The translations under genes were made by a program, and so were the position numbers. From NCBI RefSeq assembly GCF_009905375.1, contig NC_133655.1, positions 39,773,593-39,837,592 of the forward strand: 64,000 nucleotides of DNA. Reading direction: 5' to 3'. Positions 1-64,000 of this stretch are shown here, in pieces; position 1 is the stretch's first letter; each line of letters starts with the position of its first letter. The notes beneath the pieces were generated by a model. The model searched no databases. It was not told the DNA's origin and saw only the letters and a program-made list of their open reading frames with translations. This DNA comes from Apium graveolens (lineage: Eukaryota > Streptophyta > Magnoliopsida > Apiales > Apiaceae).

Positions 1-1267
1 CATTTATTGGAAAGCATCTGTTAAAACTTAATATTTTTACTTAGGGATTTTTAATTTAGAACGATCATGATCCCATCATAAAGAGATTCCCAATTTTTTC
101 TTGAATAAAATACTTCAAATCAATACTCGTCAATGGTTTGATTTCCAGGTAGTGGAGGAGTCACATCGGTCTCGCTTAAAACCCACAGCCTTACAAGTTC
201 TATGAACCCGTTGTTGAAAAAATCGCCCATGTCGGAAATAAAGAAGATTCGTATTTCATTCCGTGTTTCATAAACACGAGAATCTCATGATCGTTTGTTA
301 ATTTTAAATCTTGAGTCGTTACAGATTTTATCTTGTTTAAAGGCATGACATGGGTGATGTATCTAATACATACATGCATCATTAATTTAATTAAAACATG
401 CATTTTCTACTTTATACATACTATTTATACATCATATGAAAAGTGCATAAAGTAAACGTGCAATATTTATGGCCCAATCCTATATGATCTTTTCAGGCTA
501 ATGAAAAGATCAAGGTCAATCTATGGTGTAAAAAATAACTATTACATATGTCTTCTCTATTGCTTCCATTGCCTCCTTGGCCTCCATAGGATGCCTCCTT
601 ATTCCCTTGTCCTTCTTGGATGTTATATTAAGAATTATACTAATGAACTTACAAAGGAACTCGAGTTACATTCGAGATAAAACAACTACAAATAGAAAAT
701 GACATGCAAGTCGTATTTATTACAAACCAAAAGAATAAACCATTACAACTAAGGTCTTAAGGCCATAACTATGCATCATGCTCAAGTAACCTTTAAAGAA
801 CATGATAGATCATTTAAAGATGACATACTATTTATCACTTATCATGATCTAATCAAGAATAATAAATAAGTAAAGTATATGTCATAAGCACAAATTTAAA
901 CGAAACCCTAAATCGCGGATCGACCTATTATAAAATTAAAATATTATTTACCCAATTTATAAAATTATTAAAATTTAACAAGATTCGTGATTCGAACGGA
1001 CGGAGGATGATTGAAGGAAATGAAAGAATCTTCCAGATGATTGGAGAAGAATCATATTCTTATCAACAAAATTGAGACGTTGCGTGATCGATGGTTAATC
1101 TACGCAACATAAAGGAAACTAGAAGCAATGATTATAAATTTTGTAAGGACGCGATATGATAGAATTATTAAAGCTTTGAATTTGGAGGCATTTCCAGAAG
1201 ACATTCTGAAGTTATAATGTGACCTAAATGGTGAATCTCTCATTCGAATGGTTTCTGAAGGCATATG
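1..1267 (-). mobile_element. Probable internal region of Copia-1 (5' part, cut by window edge)
   Basis: This AT-rich stretch has no convincing coding match on either strand; all open frames are short. It is assigned to the internal region of a minus-strand Copia element only because it abuts an LTR end at 1268 and because, read on the minus strand, 1267 to about 1250 resembles a decayed methionine-tRNA primer site (ATGCCTTCAGAAACC against the usual ATGGTATCAGAGC form). No gag motif was recognised, so this may be a leader, a degraded gag or unrelated DNA. Confidence 0.35.
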
Positions 1268-2798
1268 TGTTGGGTTCTGAGGCATAAAACACAACGGATA
1301 AACGTAAATAAAACAAAATATTTTGAAACCCAAGAACAGGATCCATGTATAATTGTTGGAAGATTATGGAGATAATGATTCATACCTTTCAAGAGCATAA
1401 CTTTCACGAACTCAACGGAGATCTTAGCTATCACGCTTTATGTCTACCTTTCGGAGAAACACCTCTATGGTATCCACACGAGCACCTCCAAGAATGTCTC
1501 ACGAACTTGACTACGGAATGGATGTACTAGCCTCCTTCTTGACGATCCGAATTGCCTCTACCTCTCTTTGCTGCTAGGGTTTTCTCCAAAACATAACTTA
1601 CCTCTTAACCTATCATTATCTATTTATAATGACTGATTAAAAGGCCCATAACAGCAAAGCCCAACCCTAATAGGTATATGATTAAATAATAAATATGAAT
1701 TTCTAGTATTTAATTAATAACTAAGTCATACTTAATTATTATGGGCAAAAACATTCCCTTTAGATTGAATTTATATTATCTCAATTAAGTCTTACTTAAT
1801 TATAATAAAATTCAAATAATCATCAATTAATTTAAATCCACAATTTAAATTAACTATTCCATTAAGTGCTCTATTTGTGTAACCCTATAGGCTAATATTT
1901 AATTAGCAATAATTTTATTCTCTAATAAAATTATAAACAATAAGTGGTATCTAGTAATACATCATTGTTACCCAATTAAATAATAATTAAATCGTTATTA
2001 GATAAAACCTTTCGTGATTAATGTTTTTCGTGTAATATAATCCTTTTAACCATACATATTATAGATTAAACTCGAGGCATGTATTTAGTCATCCTCTTCA
2101 ACATTTAATCCGGGTTTACTTGATCCATGAGTAGATATCAAGATAAATCATTATTTGAGCATGGCCATGCTTTTTATAATCTCACTCAATCAAGAGGGCA
2201 ATAATATCTCTCCTAATTATAGGAGGGTTAAATCCTTTATCTATCATTCATATTTCTCATATGACTCATGATATACCCGATGTCCACTTTTATCATCACC
2301 CGATCAAAAGTAACTTTTAATGTAGCCAAAGTATATTAATCCTCGTATAGAAATATAATGATTTCAAGTCAAAGGATTGTTACACCATTATCACTGTGAG
2401 TCTTTCTTATGACTTTATTAAACATGAAGAATCTCACCGTGGGTCTGTCCAGTACCATGTTCTTTCACATGTACCTATGTATTGACTTTAGTATTCCCAT
2501 ACTTATAACCAATGAGATGTGGTTATCTTGTCAAACAAGATACTAGTCTATCTATGTATTATTATTGTGCTATATAATAATACTCAACTAGGGACCTTTA
2601 AGAATATGATATATTATATAATCTCAAGTTCAAGTCATGTACTTAAACTATACAATGTCTATCATGATTCTAAGGACATTTATTATGCAAACAAAATATC
2701 GCAATAATTAAGGTCATAATAAATACATTTATTGAATGATCAACTGACATAAAGATTTAAAAGAATAATGTATTGCCTCTAGGGCACCTACACTAACA
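1268..2798 (-). repeat. Copia-1 LTR, 1,531 bp, minus strand
   Basis: Read on the minus strand the LTR starts TGTTAGTGTAGGTGCCCTAG at 2798, a form typical of plant Copia LTRs, and ends CCCAACA at 1268. Segments around 1855-2010 match, in reverse, the plus-strand Copia LTR at 12566-13313 (shared text around the CCTATAGGGT block), so the two are copies of one family in opposite orientation. The right flank (2799-2803, ATACG) is the candidate target duplication; its partner lies outside the window. The insertion interrupts Gypsy-A. Confidence 0.7.
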
Positions 2799-5700
2799 AT
2801 ACGTAAGTGAAGCGTGGAAGGTGATCAACACTGACATTCTTTCTTCTAATACGATAGCATATCTTCTTCTTAATTCTTGAGTACGTATGAGCTCTTCTAT
2901 TGATAAATCATATGAGATGAAAACAAAAGAAAATTTATTGTATTCCATATGAATTGTTCCTCTTCTAAAATTCTTGATTCCTGAGTGAGACAACAGTGTT
3001 GTGATATGATGCTTTGTCGAAATGACGAAGAGTCGGGTGGGACGCCACCAAATCATGTGTTGTATGCCATATAATCTGAATGACTGGCCATCTTGAATAC
3101 GAATATGGTTGTCTCATTCATATCTAAATCTTCACTCATTCTTTTCCTTCAATTTATTGACTTACATATTCTTCCAACTGTTTGTTGCATTGATATTCTT
3201 TATCCGATTCTTTTCAATCAAAATCATATTTACAAACTCTCCTCTTGCATAGAGTCTGTTCTTTGACGATTATAAAAGAAATGGAATAGTTCCGTGTGAC
3301 AGGTAGAATTACGTATCGAAGGAGGATATGATTGCAACCCGATAAATAGTGGACATCTGTGAGAAAGAAAATAATGGATACACCGACAATGTGGACATGG
3401 CGAAGACATCAAGTCAGATAGTTGTTCTTGCTACGAGGATCTCATCAGAACGGTAGATTACTAACGCGATGCACTTCGAATTGGAAGATTTCGATTAGAA
3501 ATGAATCGTTAGTGAACCGTAATAATTAGATTAATTACAAAATAAGGAAGTATAGTGGTGTGTGTCAGACAGAGCAAACGAGTATCTGGACGACAATTAA
3601 AGATCAAGAAAATTCTGAATAATTATTCAAACATGCAATTACTACGTGAAGCATCCATTCGTCGCGGGAAGATATTTGTCGTGAAGATTCAAGATGGAAG
3701 AAATCTTAAATATAATCGAACTCCGAACATGTTCTTCAAGAAATTGTGAAGTTCTTTAATTTGCGTATATAAGTTATGGTGAATTTAATGCTCATACCCG
3801 GGCCAGTGACGAAAGTTTGATACGGAACCATAAGTGGAGATGAAGCAATTGTGACTCGACTGTGAAACCTTTTAATAAATAATGATATAACGATTAAGTT
3901 TCCACCAGATTACAACGATAATAAGGAAGACCATGCGCGGTTATTAAAAGATAAACCGATTAATAATGGTCAGAAATAAATTAAAAGAATCACGAAATCA
4001 AATTTTAAGTTCATTGATAACAATTCGTAATATTCTAAAAGAAATGAAAAATGTATGGTTTTATTAATCATTGATAAGAAAGTTATTGGTTCATGCTAGT
4101 GAGAAGAATATTTTCAAGAACTGAAGGTTCAAGATAAAGCAAAGAGATTCCATTGTCTGTAATAATGGTCCAGGAAAGACGCGAATGTAAATCCATGTCA
4201 AATTACGATTGAATAGAAGTTGCTGTGAAGTACTGGGAAACTCCCAAATACAAGTATCTGATGTAAGACAGAGGCTGACGAAGTCCGCAAGTGAACTCGA
4301 GAAAAAAGAAATGTTGATCAGTTGGAAAAAGCCAAATATGCGATCAATGATGATTTAAACGAGGTTAAGAAAATCACTATCGATGAATTTTAATAATTCT
4401 ATTAATAAGAATTTAAATATTATAAATAAAAGCCTGCATTCTAGCATTAACTTCAGAAATGATTTATCTAATAATGAACATATTAATATTATCAAGAAAA
4501 GGAAATTTCTTATGTTTAAAAGAGAAAATGAATAATGAGAATGGAGAAATAAATAAGAAAAGAAGTGGAATCAAAAGAATGATAAAGAAATTTAATAAAT
4601 ATGATCCAGGATATAAGCAAGTTATGAACATCAGTTGTGCCAAAAATGACAGTAGAATGAAGTGAAACGCCGATAGTTGGAGATAGGAATTCGTTCCAAA
4701 AATGCGTGTAAACGGAAATGATTAAACAAAGGTATTAATGGTGAACTGCTAGAAAAGAATATTACAATGAATCTCATGTCGGAATTCTTTAAAATTAAAG
4801 TGAAGTGCAGGAGGTTCGAACGAATGATTTACCAAGGCTACCTCGGAGAATGAGGAAAGAATTTCTCGACGGTAACTGCATAGAGTCAGGCTGATGTCAA
4901 AAGCCCTGTATCGTACAACTCAATTGAGATGAAATGATGAGTAAAGGAAAACTTTAGAAATATGGAATAAAAGAATAATGAAATAAAGAGTGTTTTGCAC
5001 TGTGCACAAAAGTGATCATGGAAAAAGAGAATGGAGGTATGAAGTTACGCGTCGATTATCAGAAATTGTAAGTCTAAAGATTAAATGAACATAATGTACC
5101 AGGAGTATTTGGATAGTGTGATTGTATTTATGGATAACATCCTCGCTAATTCAAGGACTAAGGAAGACCAAGTTGAACGCCTGAAGATATGCCTGCGAAG
5201 AGTTGAAAAATTGAAACTGCATTCTCAGCTTCAAAGGTATGAATTCTGGTTATAATTGATTATAAGCTATGATTGCTTGGTTAACTACCAACCAGGAAAG
5301 GTCCATTTAGGGATATATGTTTTGAATAGAAAGAAAAGAGTGAATATCATTAAGATTGTTGGGAAATGGTTAAAAGAATTGGAAAAGTTAGAAATTGAAG
5401 AATAGGTTTTGATCTGTCATCTGGGTTATGCTGATACTTACTTTGTTGTTGGATATCAAAGGTGGTATTAATACAGATGATTGATGTTGACTTCAGTATG
5501 AGACGTTGTGAGCATCAAAGTTTGTATTGATATCTAATTTGATAGGAGAACAAAATGAGTATTAGTACCAAGAGACAAGGTTTTGAATAAAATTATGATT
5601 CATTTTGTTCCAAACTAATAAATTTCCTTTCAGATAGTAAAAGATTCTCGCTTGATGAATTAACTTGATAGTGATTGGAAAGAAATTGAGATATACTAAA

Positions 5701-6302
5701 AAGTGGTGAGTTAAATGCAATTGCCAAGATTTTCCTTTAGTTTTTAGTTTTTGAATAGATTCAGAATATTTTGAAGTATAAGATAACATGAGCTTAGTAT
5801 ATCGGGCACAGATAAATGAAAAGTACAAGAGATCGATTCAAAATTCTCGAATACAATTGGAGAATGATCATAGGTCAGACTAAACGAATAGAAGGAGACG
5901 TGAAGAGTAAAGTAGAACAATCAGTGAAAATGGAAGATTCATGAGCACAAATTATTAGAATTAGAACCAAAATAAGGTTAGTACAAACTAAGTTAGTCCT
6001 TTGAGACAGTAAGAAAATAGATAGAGCGATTGCGAATGAGTTGGCCTTGTTGTTACGGGCAAAACGAGTTTATAAGATGTTCAAATGAATATGACTAAAA
6101 AGAGTAATTTAGCTCAATATGTATAAAATGAAGGTTTAAGTCAAATTGCGTGAGTAACTGATAGATTTGATGACGGTAAGAGGCCGTTGAGTTGTGATTA
6201 AGGTGATGAGAACTGAGAAATTATAAGAGAGATACTTGGAAAACATCATGGTTTGTTCCCTAGCATGATTCCGAGGACAAAATCCTTTTAAGGGGGGAAG
6301 GA
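2799..6302 (+). pseudogene. Gypsy-A decayed pol/internal region
   Basis: No long ORF remains, but pieces of a Ty3/gypsy pol can be read in order on the plus strand. A fragment near 4890-4950 resembles the APYR...EM segment before reverse transcriptase. 5025-5070 reads as a GGMKLRVDYQKL block corresponding to the usual [10 protein letters not shown]. 5095-5240 corresponds to the RT catalytic region, with VFMDNIL where FIDDIL is expected (second catalytic Asp lost). 5262-5345 gives YDCLVNYQPGK, matching the RNase H tail. 6210-6290 resembles the usual pol C terminus. Many stops and frameshifts separate these pieces, so it cannot make a functional protein. The part upstream of about 4880 is not recognisable. 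The 5' end is cut off by Copia-1. Confidence 0.65.
6287..6302 (+). other. Polypurine tract of Gypsy-A
   Basis: A purine run (AAGGGGGGAAGGA) lies immediately before the TGTAACG that opens the LTR at 6303. This is the plus-strand primer position of an LTR element and sets the orientation of Gypsy-A. Confidence 0.75.
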
Positions 6303-9300
6303 TGTAACGTATGGGAAATATTATGTAATTATTTTTATCAATTTATAATGATTATTAGATTTTATGTGAATTTTTGGTGAATTATTTGATGATGGATAAT
6401 AATATTTGGATGTTTATTTCTGATAAAAATTGAGATATTTTAATTTCCAATTATCCAGAATTAAATCTAGACAGTTTTGGTATTTTTCTGGTAAATTTTG
6501 GATTATCATATGATTTTATAAGATTTATAGAATTAATAATGATTATTTTATAAAATTACTTTTTAATCAAGAATCGTCCCACTTCAACCGTTTTTGCATT
6601 TTTACAACCCGAAACTCTTCCGAAAACTCCTTCCTAACCTAATCTGATAATTTTGAACACTTTTCATGTTTTGACTTTTTCGATCCGGGGTACGGTTGGA
6701 TCTGTACGAGTCCCGGTGTGAAATTTTTGATACGCAAATCATTTTATATATCGATAAAAAATCATATTCTTAAAAGGCGAGACATTATTACCTTATTTTT
6801 GTATAAAGTATTTTATAGGAAGCTCTGTTTTGATACTTACCCAAGTCTGGTGTTAAAATCGTATCGTTATATGGTTACTTAACGGCTAAGTAACTTATTT
6901 TCGGATCCAATATGTAAATGTGATTATGGAATTATTAAGTAAATAAAATATGCGATGAGTCTGTCAGCTGTGCTTTGTTTTATTAGTAATTGTGTGTGAT
7001 TTGTTGGGTACAAAGATCAATTGTATAGTTAATTATTGAATTGTACAAATTGTTTTGCTTTTAAAATTATTTTATTGAATATTTATTCTCATAAATATTA
7101 AAATTGTTTCAAAAATTATTTTTATGCTTTTATAATTTCAATGTTTATTTTTAATAGTTTGTTAAATTCAGAAATCAATATTCTATCAACTATTTATCTT
7201 TAAATGATTTTCTGATTGCATTTAATTGCAAAATCAGTATTTAATTCCATAATGCTTCAAAAATCTCGAAAATTTCATTTTATTAAGTTTGAAATAATTC
7301 AAGAATTTTAAAATTATCTCGGAAATTTTCTGGCTTTTATTTAACTGCACGAGCATTCGTTAAATGGTGAATGTGGGTCTGAATGGGCGTTTCAAAATAA
7401 TAATAATAATAATAATACTTTTTAAAAATATAAAATTTTCATGATAATTAGTTTTAATTCCATCGAGAATTTTTAAACATGTTCGGATAAATTCTCGGGT
7501 TAATTTGGACCGTAAATTAACCGTCAAATTACAAGTGTAGTGTTAAATTCAAGATTTACAGATTTTAATAAACACGAAATGGAACATATAATTATGTTTG
7601 TGCATATCTATTCCCAATTAACCTGTCTCTCCCATCTAATTTCTTGTCTCTCTCTCTCATTTACAGTCTCTCTCTCCCAAATCCATCTCTCTCGACCTCC
7701 CTTTTTCTCACCTTTTTCTCTCATTCACCTCCCCCACCTTCGTTTCCCTGTCTTGGTAAGTTTTCCCCGTTTCCGCCACGTTTTTACGGCCGCTGCCCCT
7801 GTGTTCCGTCGCCGCCTGCCTTGCTTTCCCGGCGGGTATGGTGGCGCATGAATGGGGGGTTGCGATTAAGTATTATATGTGTGTATGGTGTGTGTAATAT
7901 ACAGTGTGTGTGTGTGTGCGATTTTGTGTGTGTGTGAGTTGTGTATGTTCTCTGTGTGTAGGCTGCTGTGTGTGTTGGTTGATGTGTATGTTGTTTCCCT
8001 TTCCCCTATTTCATTTTTCCGGTCGCCTCCCTCGCTGTGTTTTCTGGCGAGTGGTGGCGCGTGGTTCGCTTGTTGCGTGTGCTCCTCCTGTTGGACTGGT
8101 CGGGGTTCTGTGTTGTTAATTGAATCCCTATCTGATATTTTTTGGAAATAAAACTTGAATGAATTTCAATGATTTTCGAATTATGATTTTAATTATTCAA
8201 AATTATTAATCGGTGAAATTTTGCATTGGAAACCCGAAAATTTAATCGGGTACCCGCAAAATTTTATCGTCGTCGGCGATGAGCTTCGGCGAGCCGACGG
8301 TGGACGATTATGATTTTAATCTGAGTCCTAAAGTATAAATAAATAAAATTAGTTCGTGAAATTAATTTCGAAACAAAAATTACGAATCAAAATGCGAATA
8401 ACCATTATAAATAATTGAAATTACATTGGTGTTTGGGATTTGTGGATTGGTTGTTTTTGGATTGTTGTTGTGAATTTGACGTCGATTTGATTTCAACGGG
8501 TAGGACGATAAACAAAGGAGACGTTGCCCGGGTTTCGGGAAATTAATTCCGAAAATACGGGGATGTACCCCACAATCATCGAAGACGTCGAACGAGAATA
8601 AATATACATACATATATATATGAAGTTATATTATACGAAACCAAATTACGTGTTGTGATGAAATATTTCATAAATACTTGATTACCCTGTTTTTCAAAAT
8701 GACAAGTATACGTAATTTCAAAAAATAAACACCGAACCGAGTTTCAAAAATGTGAACCATAATTGCTATGTGTATTTCAGTATTACATATAAATATGAGT
8801 TGGGCTATGAAATCACATGGGTAGAAGTGATAGTGATATTAAGTTGAGCTTAAGCGATTATCTGAGTTAGGGTATTTTAACCCTGTAGGTACTAGACGGA
8901 GAAACCCGAGTATCGACATCGGAATAGGAATAATCTAGTGATTAGACGTTAAGATCAACGAAGTTTCAATCGAAGGGCCTGAGTGTTGGGATCGTATCCA
9001 AAATGGGATAGTAGTTGAAAGATAAAGTTGAACGTTCAAGTCGAACCAAATTCAGCCAGTATTAGCGATTAAAGCTTATCGAGGCAAGTATTCCTGATTT
9101 TTCTTTTAAAATAATGCAAATATTATTTCGTTCCTATTCTAAGTTCAGAATAGTTAAATGTTTTACATTTCGTTGCAATTACTATGATTATGCATGTTCT
9201 TTTCATTATTGTTCCTATAATTCGATTGCTCTCTTGAGCAAATACCCATTCTTTCGGGTTATTTGCGAACCCTGAATTGGGATGTTTTGAATTCAAAATG

Positions 9301-10081
9301 ATTTGACATCAAAACACTCTCCGGGCTGGATGTTTACTGTAAGGGCCAATGATGAGCTGGATCCTATGGGTCGGGAATAGACCGGACCCTTGGGCGATAG
9401 AGCCTAGGTACCTGAATGGATCTATACGGTTGGGTATAGATCTATATTGTATCCTGACTGATCAGTAGGGTATAAGTGTGAACTAGTGTCCAGTCTAATT
9501 TGTTGTTGATCGCCATTAACGGCATTCTCTCTCTCGAAAGGTTTTATGATTCCAAAACCGGAAAAAACCCTGATTCAGGAGATGAATTGGGGGAATCGCT
9601 TATCATTTTTGGATTTATAGTTAAAGGCTGGTGACAACCAACGTTTACTCGCTCAACTCACTCAAACAAATAGATTTGTTTAAAAATTGTTTAAAGATTT
9701 GTCCGGAAATTTTCCTTTGATATTAATGCTTGGAACTCAAATTATATACATGCTGGGGATTTTTGGCTCACTCTTGCTTTGTAAATTCTTATTTCTTCCT
9801 GAAACAGATAAGGTTAAGAGTGAGTTGCTTTAATAGACAGCAGAAGTTAGAGAAATCTCCGATGCGAGAGGTCAAAGATGTTAGAAGAATATGACAAGAG
9901 AATTAGTACAAAGGTATTTACATTTGTATTTTAGTTGTTGTAAGTTATAGAAGATTCGATTCTTGTTTCATACCATAACCTGTAAACGATCCGGATTCAA
10001 GGGGTTAGTTGTTTATTATTTTATTTTATGTAAAGATTGTTTCGTGACACCAAATCTTGACCCCGGATGTGGGTTGTTACA
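6303..10081 (+). repeat. Gypsy-A 3' LTR, about 3.8 kb
   Basis: Starts TGTAACG right after the polypurine tract and ends TTGTTACA at 10081. The length and layout resemble the chromovirus (Tekay-type) LTRs further right: a CT-rich stretch (7625-7740), then a TG-rich stretch (7870-7990), then AT-rich sequence. It also has a GC-type splice-donor-like site (GAG/GCAAGT at 9081-9089) and an acceptor-like CAG ending at 9806. Short ORFs at 7540-8151 are low-complexity by-products of the CT/TG tracts. An AAT microsatellite lies at 7396-7417. The candidate target duplication is AAGCC (10082-10086); its partner is outside the window. Confidence 0.78.
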
Positions 10082-11860
10082 AAGCCTCTCAATAGGCTCA
10101 GCACAATGAAATCCAATCTTCTGTGGAACTTCTTCTCTCTCTACTCCTATCAGATGATGCCAAAAAGGGGGACAAGGTAGTTAAGTCCAAATGCTCAACT
10201 ATCCGAATTCTGAAGAAAAAGGATGATTCTGAAGATGCCAGGGTAACCCTAGCAAGGGCAAAGGTCAAGGTCAAGGGCAAAACAGCAAAGTTTCTTCACA
10301 GAAACTAATTTCTGATCCTAGCAAATATTCTACACAGAAGAATAAAAGTTCTGAAGCCGTGAATGCTCAAGTTCTGAAAGCAAGTTCTGATGATCAAAGT
10401 CTGATGACAAAGCCTGATATTCTGATTCAGGCTAGAAGTCAAGACTCTCAGAAGTTTTTATAAACTCTAAAACTTAAGGGAAGGGAGACTACTGTCTACT
10501 ATAAAGATCCCAAGATTCAGACACTTGATGAAGAAATTGCTAGAAGATTGTTTCTCAAGCATAATCCTGAAATGGATTTAGAGATTCTAAAGGAGGAAGA
10601 AGTTAGATTTGCAGCTGAGAAGACAAATCTTAAATCTAAAGTTTCTAATGCAAAGAAACCTCTAAGGCCTAAGGCAAAAGGCATTGTGATCAAGGAAAGG
10701 TCAACTTCTGAGGCTTCAAAGCCCAAGACAAGATCACAAGTTGAAATTGATCCCAAGGCAAAAGGAAAAGGAAAGATTGATGAACCAACAAAGAACAAGA
10801 GATGAAGATTACTCAAATCCTGATGGATCCTGTGTGCAAGTTGGTTCAGGTTTTTGATGATGATGTTCTTGAAGATGAAACTATTGAAACTTTGAAAAGA
10901 AGAAAGGTGACAGAAGAATCTAAGACAACCTCTGACATAGCTCAAGTTGTTTAGAGTGAAGAAATTTTAGAACGGCAAGGTATAAATGAAATAACAAATC
11001 CTGATCAAGTCATCAAGAAATCAACCTCTGACAAAGCTCAAGTTGATTTGAGCAAGATGGCAATTGTTGATAAGAGGAAACTCCTATGGAAAAATGTTAA
11101 ACTATCAGATCCTAAGAAAAGTCAAATGTTATCTGATTTCATGACTGTTGGATTTAAAGCCGTAGAAGCAAGAGATAGAGCTGGATTTGGTTCTGAAGAA
11201 GCCAAGATTAAAACAGGAATTGAAGTAATTACCAGAGATCCATTTTTATTAACTGACAAAAAACTTGAGGAAGTTACACGGAAACACCTTGACAAGGTTA
11301 TATCTGTTCAAGTGGTACTGGATGCTCATGATAAGAGTATTGTCAAAGAAAAGCTGATTTTATTTCTTGAAGATGGAAGAATTTACAGAATGTGAGAATC
11401 AGATGTGCTGAACAAATCTCTGAAAGAACTTCAATTATTTCATTATCTTTTGGACATAAAGTCTGAGATTACCAGAAGATGGTCAAATTTCATCATGAAG
11501 ACTATAAGGGATAAAGCTAGAATCTCTGAATCAAGGGTTGTATAATTTATTCCAAAGATAGTTGAAGATGATGGAAGTGAAATTTCAATGAAGAAGAATT
11601 CTACTAAACTTGAAGTTATTCTAAAAGAGAAATGTCTGTGCTATAATGAAGACTCATCTCATCCAAGAGTAATCAAACTTGGTGAGGGATTTGAAAGAAA
11701 TCACATCTCAGCACTTAGGACTGCATTCTACCAGATTGGAAGTCAAGATGAAGAAATGAAGCAAGTCAACGCCACATTAGCTCAAGTCCTGAAAAATGCA
11801 GAAGAGAAGCTAATATCAAACTTTGTCAGGAATAACTTTAGATTCAGATTGATTCAATAA
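10082..11860 (+). pseudogene. SIRE-B extra ORF downstream of pol (broken)
   Basis: Open pieces at about 10123-10308, 10548-10805, 11048-11395 and 11588-11860 lie in three frames; the last two share a frame, separated by stops at 11393-11395 and near 11545. The first piece has LLLSDDAKKGDKVV, close to the QTDLLQKL...NKKGEKG segment of the SIRE-H extra ORF (minus strand near 58,660-58,760). The 11048 piece ends in KLILFLEDGRIYRM, matching the WLMEFMDDKGVRRFFRL style of SIRE-H. It is lysine-rich with helical stretches and has no catalytic motif I know. Extra ORFs after pol are known in SIRE/Maximus Copia elements and often called envelope-like; nothing here shows a membrane segment. Its 5' part was displaced by Gypsy-A. 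Confidence 0.62.
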
Positions 11861-11984
11861 GATTGGTAAAAGCTGCAAGGACTGTAAGTTGTAGTTAGTT
11901 GTCTAAATAAACTCTCATTATATTTGTACTTAAATGTTTTTGACATCATCTAATCTATTAACTTGTATATTTTTCATAATTTAC

Positions 11985-11998
11985 AAGTTGGGGGAGAT
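11985..11998 (+). other. Polypurine tract of SIRE-B
   Basis: Purine-rich GTTGGGGGAGAT directly precedes the LTR start TGTTAGATA at 11999. The same GGGGGAGATTGTT layout occurs, in reverse, at the SIRE-H LTR (56831-56848). Confidence 0.85.
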
Positions 11999-12565
11999 TG
12001 TTAGATATATTTGAGATATCATGTCTAATCTGATTTGTGTTTAGTTTTAGAACTTAATATCAGGACTTACTGGAAATCAAAACTTACTGAAGTTAGAACT
12101 TATATCAGAACTTAAGGCCATCAGGATTTATATCAGGACTTAAGTGCGGGTACTTCAGATAAGGAATGTAGCTGATTTACAGGATAGGGTCTGGACTAAA
12201 ACAAAGGAAGATATGCATGAAGAGTTGGACAGCTAGAAGACTTGTAGAAGATAATATCTGACTGATATATTTTAGGAGACATAATTATATTCCATATCAA
12301 TTAGAAGATATGTTGTAACTGTGTACTATATAAACACAGCTTAGGGTTTACAATATAAGTGTTATCATTCACGAGAACATTATTCATTGTAACCTAGCAG
12401 ATTTTAGTGATATTGTTCATCACTGAGAGAGTAGTTTAACCTACTTTATAACAGAGCTTATTATATTGAATAAACTTGATTATTGTTACATACTTGTGTT
12501 CTAAATCGATTTGATTGTATAAACACTATATTCAACCCCCTTCTATAGTGTTGTGTGACCTAACA
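11999..12565 (+). repeat. SIRE-B 3' LTR, 567 bp
   Basis: Begins TGTTAGATATATT after the polypurine tract and ends GTGTGACCTAACA at 12565, giving matching TGTTA/TAACA termini. A TATA-like TATATAAACAC lies near 12330. Its first 150 bp hold several variants of a TATCAGGACTTA motif (about 12048-12150). The next five bases, TTAAT (12566-12570), are the candidate target duplication, made in the Copia-C LTR. Confidence 0.85.
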
Positions 12566-13313
12566 TTAATCGATCACTCATTTAATTATTATTACTTGGG
12601 TAACAATGATGTATTACTAGATAACGCTCATTGTTTACGATTTTAAATTAGATTTAAAATTTGTTTCCAATGTAATAATAACCTATAGGGTCACACACAA
12701 AAAATGCTTAAAAGATTATTTAATTTAAATTGGATTTAAATTAAATTAAAGTAATTTGAATTATTTATAATATTAATTAAGTTTGACTTAATTAATTAGA
12801 TAAATAATGATATTCAAATTTACTAATATTAATTATGAAATTTATTTGTTAAATAATTAAGTGAAACTTAATTATAATACAAATAGGAATTTCAAATTAA
12901 TAAAAACTCGTAATTAGTTAAGAGTTATAATTCGTTTTCCTACTCTCTATATATTATCTCTTTTGTGGCTATTTTTGGTGTGCAAAAGACTTTTACTAAA
13001 ATCCTAGCCACCTAGGGAGAAGATGGAGAGAGCAAGAAGAAATGATTTTGTGCTATTACACATTTAATCCTTGCGTTCAAGCATTCGTGTGAATACCGAT
13101 AGAGCGTAGATCGTGAGAGCGGGATGCATGGTGATTGAACAAGCTTTGGATCTCCATTAGTCAACAAATGTGTAAAGCTTCTTAAGGTAAATAATCTAAT
13201 CTACGAATTAAATATCTATTCTTTGCATGGATCATGCGGTGTGTTTCAAAAATTCTTATTTTTCACGTTTTTAATTACTATTTCCATTGCGTTTATGTAT
13301 TCGAAACCCTTCA
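12566..13313 (+). repeat. Copia-C LTR, 3' portion
   Basis: Same family as the Copia-1 LTR, in the opposite orientation. Both contain the GGGTAACAATGATGTATTAC block and the CCTATAGGGT(C/T)ACAC block, followed by alternating AT-rich sequence. Roughly the first 800 bp of the LTR are missing on this side because SIRE-B inserted here; they should lie to the left of the window. The LTR ends CCCTTCA at 13313, just before the primer site. Confidence 0.7.
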
Positions 13314-13482
13314 ATGGCATCAGAGCTACTTGCGAAAAGTGTTTAATTCGTTTATGTGTTTACTGGTTTTATGATGATAACATGTATACAATATTCCACG
13401 ACTATTATGTATGACATTTTATATGTTTTACATGTTGTTATGTGTATATATGCGTATGCATGTATATGTTTTGAATATATGA
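13314..13482 (+). mobile_element. Copia-C primer-binding site and start of internal region
   Basis: TGGCATCAGAGC at 13315-13326 matches the initiator-Met-tRNA primer site TGGTATCAGAGC with one change, immediately after the LTR. The sequence then runs AT-rich to 13482, where Tekay-D inserted. The last five bases, TATGA (13478-13482), are duplicated at 32699-32703. Confidence 0.75.
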
Positions 13483-14088
13483 TGTTACGACCGGCATTTT
13501 GTGTAATATTAATTTTGGACTTGGTATAATATTAGAGCCGAATGTAAATATACTTAATGGTTGTACGTTGTGTGAATGAAAAATTCTGCATTTTAAATTT
13601 GCTCTATGTAGTATATGATTTTTCAAAGCAAAAGTTTATTTATTTCCTTTATTTTTGATTTATAAGGAATATTCTAAACCTTGGAGAAATTTTCTTTTAA
13701 AAGTTATTTTGTTCACAAATTTCAAAAGTGATTTTATAAAATTTATAAGAATTCAAGTTATTTTATGGTAAAAATTTTATAATTTTTGAACTTGTATTTT
13801 ATTTTATAAAAATAAATATTTACAAATTTTATTTGTTATAATTAGCAAATTACATGGAAGCCCTTGCATGCAAACCACTCTTCTATTCTCTTCAAGGACA
13901 CATAAGACATTTCCAAACCCACTAACTCATAATTTATTAGCCAAATTACCTCCTTGACCTTGCATGCAAAATAGCCTAACTCTAGCTAGAGGTTTACTCT
14001 TGTCATTTCCCAAACCCACTCACATTATAGTCAAATCAAAGACATAAAAACAAATCATAGAGTGATCACCACTCCACTTTCACCCCAC
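13483..14088 (+). repeat. Tekay-D 5' LTR, truncated to 606 bp
   Basis: Aligns base for base with the start of the 3' LTR at 28678 up to CACTTTCACCCCAC (14088). After that the 3' LTR continues with CTTCACTCTCCG whereas this copy jumps into gag (AACCGGACAAG). About 3.4 kb of LTR, the primer site, the leader and most of gag are therefore deleted. Confidence 0.9.
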
Positions 14089-14367
14089 AACCGGACAAGT
14101 CAAGGGCAAGTTGGAGAAAACAGATTCCAGAGACCGGAATGCAAGCATTGTGGAAGAAGGCACCCCGGAGTGTGTAATAAGCTGAGCATGACATGCTATA
14201 GGTGCAACCAGAAGGGACATTTGGCAAAAGAGTGTAAGATGCCGAAGCCAGGAGTTACATGTTACAAGTTTGGAAAGACTGGACACATAGCTAGGGAGTG
14301 CAAGACAACCGGACCAGTCAAAGCTCTAATGAATGTGGCAAGTACCAGTGCAAGTGTGCCAGCCGAG
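14089..14367 (+). pseudogene. Tekay-D gag remnant with zinc knuckles
   Basis: This 93-codon open remnant is the C-terminal nucleocapsid part of gag. It has a CKHCGRRHPGVC module, a complete CCHC knuckle (CYRCNQKGHLAKEC) and a second knuckle whose second cysteine is phenylalanine (CYKFGKTGHIAREC), which should abolish zinc binding there. The frame runs directly into the Tat-E insertion. The four bases before TSD-plus-LTR and the sequence after 25184 are in the same frame, so the Tat-E insertion split one continuous gag-pol frame. Confidence 0.85.
14363..14367. repeat. Target-site duplication CCGAG, left copy of Tat-E
   Basis: CCGAG immediately precedes the LTR at 14368 and is repeated exactly at 25180-25184 just after the other LTR. 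This is the 5-bp duplication expected from a Ty3/gypsy integrase. Confidence 0.95.
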
Positions 14368-14936
14368 TGTTATGGATAAAAAACCAAGGTTATTACTTGT
14401 TGTATTTAATACTAAGATTCGGGAGCTCAAGGCCTTTAATGGCTGCTCTCGTGTTTCGTGACTCAATCTGCCTTTACGAGATGCCTACGTATCTCTGTGA
14501 ATTAGAGAATCAAGCCAAAAAACGTAGTTCTGATTTGTGGGGTGAGACCCCTTATATAGATGTTGGTGGTCCTTGAATTGGACTTGGTATAGGAGACTTG
14601 GTGGGCAAGTCTCATAATTAGAATGGACTTTGGAGTCCTAGATAGTAGGAAACTGATTCCTTATCCTTTTAGGTCCCCTTGAGGCTTATCTATAAGGATT
14701 TATATCCTTATCAGGACTCTTCTCAACAGCTGATTTTTCCCTTATTAATTAATTACGAAATTAATTAATAATCAGGGCTTTTGGGCCATTTTTATTCGAC
14801 CAGACCTGATCTGGTCCATCAGGCTTAACCTTTCTGGTCTGAGTATCATATATCTTTTTATTGGGTCTGGCAGCCCACAGTTTGTACAATTAATGCAGTA
14901 TTTAATTATACAAACATAATTTATTTATCCCTATCA
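14368..14936 (-). repeat. Tat-E 3' LTR (569 bp)
   Basis: Read on the minus strand it starts TGATAGGGATAAATAAATT at 14936 and ends TTTTTTATCCATAACA at 14368. A perfect 13-bp inverted repeat with a 4-nt loop lies at 14742-14754 / 14759-14771 (TTATTAATTAATT, loop ACGA). Identical to 24611-25179 except at one site. Confidence 0.95.
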
Positions 14937-14953
14937 TTTGCCCCCCAACTTTT
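14937..14953 (-). other. Polypurine tract of Tat-E
   Basis: On the minus strand AAAAGTTGGGGGGCAAA ends exactly where the 3' LTR begins (14936). It confirms that this LTR is the 3' one and that the element runs right to left. Confidence 0.85.
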
Positions 14954-15059
14954 GGGAAACATTGATTAGGTTTCGCAGAAGTTAAGTCTATTGGTTCCCT
15001 TACAGGGTCTCGTTTTTTCCGTAAAGTGTGGAGCGACCTACACATTTACAACGAATTTT

Positions 15060-15351
15060 TCCTTTTATTCAGGAATTATCTTAATTTCCAGGAATTTTTC
15101 CCTTATTTCCGGGATTTTTCCCTTATTTTCTGGAATTTTTCCCTAATTTTCTGGGATTTTTCCCTAATTTTCTGGAATTTTCTGGGATTTTTCCTTATTT
15201 TCTGGAATTTTTCCTAATTTTCTGGAATTTTCTGGGATTTTTCCTTATTTTCTGGAATTTTCCCTAATTTTCTGGAATTTTTCCTTATTTTCTGGAATTT
15301 TCCCTAATTTTCTGGAATTTTTCCTTATTTTCTGGAATTTTCTAATTTCCA
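15060..15351. repeat. AT-rich minisatellite in the 3' region of Tat-E
   Basis: About a dozen imperfect tandem copies of a 20-23 bp unit, consensus near TTTTCCTTATTTTCTGGAAT, with variants CCCTAATTTTCTGGAAT and TTTCTGGGATT. The right half has an alternating higher-order pattern (CCTTATT unit followed by CCCTAATT unit). Open frames here are only translated repeats. Variable tandem repeats in the 3' untranslated part are known for Tat-lineage elements. Confidence 0.9.
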
Positions 15352-15355
15352 GCCC

Positions 15356-16010
15356 TTTTTTCGACCAGAATCCAGGTCGAAATTTCGACCAGGATCCTAG
15401 TCGAAAAATGGGGCCAGCCTTGTCATCCTGGTCGAAGGAATTCGACTAGGATCCACGACCTGGAATTCGACCAGGATCCTAGTCGAAATTTCGACCTGGA
15501 TCTAGGACCTGGAATTCGACCAGGATCCTAGTCGAAAATTCGACCTGGATCGAGGTCGAAAATTCAACCCCCTTCTTTTTTTTTTTTTTTTTTTTTTATA
15601 AGCCTATCGACTAGGATTTCGACTAGGATTCTAGTCGATATTTCGACCTGAATCCTGTTCGAAAATTCTTTGGTTTTCTTGCTTCCTGGTCGAAGGATTT
15701 CGACTAGGATCCACGACCTGGAATTCGACCAGGATCCTAGTCGAACTTCGACCTGGGTTTTTAATCCCTATTTTTTGAAAGATGCTTGGTTTTATTCGAC
15801 CTCATTCCTGGTCGAAACTTCGACCTCAATTCAGTTCCTTTTTTCCAGCTATTTTCGGGTGTCTGCTCGAAAGATTTCGGGCAGGATTCACGACCTGGAA
15901 TTCGACCTGGATTCTGGTCTTTTTTACCCGCTATTTTCGGGTGTCTGCTCGAAAGATTTCGGGCAGGATTCACGACCTGGATTTCGACCTGATTCCTGGT
16001 CTTCCACTAG
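15356..16010. repeat. TCGACC/GGTCGA repeat block in Tat-E
   Basis: Many copies in both orientations of a motif built from TTCGACCAGGATCCTAGTCGAA. A block of about 60 bp near 15432-15490 recurs near 15689-15745. An 82-bp unit containing CTATTTTCGGGTGTCTGCTC is present twice, at about 15849 and 15931. A run of 22 T lies at 15576-15597. The half-units are inverted, so the block can fold extensively. ORFs at 15670-16035 are repeat translations and not genes. Confidence 0.85.
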
Positions 16011-16059
16011 CCTCCTTTATTTAGCTTTAATTTAGGGTATTGTATTTTCCAAATCCTAA

Positions 16060-16230
16060 TTGGATTTGGGCCTAGCCTTTTTTGTTGGGCCTTATTAAAT
16101 TTTTCTGAGCCTCTATTATTGGGTTTTTCCAAATCTTATTGGGCCTCTTTTATTGGGCCTTTTCAAATCTTACTGGGCCTCTTTTATTGGGCCTTTTCAA
16201 ATCTTATTTGGGCCTCTTTTATTGATCTGG
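16060..16230 (+). promoter_or_regulatory. Tandem TGGGCC boxes upstream of the antisense gene
   Basis: Seven TGGGCC copies occur in about 150 bp (near 16066, 16086, 16140, 16154, 16174, 16187, 16209). The last five belong to a 34-35 bp tandem unit (TTGGGCCTCTTTTATTGGGCC then TTTTCAAATCTTA). TGGGCC/T is the known plant site II promoter motif bound by TCP-type factors. The cluster lies 130-300 bp upstream of a TATA box and on the coding side of the antisense gene. Promoter function is inferred. Confidence 0.5.
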
Positions 16231-16359
16231 GCTTAATACACCCTGTTAAGAATGCTCTAGAATTCCTTGGAATATTCTGGAATATTCTTTTTTCTGGGCT
16301 TTTTCTTATGGGCTTTTGTCCTCAATGGGCTTTTCGTCCCTTCAACTTCCTTTTCCTCT

Positions 16360-16367
16360 TATATAAA
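16360..16367 (+). promoter_or_regulatory. TATA box of the Tat-E antisense gene
   Basis: TATATAAA lies 231 bp upstream of the ATG at 16591, followed by a short CT-rich leader and then a 5'UTR intron. Position and context suit an RNA polymerase II core promoter with a start site near 16390-16400. Confidence 0.6.
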
Positions 16368-16496
16368 GGAATGAGGAAAGGCTATTACTCCTCACTTTCT
16401 CATTTCTTTGTTTTCTTCTTCATCTTCCTGCTAAGATTCTCAGAGGAATAACAGCAAGTCGGAGCTCAAAGCCTTTTTTCAGGAGTGCTTCTTCAG

Positions 16497-16590
16497 GTAA
16501 GATTCCTCCCTTTGCTTTTCATTATTTTTCCATTGTGTGCCATTTTAAGATAGCCTATTTACGTGCCTCATACTTTTTTTTTTTTTTCAG
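16497..16590 (+). other. 5'UTR intron of the antisense gene
   Basis: Donor CAG/GTAAGA at 16494/16497 and acceptor TTTTTTTTTCAG ending at 16590, so the exon opens directly with the ATG at 16591. Length 94 bp, with a strong pyrimidine tract. Predicted from consensus only. Confidence 0.65.
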
Positions 16591-18533
16591 ATGGCTGACA
16601 AAAGAATGACTCGTTTGGCCAAGATGAACGTGGCTAGAAAGTCCAATAATTTTCCTATTCGATCGAGGTATACTTCCTTAATCGACATGATCAACACTCG
16701 AGGGGACGAGTATCCGTCTGATGCGCATCTGGACGCGCACGATCATATCAGTGCTTTACGGGATCCCAAGGAGCTGGAAAAGTTGAGCAGCTGCTTCAAA
16801 ATCAAGGAGCCTTTTAAGCTGGTTCTTGCGGGTCCGGCCGACAGGGCCTGTCAGTGGAAGAAGGACGCGCTATGCGTCTATAGGGATACTCTGAGGGCAG
16901 GTATTAGACTCCCTTTTCATCCATTCATTACTTTGCTACTGGCTGATGTGGGCATCAGCCCTTGCCAACTTCCCCCTAATTCCTGGAGGTTGATTCTGTG
17001 TTATCTGTCGCAATGCGCCAAGCACAACGTCCCCACATCTGTTGCTGTCTTCAGGAAGATTTTTCAGTTTAAAAACAGCCCTGATAAAAGTCCGGGTTGG
17101 GTTTCTATCAACCAGCGCCCCACTATCCCCCATATCGTAAATGGGAAGTCCATCCCTGACAACAACTTGGGGTGGAAGAAAGATTTTTTGTTTGTTATTT
17201 GGGAAGGTGGAGATTGGGGCTCCCTGTTTCGATCATCCTTTGGGCTGGCCGTAGACGGGAGCCCGAATGACATAACTTTGTCTGAGGAGGAAGCTAGAGG
17301 TTTCAACCTCCTTACGCAAGACAACGGCACTTCCCATTGTTGGGACCTTATCCGGGAGACCGTCCTGGTAGAACGCGGCCTTTCGCCCGTTAATAAGAAA
17401 AGTAAGTTCCCTTTCTTATCTCCTTTATTTCCTGCACTTTTATTTCATTGATTTTCAACTGACTTTGTTTCTCGCAGTGGCTGAGAAGATTGAGGAGGCT
17501 ACCAAGCCGAAGGACCTGGAGACAACCAGGATGAAGAGGGCCGGGAAGATCTTTAAGGACCCTCGACTGGGTGACCGCTTCCCGGAGTTCCTTCTTCAAG
17601 CGACGGAGCCAGATGAGGAAGGCCCCATCCAAGTTCTGCGCACCAAGCAGAGGCCAGGTGCCTACTTTCAACCTGCTTGGGGGATCCGGGGCAAGGACTC
17701 AATTGTGGGCAGCACGGCCCTGTCCAAGGAATGGTCTAAGCATTCCATTTCCCCGGTGGATTATCAAGATTTTGTCCTTCAACAGGACTTGGAGGGGAAT
17801 GAGCTGTTTGGAGCCCAAGCTCTGGCGACGGTATGTACTTTACTTATGCTTTTTACAATTCTCTTTTCTTTCTTTTCTAAACCTTTGCTGTTTTCTCCTG
17901 CAGGCTAACGCCCATTTTCAAGGGGCTATTCACCAAGCCAAGGCTTGGAAGGTTGGCCTGGAAGATGCCAACAAGAAGTTGGAGGAGGCCAATCAAAAAA
18001 TTGAGGCCCTTGAAGCTCAATTGGCCTCTTCCACTTCTGACCTGGAGACGGCCCGGGCTGAAAATGTCATCTTGAAGGCGCAGAAGGAAAAAGCCTTCGA
18101 TGGCTGGATGGACACTCAAGAATTCAAAGACTTGATGGTGGAGCATGACGCCCTTCTTCATCCTGTTAGCTATAAGGAAGGCTGGGACGCTGCTGTGGAG
18201 GCCATCCAGGATGAGTTTCCCGAGGTCCTTGAGCAGTTGCCCTTTCCTTGCCCAGTGCGGGTTCCAGAGCTTGGAGGTGTTACTGAAAAGCTTGCTGGTA
18301 TGATCAAGGATGGAGAGGAGGAAGATTCCCCCGAGGAGGAATTCGAGCCTGTTGCTAAGAAGGCCAGGGTGGAAGAATCTCCCAAAGCAGCGCCTCAACA
18401 GCCATCATCTTCTGCCGAGGGAACTTCTACAGGGACTTCGGAGGGGACGACCGAGACGTCTGAAGAAACGACTGAAACTTCCGAAGAGACTTCGGATAGT
18501 GGTTCTGAGGAATCTCATCCTTCCAAGGCCTAG
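16591..18533 (+). CDS. Tat-E antisense ORF (aORF), spliced, about 597 residues
   Basis: Predicted coding exons are 16591-17401, 17478-17830 and 17904-18533. Intron 1 (76 bp) has GTAAGT and CTCGCAG ends and splits a codon after its first base. Intron 2 (73 bp) has GTATGT and TCCTGCAG ends in phase 0. Joining keeps one frame to the TAG at 18531. Residues about 60-250 resemble the plant family called putative gypsy-type transposon (Transposase_28/PF04195), with the WRLILCYLSQCAKHN block. Residues about 395-455 form a coiled coil (KKLEEANQKIEALEAQL). The tail has an acidic run, a possible nuclear signal (KKARVEE, about residue 540) and repeated TSEET/TETSEE units. Antisense ORFs in this position are known in Tat-lineage elements; their role is unknown. 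It converges on gag-pol with 335 bp between. No lesion was seen. Confidence 0.8.
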
Positions 18534-18868
18534 CTTCTTGTATATCTTTTTTTTTTGAACTTTATTTGTATCAGAACTTGTTACCCTTCGGGGTTATGTT
18601 TTATACGTTGCTTTTCTTGCCTTTTTCTGTTTTATCTTTACAATCTTAATATGCATTTGAACCTTAAACATCCTTAGATAGAAATAATTTCAAACTCTTT
18701 GATATGAAGTCTGGTTTTCCAAAACCTTACATAGCATGGGTTCGACCCTAATCAACAATAACTAGACAATGTAAATTCTACTGGAATATAAAATCCTATG
18801 CAAGCAAAGCTTCAAGGTGCTTTTAAACCTACTTGTCAATGACAAGTGAGAATCATACTTCTCCTATT
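18534..18868. other. Spacer between convergent antisense gene and gag-pol
   Basis: 335 bp of AT-rich sequence between the two stop codons. It probably holds the polyadenylation sites of the antisense transcript and part of the gag-pol 3' untranslated region. I saw no ORF and no clear repeat. Confidence 0.5.
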
Positions 18869-21800
18869 TTACACATAGTAAACCTTCAGGTTTTGTGCGT
18901 GCCAGGTCCTCGGGACTTCAAAACCTTCCATAGTTTCCAGCTTGTAGGTTCCTCTACCCTGAACGCTCTTGACTCTGTACGGCCCTTCCCAATTTGGGGC
19001 AAGCTTTCCTTTCTGTCCAACACCAGAAGCCTCTATTTTTCTCAAGACTAGATCTCCTTGTTTAAAAAATCTCTCTTTAACCCTTAGGTTGTAATAGAAT
19101 GAAGCCTTTTTCTGATATTCTACTATCTTTGCATGTGCCTCATCTCGCACTTCATCAATTAGATCCAGGGCTAACCTCTGCCCTTCCTCATTTTCTACAG
19201 CATTGAAAGTCTGAATCCTTGGAGAGGAATGTGATATCTCCACGGGAACTACTGCTTCTGCCCCATATGCCAACATGAAAGGAGTTGCTCCTGTCGTGAC
19301 TCTACAGGTAGTCCTATAGGCCCATAATATTGGAAGTATCTCATCCACCCAATTATTTCTTGACTTCTCGATCCTCTTTTTTAGTCCATCCAGGATTATC
19401 CGATTTGCTACCTCTGCTTGCCCATTGGCTTGCGGGTGAGCCACAGAGGTGAATCGTAACTCAATTTTATTTTCTTCACAATACTTCTTGAATTCCTCAT
19501 TGTTGAATTGTGTTCCATTGTCAGTGACGAGGATACGGGGAATTCCATATCGGCACATAATGTTTTCCCACAGGAATTGTGCAACCTGCTTAGTTGTGAT
19601 TTTGGCCAAGGGTTTGGCTTCGATCCACTTGGTGAAATAATCAATGGCTACAATCAGAAATTTCCTTTGTGCCGTGGCCATAGGAAAAGGCCCTAGAATA
19701 TCCATCCCCCACATGGCAAAGGGAATAGGCGAGTTGATAGAGGTCAGCATCTCGGGGGGTTGTCTAACAACTGGTGCATGCTTCTGACAGCGATCACACT
19801 TCTTCACATATTCTTTGGCATCAGCCATCATTTCTGGCCAATAGAAGCCTAAACGGGTTATTTTATGAGCCAAGGCCCTGCCCCCCAGGTGTTGTCCACA
19901 AATACCTTCATGTACTTCTTCAAGAGCCAAGCGTGCCTCATCGGGCCTGAGACACCTCAGGTAAGGAACCACGAAAGATCTTTTATATAGAATCCCATCT
20001 ATCAAAGAGTACCTTAGTGCTCGAACAGTTAACTTCCGTGCCTCAATTGCATCGCTTGGCAACCAACCGGTCTGAATGTGAGCCTTGATGGGATCAATCC
20101 ATGACGTCCCCAAGCCTACGGGAGCCACAAGCTTAACATCTATGCTTCGTGTCTTCAAAACACGGAAGTACACACTTCCTGAACTTTCTTCAATCTCAGA
20201 TGAAGCAAACTTTGATAGCGCATCTGCTTTAGCATTTTCTTCCCTTGGAATGTGTTCAACATGGCATTCATTAAATTGGGTCATCACAGCCCTTACTAGG
20301 CGAACATACTTAGCCATCGTATCATCCCTTGCCTCAAATTCTCCCTTTACCTGGGATATGATCAGCTTCGAGTCTCCACGGACCTTTAAGTTTTTGACTC
20401 TAAGTGTCCCAGCTAGACCAAGGCCAGCAATCAGGGCTTCATACTCTGCCTCATTGTTTGTTGTTGGGAAGTCTAGCTTCATGGCATACTCAATTAAGAA
20501 TCCATCAGGGCTTTGCAAAACCAACCCTGCTCCACTGGAATTTGTTTTTGATGCTCCATCAAAATAGAGAACCCAATATTCTTTCTCCTTGTCCCCATTG
20601 TCGACTCCCTTGTCTTGAGGTATGGTATCTTCCTGCCCCCCGACTTCTTGGTTGGGTATGGTACATTCCACCAGGAAGTCAGCTAGTGCCTGGGCTTTTA
20701 TGGCCGTACGTGGCTTATACTTGAGATCGAACTCTCCCAACTCTATTGCCCACTTAATCAGTCTCCCACTTGCCTTGGGACTGTGAATGATATTTCTCAG
20801 TGGCTGATTTGTTAGCACTTCAATTTGGTGAGCTTGAAAATAAGGACGCAGCTTTCTTGAAGCCATTACCAAGGCTAAAGCGAATTTCTCAATGGCTGAA
20901 TAATTCAACTCAGCACCATGCAAAATTTTGCTGACATAGTATACGGGTTTCTGGACTTTCAGTTCCTCCTTAACCAACACGGCGCTCAAGGCGCTCTCTG
21001 AAACAGCCAAGTACAAAAATAAAACTTCATTCAGAACTGGCTTGGCCAACAACGGGGCCTGGCCCATATATTTCTTTAACTCTTCAAATGCCTTCTGATT
21101 TTCCTCATTCCATACAAAGTCTTTGATGTTCTTCAGTGACTTGAAAAATGACAAGCACTTGTCTCCTGACTTGGAGATGAATCGTCCTAACGCAGCAACC
21201 CTTCCTGTGAGCTTCTGAACATCCTTGACAGTTTTGGGGGGTTCCATGTCCAGGATCGCCTTTATTTTATCGGGATTTGCCTCAATTCCCCTCTTCGAGA
21301 CCATCAATCCCAAGAACTTTCCAGATCCTACGCCGAAAGCACACTTCGTCGGGTTCAACATCATCTTGTGGTACCTCAGGACCTCAAAAGCTTCCCTTAA
21401 ATGGGCTATATGATCAGTCTTTACTAGACTCTTGACTAACATGTCATCAACATAGACTTCCATAGTCTTACCAATAAGATCCTTAAAAATTCTATTCACC
21501 AACCTTTGATAGGTGGCTCCTGCATTCTTGAGACCAAACGCCATAACAAGATAACAATAAACACCAAAGTCAGTGATAAATGATACCTTTGGAATGTCAT
21601 CCTTATGCATTTTGATCTGGTTGTATCCGCTAAACCCATCCATGAAACTCAGCATCTCATGTCCAGCGGTAGCATCAATCAAAGTATCAATTCTAGGCAG
21701 CGGAAAACAGTCTTTGGGGCATGCATCATTCAGATCGGTGAAGTCTATACACATCCTCCACTTTCCATTAGCCTTCTTCACCATTACAGGGTTTGCTAAC

Positions 21801-24574
21801 CACTCCGGAAATTGAATCTCCTCAATGAAACCAGCCTCTAAGAGCTTTTCCACTTCCTGCTTTATAGCCTCTTGTCTTTCCGGGGCAAAATTTCTTTTCT
21901 TTTGTTTCACTGTCTTCCGGCTTGGATCCACGTTTAGCTTGTGAGTAATTAACTCCGGGTCTATGCCTGGCATATCAGCTGCTGACCATGCAAACACATC
22001 ACTATTTTCTTGCAAAAATTTCACTAACTTCCCTCTAAGGGGCTCCTCTAATGTGGCTCCAATGAAAGTCATCCTCTCAGGATTCTTGGGATCTAAAGGA
22101 ACCGAAACCAATTCTTCTGCTGGCCTTCCTCTATTCTCATCATTTTCTCGAACATCCATATCTTCAATAGGAAGAACCTGCCCCCCGACTCCATCTGCCC
22201 TCAAAGAGGCCACATAACAGCTTCTAGCCATTTTTTGATCTCCTTTCTCTTCTCCAATCCCGTTTCGGGTGGGAAACTTCATGACTGAATGGTAGGAAGA
22301 GGGGACTGCCTTGAAGGCATGTATCCCTGTTCTCCCCATGATAGCATTATAAGTTGAACTAGCCTTTACCACCACAAAATCCAGCATCTGCGTTGCTTGC
22401 CTTGGCTCCGTACCTATGGTGGTTGGCAATTTAATTATCCCTTCCACAGGACATTCTACTCCAGCAAATCCATATATCGGCATGTCGGTTGGTGTCAACT
22501 GGGAGTCGTTATACCCCATCCTTAGAAAGGTGTCGTGGAGCAAGATATCCACAGAAGCACCATTATCCACAAGGACCCTCTTAACCGGGCTATTTCCTAT
22601 TATCGGCGTTATGACCAGCGGGTCGTCATGGGGAAACTTCACACCCTCTAGGTCGGAATCATCAAAAGCCAATGTTACTTCTGTCCTGGCCCTCTTCGGG
22701 GCTTCTCCAACAATATGCATAACCTCTCTAGTATATGCCTTTCTGGAATTTTTGGATAATCCAGCAGCAGTTGGACCTCCAAAGATCGTGTTTATCACAG
22801 GCCCTCGAGGTCTCGGCCCTCCATAAATGGTGTTTATAACTGGTCCTCTAGGTTGGGGATTCCGCCCCTGATCATCTTGGTCCCTCCTACGATCTTCAAA
22901 GTTCTTCCTTCCATTACTATTTCTGTCTCCTCCATCTCCAGTATACTTGTTCAATCTTCCTTTTCGAATCAAAAACTCAATTTCATCTTTCAACTGCCTA
23001 CACTCATCGGTGTCATGGCCAACATCTTTGTGAAACCTGCAATACTTGCCCTTATCTAGCTTGGCGGGATCAGCCTTCAAGGGCTTAGGCCAGCGAATAT
23101 CTCTGTCTTTCTCAATCTCCATCAAAATCTGACTTCTGGGAGCATTCAGCTTAGCGTATTCAGTGAACTTTTGCCCAGGTCCTCCCTTCTTGGGGGTTGA
23201 ATCAGGGTTTTGTTCAGTTCTAGGATATTTATCCTTAGCGATATACTCCAAATCAGTTTTTCGTTTCTTGCCTCCAGTGGGCTCATTACTTACTACGGTC
23301 TTCCTCATACTTTCTTCAACCTTGATATACTTCCCTGCCCTCTCTTGGAGCTGCAACATGCTCTCAGGGGGTCGTTTCACCAAAGACATCTTGAAAAACT
23401 CATCCCTAGTTCCTTGTTGCAGTGCTATCATGGCTACCTTATCATCAAGGTCTGGGACTTTTAAAGCCTCCTTTGTAAAACGATTCAGGTAATCTCTTAA
23501 GGATTCCTTAGCTCCCTGCACAAGACTCATAAGAGATGCTGAACTTTTCTCATGGACTCTTCCACTGATGAATTGCTTAATAAAAGCCTGACTTAATTCT
23601 CTGAATGATCCAATAGAGTTTGGGGGTAGGCGACTGTACCATCTTTGAGCCATACCCGACAGGGTTTGAGGAAAGGCCCGACATTTTATAGCATCGTTCA
23701 CGGGTTGCAGCAGCAGTGCATTAGAGAATGTTCTAACATGATTAGCGGGGTCTCCCGTGCCATCATAGGCTTTGATAGTGGGCATCTTGAATTTCCTTGA
23801 GATATGGGCATTCATTATCTCTTCTGTGAAGGGTGGAGTTGGATCATCAGGATCTCCAAGGGGAAGGAGATTGCTTGGATCAGTTCTTGGGACAACAGCC
23901 CTTCTTCTTGCCGGACCATCCAGGTCTATGATAGGAGGAGGATTTCTCCCCCTAGGAGGTATGTGGGGTCTGGTGGCTTGGTGAGCCTCCAAATCACGCC
24001 TCAGCCTTTGGATTTCAGCCTCATGAGCCCTGATCTTTTCCTGCACTTCTTGGGGATTCGCCCCTGGGGTGCTTTGGGGGCGTTGTCTTCCATCGGCCAT
24101 TGGCTCTTTTCCAGGACGCCTCCTTCTCGGGGCCACTTCATCATCCGAAGATTCGGAGTCTCTTTCAGTGTATGGACCAGAAAATTCCCGATCCTCAGGG
24201 ATAGGATCCAAACCTCGTATATAGGGGGGCGACCGCCCTCGTGCTTCGCTTCGCCCGGCATATCCGCTTCCTCCAACCTCAGGGTGAAGGGGCATCCCAT
24301 AAGGGGGGTTAGTAGTAACAATAGTTGAATATTCATACCCGACGGGTCGAGAATTTACAGGTATATGTATTTGTTGAACTTGAGGATTCGTACCTTGAAT
24401 AGTCGGGGGAGTTGTCCCTTGTGGCTGAGGATGAGTTGCCCCTGTCTGGGCTTCCCCCTGAGTAGATGCATAAGTTGAATGGGGAGGAACCTCCACGGTT
24501 GATGAAATCACCTGGGTTGTCCCTGATGGTGTTCCCTCCTCCAGAGTGCTGGTTGTTCTCCGTGTTCTCGCCAT
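18869..24574 (-). CDS. Tat-E gag-pol polyprotein, intact, 1,901 residues
   Basis: One uninterrupted frame. I start it at the ATG at 24574 (MARTRR...), 36 nt inside the LTR boundary and after the primer site; the frame also stays open upstream into the LTR. Order by approximate residue: proline-rich N terminus; gag core 285-460 (AYDGTGDPANH, RWYSRLPP); a C..H..H..C knuckle 511-527 (CRFHKDVGHDTDEC); protease near 669 (VLVDNGAS, with DNG where DSG is common); reverse transcriptase 900-1060, with YVDD at 1041; RNase H to about 1270; a second, archaeal-type RNase H 1330-1470 (YFDGASKTNSSGAG, NNEAEYEAL, ADALSKF); integrase 1556-1800 with HHCC zinc finger (CDRCQKH) and DDE core (MDILGPF, TDNGTQF); C-terminal tail (APNWEGPYRV). 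All catalytic blocks look whole. Dual RNase H places it in the Tat lineage. It makes the particle, copies RNA to DNA and integrates it. Confidence 0.95.
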   Translation of the reverse strand: MARTRRTTSTLEEGTPSGTTQVISSTVEVPPHSTYASTQGEAQTGATHPQPQGTTPPTIQGTNPQVQQIHIPVNSRPVGYEYSTIVTTNPPYGMPLHPEVGGSGYAGRSEARGRSPPYIRGLDPIPEDREFSGPYTERDSESSDDEVAPRRRRPGKEPMADGRQRPQSTPGANPQEVQEKIRAHEAEIQRLRRDLEAHQATRPHIPPRGRNPPPIIDLDGPARRRAVVPRTDPSNLLPLGDPDDPTPPFTEEIMNAHISRKFKMPTIKAYDGTGDPANHVRTFSNALLLQPVNDAIKCRAFPQTLSGMAQRWYSRLPPNSIGSFRELSQAFIKQFISGRVHEKSSASLMSLVQGAKESLRDYLNRFTKEALKVPDLDDKVAMIALQQGTRDEFFKMSLVKRPPESMLQLQERAGKYIKVEESMRKTVVSNEPTGGKKRKTDLEYIAKDKYPRTEQNPDSTPKKGGPGQKFTEYAKLNAPRSQILMEIEKDRDIRWPKPLKADPAKLDKGKYCRFHKDVGHDTDECRQLKDEIEFLIRKGRLNKYTGDGGDRNSNGRKNFEDRRRDQDDQGRNPQPRGPVINTIYGGPRPRGPVINTIFGGPTAAGLSKNSRKAYTREVMHIVGEAPKRARTEVTLAFDDSDLEGVKFPHDDPLVITPIIGNSPVKRVLVDNGASVDILLHDTFLRMGYNDSQLTPTDMPIYGFAGVECPVEGIIKLPTTIGTEPRQATQMLDFVVVKASSTYNAIMGRTGIHAFKAVPSSYHSVMKFPTRNGIGEEKGDQKMARSCYVASLRADGVGGQVLPIEDMDVRENDENRGRPAEELVSVPLDPKNPERMTFIGATLEEPLRGKLVKFLQENSDVFAWSAADMPGIDPELITHKLNVDPSRKTVKQKKRNFAPERQEAIKQEVEKLLEAGFIEEIQFPEWLANPVMVKKANGKWRMCIDFTDLNDACPKDCFPLPRIDTLIDATAGHEMLSFMDGFSGYNQIKMHKDDIPKVSFITDFGVYCYLVMAFGLKNAGATYQRLVNRIFKDLIGKTMEVYVDDMLVKSLVKTDHIAHLREAFEVLRYHKMMLNPTKCAFGVGSGKFLGLMVSKRGIEANPDKIKAILDMEPPKTVKDVQKLTGRVAALGRFISKSGDKCLSFFKSLKNIKDFVWNEENQKAFEELKKYMGQAPLLAKPVLNEVLFLYLAVSESALSAVLVKEELKVQKPVYYVSKILHGAELNYSAIEKFALALVMASRKLRPYFQAHQIEVLTNQPLRNIIHSPKASGRLIKWAIELGEFDLKYKPRTAIKAQALADFLVECTIPNQEVGGQEDTIPQDKGVDNGDKEKEYWVLYFDGASKTNSSGAGLVLQSPDGFLIEYAMKLDFPTTNNEAEYEALIAGLGLAGTLRVKNLKVRGDSKLIISQVKGEFEARDDTMAKYVRLVRAVMTQFNECHVEHIPREENAKADALSKFASSEIEESSGSVYFRVLKTRSIDVKLVAPVGLGTSWIDPIKAHIQTGWLPSDAIEARKLTVRALRYSLIDGILYKRSFVVPYLRCLRPDEARLALEEVHEGICGQHLGGRALAHKITRLGFYWPEMMADAKEYVKKCDRCQKHAPVVRQPPEMLTSINSPIPFAMWGMDILGPFPMATAQRKFLIVAIDYFTKWIEAKPLAKITTKQVAQFLWENIMCRYGIPRILVTDNGTQFNNEEFKKYCEENKIELRFTSVAHPQANGQAEVANRIILDGLKKRIEKSRNNWVDEILPILWAYRTTCRVTTGATPFMLAYGAEAVVPVEISHSSPRIQTFNAVENEEGQRLALDLIDEVRDEAHAKIVEYQKKASFYYNLRVKERFFKQGDLVLRKIEASGVGQKGKLAPNWEGPYRVKSVQGRGTYKLETMEGFEVPRTWHAQNLKVYYV

Positions 24575-24592
24575 GGTTGTTGTTCCGTTTTT

Positions 24593-24608
24593 CCCACAGA
24601 CGGCGCCA
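24593..24608 (-). other. Primer-binding site of Tat-E
   Basis: On the minus strand TGGCGCCGTCTGTGGG begins two bases inside the LTR end at 24611. The TGGCGCC start is the reverse complement of a tRNA 3' end GGCGCCA and is the form usual in Tat-lineage elements. Confidence 0.9.
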
Positions 24609-24610
24609 AA

Positions 24611-25179
24611 TGTTATGGATAAAAAACCAAGGTTATTACTTGTTGTATTTAATACTAAGATTCGGGAGCTCAAGGCCTTTAATGGCTGCTCTCGTGTTTC
24701 GTGACTCAATCTGCCTTTACGAGATGCCTACGTATCTCTGTGAATTAGAGAATCAAGCCAAAAAACGTAGTTCTGATTTGTGGGGTGAGACCCCTTATAT
24801 AGATGTTGGTGGTCCTTGAATTGGACTTGGTATAGGAGACTTGGTGGGCAAGTCTCATAATTAGAATGGACTTTGGAGTCCTAGATAGTAGGAAACTGAT
24901 TCCTTATCCTTTTAGGTCCCCTTGAGGCTTATCTATAAGGATTTATATCCTTATCAGGACTCTTCTCAACAGCTGATTTTTCCCTTATTAATTAATTACG
25001 AAATTAATTAATAATCAGGGCTTTTGGGCCATTTTTATTCGACCAGACCTGATCTGGTCCATCAGGCTTAACCTTTCTGGTCTGAGTATCATATATCTTT
25101 TTATTGGGCCTGGCAGCCCACAGTTTGTACAATTAATGCAGTATTTAATTATACAAACATAATTTATTTATCCCTATCA
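24611..25179 (-). repeat. Tat-E 5' LTR (569 bp)
   Basis: Same sequence as 14368-14936 with a single mismatch. On the minus strand, TATATAAGG (24801-24793) is the likely TATA box, which places the RNA start near 24765 and leaves roughly 150 nt of R plus U5 before the primer site. The right flank CCGAG (25180-25184) is the second TSD copy. Confidence 0.95.
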
Positions 25180-28100
25180 CCGAGGTATTGGCATTACCTC
25201 CACCACCTACAACAACTCCGCAAGCAACAGCAAGGACAATCGATTTGAAAATGAAGGACGCTGTTCAGAACTCTGAGGTGATAGCAGGTACACTTTTACT
25301 AAATAATGTCAAAGCTAAAGTATTGATTGATTCAGGAGCAATGAGATCTTTCATATCAGAAACTTTTGTTGATAAACTTCAATGTGATAAAATGATTATG
25401 AGCGAGGTAGTAAATGTGGTAATTGCGAACCAAGAGAAGATTCGTGTGAATCAATTCTGTCCGAAGTGTGAGATTGATATTTCGGGGCATAAGTTTTCAA
25501 CCGACTTGGTACTCTTCAAGTTGGGAGAGTTCGATATAATTTTAGGTATGGATTGGTTAGGGAAGAATAACGCCTAGATTAATTGTAAGACCAAGAAAGT
25601 GTATTTAAAGATGAAGAGTGGAGAGAAGGTAGTATTTAAGGGACAGAGGCAAGAGCAACTGTTTCTTACAATCGTTCAGGCTAAGAAGCTACTTAGAAAA
25701 GGTTGTGAGTCATTCCTAGCTTATATAGTGGATTCAGAAAAGGGCAACCCCAGCATAGAAGATATCCCCGTAGTTAACGAGTTCCCAGATATGTTTCCAG
25801 ATGAACTACCGGGCTTACCACCAGATCGACAAATCGAGTTCGAGATCAACCTTGCTCCGGGCACAGAACCAGTTTCAAAGGCCCCATATAGGATTGCACC
25901 AGCAGAAATGAAAGAGTTGGCGAGCCAGCTACAAGAATTGTTGGACAAAGGAGTGATACGACGAAGTACGTCACCATGGGGATCACCTGTTCTATTTGTA
26001 AAGAAGAAAGATGGAAGTATGCGCCTATGTATAGATTATCGGGAGTTGAATAAGGTGACAATTAAGAACCGCTACCCGCTACCAAGAATAGATGACCTAT
26101 TTGACCAGCTGAAAGGAGCAAAGTGCTTTTCAAAGATTGACTTGAGATCAGGATACCATCAATTAAAGATCAAGGAAGAAGATATTCCCAAGACAGCATT
26201 CAGGACCAGAGACGGACATTATGAATTCTTAGTAATGCCTTTTGGATTGACTAATGCCCCGGCCGCATTTATGGATCTGATGAATCGGGTATTTAAAAAG
26301 TATTTGGACAAGTTCGTAGTGGTATTCATTGATGATATCCTTATTTATTCAAAGTCGGAAGAAGAACATAAGTAACATCTATGGATAGCGTTGGAGATAC
26401 TTCGGCAAGAGAAGTTGTATGCCAAGTTTTCCAAATGTGAGTTTTGGTTAAAGGAAGTTCAATTTTTGGGACATGTCATTGGAGATGAAGGAGTTAAATT
26501 AGATCCGGAAAAGATTGAGGCGATTATGAGTTGGGAGAGGCCAAAGACACCTACGGAAGTGCGAAGTTTTCTAGGATTGGCAGGGTATTATAAAAGGTTT
26601 GTCAAGGATTTTTCGAAAATCGCCACGCCATTGACTAAGTTAACCATGAAGAATCAGAAGTTCGAATGGAGTGCAGAATGTGAGGATAGCTTTCAAGAGT
26701 TGAAACAGAGATTGGTAACAGCTCTGGTGTTAGTACTACAAGATGACCAAGAAAACTTTGTGATTTTCAGCGACGCTTCACATAAAGGATTGGGCTGTGT
26801 GCTAATGCAACACAATAAGGTGATCGCGTATGCGTCTTGACAGTTAAAACTGCATGAATTAAAGTACCCGACGCATGATTTGGAACTAGCCGCCATAGTG
26901 TTCGCACATAAGATTTGGAGACATTACCTCTACGGGGAAAAGTGTGAAATCTATATGGATCACAAGAGTTTAAAGTACATTTTCACTCAGAAGGAGATCA
27001 ATATGAGGCAAATGAGATGGTTGGAATTGATCAAGGACTACGATTGTTAGATAAATTATCATCCTGGAAAGGCGAATGTTGTAGCCGATGCTTTAAGTAG
27101 GAAGGAGAGGTTGAATATGATGGCAACACCAAAGGAACTGTCTGAAGAGATTAAGAAATTTGAATTAGAACTTTGTGATTGTGGAATAGTTGTAGAAGTT
27201 TGTCGTGCAATGACTTTTCAGCCAACACTAGTGGAAAGGATAAGGAAATGTCAGGAAGAAGTAATGAAGAAAGAAAAGAATCAGCTAACTGGAGAAGAGA
27301 TTGGCACTCAAAGGGATGTGCAAGGTATACTAAGGTTTTCCTCAAGAATTTGGATTCCTCATGTACCTGAATTGAAGAATGAGATCCTACAAGAAGCCCA
27401 CAATTCAAGATTTTCAATCCCCCCGGGGAGCACAAAGATGTATCAGGACTTAAAGCAGAACTTTTGCTGGCCAAATATGAAGCGAGACGTGGCAGAATGG
27501 GTTGCAAAGTGTTATACTTGTCAGAAAGTGAAGGAAGAATATCAACGACCAAGCGGATTAATTCAGCCCCTAAAGATTCCAGAATGGAAATGGGAAAATA
27601 TTACTATGGACTTTATAGTGGGACTACCGCGAACGAAATCCAGACATGACGCTATATGGGTTATAGTTGATCGCCTTACGAAGTCGGCGCATTTCCTTCC
27701 AATTAATGAGAAGTCGTCATTGGACAAATTGGTTCATCTGTATGTGCGTGAAATCGTACTAAGGCATGGAGTACCCGTACCGATAGTTTCAGACAGAGAT
27801 CCCCGATTTAACTCGAGATTCTGGAAGCAATTTCAAGAAAGTCTTGGCACGAAGTTGAACATGAGTACGACGTACCACCCGCAGACTGATGGTCACAGCG
27901 AAAGGATAGTTCAAACAATCGAAGACATGTTATGCAGTTGTGCAATCAATTTTGCAGGAAGTTAGGACGACCCATTGCCATTGATAGAATTCTCTTACAA
28001 CAACTATCACTCCAGTATTGGCATGCCACCATACGAAGCTTTTTACGGACGAAAATGTAGATCACCGACAAGTTGGGATGAAGTAGAAGAAGGAAAGATT

Positions 28101-28643
28101 CTAGGCTCAGAATTAGTACAACAGTTGCATGAGACAGTCAAGTTAATTCAGAAAAGGTTGCTTGCTGCTCAAGATAGACAGAGGAAGTATGTGGATCCAG
28201 CGCGTAAGGATGTTCGATTCCAAGTAGGCGAAGCCGTTTTGTTGAAGGTGTCACCAAGAAAAGGGTTGTCTAGATTTGGCAAGAAAGGGAAGTTAGCACC
28301 TAGATATACAGGTCCTTTTGAAATTTTGAGTCAAGTGGGGAAGGTAGCCTACGAGTTAGCCTTACCACCTCAGTATCAACATGTGCACAATGTGTTCCAT
28401 GTGTCATTGCTTAAGAAGTACAATCCTGACGCCAGCCATGTGATAGAATATGAACCTGTAAAAATTCAGGCAGACTTGTCATTTGTGGAGCAACCTGTCA
28501 AATTACTCGATTGGCAAGTAAAGAGTCTTAGGAATGAGTCGGTAAAGTTAGTGAAATTACTTTGGAGGAACCCCAAGGTCGAAGATTCAACTTGGGAGTT
28601 AGAGTCTGATATGCGTTCCCGGTATCCTTATCTGTTCTCTTAG
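25180..28643 (+). pseudogene. Tekay-D pol (protease to chromodomain) with five in-frame stops
   Basis: One frame runs from the Tat-E insertion to the natural stop at 28641, with stops at 25575, 26373, 26838, 27048 and 27963 and no frameshift. Readable in order: protease with VLIDSGAMRSF (usual DSGATRSF), reverse transcriptase with [23 protein letters not shown] and [10 protein letters not shown], RNase H with [12 protein letters not shown], integrase with the CYTCQKVK zinc finger and the MDFIVGLP / SDRDPRF core, then a chromodomain-like tail (PVKLLDWQ..., [16 protein letters not shown]). Comparison with Tekay-F and -G suggests the stops replaced Gln (CAG), Gln (CAA), Arg (CGA), Ser (TCG) and Trp (TGG). 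Four of the five fit C-to-T or G-to-A changes. It is not translatable as a whole. Confidence 0.9.
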
Positions 28644-28664
28644 ATTCTGGGGACATAATCCCTT

Positions 28665-28677
28665 AAGGGGGAGAGGA
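28665..28677 (+). other. Polypurine tract of Tekay-D
   Basis: AAGGGGGAGAGGA directly precedes TGTTACGACC at 28678, 21 bp after the pol stop codon. Confidence 0.9.
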
Positions 28678-31600
28678 TGTTACGACCAGCATTTTGTGTA
28701 ATATTAATTTTATAGTTGGTATAATATTAGAGCCGAATGTAGATATACTTAATGGTTGTACGTTGTGTAAATGAAAATTTCTGCATTTTAAATTTGCTCT
28801 ATGTAGTATATGATTTTTCAAAGCAAAAGTTTATTTATTTCCTTTATTTTTGATTTATAAGGAATATTCTAAACCTTGGAGAAATTTTCTTTTATAAGTT
28901 ATTTTGTTCATAAATTTCAAAAGTGATTTTATAAAAAATTTTAAGAATTCAAGTTATTTTATGGTAAAATTTTTATAATTTTTGAACTTGTATTTTATTT
29001 TATAAAAATAAATCTTTACAAATTTTATTTGTTATAATTAGCAAATTACATGGAAGCCCTTGCATGCAAACCACTCTTCTATTCTCTTCAAGGACAAAAA
29101 AGACATTTCCAAACCCACTAACTCATAATTTATTAGCCAAATTACCTCCTTGACCTTGCATGCAAAATAGCCTAACTCTAGCTAGAGGGTTACTCTTGTC
29201 ATTTCCCAAACCCACTCACATTATAGTCAAATCAAAGACATAAAAACAAATCAAAGAGTGATCACCACTCCACTTTCACCCCACCACTTCACTCTCCGCT
29301 TCTCCTCATCCCTCCCTCTTGGCCATTCCAAAACTGAGGCCCCCATTCCCTTCTTTTCTTCATTTCTTCACTCAAACAATCATCCTATAATAAAGTAATC
29401 TTACTCCCTACATGTTGTTCTTGTATATCTCAAGAGTTTAGAGTAGAAAACTTATGTGTTGACCTTGCATGGTGGTGTTTTTGTTAAAATCAAAGTGAAT
29501 ATCCTTGATTCTTGTGAATTCAAGGCTTTCACCATGAGTTATGGTATCATAGGGTTGAGAATGGCTAGACATGAGTGTATTACACTTATGAAAATGTTGT
29601 TTTCACCCTAATCCATTCGGCCATGACTTGATAGGAGCCGAATGGATGGTGTTTTGGTTGTCTTGTTTCATTTTGTGTGTTTTTGTGATAATAACATGAA
29701 AATCTTAGTGAAATCTTGGTAAAAACCTTTGAATGGTAGGTGGTCATTTAGATATAATTCATGATAGGCTTACATGTTGAATTATAATGAAAATTTATTC
29801 GGAAATCATGTTGTTTTGGTTTGTATGACTCGAAGTCATGCATGCATGTAGATCACTCTTGAATTTTTGGAAGTTCTTGATCATTCGGATTGATATTTTG
29901 TTAGTAAACCTTAATTTTAGTTAAGTTAAGATATTAATTAAGAATTGTGCTCCTTAATATGTGATGTTATCTCGTTTATACTTATCAAGAAGGTTAAAGT
30001 TGTTATCCTTGAAAACTTGATAACTTGTAATTTGTGTAATGTGATTACTTTTGTTTTGCTATGTTGCACCTTAGGTAAGGATGATATCCACTAAGCCTAT
30101 TTTGAGTGTAAGTGAGTTAGTTCAGTAGATCACCTTAGTTAAGTTTTGGTTTGGGTACTTTGGTTGTTGGTGGATGGGTTGTTAAGTGAGAACCTTGGAG
30201 AAAGGAGAGTATTAGTTTCTGTAGAAAATCAGTTTGGTACCCTGAGGTTTAGAGTGAGTTTTGACCATGTCATTGTTGTGCACTTTGAGGCCCAAACCAC
30301 CAGAAGCTAGCACTAGAAGTATATGATAGGTTTTAGGTGTTTTTTGGAGGTTTGTAAGTCGTTTGGTTAGGTGCACGAGTGAAATCACAAAATCTGTCCA
30401 GCAGGGGACAGTTTTGTTGCAACATGGAAATAGGAAGTTTTGACCATGTCATGGGTAGGCCCTCATTAGGCCCTGTTGAGCCTTAGTTAGAGGGAGTGTC
30501 AGAAGATTTTTTCCAGCCATAGTTCATAGGATTTGAGTTAGAACCATGTGTCACAAGTTAGTTCAATTCAGGGCGTTTTCTGCCCAGAAAAATTGGGGAA
30601 CCATGGACTTTAAGCTTAGGCCCAAGGAGGCCCAAGCTAGGCTCTTGAGCCACATCGAGTTTGGGAGATGCCGTATGGTCAGAAGAGTCTAGTGTAGAAG
30701 TTTTGGAGGTAAACTTATAGTTTAAGAGTGTCTAATGCACTCAAGAAACCATAGATGCATTCTAAAATTTTCCTTAGTGATCACTTTCACTTATCACATA
30801 GTTTTAGAGCACTTATGAGTGAGAACTAGGTTGACCACTATGGTTGCAAGATAGTATAAATCCAGTAGAGTAAAAGGCCCAAGTGAGGGTCAATAGGTTT
30901 TGGATAGTTTAGTAAAGGCACATCCAGTTAAGAGGCCAAAATTTGGAGACTTTATCTAGTTTAGCGATCAAGTGACTTAGTTGGGGATCGAGATCATCCA
31001 AGCCTAGTGTTGCATTATGCTGTGTGTGATATTATATGATATTAAAATATGATATGTGAGTATATGTGGTTATGTGTACTATTGTATTTATAAGGTGATT
31101 AGAAATTGCGTGCATATAGTCCTAAGTGCCATTTGTGTTTAATTTCGGGTTGTAAATGGGTTGAGTTGGTGAGAATATATTGTAATGAGGTTATTATTAT
31201 TTATGTAGGATCTCGAGACCAGGGTAAACTTGGCATAAAGGTCGAGTAAAGCTTCCAGTTGCTCCTACCTGCCAGACCAGTCCAGCCTTTCTCAAGGCAA
31301 GTGATTCAACCTGTTTTTCGTTTACACTGCAAATATGTGATAATTAGATCATATATTGATGCGAGTATCCTGAGTTATCTTGATATACTTGAACCAAGCG
31401 ATTCTTAAATCTATCTTTATATTATATAGAAATGCCATGAACCCTCAAGTACATATTGCAAGTAGATCAAAAGTCGTATCACGCTAGTATATCAAAGTAA
31501 TTGGAATGCCATGATAAAATAAAGATTTGATATAATACTTGATTGATCCTCTTGATTAACATGCTATTGATTCCTAAAATATTGAAATCTCACCCTGATG

Positions 31601-32698
31601 CTTGAACCCCAATAGAAACTTTACCTTGATACCTAAAAGCCAGATATTCTTCAAAGTTGTTCTTAATTGATTGATAACCCTTTTTCTTACCCTAAAGTTC
31701 GACAATCCTGATATACCTTGAGCTAAAAATCATTTCTTCATATCTTAACACCCCTAGTATTCATGAAGCTTATCTTCTTGATGTTCTAGTACTTGTACCT
31801 TGTCGAAAACCATTGCTATAAGCCTAGTTTGGCATTACTCTTTCATATTATCCAAGAGCCTTGCTAAATCTCCTTGTCAAAGTTCTTGTATATGGAAACC
31901 TTTCAATTACCTTAATATAGTAAAGTCTAGTGGATCATGGCCCTGAAATTTGGTGACATATTTCCAGTGTTTCAAAGATGATCTATAATCCCTTGATAAA
32001 AATGTTTACTACTTAAGAGATTTTATTATAAATTGGCATCAGTTTTTGAAATGATTAAAATGTGGATTTTCAGTCCCAAAGGGGGGTAAATGTTTTCTTT
32101 GAATAGTGGATCTGGACTGAGACGCGAGTCCTTTCCACACTTATATTGTAGGCTTAAAATTTTCCTAGGTATCCCATTAATGTTTTAGAACCCAGCGAGG
32201 TTCGGGATTACTTCGCGGCTGATCACCGGCTGTAATCCGTAGCGTCATAAAATGATTTTGATTAAGTTATGATTTTGAAAATGTTTTGATTCAAGCAAAT
32301 GATTCCATCACCCAAAATTTCATCTCTTGTTATTATTAGTTATATCTTCACATTGTCATTCTTTAATATATATCTCGATTTATGTTTCGTATCATACCGT
32401 TTAGCACTTGTTGAGCATTTGGCTCACTCCTTGCTTTAACCCTGATATTACAGTTAGTAGCTATGATTAGATTCAAGCAGACATCACGTAAGACTTGTGA
32501 CGCCGATGCGTATGTCCGAGCTCAAATAGAATAAGAGATAGTTTTGTGTGAGGATTCAATATTAAAATCAGTTGTAATAGTTGGTAGTGTTGGGCTGTTC
32601 CAAACCCTAAACTGTAAGATCTTGGATTCGGTTATATTTACTTTCTTTTAAATATTGTAATAGTTATATATTTTGTTTGTTATGTTGGGGGTGTGACA
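28678..32698 (+). repeat. Tekay-D 3' LTR, full length, 4,021 bp
   Basis: Starts TGTTACGACC after the polypurine tract and ends GGGTGTGACA before TSD TATGA. No long ORF. Conserved with the Tekay-F LTR (reverse strand 32743-50733). Includes an exon-like segment 31209-31296 bounded by TAG and a GC-type donor (AAG/GCAAGT), and a second small exon from 32454 with the histone-tail-like ORF at 32463. The remaining AT-rich sequence, about 29,300-31,200, shows no gene. Confidence 0.92.
32463..32534 (+). CDS. Histone H3-tail-like mini-ORF in Tekay-D LTR (decayed copy)
   Basis: 23-codon ORF beginning MIRFKQTSRKT; H3 begins MARTKQTARKS, so R2, K4, Q5, T6, R8 and K9 coincide. An acceptor-like ATTACAG ends at 32453, nine bases before the ATG. 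At the position where the related copies have a donor (CAG/GTAGT), this copy reads CAAATAG, so the donor is lost and the frame stops two codons later. Too short to identify as a gene by itself; supported by parallel copies in Tekay-F and Tekay-G. Confidence 0.45.
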   Translation: MIRFKQTSRKTCDADAYVRAQIE

Positions 32699-32703
32699 TA
32701 TGA

Positions 32704-32742
32704 TATTCATGAGAGTCGTATAATCATATGATAATTATATAA
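32704..32742. mobile_element. 39-bp Copia-C remnant between Tekay-D and Tekay-F
   Basis: AT-rich sequence left between the TATGA duplication of Tekay-D and the first base of the Tekay-F LTR. It should be the continuation of the Copia-C internal region from 13482; it is too short to confirm by motif. Confidence 0.5.
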
Positions 32743-32919
32743 TGTCACACCCCAAACATTTACAAAAGACAATATACGAGTAATTATATTAATTAACAAA
32801 AGGAAGTAAATACATCTGAATCCAAGATCTTACAGTTTAGGGTTTGGAACAGCCCAACACTATTAACTAATACAACCTGATTTTAATATCGAGTCCTCAC
32901 ACACAAAATCACTAACTAC

Positions 32920-32991
32920 CTGAGCTCGAACATATGAATCGGCATCACAAGTCTTACGCGCTGTCTGCTTGAATTTAACCATATCTGCTAG
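32920..32991 (-). CDS. Histone H3-tail-like exon in Tekay-F LTR
   Basis: On the minus strand an acceptor TTATATTTCAG ends at 32992 and a donor CAG/GTAGTT follows at 32920/32919. The ATG at 32982 opens 21 codons in phase 0 up to the donor, beginning MVKFKQTARKT. KQTARK is identical to H3 residues 4-9, and the match sits at the N terminus as in H3. If the donor is not used the frame continues to a stop at 32863 (40 residues). Its downstream partner exon would be in the Tekay-F leader, of which only the last codons survive at 55731-55793. Confidence 0.5.
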
Positions 32992-33771
32992 CTGAAATAT
33001 AAGGGTAAGCAAGTAGTGAGCCAAATGCTCAACAAGCGCTATAATATACATAAATAAGAATAAAACATTAACAATGGAATTGAAAGATTCAACAATATAG
33101 TATCAAGAGATAAACTTTCAGGGTGATGGCATCTTTTCTTCTAATAAAACCATTCAAAACCATTTTCTTATTAAAAACCATTTTATGACGTTACGGATTA
33201 CATCCGGTGATCAGCCGCGAAGTAATCCCGAACCTCGCTGGGTTCTAGAACATTAATGGGATCCCTAGGCAACTTTTAAGCCTACAAATTAAGAGTGAAA
33301 AGGACTTGCGTCTCAGTCTAGATCCACTATCTAAAGAAAATATTTGTCCCAATTTGGGACTAGAAATCCAAATTTTAACTTTTTACTTTAAAAACTGATG
33401 CCAAGTGATGGATAATTTCTTAAACAGTGAGAATCTTATCAAGGGTTCTAGATCAACTTTGAAGCACAGGGAATAGGTCCACTAAATTTTAAGGCCATGA
33501 TCAACTAGACTCTACTTTATCAAGGGAATTGTAAAGTTTCTATTCACAAGGAATTTGACAATGACATTTAGCAGGGTTATCTGATAGTATGAAGGAACTA
33601 AGTCAAACTAGGTTCAAGGTATTGGTTCTAGATAGGACATATGTATTGAAATATGAAGGAGGTAAGCATGAGTTCAAAGTATAACAGGGTATCATGTTTT
33701 AGGGGTAAGAATAGGGTTATCAAGCAAACATGAACGACTTTTAAGGGATAGCTGACTTTTAGGTATCAACA

Positions 33772-33776
33772 TAAGG
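33772..33776. repeat. Target-site duplication TAAGG of Tekay-G, left copy
   Basis: TAAGG precedes the LTR at 33777 and recurs exactly at 47973-47977 after the other LTR. Confidence 0.95.
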
Positions 33777-34694
33777 TGTAACGACTGAGAATTTTGCGTC
33801 GTAATTAAGAAAATAAAGTATGTGTTATGTGATGAGATTATAATTATGTGACTAAGTGATGATTATTTGTCTTATCTGTATACTAGAGTTTAGGAGCGTG
33901 AATAAAATTGTTCCAATTTAAAGAGTCAGCTTAGAAATTAAGCTTGGTGTCGGGCCGTCAGGTAGAACGGAACCCATTCTAATATGGAAATTAAATAATA
34001 TAAAATGAGAGTTATATGTGAAGTGAATGAATAAATTATTTCGTCTTAAGAGACGTGTTGATTGGCAAAGATAATGAGAAGCATAATCGAAACGCTGAGC
34101 GTCGGGCCGTCAGGCTGAACGTGACCCGGTACGCGTAAAAGAGGATAAGGATTAAAGAGGGATATATTCTATGATCAGACCTGAGTCGTTATGTGACTAT
34201 ATGTGTGTGATTGCTTGACTGTGTGCATGACTATGTGTTCTGTGTCAATTTTGTGAATTTTAACGGAATTACGTGATTTAAGTAAAGGTTTAATTAACCT
34301 TAGCGCATTTTTATAAAATCATCCGAGAAAGATAAAAACATGGGATTTGTTTTGTTACCTTCGTAATGATCCTAGAGACTTTTTAAAAATAATAAGTGAA
34401 TTTGATTGTTGATCTTTGTATTTTAAATCAATTTTATGTGGAAATTGTATTTATTAACGCAAGTTTGCGAAATTCATATAAAATCAACCGTTCACTCAAA
34501 TTCTTATTATGAGTAATGGATAAAAAGCTAATTTCGAGGCCTACGTGTTAAAATTGTCATTTTCAATAATCCTTGACTTTTCGAGAGAGAAATATTTTTA
34601 TTTTGAATTTCGTTGCATTTGAGTAAAAAGAGAAAGAAAGTGCAAATTAAAAAGGGAGTTATTAGATTACCATTTTGCCCTTGTGTTGGTGGAG

Positions 34695-34700
34695 TATAAA
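34695..34700 (+). promoter_or_regulatory. TATA box of Tekay-G LTR promoter
   Basis: TATAAA, followed about 65 bp later by a (CT)n-rich stretch of the kind common in plant 5' untranslated leaders. The same box is at 44696 in the 3' LTR. Inferred start near 34725. Confidence 0.6.
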
Positions 34701-36380
34701 TGACTCCTTCCTCCTCATTTTCTTCTTTCTTTTCCGTGCACTCACTCTTTTCTCTCCTTTTTTTCTTTCACTCTCTCTCTCTCACTCGAACAACTCTCTC
34801 TCGGCTCTCTCTTCAATCTCTCTCGGTATACCTCCTTTTTCCTTGATCAAACTCATCAATCATCCCTAATTCTTCTTGCTAAACACTTATGTATAGGTAG
34901 AAGTATATGCATGTGTGTGATTAGGCTTGCATGCCGAAGTGTGTGTGTGTTTTTGGGTTCGGTTTTGAGCCAAGAATCGAGGGCTTGCTTGATTAGTTTG
35001 TATCATATGATTATTGTGCTGAAATCAGTTTGCATGTGGTGTTGATGCAGTTCTTTTGAGAAATCGGGGGTTTCGTGGTTGGACACCCTCGAATGAGGGC
35101 ACCACCGTGAAGCCACCGCCACCGGTGATGAACTCCGGTGAACCGGTGGTGAGCTATGATGTTAAAAACTGAGCTCTAGAACCTTAAGATCACTTATTTA
35201 TGTTTGCATGTGGTGTTTTGATTAAAAGGCCGAATGGCCCTTACTATTTTAAGGAAATCAAGTTGATTATATTGAAATGCATGAGTCATTGAATTGATAT
35301 TGAAATATAGGTGGATTTGTGATTCAAGGATTAAGAATATCAAGTTGCATGATTGTTTTTGAAAAAAGCCGAATGGTTTTAATCTTTAAAGTTGTTTGAT
35401 TTGAATTAACTTGTTTAAAATAATGATGGATTGTTATTAGATTAGAAATGAATGAAATTATTGTTGCATGCTAAGTTTAGGTTCGAATTTTTGTGTTAAT
35501 AAGAAAGGAAATTGATTTTTGTGAGATAATCTTGGTAAACACTAAGTATAAATAGCCTAAAAGTGATTGCATGCTAGTTTTAAAGAGGATCAAGATGTGC
35601 ATGTCATTGATTTGTCCTTGAGAAGTAAAATTGAGTTTTTCCGAATTAAATTAAGTTAAAAAGGGACTAATTTGATGAATAAATGGATGCATGTTGTGAT
35701 TTAGGTGAAAATCGATTGTGTTAAGAAACTTAGTTGGCTTACTTGATAAAGATAAAGTGTTTGATATCATGACAAGTTAAAATTGAATTGCATGCGCGCA
35801 AGTATGTATGATTTGTCTCAAATTTTTTATGATTAAAATGAAGAAGGATGATACTTTAATAGCTTTGAATGAGTTGTGTGTATGTATGTGAGTTAAAGTG
35901 AGAATTTGGTTAATTTTGTGTGATAAGGCCGAATAGGCCATAAGGAATGAAAGTCAAATTACTTGGTTTTTATGATTAAAAGGATGATTGAAAGTGTATA
36001 AGTAAATATTTAGGAATTTGTTGCTTGATTATAGTATGTGGCTGGAATTAAGGATCAAAAGAAAATGGAACTAAGTTGATTGATATAAGTGATGGTTATG
36101 AACATAAATGTTTGGTTGTGATTAGGTCTTGTACTCGTAAAAGAGTCATGTTAGTTTGATTTGAGAAATAGCCAAGGTCAAGCGAGTACGCTTTGATTGC
36201 TAAGTATATAAGGATATAAAAGCTACGAGAAAGGATTATGCTATGTGCTAAGTGCTATGTGCTTATATGTACAAGCTATATTCGTATGCTCGAGTCAAGG
36301 ATATAATCGAGTTATCGTATAGTGTGATCATTCCGGGAACGAGAGTTGGGAATCTAATTAATATTTTGGTTTTATTGTAG

Positions 36381-36464
36381 ATTCGGAGCGTGAGAGCATT
36401 CAGTCTAGGAAAGGAAAGGAATTACTAGGTGGCAGTAGTTCAACCCTCAGGAAAGCAAATTCAG
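36381..36464 (+). other. Leader exon candidate with GC-type donor in Tekay-G LTR
   Basis: 84 bp bounded by acceptor TTTTATTGTAG (ends 36380) and donor TCAG/GCAAGT (36464/36465). The counterpart in the Tekay-D LTR is 31209-31296 with AAG/GCAAGT, and a related donor is in Gypsy-A at 9083/9084. GC-AG introns are a minor but real class in plants. Inferred intron 36465-37640. Confidence 0.4.
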
Positions 36465-37020
36465 GCAAGTAACTCTGATTACTTGTGTAAATGATTATAA
36501 GGGAAATGTTGTTCATACCATGTAGAGTATTGAACTGTTTAAGCATGAAACCCTTGTTTTATGAGACCCATATTTTATGAAACCCTGTTATTGATTTAAA
36601 GAATCCCTATTCTTGATAACCTGTTATTGATAAGCCTATTGATTTCACTCATTGATAACCTGACCTTTCTGTTCAAGTTACCTATAATGCCATGAATCAT
36701 ATTGAACCTATTGATTATCTTGGTTAACCCTGTTTAATGATATTCTGTTTCTCTTAATCACCCTATTGATCCCTAAATCAATGTTTATCCTTCTAATTTG
36801 GTGCCTTGTTATCATTGACACGGAATTTTTGTGAATTGTTCCTTGCGTATCTTTGATTCACTCCCTGAACTTCGTTTCTTTAAAATCTGATTTAAAATGA
36901 GTTTCGACTTGAAAGAGTCTGAATGATTTCAAATGCTTGGTAATGATAAAATGAATTTTAGAAAACCTATTTGTTTTTCCAACTCAAGGTTTTCCAAATG
37001 AATTCCTGATGGATTGAGAC

Positions 37021-37082
37021 GTAAGAGGCTAGTGGGACTAGTCCAGTCATGGTAAGAGGCTAGTGGGACTAGTCCAATTTAA
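37021..37082. repeat. Two-copy repeat with palindromic core in Tekay-G LTR
   Basis: GTAAGAGGCTAGTGGGACTA is present twice about 31 bp apart, each copy containing the perfect 10-bp palindrome GGACTAGTCC. The block is kept in the 3' LTR (46992-47050). Confidence 0.75.
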
Positions 37083-37640
37083 GGCTGAAATTATGCCGAT
37101 TGGTACCTTAAAGACCGGAATGAAGGTCGATACGGGCTGATCACCCGTATATAATGAAATGGAAAGATAAAGTGATCCAATCAAGGGTTCTAATTGATTA
37201 TTTAAAAGGGAACTGAAACCTTTATTCAGTAAATTGATATTGGAAATGAAAATGGTTTATATTGCCTTGAAAAGATTTGATTATGTTATTGTGGACCTTA
37301 GAGCTCGAGAACCCTGATTCTTGAAATTGTTGATCATATCATTGATTATATCTTGAAATACTGTTGCTTTCCTCTATCAAAAGATCTATTTTGATCCTAT
37401 AATGATTTGTGATGAATGTCGGCTTTCGTCCTGTTTCGAGCCTTGTTTCTTGAAAGCCCTACTATTCTTCAGATACCTTTCTTTATCCCAGAAAAAAAAT
37501 GGAAATCTGCCACCTAGATTAATTAAAGTAGAATGCCCTAGTTGGTTCAAAGTATGTTGAGATTTGATATTGTAGAACTGCTATATAGTTACTTGCTGAG
37601 TTTTATACTCATTTGTTTTATCTTAATCTAACCATGGTAG

Positions 37641-38243
37641 TTAAGGAAGAAGATGGCCAGGCTTAGGCGCACTGCTCGTAAGAGCGTACCTGGTGGTCCC
37701 TACCGTGTTGAGGGCTTCTGGTTGCCACAGCAGGTAGTGGTTTTTATGAGTGAGCTCGCGCCTAGAAAGAGGTGTATAAAGATACACTGGGTTATCTGTC
37801 GGTTCCTAGCCGGAATCGATATTGATTATTTAATAATATTTTGGGTTTGTAAGTTATATCTTGTGATTGGTAGTTGTAATCTTGTCTCATACTTTATCCT
37901 GTTGATCCTATTAGTAGTTAATCGGGGTTTATTCATATTTAATTATTAGATTAGAGGTGTGTGAGTCCTCATTCCCTAACCCCGAGATTGAGGGTGTCAC
38001 AAATTGGTATCAGAGCTACAGGATCTAGTCCCTGAGACATGTTAGGTTTTAAAAAGGGTATTTTGGGAATATATCTATATCGTGAGAGAGTTCGACTCAT
38101 GTAGAGTTGAGTTAGACTATTAGGTATAGTCTAAGGAAAGTGTTGATTGGTAAAGTGGAAACTAGAGTTAGGGTGTGAGTTAGCTGGAAGCTTTATTTAA
38201 CCCTAACATTGTTTCTTGGTTGCTATTTTGTATTTTCTCTCAG
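37641..38243 (+). CDS. Histone H3-tail-like exon of Tekay-G (exon plus following intron)
   Basis: The exon is 37641-37733: acceptor CATGGTAG before it, ATG at 37653, then 27 codons in phase 0 up to donor CAG/GTAGTG at 37733/37734. The peptide opens MARLRRTARKS and continues VPGGPYR; H3 opens MARTKQTARKS followed by TGG, so A1, R2, T6, A7, R8, K9 and S10 coincide and a GG pair follows. The intron 37734-38243 (510 bp) would cross the LTR end and the primer site, with acceptor TTTTCTCTCAG. Splicing joins phase 0 to phase 0 with the leader ORF at 38244. If unspliced, the frame runs to 37949 (98 residues). A second copy lies in the 3' LTR at 47625-47705. Predicted from sequence only. Confidence 0.5.
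38005..38016 (+). other. Primer-binding site of Tekay-G
   Basis: TGGTATCAGAGC, complementary to the initiator methionine tRNA 3' end, starts three bases after the LTR end. Confidence 0.92.
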
Positions 38244-38738
38244 GATCCTAGTAGTGGTAGTGACTCAGACTCTGAGATTAGCTTGACTGGTACCCCTGTG
38301 GACCCCGTTCCACCCTCTCCAGAGGAGTATGTGTATGTTAGTTCAGACCCAGAGGAGGACCCTTCTGAGAGTAGTGAGATCCCCATGCAGATTTCACCCC
38401 TGAGCCCAGATTCAGAGACCCCTGCCCCTGAGCCAGAGTCGGAGATTCCTAAGACTGTTCCTGTCAGTGTTGGTGGCAAGTTAGCCCAGGACCGAGACTT
38501 TGTGTACTCCCGCATTCCTGAGTTGGGAGCTTTGGTGGATAGACTAGCCAGAGAGTCTAGGCAGAGTGCTTCTGTTATGGATGATGAGTGGCGAGTTCGG
38601 GTGAAGATGGTGGAGCAGGTTGCGAGGAGGAGATTGGATGAGGGACCATCCACTAGTGATGCTGATGCTAAGGCCCGGAGGCTGCATAAGATCATTCGCT
38701 GGATGGTGGTTATGTTGAGAGAGATTCTAGATGATTAG
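38244..38738 (+). CDS. Tekay-G leader ORF: acidic protein, predicted exon 2 of the H3-tail-like gene
   Basis: 164 open codons before the TAG at 38736. The frame also reads upstream from 38220 without an ATG, which fits an internal exon opened by the CAG ending at 38243. The first 80 residues are acidic and rich in Ser and Pro (SSGSDSDSE, DPEEDPSESSE, EPESE). The last 80 are helical and basic-amphipathic (RIPELGALVDRLARE, DDEWRVRVKMVEQVARRR, RRLHKIIRWMVVMLREI). No known domain recognised. It lies between the primer site and gag, ending 547 bp before the gag ATG. A related C-terminal end (IVKTLREEK...) may survive in Tekay-F at 55731-55793. Joined to the LTR exon it would give 191 residues. Unlike gag-pol of this element it has no lesion. 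Confidence 0.6.
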   Translation, partial: DPSSGSDSDSEISLTGTPVDPVPPSPEEYVYVSSDPEEDPSESSEIPMQISPLSPDSETPAPEPESEIPKTVPVSVGGKLAQDRDFVYSRIPELGALVDRLARESRQSASVMDDEWRVRVKMVEQVARRRLDEGPSTSDADAKARRLHKIIRWMVVMLREILDD

Positions 38739-39285
38739 ATGGGACCGTTGGTTGAGCCCGTAGATTGTTGTTGTTATTTTCAACGCCAGTAGGCTTTGGG
38801 ATACTTGGTCAGATGCCGGGATCCATTTTTCATTTATCTCGTTGTATTTCAGACCAGTGTAGTAGTAGTAGTAGTTGGAAGTTAGGGGTAGATAGGGGGA
38901 TGTTTTCTGGTTTTTCCTCTGTTTAACCCTGCTATTTATTGTACCTTATTTCAGAACCCTAATATCCAGAATATTCCCTATGTAACCTTTGATTAAATAA
39001 ATCTATTATATTGCTTTCCTTTGTGCACCTTGATTATCTTATAAACTGTTCTCAATGCCATGTTTTAAATACAACCATGTTTTCGTATAACCATGTTTAA
39101 AGGTAATAAAACCCTATTCTGTGCCATGATAAAACAACACTGATATGAGAATTATGTAGTAATAGGATTGCATGTGCAAATTGGGTAAAACTTAAAACCC
39201 ACAAAAGAGATTTCATAAAAATTGTTGTTATATATATGCCATGCTATCGTATTGCTAAATAATTGCTCAATCAGGTTTGTAAGAA
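38739..39285 (+). other. Tekay-G untranslated leader before gag
   Basis: 547 bp, AT-rich, with several stop codons in each plus-strand frame. I see no gene; it is probably leader RNA with packaging signals. A short TAG repeat lies at about 38862-38876. Confidence 0.5.
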
Positions 39286-42200
39286 ATGGCCAACTCACCA
39301 GATCACCAAGAAGAAGAAATTCCCACCCAAGACCCAGAAATAAACCCAGAAACCACTATGATGAGCATACTTGCTCAACTTTTGCAACAACCTGTGGCCC
39401 CAAAAGTTGGAAATTTCAAGCACTTTCAATCTATTCATCCTCCAGAGTTCTTAGGTTTGCCAGACCTGATTAAAGCGCAGTCGTGGTTGAGAGAGATGGA
39501 AAAAGCCTTTGAGTTAGAAGAAGTTAAGGATGATAAGAAAGCTCAGTACGCAAGTTATTATCTGAAAGATGAAGCAAGTTTCTGGTGGGGGTCGTCTAAG
39601 GCATTGTTGGAAGGAAAAGACTTATCTTGGGAGAAGTTTACCGAGATGTTTCTGGAAAAGTATTTGCCAAGCTATATGCAAGATCAGTTGGAGATGAAAT
39701 TCTTGGATCTTAGACAGGAGGAAATGTCGCTAGCAGAATATGAGGTGAAGTTTTCGGAATTGTCAAGGTTCGTACCTGAGTACATGAATACTGAAGTAAA
39801 GAAGGCTAAGAGGTTCCAGCAGGGACTTAAGCCGTGGATTAGGAGTCAAATAGCAATGTTGGAGATCAAGAACTATGCTGCATTGGTTCAGAAAGCAATG
39901 ATAGTGGAAGGTGAGCGGGAAGCTGCTCGAAGAGAAAATGAAGGAAGAAAGAGGAAGTTTGAAAGCTCTGAGCAAGAGAAAGGAAGCTCAAAGTTCAGAG
40001 GGAAGTTTGGGAAGAATGGTGGAGGTCAGAACCAAAAGTTCCAGAAGTTTAGACCCGGGAATGGAGCTCAGAAGAACCGTTTCCAGAAAGCTGGACAACC
40101 GGGAAAGGATAGCAGACCCCAGATGCAAGAATGAAGGAACTGTGGAAAGAGACACCCAGGGAGGTGTAATAAGCTAGACATAACATGTTTTAAGTGCAAC
40201 CAGAAGGGGCATTATTCTTCAGAATGTTCAAATGGAGTAAGGAAACCTGATTTGGCCTGTTTCAAGTGTGGCAAAGTGGGCCATATGGCTAGAAATTGTA
40301 AGGAGCGTGTGGAGAAGGCTAATGTTCTCAGAATTACTGGACCGCCGTCTCTCCCAGCACCATCAGCTCAACCCAGAGCTAGAACCTTTAACATGACAAT
40401 GAAAGACGCGGTGCAAGATGTGGACGTGGTAGCAGGTATGCTTGTTATAAACTCAGTAGAAGTACAAGTTTTGATGGATTCTGGAGCAACTAGATCTTTT
40501 ATCTCTGAAAGTATTCTTGATAAGTTAAATTGTGTTGCGTACCCTCTAGAGCCTAATTTGATTATAGAGGTAGCAAATCAAGAGAAAGTTGTTGTTAATA
40601 AGATTTGCCCTGATTGTGATGTGTCTATAGAAGGTCGACACTTTTCTGCTGACTTAATTCCTTTTAAGTTAGGAGAATTTGAGGTTATACTAGGAATGGA
40701 TTGGTTGTCAAACCATAAGGCGCAAATAGAATGTAAAAGTAAGAAAGTGAAGTTAAGAACCAAGGATGGTGAAGAAGTGATATTTAAAGGAAAGAGGCAA
40801 GAGAAGAAATTTCTAATGGCTATTGAGGCGAGAAGATTAATACGTCAAGGATGCGAAGTTTATTTGGCTAATGTCGTAGACGTGGAAAAAGAATCGGTAA
40901 AGATCGATGATATTCCGGTAGTAAGAGATTTTCCGGACGTGTTTCCTGATGAATTGCCTGGGCTACCTCCAGACAGAGAGATCGAGTTTACGATTGACTT
41001 GGCTCCTGGTACGGAACCAGTATCGAAAGCTCCCTATCGCATGGCGCCGGTTGAAATGAAGGAATTGGAAGCTCAGTTACAAGAGTTGTTGGACAAAGGA
41101 GTAATCCGACCGAGTGTATCCCCGTGGGGCGCACCGGTGTTGTTTGTAAAGAAAAAGGGTGGAAGCATGCGATTGTGTATCGATTATCGTGAGCTGAATA
41201 AGTTGATGACAAAGAATAAGTACCCTCTACCGCGGATCGATGATTTGTTCGACCAATTGAAAGAGCTTCGTGTTTTTCAAAAATTGATCTAAGATCTGGG
41301 TATCATCAATTAAAGATCAAAGAGGAAGATATACCCAAGACAGCGTTCCGAACAAGATACGGACACTATGAGTTTTTAGTGATGGCATTTGGCTTAACGA
41401 ATGTGCCAGCTGCATTTATGGATCTTATGAACAGAGTGTTCAAGCAGTGTTTGGACAAGTTCGTGATTGTGTTTATCGACGATATACTGATTTACTCCAA
41501 GATGGAAGAAGATCATAAGGAGCATTTGAGGATTTCCTTGGAAATTCTGCGAAAAGAGAAGGTGTATGCAAAGTTTTCAAAGTGTGAATTTTGGCTAAAG
41601 GAAGTGCAATTTCTTGGTCATGTAGTCAATAAAGAAGGAATTAAAGTGGACCCAGCCAAGATAGAAGCTGTAATGAATTGGGAAAGACCCAAGACTCCGA
41701 CGGAAGTCAGAAGTTTTCTTGGATTAGCCGGATACTATAGAAGATTTGTGCAAGATTTCTCAAAGATTGTCGTTCCGTTGACAAAGTTGACCAGAAAGAA
41801 TGAGAAGTTCGTTTGGACAGAAAAGTGTGAGGAAAGTTTCCAAGAGTTAAAGAAGAGATTGGTAACCGCCCCAGTGTTGGTATTACCAGATGATAAAGGG
41901 GAATTTGTGATATTCAGTGATGCTTCATATAAAGGACTTGGATGCGTGTTAATGCAACACGGGAAGGTAATAGCATATACGTCAAGGAAACTCAAGCCGC
42001 ATGAGCAAAAGTATCCAACGCACGATTTGGAATTGGCAGCAATTATATTTGCCCTTAATATTTGGAGGCATTATTTGTACGGGGAAATGTGCGAGATTTA
42101 CGGACCATAAGAGTTTAAAGTATATCTTTACTCAGAAAGAACTGAATATGCGACAAAGAAGGTGGTTGAAATTGATCAAAGATTATGATTGTGCGATAAA

Positions 42201-43791
42201 CTATCATCCTGGAAAGGCAAATATGGTAGCTGATGCTTTAAGTCGAAAGGAAAGGTTAAATATGTTAACGTCATCGGAAGAATTAATCAAGGACTTTGAA
42301 AAAATGGAAATAGAGGTGCAGACTCCAGAATGTGGAGATGAAGTTATTTATGCAATGCTGTTTCAACCTAAAATTTTGGAAAAGATTCGATGCTATCAAG
42401 AGCAAGTGATGAATCGCAAAAGGAATAAGTTGACGGGAGAAGAAATTAAAGCTCAAAAGGATGGAAAAGGGATATACCGTGTTAACTCACGTATTTGGAT
42501 ACCTAATATTGTGGAACTAAAGCACGGGATTTTGCAAGAAGCGCATAACTCGAGATTTTTAATTCACCTTGGGAGTACGAAGATGTACCAGGATTTAAAA
42601 GAAAATTATTGGTGGCCAAACATGAAAAAGGAAATTGCGGAATGGATGAGTAAATGTTACACGTGCCAAAGAGTTAAAGTGGAACATCAAAGGCCAAGCG
42701 GATTGCTTCAGCCACTGGACATACCTGAATGGAAATGGGAACATATCGCGATGGATTTCGTGGTAGGATTACCTAAAACCAAGTCAAATCACGATGCAAT
42801 TTGGGTGGTAATCGATCGGTTGACAAAGTTAGCACATTTCTTGCCGATAAACGAAAGGTTTTCATTAGAGAAGTTGGTCAAATTATATCTGGATGAGATC
42901 GTGATGCGTCATGGAGTTCCTGTATCTATCGTGTATGATAGAGATCCAAGGTTTAATTCGAGATTTTGGTGACAATTCCATGATCATTTGGGAATGAAGT
43001 TGAAAATAAGTACGGCATATCATCCGCAGATAGACGGACAAAGTGAAAGGACAATTCAGACGATTGAAGACATGTTGCGAACCTGTATAATAGATTTCAA
43101 AGGAAATTGGGACGATCATTTGCCCTTAATTGAGTTTTCCTACAACAACAGTTATCACGCAAGTATTGGCATGCCACCTTATGAAGCGTTGTATGGAAGA
43201 AAGTGTAGATCCCCTACTTATTGGGACGAAGTTGGCGAGCGCAAGTTAATTGGCCCAGAGCTAGTTCAACAAATGAAGGAAAAGGTTGAAATGATACGAA
43301 AGAGATTAATTGCAGCTCAAGACCGACAGGCAAAGTACGCGAATCAAGAACGAAAAGATGAGCAATTTGAAACTGGAGACAAATTCTTGTTGAAGATATC
43401 TCCTTGGAAAGGTTTAACTCGATTTGGAAAGAAAGGAAAGTTGAGTCCAAGGTACATTGGACCATTTGAAGTATTGCGACAAGTTGGGAAAGTGGCGTAT
43501 GAATTGGCGCTGCCGCCGCAAATGCAACATCTGCATAATGTGTTTCATGTATCTCTCCTAAAAAAGTATAATACTGATGCAAGCCATATGATCGAGTTGG
43601 AACCAGTGGAAATCCAACCAGATTTATCCTATGTAGAACAACCAGTGCGAATTTTGGACCGAAAAGAAAGGTCGCTTAGAAATAAAGTTGTACCTCTAGT
43701 TAGAATGTTGTGGAGAAATCCGTTAGTAGAAGAATTGACTTGGGAATTAGAAAGCGAAATGAAAGAAAAGTATCCCCATCTGTTTGCTTAG
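39286..43791 (+). pseudogene. Tekay-G gag-pol, two nonsense and two frameshift lesions
   Basis: Gag starts at ATG 39286 (MANSPDHQEEE) with the usual gag core (YYLKDEASFWW, FLEKYLPSYM). A TGA at 40132 replaces the first Cys of the first zinc-knuckle module. The frame continues with [14 protein letters not shown] and [14 protein letters not shown], protease [11 protein letters not shown] and RT up to 41263, where one missing base shifts the frame inside the LKGA.CFSK block. RT goes on with [10 protein letters not shown] and RNase H with [12 protein letters not shown]. Near 42100 a second shift (two bases missing in the CEIYTDHKS block) occurs. Integrase ([16 protein letters not shown]) is cut by TGA at 42970, probably a former CGA Arg. 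It ends at 43791 after a chromodomain-like tail ([23 protein letters not shown]). Close to intact, but not functional as it stands. Confidence 0.92.
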
Positions 43792-43818
43792 ATTAGATTC
43801 TGGGGACAAAATCCTTTT

Positions 43819-43831
43819 AAGGAGGGTAGAT
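43819..43831 (+). other. Polypurine tract of Tekay-G
   Basis: AAGGAGGGTAGAT directly precedes TGTAACGACTG at 43832. It contains two pyrimidines and so is somewhat degraded. Confidence 0.8.
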
Positions 43832-46800
43832 TGTAACGACTGAGAATTTTGTGTCGTAATTAAGAAAATAAAGTATGTGTTATGTGATGAGATTATAATT
43901 ATGTGACTAAGTGTTGATTATTTGTCTTATCTGTATACTAGAGTTTAGGAGCGTGAATAAAAATGTTCCAATTTAAAGAGTCATCTTAGAATTTAAGCTT
44001 GGTGTCGGGCCGTCAGGTAGAACGGAACCCAACCTAATATGGAAATTAAATAATATAAAATGAGAGTTATATGTGAAGTGAATGAATAAAGTATTTCGTC
44101 TTAAGAGACGTGTTGATTGGAAAAGATAATGAGAAGCGTAATCGAAATGCTGAGCGTCGGGCCGTCAGGCTGAACGTGACCCGAGTCGTTATGTGACTAT
44201 ATGTGTGTGATTGCTTGACTGTGTGCATGACTATGTGTTATGTGTCAATTTTGTGAATTTTAAAGGAATTACGTGATTTAAGTAAAGGTTCAATTAACCT
44301 TCGCGCATTTTTATAAAATCATCCGAGAAGGATAAAAACATGGGATTTGTTTTGTTACCTTCGTAATGATCCTAGAGACTTTTTAAAATTAATAAGTGAA
44401 TTTGATTGTTGATCTTTGCATTTTTAAATCAATTTTATGTGGAAATTGTATTTATTAAAGCAAGTTTGCGAAATTCATATAAAATCAACCGTTCGCTCAA
44501 ATTCTTATTATAAGTAATGGATAAAAAGCTAATTTCGAGACCTACGTGTTAAAATTGTCATTTTCAATAATCCTCGACTTTCCAAGAGAGAAATATTTTT
44601 ATTTTGAATTTCGTTGCATTTGAGTAAAAAGAGAAAGAAAGTGCAAATTAAAAAGGGAGTTATTAGATTACCATTTTGCCCTTGTGTTGGTGGAGTATAA
44701 ATTACTCCTTCCTCCCTATTCTCTTCTTTCTTTTGCGTGCACTCACTCTTTTCTCTCCTCTTTTTCTTTCACTCTCTCTCTCTTACTCGAACAACTCTCT
44801 CTCGGCTCTCTCTTCAATCTCTCTCGGTATACCTCCTTTTTCCTTGATCAAACTCATCAATCATCCCTAATTCTTCTTGCTAAACACTTATGTATAGGTA
44901 GAAGTATGTGCATGTGTATGATTAGGCTTGCATGCCGAAGTGTGTGTGTGTTTTTGGGTTCGGTTTTGAGCCAAGAACCGAGGGCTTGCTTGATTAGTTT
45001 GTATCCTATGATTATTGTGCTGAAATCAGTTTGCATGTGGTGTTGATGCAGTTCTTTTGAGAAATCGGGGGTTTCGTGGTTGGACACCCTCGAATGAGGG
45101 CACCACCGTGAAGCCACCGCCACCGGTGATGAACTCTGGTGAACCGATGGTTAGCTATGATGTTAAAAACTGAGCTCTAGAACCTTAAGATCACTTATTT
45201 ATGTTTGCATGTGGTGTTTTGATTAAAAGGCCGAATGGCCCTTATTATTTTAAGGAAATCAAGTTGATTATATTGAAATGCATGAGTCATTGATTTGATA
45301 TTGAAATACAGGTGGATTTGTGATTCATGGATTAAGAATATCAAGTTGCATGATTGTTTTTGAAAAAGGCCGAATGGTTTTAATCTTTAAAGTTAATTGA
45401 TTTGAATTAACTTGTTTAAAATGATGATGGATTGTTATTAGATTAAAAAGGAATGAAATTATTGTTGCATGCTAAGTTTAGGTTCGAATTTTTGTGTTAA
45501 TAAGAAAGGAAATTGATTTTTGTGAGATAATTTTGGTAAACACTAAGTATAAATGGCCTAAAAGTGATTGCATGCTAGTTTTAAAGAGGAGCAAGATGTG
45601 CATGTCATTGATTTGTCCTTAAGAAGTAAAATTGAGTTTTTCCGAATTAAATTAAGTTAAAAAGGGACTAATTTGATGAATGAATGGATGCATGTTGTGA
45701 TTTAGGTGAAAATCGATTGTGTTAAGAAACTTAGTTGGCTTACTTGATAAAGATAAAGTGTTTGATATCATGACAAGTTAAAATTGAATTGCATGCGCGC
45801 AAGTATGTATGATTTGGCTCGAATTTTTTATGATTAAAATGAAGAAGGATGATACTTTAATAGCTTTGAATGAGTTGTGTGTATGTATGTGAGTTAAAGT
45901 GAGAATTTGGTTAATTTTGTGTGATAAGGCCGAATAGGCCATAAGGAATGAAAGTCAAATTACTTGGTTTTTATGATTAAAAGGATGATTGAAAGTGTAT
46001 AAGTAAATATTTAGGAATTTGTTGCTTGATTATAGTATGTGGCTGGAATTAAGGAGCAAAAGAAAAGGGAACTAAGTTGGTTGTGGATAGGTCTTGTACT
46101 CGTAAAAGAGTCGTGTTAGTTTGATTTGAGAATTAGCCAATGTCAAGTGAGTACGCTTTGATTGCTAAGTATATAAGGATATAAAAGCTACGAGAAAGGA
46201 TTATGCTATGTGCTAAGTGATATGTGCTTATATGTATAAGCTATATTCGTATGCTCGAGTCAAGGATATAATCGAGTTATCGTATAGTGTGATCGTTCCG
46301 GGAACGAGAGTTGGGAATCTAATTAAGATTTTGGTTTTATTGTAGATTCGGAGTGTGAGGGCATTCAGGCTAGGAAAGGAAATGATTTACTAGGTGGCAG
46401 TAGTTCAACCCTTAGGAAAGCAAATTCAGGCAAGTAACTCTAATTACTTGTGTAAATGATTATAAAGGAAATGTTGTTCATACCATGTAGAGTATTGAAC
46501 TGTTTAAGCATGAAACCCTTGTTTTATGAGACCCATGTTTTATGAAACCCTGTTATTGATTTAAAGAATCCATGTTCTTGATAACCTGTTATTGATAAGC
46601 CTATTGATTTCACTCATTGATAACCTGACCTTTCTGTTCAAGTTACCTATAATGCCATGAATCATATTGAACCTATTGATTATCTTGGTTAACCCTGTTT
46701 AATGATATTCTGTTTCTCTTGATCACCCTATTGATCCCTAAATCAATGTTTATCCTTCTAATTTGGTGCCTTGTTATCCTTGACACAGAATTTTTGTGAA

Positions 46801-47972
46801 TTGTTCCTTGCGTATCTTTGATTCACACCCTGAACTTCGTTTCTTTAAAATCTGATTTAAGAATGAGTTTCGACTTGAAAGAGTCCGAATGATTTCAAAT
46901 GCTTGGTAATGATAAAATGAATTTTAGAAAACCTATTTGTTTTTCCAACTCAAGGTTTTCCAAATGAATTCCTGATGGATTGGATTGAGATGTAAGAGAC
47001 TAGTGGGACTAGTCCAGTCATGGTAAGAGGCTAGTGGGACTAGTCCAATTTAAGGCTGAAATTATGCCGATTGGTACCTTAAAGACCGGAATGGAGGTCG
47101 ATACGGGCTGATCACCCGTATATAATGAAATGGAAAGATAAAGTGATCCAATCAAGGGTTCTAATTGATTATTTAAAAGGGAACTGAAACTTTTATTCAG
47201 TAAATTGATTTTGGAAATGAAAATGGTTTATATTGCCTTGAAAAGATTTGATTATGTTATTGTGGACCTTAAAGCTCGAGAACCCTGATTCTTGAAATTG
47301 TTGATCATATGATTGATTCTATCTTGAAATACTGTTGCTTTCCTCTATCGAAAGATCTATTTTGATCCTATAATGATTTGTAATGAATGTCGGTTTTTGT
47401 CCTGTTTCGAGCCTTGTTTCTTGAAAGCCCTACTATTCTTCAGATACCTTTCCTTATCCCAGAAAAAAAAATGGAAATCTGCCACCTAGATTAATTAAAG
47501 TAGAATGCCCTAGTTGGTTCAAAGTATATTGAGATTTGATATTGTAGAACTACTATATACTTACTTGCTGAGTTTTATACTCATTTGTTTTGTCTTAATC
47601 TAACCATGGCAGTTAAGCAAGAAGATGGCCAGGCTTAGGCGCACTGCTCGTAAGAGCGTACCTGGTGGTCCCTACCGTGTTGAGGGCTTCCGGTTGCCAG
47701 AGCAGGTAGTGGTTTTTATGAGTGAGCTCGCGCCTAGAAAGAGGTGTATAAAGATACACTGGGTTATCTGTCGGTTCCCAGCCGGAATCGATATTGATTA
47801 TTTAATAATATTTTGGGTTTGTAAGTTATATCTTGTGATTGGTAGTTGTAATCTTGTCTCATACTTATCATGTTGATCCTGTTAGTAGTTAATTGGGGTT
47901 TATGCATATTTATTTATTAGATTAGAGGTGTGTGAGTCCTCATTCCCTAACCCCGAGATTGAGGGCGTCACA
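43832..47972 (+). repeat. Tekay-G 3' LTR, 4,141 bp
   Basis: Matches 33777-38001 throughout, apart from scattered substitutions and two gaps. The H3-tail-like exon is kept at 47613-47705 with the same ATG, the same first 22 residues and the same CAG/GTAGTG donor; here the acceptor is a better CATGGCAG. ORFs at 44676-45046 are CT-tract translations. Confidence 0.95.
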
Positions 47973-47977
47973 TAAGG

Positions 47978-50733
47978 TTACTGAGTATAACTTGCATAGG
48001 GTTCCACATCACAATTACTTGGTATATTAGCATGGTATGACTTTTAAATTACTTGCATAGAAATCTCCAAGCAAAGTTAAACTACTTGCAATAGATACTT
48101 GAGGGTTCATGGCTTTTGCATATAATACAAAAGATAGATTTAAAACCACTTGGATCATATATATCAAGGTGATTTAGAATACTCGCATCATATATAAAAG
48201 CTAGGCTAACACTATCTTGCAGTATAAACAAAAAGGTAGGTTGAAACTCTTGCCTTGAGAAAGGCTTGACTTGACTGGCAGGTGGGAGCAACTGGAGCTT
48301 CACTCAACTTTAATGGCAAGTTTACCCTCGTCTAGAGAGCCTACACAAAATAATAATATCCTCATTATAATTTATACTCACTAACTTAACCTAATTATAA
48401 ACCGAAATTACGCACATTGGCACTTATGCCTATATACACATAAACACTTATAATTACCTTATAAGCATAATAGTTCACATAGCCACTCATGTTCACATAG
48501 CATATTTAAGTACATAATAATATATTCATACACACTATATTGCATCACTAGGCTTGGATGATCTCACTCCACTTACTCAAGTCACTTAGTTATGCTAAAC
48601 TAGCCAAAACTCTTAATATCGTCCTCATAACTCGAAGTGCCTTTTCTAAACCATCAAGTTCTTATGGACCCTGACTTAGTCCTTACACTCTACTGACCTC
48701 ATACTATCTTACAACTATGGAGGTCAACCTAGGCCTCACTCATAAGTGCCCTAAAACTAAAGGTTAAGTGATTTTGCTCATTATAGTGATTTTAGGGTGA
48801 CACCAATGGGTTTATGAGTACAATTGACACACTTACACTTCAAGTTTACCTCTCCAACTTCTACACTAGACTCTTCTGACCATGAGGCAACTCTCAAACT
48901 TGGTGTGGATCAAGGGACTAGCTTGGGCCTATCTGGGCCTAAGCTTAAAGTCCAGTTTTCCCTGTTTTATGGACAGAAAAGTGTCCTGTTTTGCACTAAC
49001 TTATGACACATGATTCTAACTCAATTCCTATTAAATATGGCTGGAAAAACTCCTCTGACACTCCCTCTAACTAGGGCTAACCAAGTCCTAGTGAGGGCAT
49101 ACCCATGACATGGTCAAAACTCCTCATTTCTAAGTTGCAACAAAACTGTCCCCTGCTGAATAAATTCTACATTTTGGTGTGTGAACCTCACTAAATGGTT
49201 GGGTTTCTCTAATTTGTGACTTCTAGACTCAATTATACCCCAGTCTTAACTCCCCGTTGCTTGGGCCTAAAATTTCCTAAGAAATGCCCATTCAAAATCA
49301 ATACATAACTCACATGCAAATCTGGAAAAAAATTCAGGATTCTATCCTAACCTTTCCACCTTAAGTCCCCCTTTAAAACCATGAATTAAATATCAACCAA
49401 GGAAAATTTACTACTATAAGACTCTAAAATAAGGCCTCAACCAATAATGTAGATCATCCTTGCCCTATAGTACCAACATGCAAAATAAAACTTAACATGC
49501 AACTCAAGATGATCACTAAATCAAGTTCGACTAAACAAGAGGGTTATTAGCACATAAATTTGACTTAAAATACTTAACTACTTCAAAAGATAATGCACAC
49601 TACCTTTTAACAACTAAGATCAACCATAATATCAAGGAAACAATTCGTTTTAAGCACATATAAGGTCGAATTAACACAAACTAAGCATGCATTTACATTT
49701 TCGAAAAGAAGAACATATATAACATGATTATACTTGAAAATAATGCCCTATCTCTAACATGCAAAGTAGAATATGACTTTACAACTAAAGATCAGTAGCA
49801 TGCAAAGGTTTTAAAATAGTTTTATTCATAGAAATACTTAGTTTACGCACATAAAAAGTATATCTCATAGAGAACTCTTTAATTCATATGAATTAAGAGT
49901 TTCTCTTTGGAGATCACATAAAATCATGACATGCAAGCATTAAACTTCATCTTCTAAGCATGGAACTTCTTGTAAAGTGTATATTATATGAATGGGAAAT
50001 GGAATTACACTAGAATGGCAAGGATTTGATGAAGAAAAAATTGAAGGGAATGGGGGAAGGGGCTTCGGACGAATGAAGAAAAAGAGAGGGGAAAGAGAGA
50101 AAATTTGAGAGTGAAAATGATGAGCTTCAGTGGAGTATGGTTTTGGGTTAACTCCTCTCTTTATGGTTCATCATGCACTAATTCAATAGTGGAATTTGGA
50201 ATGTACTAAAGTGCCCTTCTCCAATAACCAAGCAAAAATGCATGCAAGGGTAGTTTAGTCTTTTGGTGGATAGAAGAAGGTTAGTGGGGTATGAATTGTC
50301 TCTTATGCCCTTTAAATTAAATTGGAGGGTATTTTCATCCATGGGAAACTAAGTAATTTGCAATTTAGAAATCAACTAATTTATATAAAACAATTTTTAT
50401 AAATATAAATGCACCTCCATAAATCACAAAATAAATATCATAAAATAGCTTATGATTTTAGAAATTTAATGATATAAAATTTGAAAGTTTATTGTTAAAA
50501 GATTTTTAAAATTGATTTTTTATACAAAATGAAGTACCTTTAATTATCATTTAAAAATACTAAATGATAAGATTTTCTTTTCAATTTTTTTTATATAAAC
50601 TAATACATTAAACACTTAGTTTATAGGCACTCAGTCATATAGATCATCCATATTTATAATTCCACACAATTTAAATTTTAATTATATACACACAATTATA
50701 TATATATAGGGTTTAGAAATACCGGTCGTAACC
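47978..50733 (-). repeat. Tekay-F 3' LTR, 5' portion
   Basis: Reverse-strand counterpart of the Tekay-D LTR (about 28,678-31,650). It has the GC-type donor-like AAG/GCAAGA on the minus strand at 48254/48253, the purine-rich block near 50,030-50,110 and AT-rich sequence to 50,733. No gene seen. The polypurine tract (50734-50747, minus strand AAATGGGGAGAGGA) adjoins its start. Confidence 0.88.
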
Positions 50734-50767
50734 TCCTCTCCCCATTTAAGGATTCTGTCCTGAGAAT

Positions 50768-53700
50768 CTAGGAGAATAAATGAGGATACCGGCTACACAT
50801 ATCCGACTCTAGTTCCCACGTTGAATCTTCAACCTTTAGATTTCTCCAAAGTACTCTTACCAACTTGACCTACTTATTTCTAAGACTCTTCTCTTGCCAA
50901 TCGAGTATTTTGACAGGTTGCTCCACAAATGACAGGTCTACCTGAATCTCTATAGGTTCATATTCTTTCACATGGTTGGCATCGGGACTATACTTCTTAA
51001 GTAATAACACATGAAACACGTTATGCACATGTTGATACTGAGGCGGTAAAGCTAATTTATAGGCCACCTTCCCTACTTGACCCAAAACTTCAAAAGGACC
51101 AATATATCTAGGTGCTAACTTCCCTTTCTTGCCAAATCTAGACAATCCTTTCCTCGGTGATACTTTCAGCAATACGGCTTCACCTACTTAGAATCTGATA
51201 TCCTTACGTGTCGAGTCTGCATACTTTCTTTGCCTAACTTGAGCAGCAAGTAATCTCTTCTGAATAAATTTGACTGTCTCATGCATTTGTTACACCAATT
51301 CTGGGCCTAAAATCTTTCTTTCTCCCACTTCATCCCAGCTGGTTGGTGATCTGCATTTCCGTCCGTATAAATCTTCGTATGGTGGCATGCCAATACTAAT
51401 GTGATAGCTGTTGTTATAGGAGAATTCTACCAAGGGCAGGTGGTCGTCCCAATTTCCCACAAAATCAATCGCACAGCTACGCAACATGTCTTCAATTGTT
51501 TGAATTGTCCTCTCGCTTTGACCATCAGTCTGCGGATGATACGACGTACTCATATTCAACTTGGTTCCAAGTATTTTTTGAAATTGCTTCCAGAATCTCG
51601 AGTTAAATCGTGGATCTCTGTCCGAAACTATAGATACAGGTACGCCATGTCGTAATACGATTTCACACACATATAGGTGGACCAATCTGTCCAATGAAGA
51701 CCTCTCGTTAATTATAATAAAATGTGCCGACTTCGTAAGGCGATCAATTATAACCCATATAGCGTCATGTTCGGATTTTGTTCGTGGTAATCCTACTATA
51801 AAGTCCATGGCAATGTTTTCCCACTTCCATTCTGGAATCTTTAAAGGATGAATAATCCACTTAGTCTTTGATGTCCTGCCTTTACTTTCTGACAAGTATA
51901 GCACCTCGCAACCCATTCTGCTACTTCTCATTTCATATTTGGCCACCAAAAGTTCTGCTTCAAGTCTTGGTACATCTTGGTGCTTTCCGGATGGATTGAA
52001 AATCTAGAATTATGAGCTTCTTGCAATATCTCATTCTTCAATTCAGTCACATGAGGAATCCAAATTCTTGAGGAAAACTTTAATATACCTTGTTCATCCC
52101 TTTGAGTACAAATCTCTTCTCCGGTCAGTTGATTATTCTCCTGTTTCATCACTTCTTTCTCACATTTTTTTATCTTTTCTAACAATGATGGCTGAAAAGT
52201 CATAGTACGACAAATCTCCTCAGCTTTTCTGCTAACACACAATTTTAATTCAAATCTCTTAATTTCTCCAGTTAATTCCTTTAATACCGCTGCCATATTC
52301 AACCTCTCTTTCCTACTCAAAGCATCAGCTACCACATTTTCCTTTCTCGGATGATAATTTATCGAGCAATCATAGTCCTTAATTAATTCCAACCATCTCA
52401 TTTGCCTCATATTGAGCTCCTTTCTCCGTGTAGATATACTTCAAACTCTTGTGAAAATATACTTCAAACTCTTGTGAAAATATACTTCAAACTCTTGTGA
52501 TCCGTGTAGATCTCACACCTTTCTCTGTAAAGGAAATGTCTCCAGATCTTAAGTGCAAATAATATAGCGGGTAATTCCAAGTCATGTGTAGGATACTTTA
52601 ATTCATGTGGTTTTAACTGTATTGACACATACGCAATCACCTTGTTGTGTTACATTAGCACGCAACCCAGGCCCTTATGTGAAACATCACTGAAAATCAC
52701 AAAGTGTCCTTGATCGTCTAGTAATACTAGTACCGGAGCTGTAACCAACCTCTATTTTAATTCTTGAAAACTATCTTCACATTCTGTATTCCATTCAAAT
52801 TTCTGATTCTTCCTAGTTAACTTAGTCAATGGCGTGGCAATTTTCGAGAAATCTTTAACAAACCTTCTATAATATCCCGCTAATCCTACAAACTTTGCAC
52901 TTCCGTAGGTGTCCTTGGTCTCTCCCAACTCATAATTTCCTCAATCTTTTTCCGGATCCACTTTGACTCCTTCATTTCCAATAACATGTCCGAAAAATTG
53001 AACTTCTTTTAACCAGAACTCATACTTAGAAAATTTGGCATACAACTTCTCTTGTCGGAGTATCTCCAATGCTAACCATAGATGCTGCATATGTTCTTGT
53101 TCTGACTTTGAATATATAAGAATATCATCAATGAATACCACTACAAACGTGTCCAAATACTTTTTAAATACCCGGTTCATCAGATCCATAAATGTTGCAG
53201 GAGCATTAGTCAACCCAAAAGGCATTACTAAGAATTCATAATGTCCAAATCTTGTCCTGAATGCTGTCTTCGGGATGTCATCTTCTTTGATCTTCAATTG
53301 ATGGTATCCTGACCTTAAATCAATCTTGGAAAAACATTTAGCTCCTTTCAGCTGATCAAATAAATCATCTATCCTTGGTAGCGGGTAACGGTTCTTAAAC
53401 GTCATCTTATTCAACTCCCGATAGTCTATGCATAACCTCATGCTTCCATCCTTCTTGAATAGAACAGGTGCTCCCTATGGTGACGTACTTGGCCGTATCA
53501 CTCCTTTGTCCAACAATTCCTGTAGCTGGCTCACCAACTCTTTCATTTCTGCTGGTGCCATTCTATAAGGTGCCTTCAAAACTGGTTCCGTGCCTGGAGC
53601 AAGGTTGATCTCAAACTCAATCTGTCGATCGGGCGGTAAACCTGGTAGTTCATCTGGAAATATATCTGGAAATTCGTTGACTACGGGGATATCTTCCATG

Positions 53701-55421
53701 CTGACGCTCTCTCTTTCTAAATCCACTACATAGGCTAGGAACGATTTGCAACCTCTCCTAAGAAATTTCTTAGTCTGGACGATTATAAGAAACAGTCGCT
53801 CTTGCCTCCGACCCTTAAATACCACTTTCTCTCCAATATCTGTCTTTAAATATACTTTCTTAGATTTATAATCTATTTGGGCGTTATTCTTCCCTAACCA
53901 ATCCATTCCTAAGATTATGTCAAACTCCCCTAACTTGAAAAGTATCAAGTCTACTGAAAATTTATGCCCCGAAATATCAATCTCACACTTAGAACATAAT
54001 TGACTCACAGGAATCTTCTCTTGGTTCACAATTACCACATCTATTACCTCGTTCAGGGTCATTTTATCACATTTAAGTTTATCAATGAAAGTTTCTGATA
54101 TAAAAGATCTAATAGCTCCAGAATCAATCAATACCTTAGCTTCAACATTATTCATTAAAAGTTTACCTGCTATCACCTCAGAATTCCGAACAACATCCTT
54201 CATCTTTAAATCAAATGTCCTTGCTGTCGCTTGCGGAGTTGTGGTAGATGGTGGAGGTAATTCCAATACCTCATCTGGAATGCTTGCACTAGTACTTGCT
54301 ACGTTCATCAAAGCCTTGACTGGTCCGGTTGACTTGCATTCCCTAGCTATATGTCCAGTCTTTCCACACTTATAGCATGTAACTCCCGGCTTCGGCATCT
54401 TACACTTGTTAGCCAAGTGTCCCTTCTGATTGCATCTATAGCATGTCATGTTCAACTTATTACACACTCCTGGATGTCTTTTTCCACAATGCTTGCACTC
54501 TGGTCTCTGAATTCTATTTTCTCCAACTTGTCCTTGGTTTGACTGGTTGTCCCCCTAAGAATCTTGTCTCTAGTCCAAATTTCCCTTCTTCTGAAAATTT
54601 CCGCCTTTGTGGAATCCAATCATTTTCACACTCCTGTCTTGTGAGCTTTCGGCTTCAGACATCTCTCCATAAAATGGAACCTTTCTCTTCTTGTTATCCT
54701 TTTCTTTTCTTGACTGAATCCCATTACTCTCAATCAGAGCAGCCTTCTGTACTACTCCAGCATAAGTATCAAGCTCAAACATAACTACTCTATCTCTGAT
54801 CTAAGGCTCTAATCCTTGTTGGAATCTCTTTACTTTCTCTTCCTCAGTGTTGGTATACTTCATCACAAACCTTGACAACTCCGTAAACTTCTTCTCATAC
54901 TCCAATACAGACATACTTCCTTGCTTCAATTCAAGAAATTTAAGCTCCATTAGATTCTGCATGTACTTAGGGTAATACTTTTCCTCGAATAACCTTTTAA
55001 ACCTTTCCCAAGAAACCGGCTGATTTATCTCCATAGCTTTCACTGAATCCCACCAATAGATGACTTCCCCTTTCAGAAAATAAGTAGCATATGGCATCTT
55101 CTGATCTTCTCCTAACTAAACCAATTCAAAAGCTCTTTCCATTTCCCTAATCCATGTATTAGCTATTACCGGATCAGTGGTATCATGAAATGCAGGTGGA
55201 TTCACATTTTCAAAAGCTTTGAAAGTAACAATTTGTCGAGGTGGTACTGGTGGATCAGGTGGTTGGTGTGGTTCACGGTTATCTTGGTTATCGAATTGTT
55301 GTTGAAGAGTTAGTTATTGTTGAGCTATAGCGTTTGTTTGCTTTTGTAAGGTTTCCAGAATTTGAAGAATATTAGGATCTGTGGTAGAAGTTGTTGTTGG
55401 GTTCTTCTTTTTAGGTGGCAT
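50768..55421 (-). pseudogene. Tekay-F gag-pol, heavily broken
   Basis: Gag starts at the ATG at 55421 (MPPKKKNPTTT). In the starting frame there are stops at 55316, 55118, 54803, 54572, 54557 and 53477. Zinc knuckles (CKHCGKRHPGVC, CYRCNQKGHLANKC, CYKCGKTGHIAREC) and protease (VLIDSGAIRSF) are readable near 53,900-54,500. RT ([20 protein letters not shown]) at 52,950-53,441 ends in a one-base insertion in an A run near 52,950. RNase H has further shifts and a 23-bp triplication near 52,433-52,502. Integrase pieces are at 52,410-51,928 and 51,949-51,290. The chromodomain-like tail ends at the stop at 50,770. Many stops fit C-to-T or G-to-A decay of Gln, Arg and Trp codons. Confidence 0.9.
52433..52502. 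repeat. Local 23-bp triplication inside Tekay-F RNase H
   Basis: A unit read on the minus strand as CACAAGAGTTTGAAGTATAT (plus TTT) occurs three times head to tail where the other copies have it once (HKSLKYIF block). The extra 46 bp also shift the frame. It looks like replication slippage. Confidence 0.85.
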
Positions 55422-55794
55422 GATCCTGAAATAAAAGTTATATCAAAACAGGTATGAACAATACAGAAAATTTCAAGGTTAAGGTGTCACAAGTCATTAT
55501 ATTCATTCAATCGGATTTCAAATTAAAAAATAAGGGTGATGCATATAAAAGCATAAGAATAATTGAAAGCAAATAAAACGATACTACATAATTATCGAAA
55601 TTAGGGTCAAGGTACATCAAGATTGGAATAGAGTCTGAATCTATTGATAACATGCTTAATTAAAGGAAACAACAGGGAATTCTATAAAGTCCAACAATAA
55701 AATGACATGAAAAGTAGATAATGGAAAGAACTAAGGCTCCACTCCATCTGAACGGGGTCTGGTAGTCTTCTCTTCACGAAGCGTCTTAACAATG
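55422..55794 (-). other. Tekay-F leader remnant with end of a leader ORF
   Basis: AT-rich leader upstream of gag. On the minus strand 55793-55731 is open as about 20 codons (IVKTLREEK...DGVEP) ending in TAG. It resembles the final MVVMLREI part of the Tekay-G leader ORF in position and weakly in sequence. It is cut on the right by SIRE-H at 55795. Confidence 0.45.
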
Positions 55795-56835
55795 TGTTAG
55801 TCCCTTAATAATGTAACAAGAATTATAGAAGGGGGGTTGAATGGAATTCTTGAAACTTTTTCACAATTAAAATTGTTCTAATTTAAATATATATATCATT
55901 GTGAATTGATCTGCAGAGTGCGGAATAATAACTTGAAATGAATCAAAACACAAGTAATTAAAAACACAAGTCTTTAAAAACTTTCTGGTGGATTTGAATG
56001 TATCCACCAGAGATATATAATATATCAAGAGAACTCTGTGTAGCAATTAGCTCACAGCTGCTTACAAATTGACAACAACTAAGATTGTAGAGAAATGCTA
56101 AGAATACAGGTTACAAATGTTTCTCTCTTGGTTGCTTAGTTAATTGTTCTATCTGCTACTTCTTGGTTTATATATCACCAAGATTACAAAGTAATAAGAC
56201 AAGATAATAAAACAAAAACTATCAAGTCTAATACTATGCTACTTCATTACTTTATTCCAGCATCTTTGAATATCTTCATAATAGCATGGAAATGGCAATT
56301 CTTCTTTGTTCTCTAAAACCCAGTTGAATAGGCTACCACATTCCATTTGCATACACTCGACGCATGTGACTGTGTTGTCACTGTCAACAGATGTTTGAAT
56401 TCTTTATCCATCGGGTTCATGATCATCCGTCGAGTTCATGATCATCCGTCGGGTTGTCTTGTTGGTCATCCGTCGAATGACATTGTTGTTTATCCTTCGG
56501 GTAGCAATCTGGCATTTGACTTCATTTCATTTATGCAGAATTATAAGACATCATCTATGTACAATTAATCAACCTATTCTGCATATCTTGTTAAAGTCAA
56601 CATGACTTGAGTACTGCAACAGAGTCTAAACAATGTGTATGTAGAAATGTGCTACAGACTTATTGTTACATAAGCTACTCACTCGATGGATAATAAATTA
56701 TCATCCGTCAGGACTATATTGAGTTATCCGTCAGGACTATAATATTTATCCGTCGAGTACTACATTTTTCACTAAGTAAAATCTACCAAGGTGTTTTGTT
56801 AATGAAATCATCAAGTACACAACATATACGCAACA
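55795..56835 (-). repeat. SIRE-H 3' LTR, about 1,041 bp
   Basis: On the minus strand it starts TGTTGCGTATATGTTGTGTA at 56835 and ends AAGGGACTAACA at 55795. It contains the block CTTCTATAATTC preceded by the CCCCCC run (55836-55850) that is also seen at the end of the SIRE-B LTR. The left flank CAATG (55790-55794) is the candidate target duplication. The left edge is judged from the TG/CA ends only. Confidence 0.8.
56355..56763. repeat. Cluster of CATCCGTCGAGT-like motifs in the SIRE-H LTR
   Basis: Five copies in about 100 bp (56404-56504: TATCCATCGGGT, CATCCGTCGAGT, CATCCGTCGGGT, CATCCGTCGAAT, TATCCTTCGGGT), one variant near 56356, and four more at 56686-56763, one of them inverted. Spacing is irregular. 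Confidence 0.85.
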
Positions 56836-56848
56836 ATCTCCCCCAATT
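56836..56848 (-). other. Polypurine tract of SIRE-H
   Basis: Minus strand AAATTGGGGGAGA directly before the LTR start at 56835, the same form as in SIRE-B. Confidence 0.88.
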
Positions 56849-57039
56849 TATGTCTACTTGAATTGTGGCCATAAATTAAGAGAAACTTGATGATAACAAA
56901 ACACCCTAAAAATACAACTTTGAAAGTAAGTAGATAAAACTGTAAAGTGCATCATTTAATCAAAATATACAAAGTTTAGCTCACAGTGATTTTCAAGGTG
57001 CTCCTCTAGCCTGAGCAGATTTATCAAGTTCCTTGAAGG

Positions 57040-60000
57040 TCAGGATCTCTTTCCAAGCTTTCTGTTGTTTTCTTCTATCTGATTTTGGAGCTGTCTGTGG
57101 AATTCCAGTTCATCAGATTCTGAGAGATTTAGATTTTCTTACATCTCCAAGAGAGTCTCATTGCTAGAGATGCTCAGTTGGTCTTCTAATCTGAAAAATC
57201 TTCTAACTCCTTTGTCATCCATGAACTCCATCAGCCAGTAGGGCCTTGGATGCACTCTTCTACCTGTGTAAGGAATAATTAGAGTCTTTGGGAGTGCATC
57301 TTTAGTTCTAATACTCCTCAGTTCTTCAATCTTCTTTAGAACCAATCTTCTTGCAGTTATATTGAACCCAAAGTTCCTCTTGAAAGATGAATAAACCATT
57401 ATCAGTACAGCTTGGCTTTCTTGAAGGATCCTGTGAAGTGGTCATTAAATCTCTTTTCCTCCCTTGTACTTGAAAACTAACCCTTCAGGTAGGTTTCTGT
57501 ATGCATCAATCCCTTTCACTTCTTCTAGTTCATCTAGATAGAGATTTAGATCAGAGAACTCCTTGATGTCACACAAGTACATGTAATCTCCCTTGTTGAC
57601 TATAGATTGAGCTTTGACTAGAGATTTGGATTTGAGAGGTGACAACTTCACTTTCTTGACTGCTCTTGACTTTGTTCTCTTTGGCTTGTTAAAGATTGGC
57701 AGATTGAAGTCAGGAATTGGTAGGCTCTCCCAGTCTATTGGTCCATCATTAGGCGCAATAGGTTCACCATGAATATTCCTATAAGGATCCACCACTTTGA
57801 TGTCTTCAAATACCACAGAGGGTTTTGATGCTTGAGTTGTAGTTGAAGTGGATTCATTAGGAAACTAATCCTCCAATTCCTTACCAACAAAGTTCAATTT
57901 CCTTTTGGTTCTTTTGGCCAATTCCTTGTATCTATGAGATTTCTTCTATTGTGATTCAACTTGCTTCTTTGGATCTTGAGATTCAGTGATTTTAGATGGC
58001 TAAGCAGGAATCTGTTGTGTTGGTTTCACAGCTTGTAGCTTGGCCAAGATAGCAGCTTGCTCTTTCTTTTGCTTAGACTTTTTGGCATTTAGAATAGCTT
58101 GCTTCTTTTCCTGCTTCAATCTTGCCTTTTCTTCTCTCTTTGCTTGAGCAAATTGAGGATGTCCAGCCACCACATAAATTTCTTTCCCATTCCTGAAAAC
58201 TTTAGCAATTCTCCTTTCAAGGATAAATCGGCTGGATCCTTGTAGAAGGCAATTGATCTTGACAGAAGCTTCTTCTCATCAGGCTTAGGAGTCTCATATA
58301 CTGTATCCAAGGGGTTCTTGAATGATGATTTTGGATAGTTCACCCTTGGCTTCAAAATTATTTCAGCTTTTGGAGATTTGATACAGGATGGTTGTCCTCT
58401 TTCCAGATAGTTCATGCTCATTTCATTCACAGAGATCTGGTTGACTTGAGAGTGATGAATGGCTGACTTTACTGGCTCCTTTACTAGCCCAAACTTCTTT
58501 TGTATGTCCTTATCAATTTTCTCCCAGTTGATTGGCTTCAACTGCTCCTTTTCAGCTTCTCTTAAATTGGTTGCCCCTGTATTGATCAGATCAATATTGT
58601 TTGTTACTGGTTGCTTGGTGAAAGCAATTGTAGGCACAATTACTTTATTGATTTGAATTTGAAGCTTCTCCCCCTCACTTGGTCCTTTCTCCCCCTTTTT
58701 GTTATTATCAAGTTGAGTAGAGGAGGAGGTTTGTGCAGCCACCAGTTTCTAAAGCAAGTCTGTTTGTTGAGCTTGATGAAGATGAATGGCTGTTACAGAT
58801 GCTTCCATAGCCGATAATCTTATATCTAAAGCATCTATCTTTGTGGCAAGATCAGAATTTTTCCTGAGTTGTCTCTTGATGTCAAACATTATAGCTTCTG
58901 GAAGCTTAGAGTCCATCTTGTCAGAAATAGCCTTTTTCATCTCATCAATATCACCCTTGATGGTGTTGACATCTCTAACATGTTGGAAGCCTTGAAGCTG
59001 TTATAGTTGCAGAGAAACAAGATGTGCTTGAAGGAGCTTCTTGGTGTTGGCATTTGTAGTGGTTTGAAGAGCAGAATTTGTCTGATTTATGAGTTGGATT
59101 AGGGTTGTCTTGAAGTAGTGTTCATCACAATGTTTTGAAAATGCCCATGATGGCATGCCTGATCTTGAACTGGAACCTACTTCTCCCCCTATGTCCAATG
59201 GCTCTTCTTCACTATCTCCACCTTCATCTCCAAAGAAATCTACTGAACCACCAGTCTCATAATCAACATCACCAGTTGTGGAGGGCAAAACTGTGATGGC
59301 ATCCTTAGCTCTTAGCATTGACTGAGTGGTATGCACCAAATGGAGCATCATTTATGCATTGTCATTGCCCTATTCAACTAGAAGTTGATAAGCTAGAACA
59401 GGGTGAGTAAATGCCTCAGCATCAAGGGAGGTGGAATCTATAACAGCTTGATATTGCTGAGATAGCCCCTCCCTGTCTGCATCCTGGACATTCATTAACT
59501 CATTAACAATAACATCCATCCTTATAGCTCTTGTACCTGCATTTCTCTCTTGTTCTCTCTTTTGTTACATCAGGGTCTCACCCTGGCTTCCCACCCTCAC
59601 ACCCTCACCTTCACTATCTAAGGTGGGACTCATCTCACTCTCTTTTGCCAATCCTGAAGAAATGGATTGCATATTGTCATTCTTTTTCTCTCCTTTTTCC
59701 TGGGAGCAACCCAGACTATCACTCATAACACTCTCTTCCCTCAATCCTAAGAGTGGCTGTACAACCACTAAGTCTTCTGCACTAGAGATAATAGATGAAA
59801 TTTGAAGTTGTGCAGAAATACCCGATGGATGAGGAATATCCATCGGGTTAGCAGTTTGACTATCCGACAGATAAATGCTGTTAAGCTTATCCGTCGGGAT
59901 ACAATCACTACTCGACGGATGAGCAATATCCATCGAGAGAGTATAAATGAATAAACTTGGAATTGAAACTATTGTGGACTCTATGCTGATTGATGAGATT

Positions 60001-61571
60001 TTGGGCACAGATGTTTCAACAACTCCTGAAAGAATTGGCAAGTGAGCCAATAAATCATCCAAAAGATGATGCTCACTTGCAGTAGATTTTGGCTTCCCCA
60101 ACAAAGTTAAAGAAGGGGAATCAGGAATTGATGTGTTGATCATGTCCACATCCGGAGAGTTTGTGGGAGAATTTGGTGTTTGAGGTGCTTTTATAACTAA
60201 TGATTTTGGCTGTGACTCCACATTTATTGGAGCCACATCAAGCTAAATTTGTGAAGGTGCAGTGATTGTGTCTTTAGCACCAGTTTGCACAGTGTGTGAA
60301 CCCTGTGCATCCCAAACACCTTAGATGGCATAAGTTTGGCGTGAGCTAGTGTCCCTTGCCCTTTTGGCCTTTGCTCTTGGCTGAGAGTTTTTTCAATAGC
60401 CACATCCTTTTGGAAGGATGCAACTAGAAATGAGCTTTTATCCTTATTAATCACTGCAGTTTATTGGGAAACTGCAGTGTGGCTAGGATGGGAATCACTC
60501 AACTCTCCATCCTTATTCTTAGGATTTCTTTTATATTCACCCTGTCCCTCACCTACCTTACCCACCTTCACACTCCCCTCTATGGTTTTGGTAGATTTTG
60601 CAACTGGCATCTTTTGGGAGATACCAGAGGGGGCTTTTTTTGATTTGGATTTTGAATTTTTTGATGATTTAGTAGCTTGGGTAGGCAACTTTGGGTCATT
60701 GACACAGTTGCCATTGCTACACTAGAATTCAAAGAAATTTGAGAGGTTGGTATAGTAGGGGTAGATGAACTTACCTCACTTACCTGAGGTGCTTCCATTA
60801 CAGGGAAATAGAAGAGTGGCACTTCTCTATGATGATTTGCCCTGTTAAAATCTTTAATAATTCTTCTCTCTTGAACCCAACAATCAAATTTGTTGTTTGG
60901 GTTCTCAAGTACAATTTCCTCAGAGAGGTGGTTAGCTAACATCATGTAAAATCTAGCATAATAAACATTTTACCCCTTTTATTTAACTCTCCTAATTTGA
61001 AACCCAACTCAAACAAAACAAGATCACTAAAATTGAAGAATTTATCTGTAACTAGCATGTAAAGCATGTTAAGCATGGAAATATTGACAGAATCAAAATT
61101 ACTAATTTTACCCGAAAAGACCTTGGTCACTACATCACACATGAAACTCCATTCCTTCCTAAGACCCAATCTCCTAATGTCCCTTAACTTAGAAGTAGAG
61201 AGAGCATAGTTCATGGAATTTAACATATTAACTATATCAGTGTCTGTGTGTGGTAAGGTCACAGTATTATCAGGAATCTTGAAACATGCTTTGATAACAT
61301 CACTATTAATACAGAATTCCTTACCTTTAATGGTGAATGTGATGGTCTTATCTGTCGAGTTGTATGAAGCAGTAGTCCACATCTCTTCAACAACCTCACA
61401 GAAGATGGTGGGTGATTCTAGCATTGCATAGCTGAGTTTGCAGTTCTTCACAAAATCCATCATTATATGGTAGTCACTTCAATGTTAAATCCCCTTGTTC
61501 ACTAAAGCCGTGAAGTTGTTCTTCTCATAGATGTATCCAGTTTGTGACATAATCTTGACTACTGGTGCCAT
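57040..61571 (-). pseudogene. SIRE-H extra ORF downstream of pol (broken, about 1,500 codons)
   Basis: Starts at the ATG at 61571 (MAPVVKIMSQTGYIYEKNN), with stops 28 and 30 codons later. Open blocks follow in changing frames: 61463-60942, 60945-60580, 60688-60224, 60236-58116 (several stops), 57816-57040. The first block is compact (CEVVEEMWTTASYN, VIKACFKIPDN, WSFMCDVVTKVFSGK) and resembles the folded N-terminal part of this ORF type. The middle is low-complexity, Ser/Pro/Lys-rich, and contains translated 12-bp motifs. A coiled coil lies near 58,760-58,940 (MEASVTAIHLHQAQQ). The last block (TLIIPYTGRRVHPRPYWLMEF) has a counterpart in SIRE-B. No transmembrane segment or catalytic motif seen. 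Such ORFs are often labelled envelope-like; I see no support for that here. At least four frameshifts. Confidence 0.75.
59820..59940. repeat. CATCCGTCGAGT-like motifs inside the SIRE-H extra ORF
   Basis: Six variants in 120 bp in both orientations (CCCGATGGATGA, TATCCATCGGGT, TATCCGACAGAT, TATCCGTCGGGA, CTCGACGGATGA, TATCCATCGAGA). They are translated as part of a Ser/Pro-rich stretch (DIPHPSG, DIAHPSSS). Confidence 0.85.
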
Positions 61572-62094
61572 TGTTAAAGTGTCGAAATTGCAGAGATAGA
61601 GATGCTAATTGCTTTTGAGAAAGAGAGAATTTATAGCAGATAATTTGAGAATGATAAAAGAAAAGCTATGGAAATGAAATAAGCTTATATACTATCTCAA
61701 AAATAACCGTAAAAAATAATAAAGTAAAAATAAAGTAACCAATGAAAATTTCCTAAAATAGCCATTTAAAAATAAACTGTAAAAATTCCATCAATTATCC
61801 GTCATGTTATACTTACAAACTGTAAGTATACTCGATGGATAATGTTCAGGGAATTTACGGCTAATATTAAGACAATTCGACGGATGAAGATAAACTATTA
61901 TCCGTCGAGTTATAAAATATTCCAGAAAAATAATTGATTATTATTTACAAGCAATATTCCGACGGATGATCAAACTCGATGGATAAAGATCATCCGTCAA
62001 GATGTAAATTTTGACTTAGCCAAAATTCCATCTTAGACTGAAAAATCAATTAAATTTCTGGCTGCATAACAACCTGCAAATTATCTGAAAAGAC
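61572..62094. repeat. SIRE-H spacer between pol and extra ORF with seven motif copies
   Basis: 523 bp, AT-rich, no ORF. From 61795 to 62002 it carries seven CATCCGTCGAGT variants in both orientations, some in inverted pairs (for example TATCCGTCATG at 61795 and ACTCGATGGATA near 61830). It may contain the leader or splice site for the extra ORF; an AT-rich stretch without clear consensus precludes a firm call. Confidence 0.7.
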
Positions 62095-64000
62095 TTAGGA
62101 ATAATTAAGCATACCTAACTCACTTACCAACCTTTAGAAGGTGGATTCATCCAGTGGCTTGGTAAAAATATCTGCAAGCTTTTTTTCACTTGGAACAAAA
62201 TATAGTTCCACGGTACCATTCATTACATGTTCCCTTATGAAGTGGTACTTGATGTCTATGTGCTTTGTCCTTGAATGTTGTACTGGATTTTCAGTGATGG
62301 CAATTGCACTTGTGTTATCACAGAAAATAGGAATCCTCTCAACTTGCAGACCATAGTCTAGCAATTGATTTTTCATCCACAAAATCTGTGCACAGCAACT
62401 GCCAGCAGCAATATATTCAGCTTCAGCTGTACAGGTAGAAATTGAATTTTGATTTTTACTGAACCAGGACACAAGCTTATTTCCTAGAAATTGACAAGTT
62501 CCTGTGGTACTTTTTCTATCAATTCTATAACCTGCATAATCTGCATCTGAATAACCAGTTAGATCAAAACCAGAATCTCTAGGGTACCAAATGCCAAGTT
62601 TTGGTGTTCCCTTGAGATATCTGAAAATTTTCTTAATAGCTACTAAGTGAGATTCTCTAGGATCAGCCTGAAATCTAGCACACAAACATGTAGCAAACAT
62701 TATATCTGGCCTACTAGCTGTTAAGTACAGAAATGAGCCAACCATGCCCCTATAACTTGAAATATCCATAGACTTTTCAGTAGTGTTTAATTCAAGCGTA
62801 GTTACAGTGGCCATGGGAGTTTTTGCAAATGTGCAATCCATTAGATCAAACTTTTTTAAAAGATCATAAATATATTTAGTTTGACTAATAAATATTCCAT
62901 CACTAACTTGCTTAACTTTCAAACCATGAAACTAAGTTAGTTCTCCTATCATGCTCATTTCATACTTACTCCGCATCAATTTGGCAAACTTTTTGCAAAG
63001 TTTTTCATCTGTAGAACCAAAAATAATGTCATCTACATAAATTTGAACAAGTATACTAGAGCCATTAACATTTTTAAAGAATAAAGTTTTATCTACAGTA
63101 CCTCTTGTGAAGTGATTTTCCAAAAGGAACTTTGATAAAGTGTCATACCAGGCTCTAGGTGCTTGTTTCAGTCCATAAAGTGCTTTCAAAAGATAGTAGA
63201 CATATTATGGAAAATTTGGATCTTCAAAACCAGGAGGCTGACTAACATAGACTTCCTCCTCCAAGTCTCCATTTAGAAAGGCACTTTTGACATCCATTTG
63301 ATAGACCTTGAAATTGGCATGGGCTGCATAGGCTAAGAAGATTCTGATGGCTTCAAGTCTTGCAACAAGAGAAAATTTTTCATCAAATTCTATTCCTTCT
63401 TGTTGAAAATAGCCCTTAGCAACCAATCTAGCTTTGTTCCTGACTACTATGCCATTTTCATCCATCTTGTTTCTGAATACCCACTTGGTGTCAATTGGAT
63501 TCTTTCCTCTAGGCTTGGGCACCAGCTTCCATACCTTATTCCTCTCAAATTGGTTTAGCTCTTCCTGTATACCTAAAATCCAATCAGGATCCAACAAAGC
63601 TTCTTCTACCTTCTTTGGTTCTTCCCTTGAAAGAAAGATGATGTATAGACATTCTTCTTGAGTTGCTCTCCTTTTTTGAACTCTAGAAGATACATCACCA
63701 ATGATGAGCTCAAAGGGGTGATCTTTTGTCCATTTTCTTTGTTGAGGTAGATTACCTCTAGATGAAGAGGCCTCATTGTTGTCTTGATGTGTGATTGAGT
63801 TTTGATTATTGGAAACTCCCCCTGAGTTAATGGATCTTTGATTTGAGAAAGGGGTGCTTTCTGTAAGTGATCTATCTTGACTCTCAGCTCCTTTTGATAA
63901 CCCGACAGATGGTGAATTTTGAGTACCGATGGATGAAGCAGGTTGCCTTCTGACGGATAAGGCAGATTGTCTCTCGACGGATGAAGCATTATGCAACTCG
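62095..64000 (-). pseudogene. SIRE-H pol: Copia reverse transcriptase and RNase H, partial
   Basis: One frame from the right edge to the presumed natural stop at 62097, with stops at 63207, 62934 and 62136. The N-terminal visible part (63,990-63,780) is a variable linker. RT follows with [52 protein letters not shown] and the catalytic YVDDIIFGST (near 63,030). RNase H shows YSDADYAG, STTGTCQFLG, AEYIAAGSCCAQ and the end TKPLDE. Known Copia families end with a short LVxELGM segment, which here comes after the stop at 62136. Gag to integrase lie beyond the window. Without the three stops it would be complete. Confidence 0.9.
63896..63990. repeat. CATCCGTCGAGT-like motifs in the SIRE-H integrase-RT linker
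   Basis: Four variants (CCCGACAGATGG, ACCGATGGATGA, TCTGACGGATAA, CTCGACGGATGA) about 25-30 bp apart. On the minus strand they are translated as SSVER, LSVRR, SSIGT and PSVGL in a hinge of the polyprotein. Confidence 0.85.

Follow-up and report, generated by a model that had tools for sequence, protein, structure and literature searches.

An additional open reading frame, ORF0 or 5′aORF, has been known in long-LTR plant retrotransposons since the rice elements were described, without a function being attached to it. In Retrosat2, RIRE3, RIRE8, maize Tekay and sunflower Tekay 13-2 this frame lies between the 5′ LTR and gag, the LTRs exceed 3 kb, and the ORF is poorly conserved, disordered and helical, as far as the available passages of PMC3485330 and PMC11728184 describe it. 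The celery elements analyzed here have all of these traits, and their ORF is likened to the published ORF0s by position and character, not by sequence homology. According to the accessible portion of PMC3485330, ORF0s differ down to 7.6% identity and were found by Gao et al. only in grasses; the kind extends to asterids through sunflower (PMC11728184, available in part) and celery. The end of the F-type celery LTR, GGGCGTGACA, is the end printed for Retrosat2 and RIRE8 in that portion of PMC3485330. The celery ORF0 has a first exon located within the LTR and a start that resembles histone H3, neither of which is described for the published ORF0s in the available text of PMC3485330 and PMC11728184, where the word "histone" occurs 0 times. 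Our search of open-licence papers found no LTR-encoded exon or H3-like start of an ORF0 and no element-encoded H3 mimic in plants, which is not proof of novelty.

The window, by which we mean the whole 64,000-nt stretch of celery DNA that was analyzed, contains the element G, inserted inside the 3′ LTR of a second element, F, which lies on the minus strand (self-comparison and ends). The 5′ LTR of G, with TGTAAC...GTCACA ends, spans 33777..38001 (+) and its 3′ LTR 43832..47972 (+), as delimited by blastn self-comparison and inspection of the ends. They are 94.9% identical over 4233 columns and are flanked by a TAAGG target-site duplication (33772..33776 on the left, 47973-47977 on the right). 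An exact match to the primer-binding site TGGTATCAGAGC is found at 38005..38016 (+). It is followed by gag (Retrotrans_gag, 39283..40134, +) and by a pol region that extends up to 43791 in several broken frames. Pfam searches with pieces of G, D (a third element of the window) and F recovered gag, protease, RT/RNaseH and integrase in Ty3/gypsy order. The chromodomain PF00385 appeared in G at residues 225-270 with an E-value of 0.058 and 13.8 bits, below the 25.1 cut-off, and was not found by Pfam in the D piece; a divergent group II chromodomain would give such a sub-cut-off score. The elements that host the exon are presumably Tekay-type Ty3/gypsy elements of celery, a name supported by the Retrosat2-like LTR end of an F-type copy. 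In IMG/VR, a degenerate F-exon pattern gave 0 matches and the G pol piece had no relative. The window also holds a nested Ty3/gypsy element on the minus strand (14362-25179), with LTRs 99.5% identical over 575 nt and a single open frame of 1952 aa from stop to stop, whose first ATG, at 24574, reads MARTRRTTSTL.

An earlier note had placed in the LTR of G an exon beginning MARLRRTARKS, and its coordinates, frame and donor were as claimed: exon 1 of the 5′aORF, MARLRRTARKSVPGGPYRVEGFWLPQQ, occupies 37653..37733 (+) within the 5′ LTR and ends in phase 0 at the donor GTAGTG at 37734. The announced repeat of the exon in the 3′ LTR was found at 47625..47705 (+; MARLRRTARKSVPGGPYRVEGFRLPEQ), as were the counterparts in F (32982..32920, −; MVKFKQTARKTCDADSYVRAQ, donor GTAGTT) and D (32463..32525, +; MIRFKQTSRKTCDADAYVRAQ, with the GT donor lost). 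Because the exon lies inside the LTR, each element carries two copies of it, of which only the one in the 5′ LTR could be spliced to exon 2. The H3-like start is present in G, F and D, but since their LTR ends are homologous it does not represent three independent events. The GG pair noted after the start of G is offset, at residues 13-14 as against 12-13 in H3. Identities to H3 residues 1-10 after the Met number 7 in G, 6 in F and 6 in D. Among the 2395 ATGs of the window a score of at least 6 was reached only in G (twice), F and D, and among 98,456 ATGs in 40 first-order Markov windows 8 reached 5 and none reached 6, figures to be read with the knowledge that the finding itself was picked for its H3 likeness and that the families too were noticed through it. 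An inverted repeat with a 5-bp stem, TGAGT-TTTAT-ACTCA (37597..37611, +), precedes the exon ATG of G by about 40 nt, and a second copy of it lies at 47569-47583. An out-of-frame ATG at 37634 (MVVKEEDGQA, then a stop) overlaps the exon start in both LTR copies of G and was not seen in the other families compared.

The claim that LTR families carry the exon at an equivalent position held, and two more families, t3 and t4, joined them. In a grid sample of one further contig (20 × 10 kb, 7700 ATGs), 15 ATGs had at least 4 H3 matches or the T/RK pattern. Six of these were LTR exons: two of F-type (7/10), one of t3 (6/10; MARLQQTQRKRVGSVPRLPVDDVAAIAAE, starting MARLQQTQRKR) and three of t4 (4/10 each; MNMTKLPIRKRSGN..., MNRTKLPICKRLGN... 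and MNRTKLPIRERIGN...). Four others came from an unrelated repeat that also scores 4-5 and has an in-frame stop in three of the four; by itself, therefore, a score in that range says little. The variant MARLKQTQRKR, with 7/10 H3 matches, occurs in the celery gene models P0046, P0053, P0059 and P0069. In t4 the start reads MNRTKLPIRKR, or ends in RER; T6 and A7 are lost and K9 is lost in many copies, the gene models having E (e.g. P0044, P0058) or K (P0048, P0057) at that position. The protein searches, a method that requires shared 5-residue words, reached celery only, their matches being named Apium in 24 of 28, 6 of 6 and 48 of 53 cases, and are no evidence of absence from other plants.

The LTR ends of G, F/D, t3 and t4 align around the ATG and a common inverted repeat, which differs between families on both arms (TGAGT..ACTCA in G, TGAGC..GCTCA in F/D, GGTGGGC..GCTCACC in t3/t4) and lies near 61 nt before the ATG in a t3 and a t4 locus (L042, L045). 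Scanning the window and the contig sample for this repeat, blind to H3, gave 16 matches, 10 of which had an exon ATG 53-61 nt downstream, namely the four window exons and the six exons of the sample; the pattern was drawn from these families and the scan is, to that extent, not independent of them. The other 6 matches, without an exon ATG, included both LTRs of the nested element. Isolated repeat pieces of G, F/D and t3/t4 folded with −4.3, −5.9 and −11.8 kcal/mol (z −3.6, −1.6 and −4.1), and the repeat is possibly a leader or polyadenylation-site hairpin.

Exon 1 of G, 27 codons up to CAG|GTAGTG, is followed by a proposed intron (37734..38243, +) that comprises the LTR end, the primer-binding site and the leader, with a GTAGTG donor and a CAG acceptor in phase 0 on both sides. 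Beyond it lies an in-phase exon 2 of 164 codons (38244..38735, +; stop at 38736-38738), so that the two exons form a 191-aa ORF before gag. The celery gene model P0001 (RefSeq LOC141682795 isoform X3) has an equal 27+164 layout and 87% identity over the whole length; this protein had no Pfam match, and against PDB only weak matches, to apolipoprotein A-IV (E 0.048). In the F-type locus L035, exon 1, primer site, acceptor and exon 2 all fall within 0.75 kb, and the AgCh models P0029, P0031 and P0032 join F-type exon 1 to exon 2. The exon 2 sequences of F and G are 28% identical over 72 residues (pairwise BLASTP E 4e-4). A remnant of F exon 2 in the window, IVKTLREEKTTRPRSDGVEP (55793..55734, −), covers only the last 20 residues, 19 of which match P0029. 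Exon 1 is apparently spliced to exon 2, and the reading of the LTR exon as the first coding exon of a 5′aORF (ORF0), and not of gag or pol, is well supported. In the t3 and t4 models, exon 1 is likewise followed by what by eye is an acidic stretch, with exon 1 leading directly into it in the t3 NCBI models P0061, P0062 and P0066, and a heptad-like helix comes after it in the t3 models P0059 and P0066. The 5′aORF protein has a short basic start, followed, as judged by eye, by an acidic stretch and then a helical, probably coiled-coil part.

The two exons were also recovered elsewhere in the genome. We retrieved 20 G loci through an exact match to the initial 33 nt of the exon, and each had a GT donor; exon 2 was found by pattern in 12 of them and was open through 164 codons in 8 of the 12. 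Nine copies of G exon 2 gave a pS of 0.138 and a pN of 0.048 (pN/pS 0.35). When F exon 2 was searched against the genome, 7024 first-look candidates came up, and the 150 that were scored were 98-99% identical, 148 of them without a stop. When 20 F loci were picked by exon 2 alone, exon 1 was present in every one, 377 nt upstream and with the donor GTAGAA; 19 started with MVRFKQTARKT, the remaining copy having C at R8. The F copies picked in this way are young, so they show integrity and not long-term selection. The initial 33 nt of the G exon have 1658 exact occurrences in the 3.33-Gb genome, compared with 35 and 3 for the 33-mers that begin 6 and 38 nt beyond the donor, but these counts carry no weight in the argument because the flank of the window copy may be private.

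To measure the likeness to H3, we built a profile from five raw exons, those of G, F and D in the window, the t3 exon of L042 and the t4 exon of L030, which has E at K9. It gave 130 matches among 177,635 PDB sequences, with a best E-value of 2.9e-4 that is not a clean probability, since the rows were chosen via H3 likeness. The best 60 of the 130 matches were H3 chains or H3-tail chimeras, aligned Met on Met, and the H3 alignment extended to profile position 14-16. A profile of chosen forms gave 135 matches, the best with an E-value of 6.8e-5. When residues 2-11 of the five rows were permuted with three seeds, few as permutations go, 0, 4 and 0 PDB matches were obtained and none was a histone, the four being SV40 and other VP1 proteins (best E 0.83). 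Residue order, not composition, makes the H3 match. Neither the F exon nor the G exon alone matched anything in PDB by phmmer at E-values up to 10. The H3-like motif of these exons is beyond chance and in register with the histone. Different H3 residues are retained in different families: A1 in G and t3, K4 and Q5 in F, and T3 and K4 in t4. With A or V as the second residue the Met could be removed, as in H3; by that rule D (I) and t4 (N) would retain it.

The earlier note had set protein-level conservation against conservation of the DNA only, and in the celery families the former was borne out among G, F/D and t3, but not between t3 and t4. The first 11 codons were compared in the seven pairings of G, F/D (three copies) and t3, which gave a pS of 0.50-0.89 and a pN of 0.22-0.31, although each pairing offers only some 7 synonymous sites and the pairings are not independent; a pN so far below pS indicates that the protein is constrained. 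Synonymous variety was seen at T6 (ACT/ACA/ACC), A7 (GCT/GCG/GCC) and R8 (CGT/CGC). By contrast, t3 and t4 differed at 15 of 33 letters of the exon start, with a pS of 0.45-0.50 and a pN of 0.44-0.46, and t4 paired with G, F and D gave a pN of 0.41-0.49 and a pS of 0.51-0.91. The t3 (L042) and t4 (L045, L048) LTRs are 97-99% identical 100-200 nt upstream of the ATG, 91% identical in the last 100 nt before it and 71-77% identical over 120 nt downstream (2 pairs). Either fast change or diversifying selection, or else a recombination edge near the ATG, may account for exon 1 of t4. Conservation of the peptide at the protein level in three of the four celery families (the G, F/D and t3 groups) is supported, and the assignment of the LTR exon to an aORF under selection is well supported.

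Two alternatives bear on these substitution patterns. In one, only the DNA would matter, as a leader, splice donor or promoter signal, and the frame would be incidental. In its favor, the donor and the upstream inverted repeat are conserved; within G (29 copies, all picked by the exact exon start), the 60 nt before the ATG (0.083) are about as invariant as codons 12-27 (0.070), while the downstream LTR stands at 0.157. Codons 12-27 of G show a slight third-position excess (0.080 versus 0.066 and 0.064). However, third positions are near-saturated between families while the residues are kept, and the ORF runs in phase into exon 2; we consider this explanation highly improbable. Alternatively, an LTR could have picked up the start of a host H3 coding sequence, of which a decaying relic would now provide a translation start only. 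A match that begins exactly at the Met and reaches profile position 14-16, with retained H3 residues that vary by family, is consistent with such an origin; synonymous changes far outnumber non-synonymous ones in three families, unlike in a relic, and beyond residue 13 or so the families align neither with one another nor with H3. We consider a captured relic unlikely.

We find it plausible, with a probability of roughly one half, that the H3-like start of the 5′aORF exon serves as a histone mimic. The start would be kept because H3-tail readers or modifiers bind it, and, on element RNA, on particles or on chromatin, the aORF protein could serve as their decoy or bait. Candidate partners would be H3K9 methyltransferases or R2/K4/K9 readers, and t4 would have left the mimic function. 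Mimicry is favored by the families keeping different H3 residues while R8-K9 stays, and is disfavored by the divergence of t4 (4/10, many with E at K9). It is possible, although we lean against it, that the peptide is instead a generic basic one, used in nuclear import or RNA/DNA binding and shared by descent, its H3 likeness being the luck of a common ancestor. Tekay aORF proteins of other plants are predicted to be nuclear, in the available part of PMC11728184, t4 keeps R and K residues and not T6, A7 or always K9, and the gag of the unrelated nested element of the window begins with MARTRRTTSTL. On the other hand, the G, F, D and t3 copies examined show no K at R8 and no R at K9, an exchange that charge alone would permit; the survival of different H3 residues in different families and the failure of permuted columns of equal composition to retrieve a histone also speak against it. 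Returning to mimicry, its fullest form, in which a true H3-tail mimic would open a dimerising nuclear aORF protein that intercepts the silencing H3K9 (or H3R2/K4) machinery, and in which t4, its peptide far more diverged than the LTR directly upstream, would reflect an arms race or a switch to another target, is put forward tentatively and is less likely than not.

The ARKT site of the methyltransferase G9a is a histone mimic. EZHIP, as described in the accessible part of PMC12713659, and the celery exon likewise have a short H3-like motif in a non-histone protein. Unlike those of EZHIP and G9a, the putative celery mimic is encoded by a mobile element and is N-terminal in the H3 register. Extra ORFs thought to act on host epigenetic control are also found in an orchid Ty3/gypsy lineage, which encodes an AlkB-type demethylase (PMC12786077, available in part), and in Vandal elements, whose aORFs counter RdDM (PMC11728184, in part). 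In the same sources, function is demonstrated for the AlkB-type and Vandal proteins, which are unrelated to the celery aORF protein and its hypothetical role. An H3-like N terminus present in thousands of copies offers a first concrete and cheap functional hypothesis for ORF0; if true, it would be a plant element-encoded histone mimic and a new route of retrotransposons to heterochromatin. The celery exon also shows that coding exons can lie in LTRs, so that other elements whose aORF is annotated as starting in the internal region may have a truncated start.

Many celery gene models (P0009, P0014-P0026, P0028, P0030, P0035-P0086) start with or contain LTR exons fused to host exons or to those of other elements, the partners including an ARF GTPase, ribosomal protein L29 and kinase pieces, among others. 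Such fusions are either chimeric transcripts driven by the LTRs or artefacts of the annotation.
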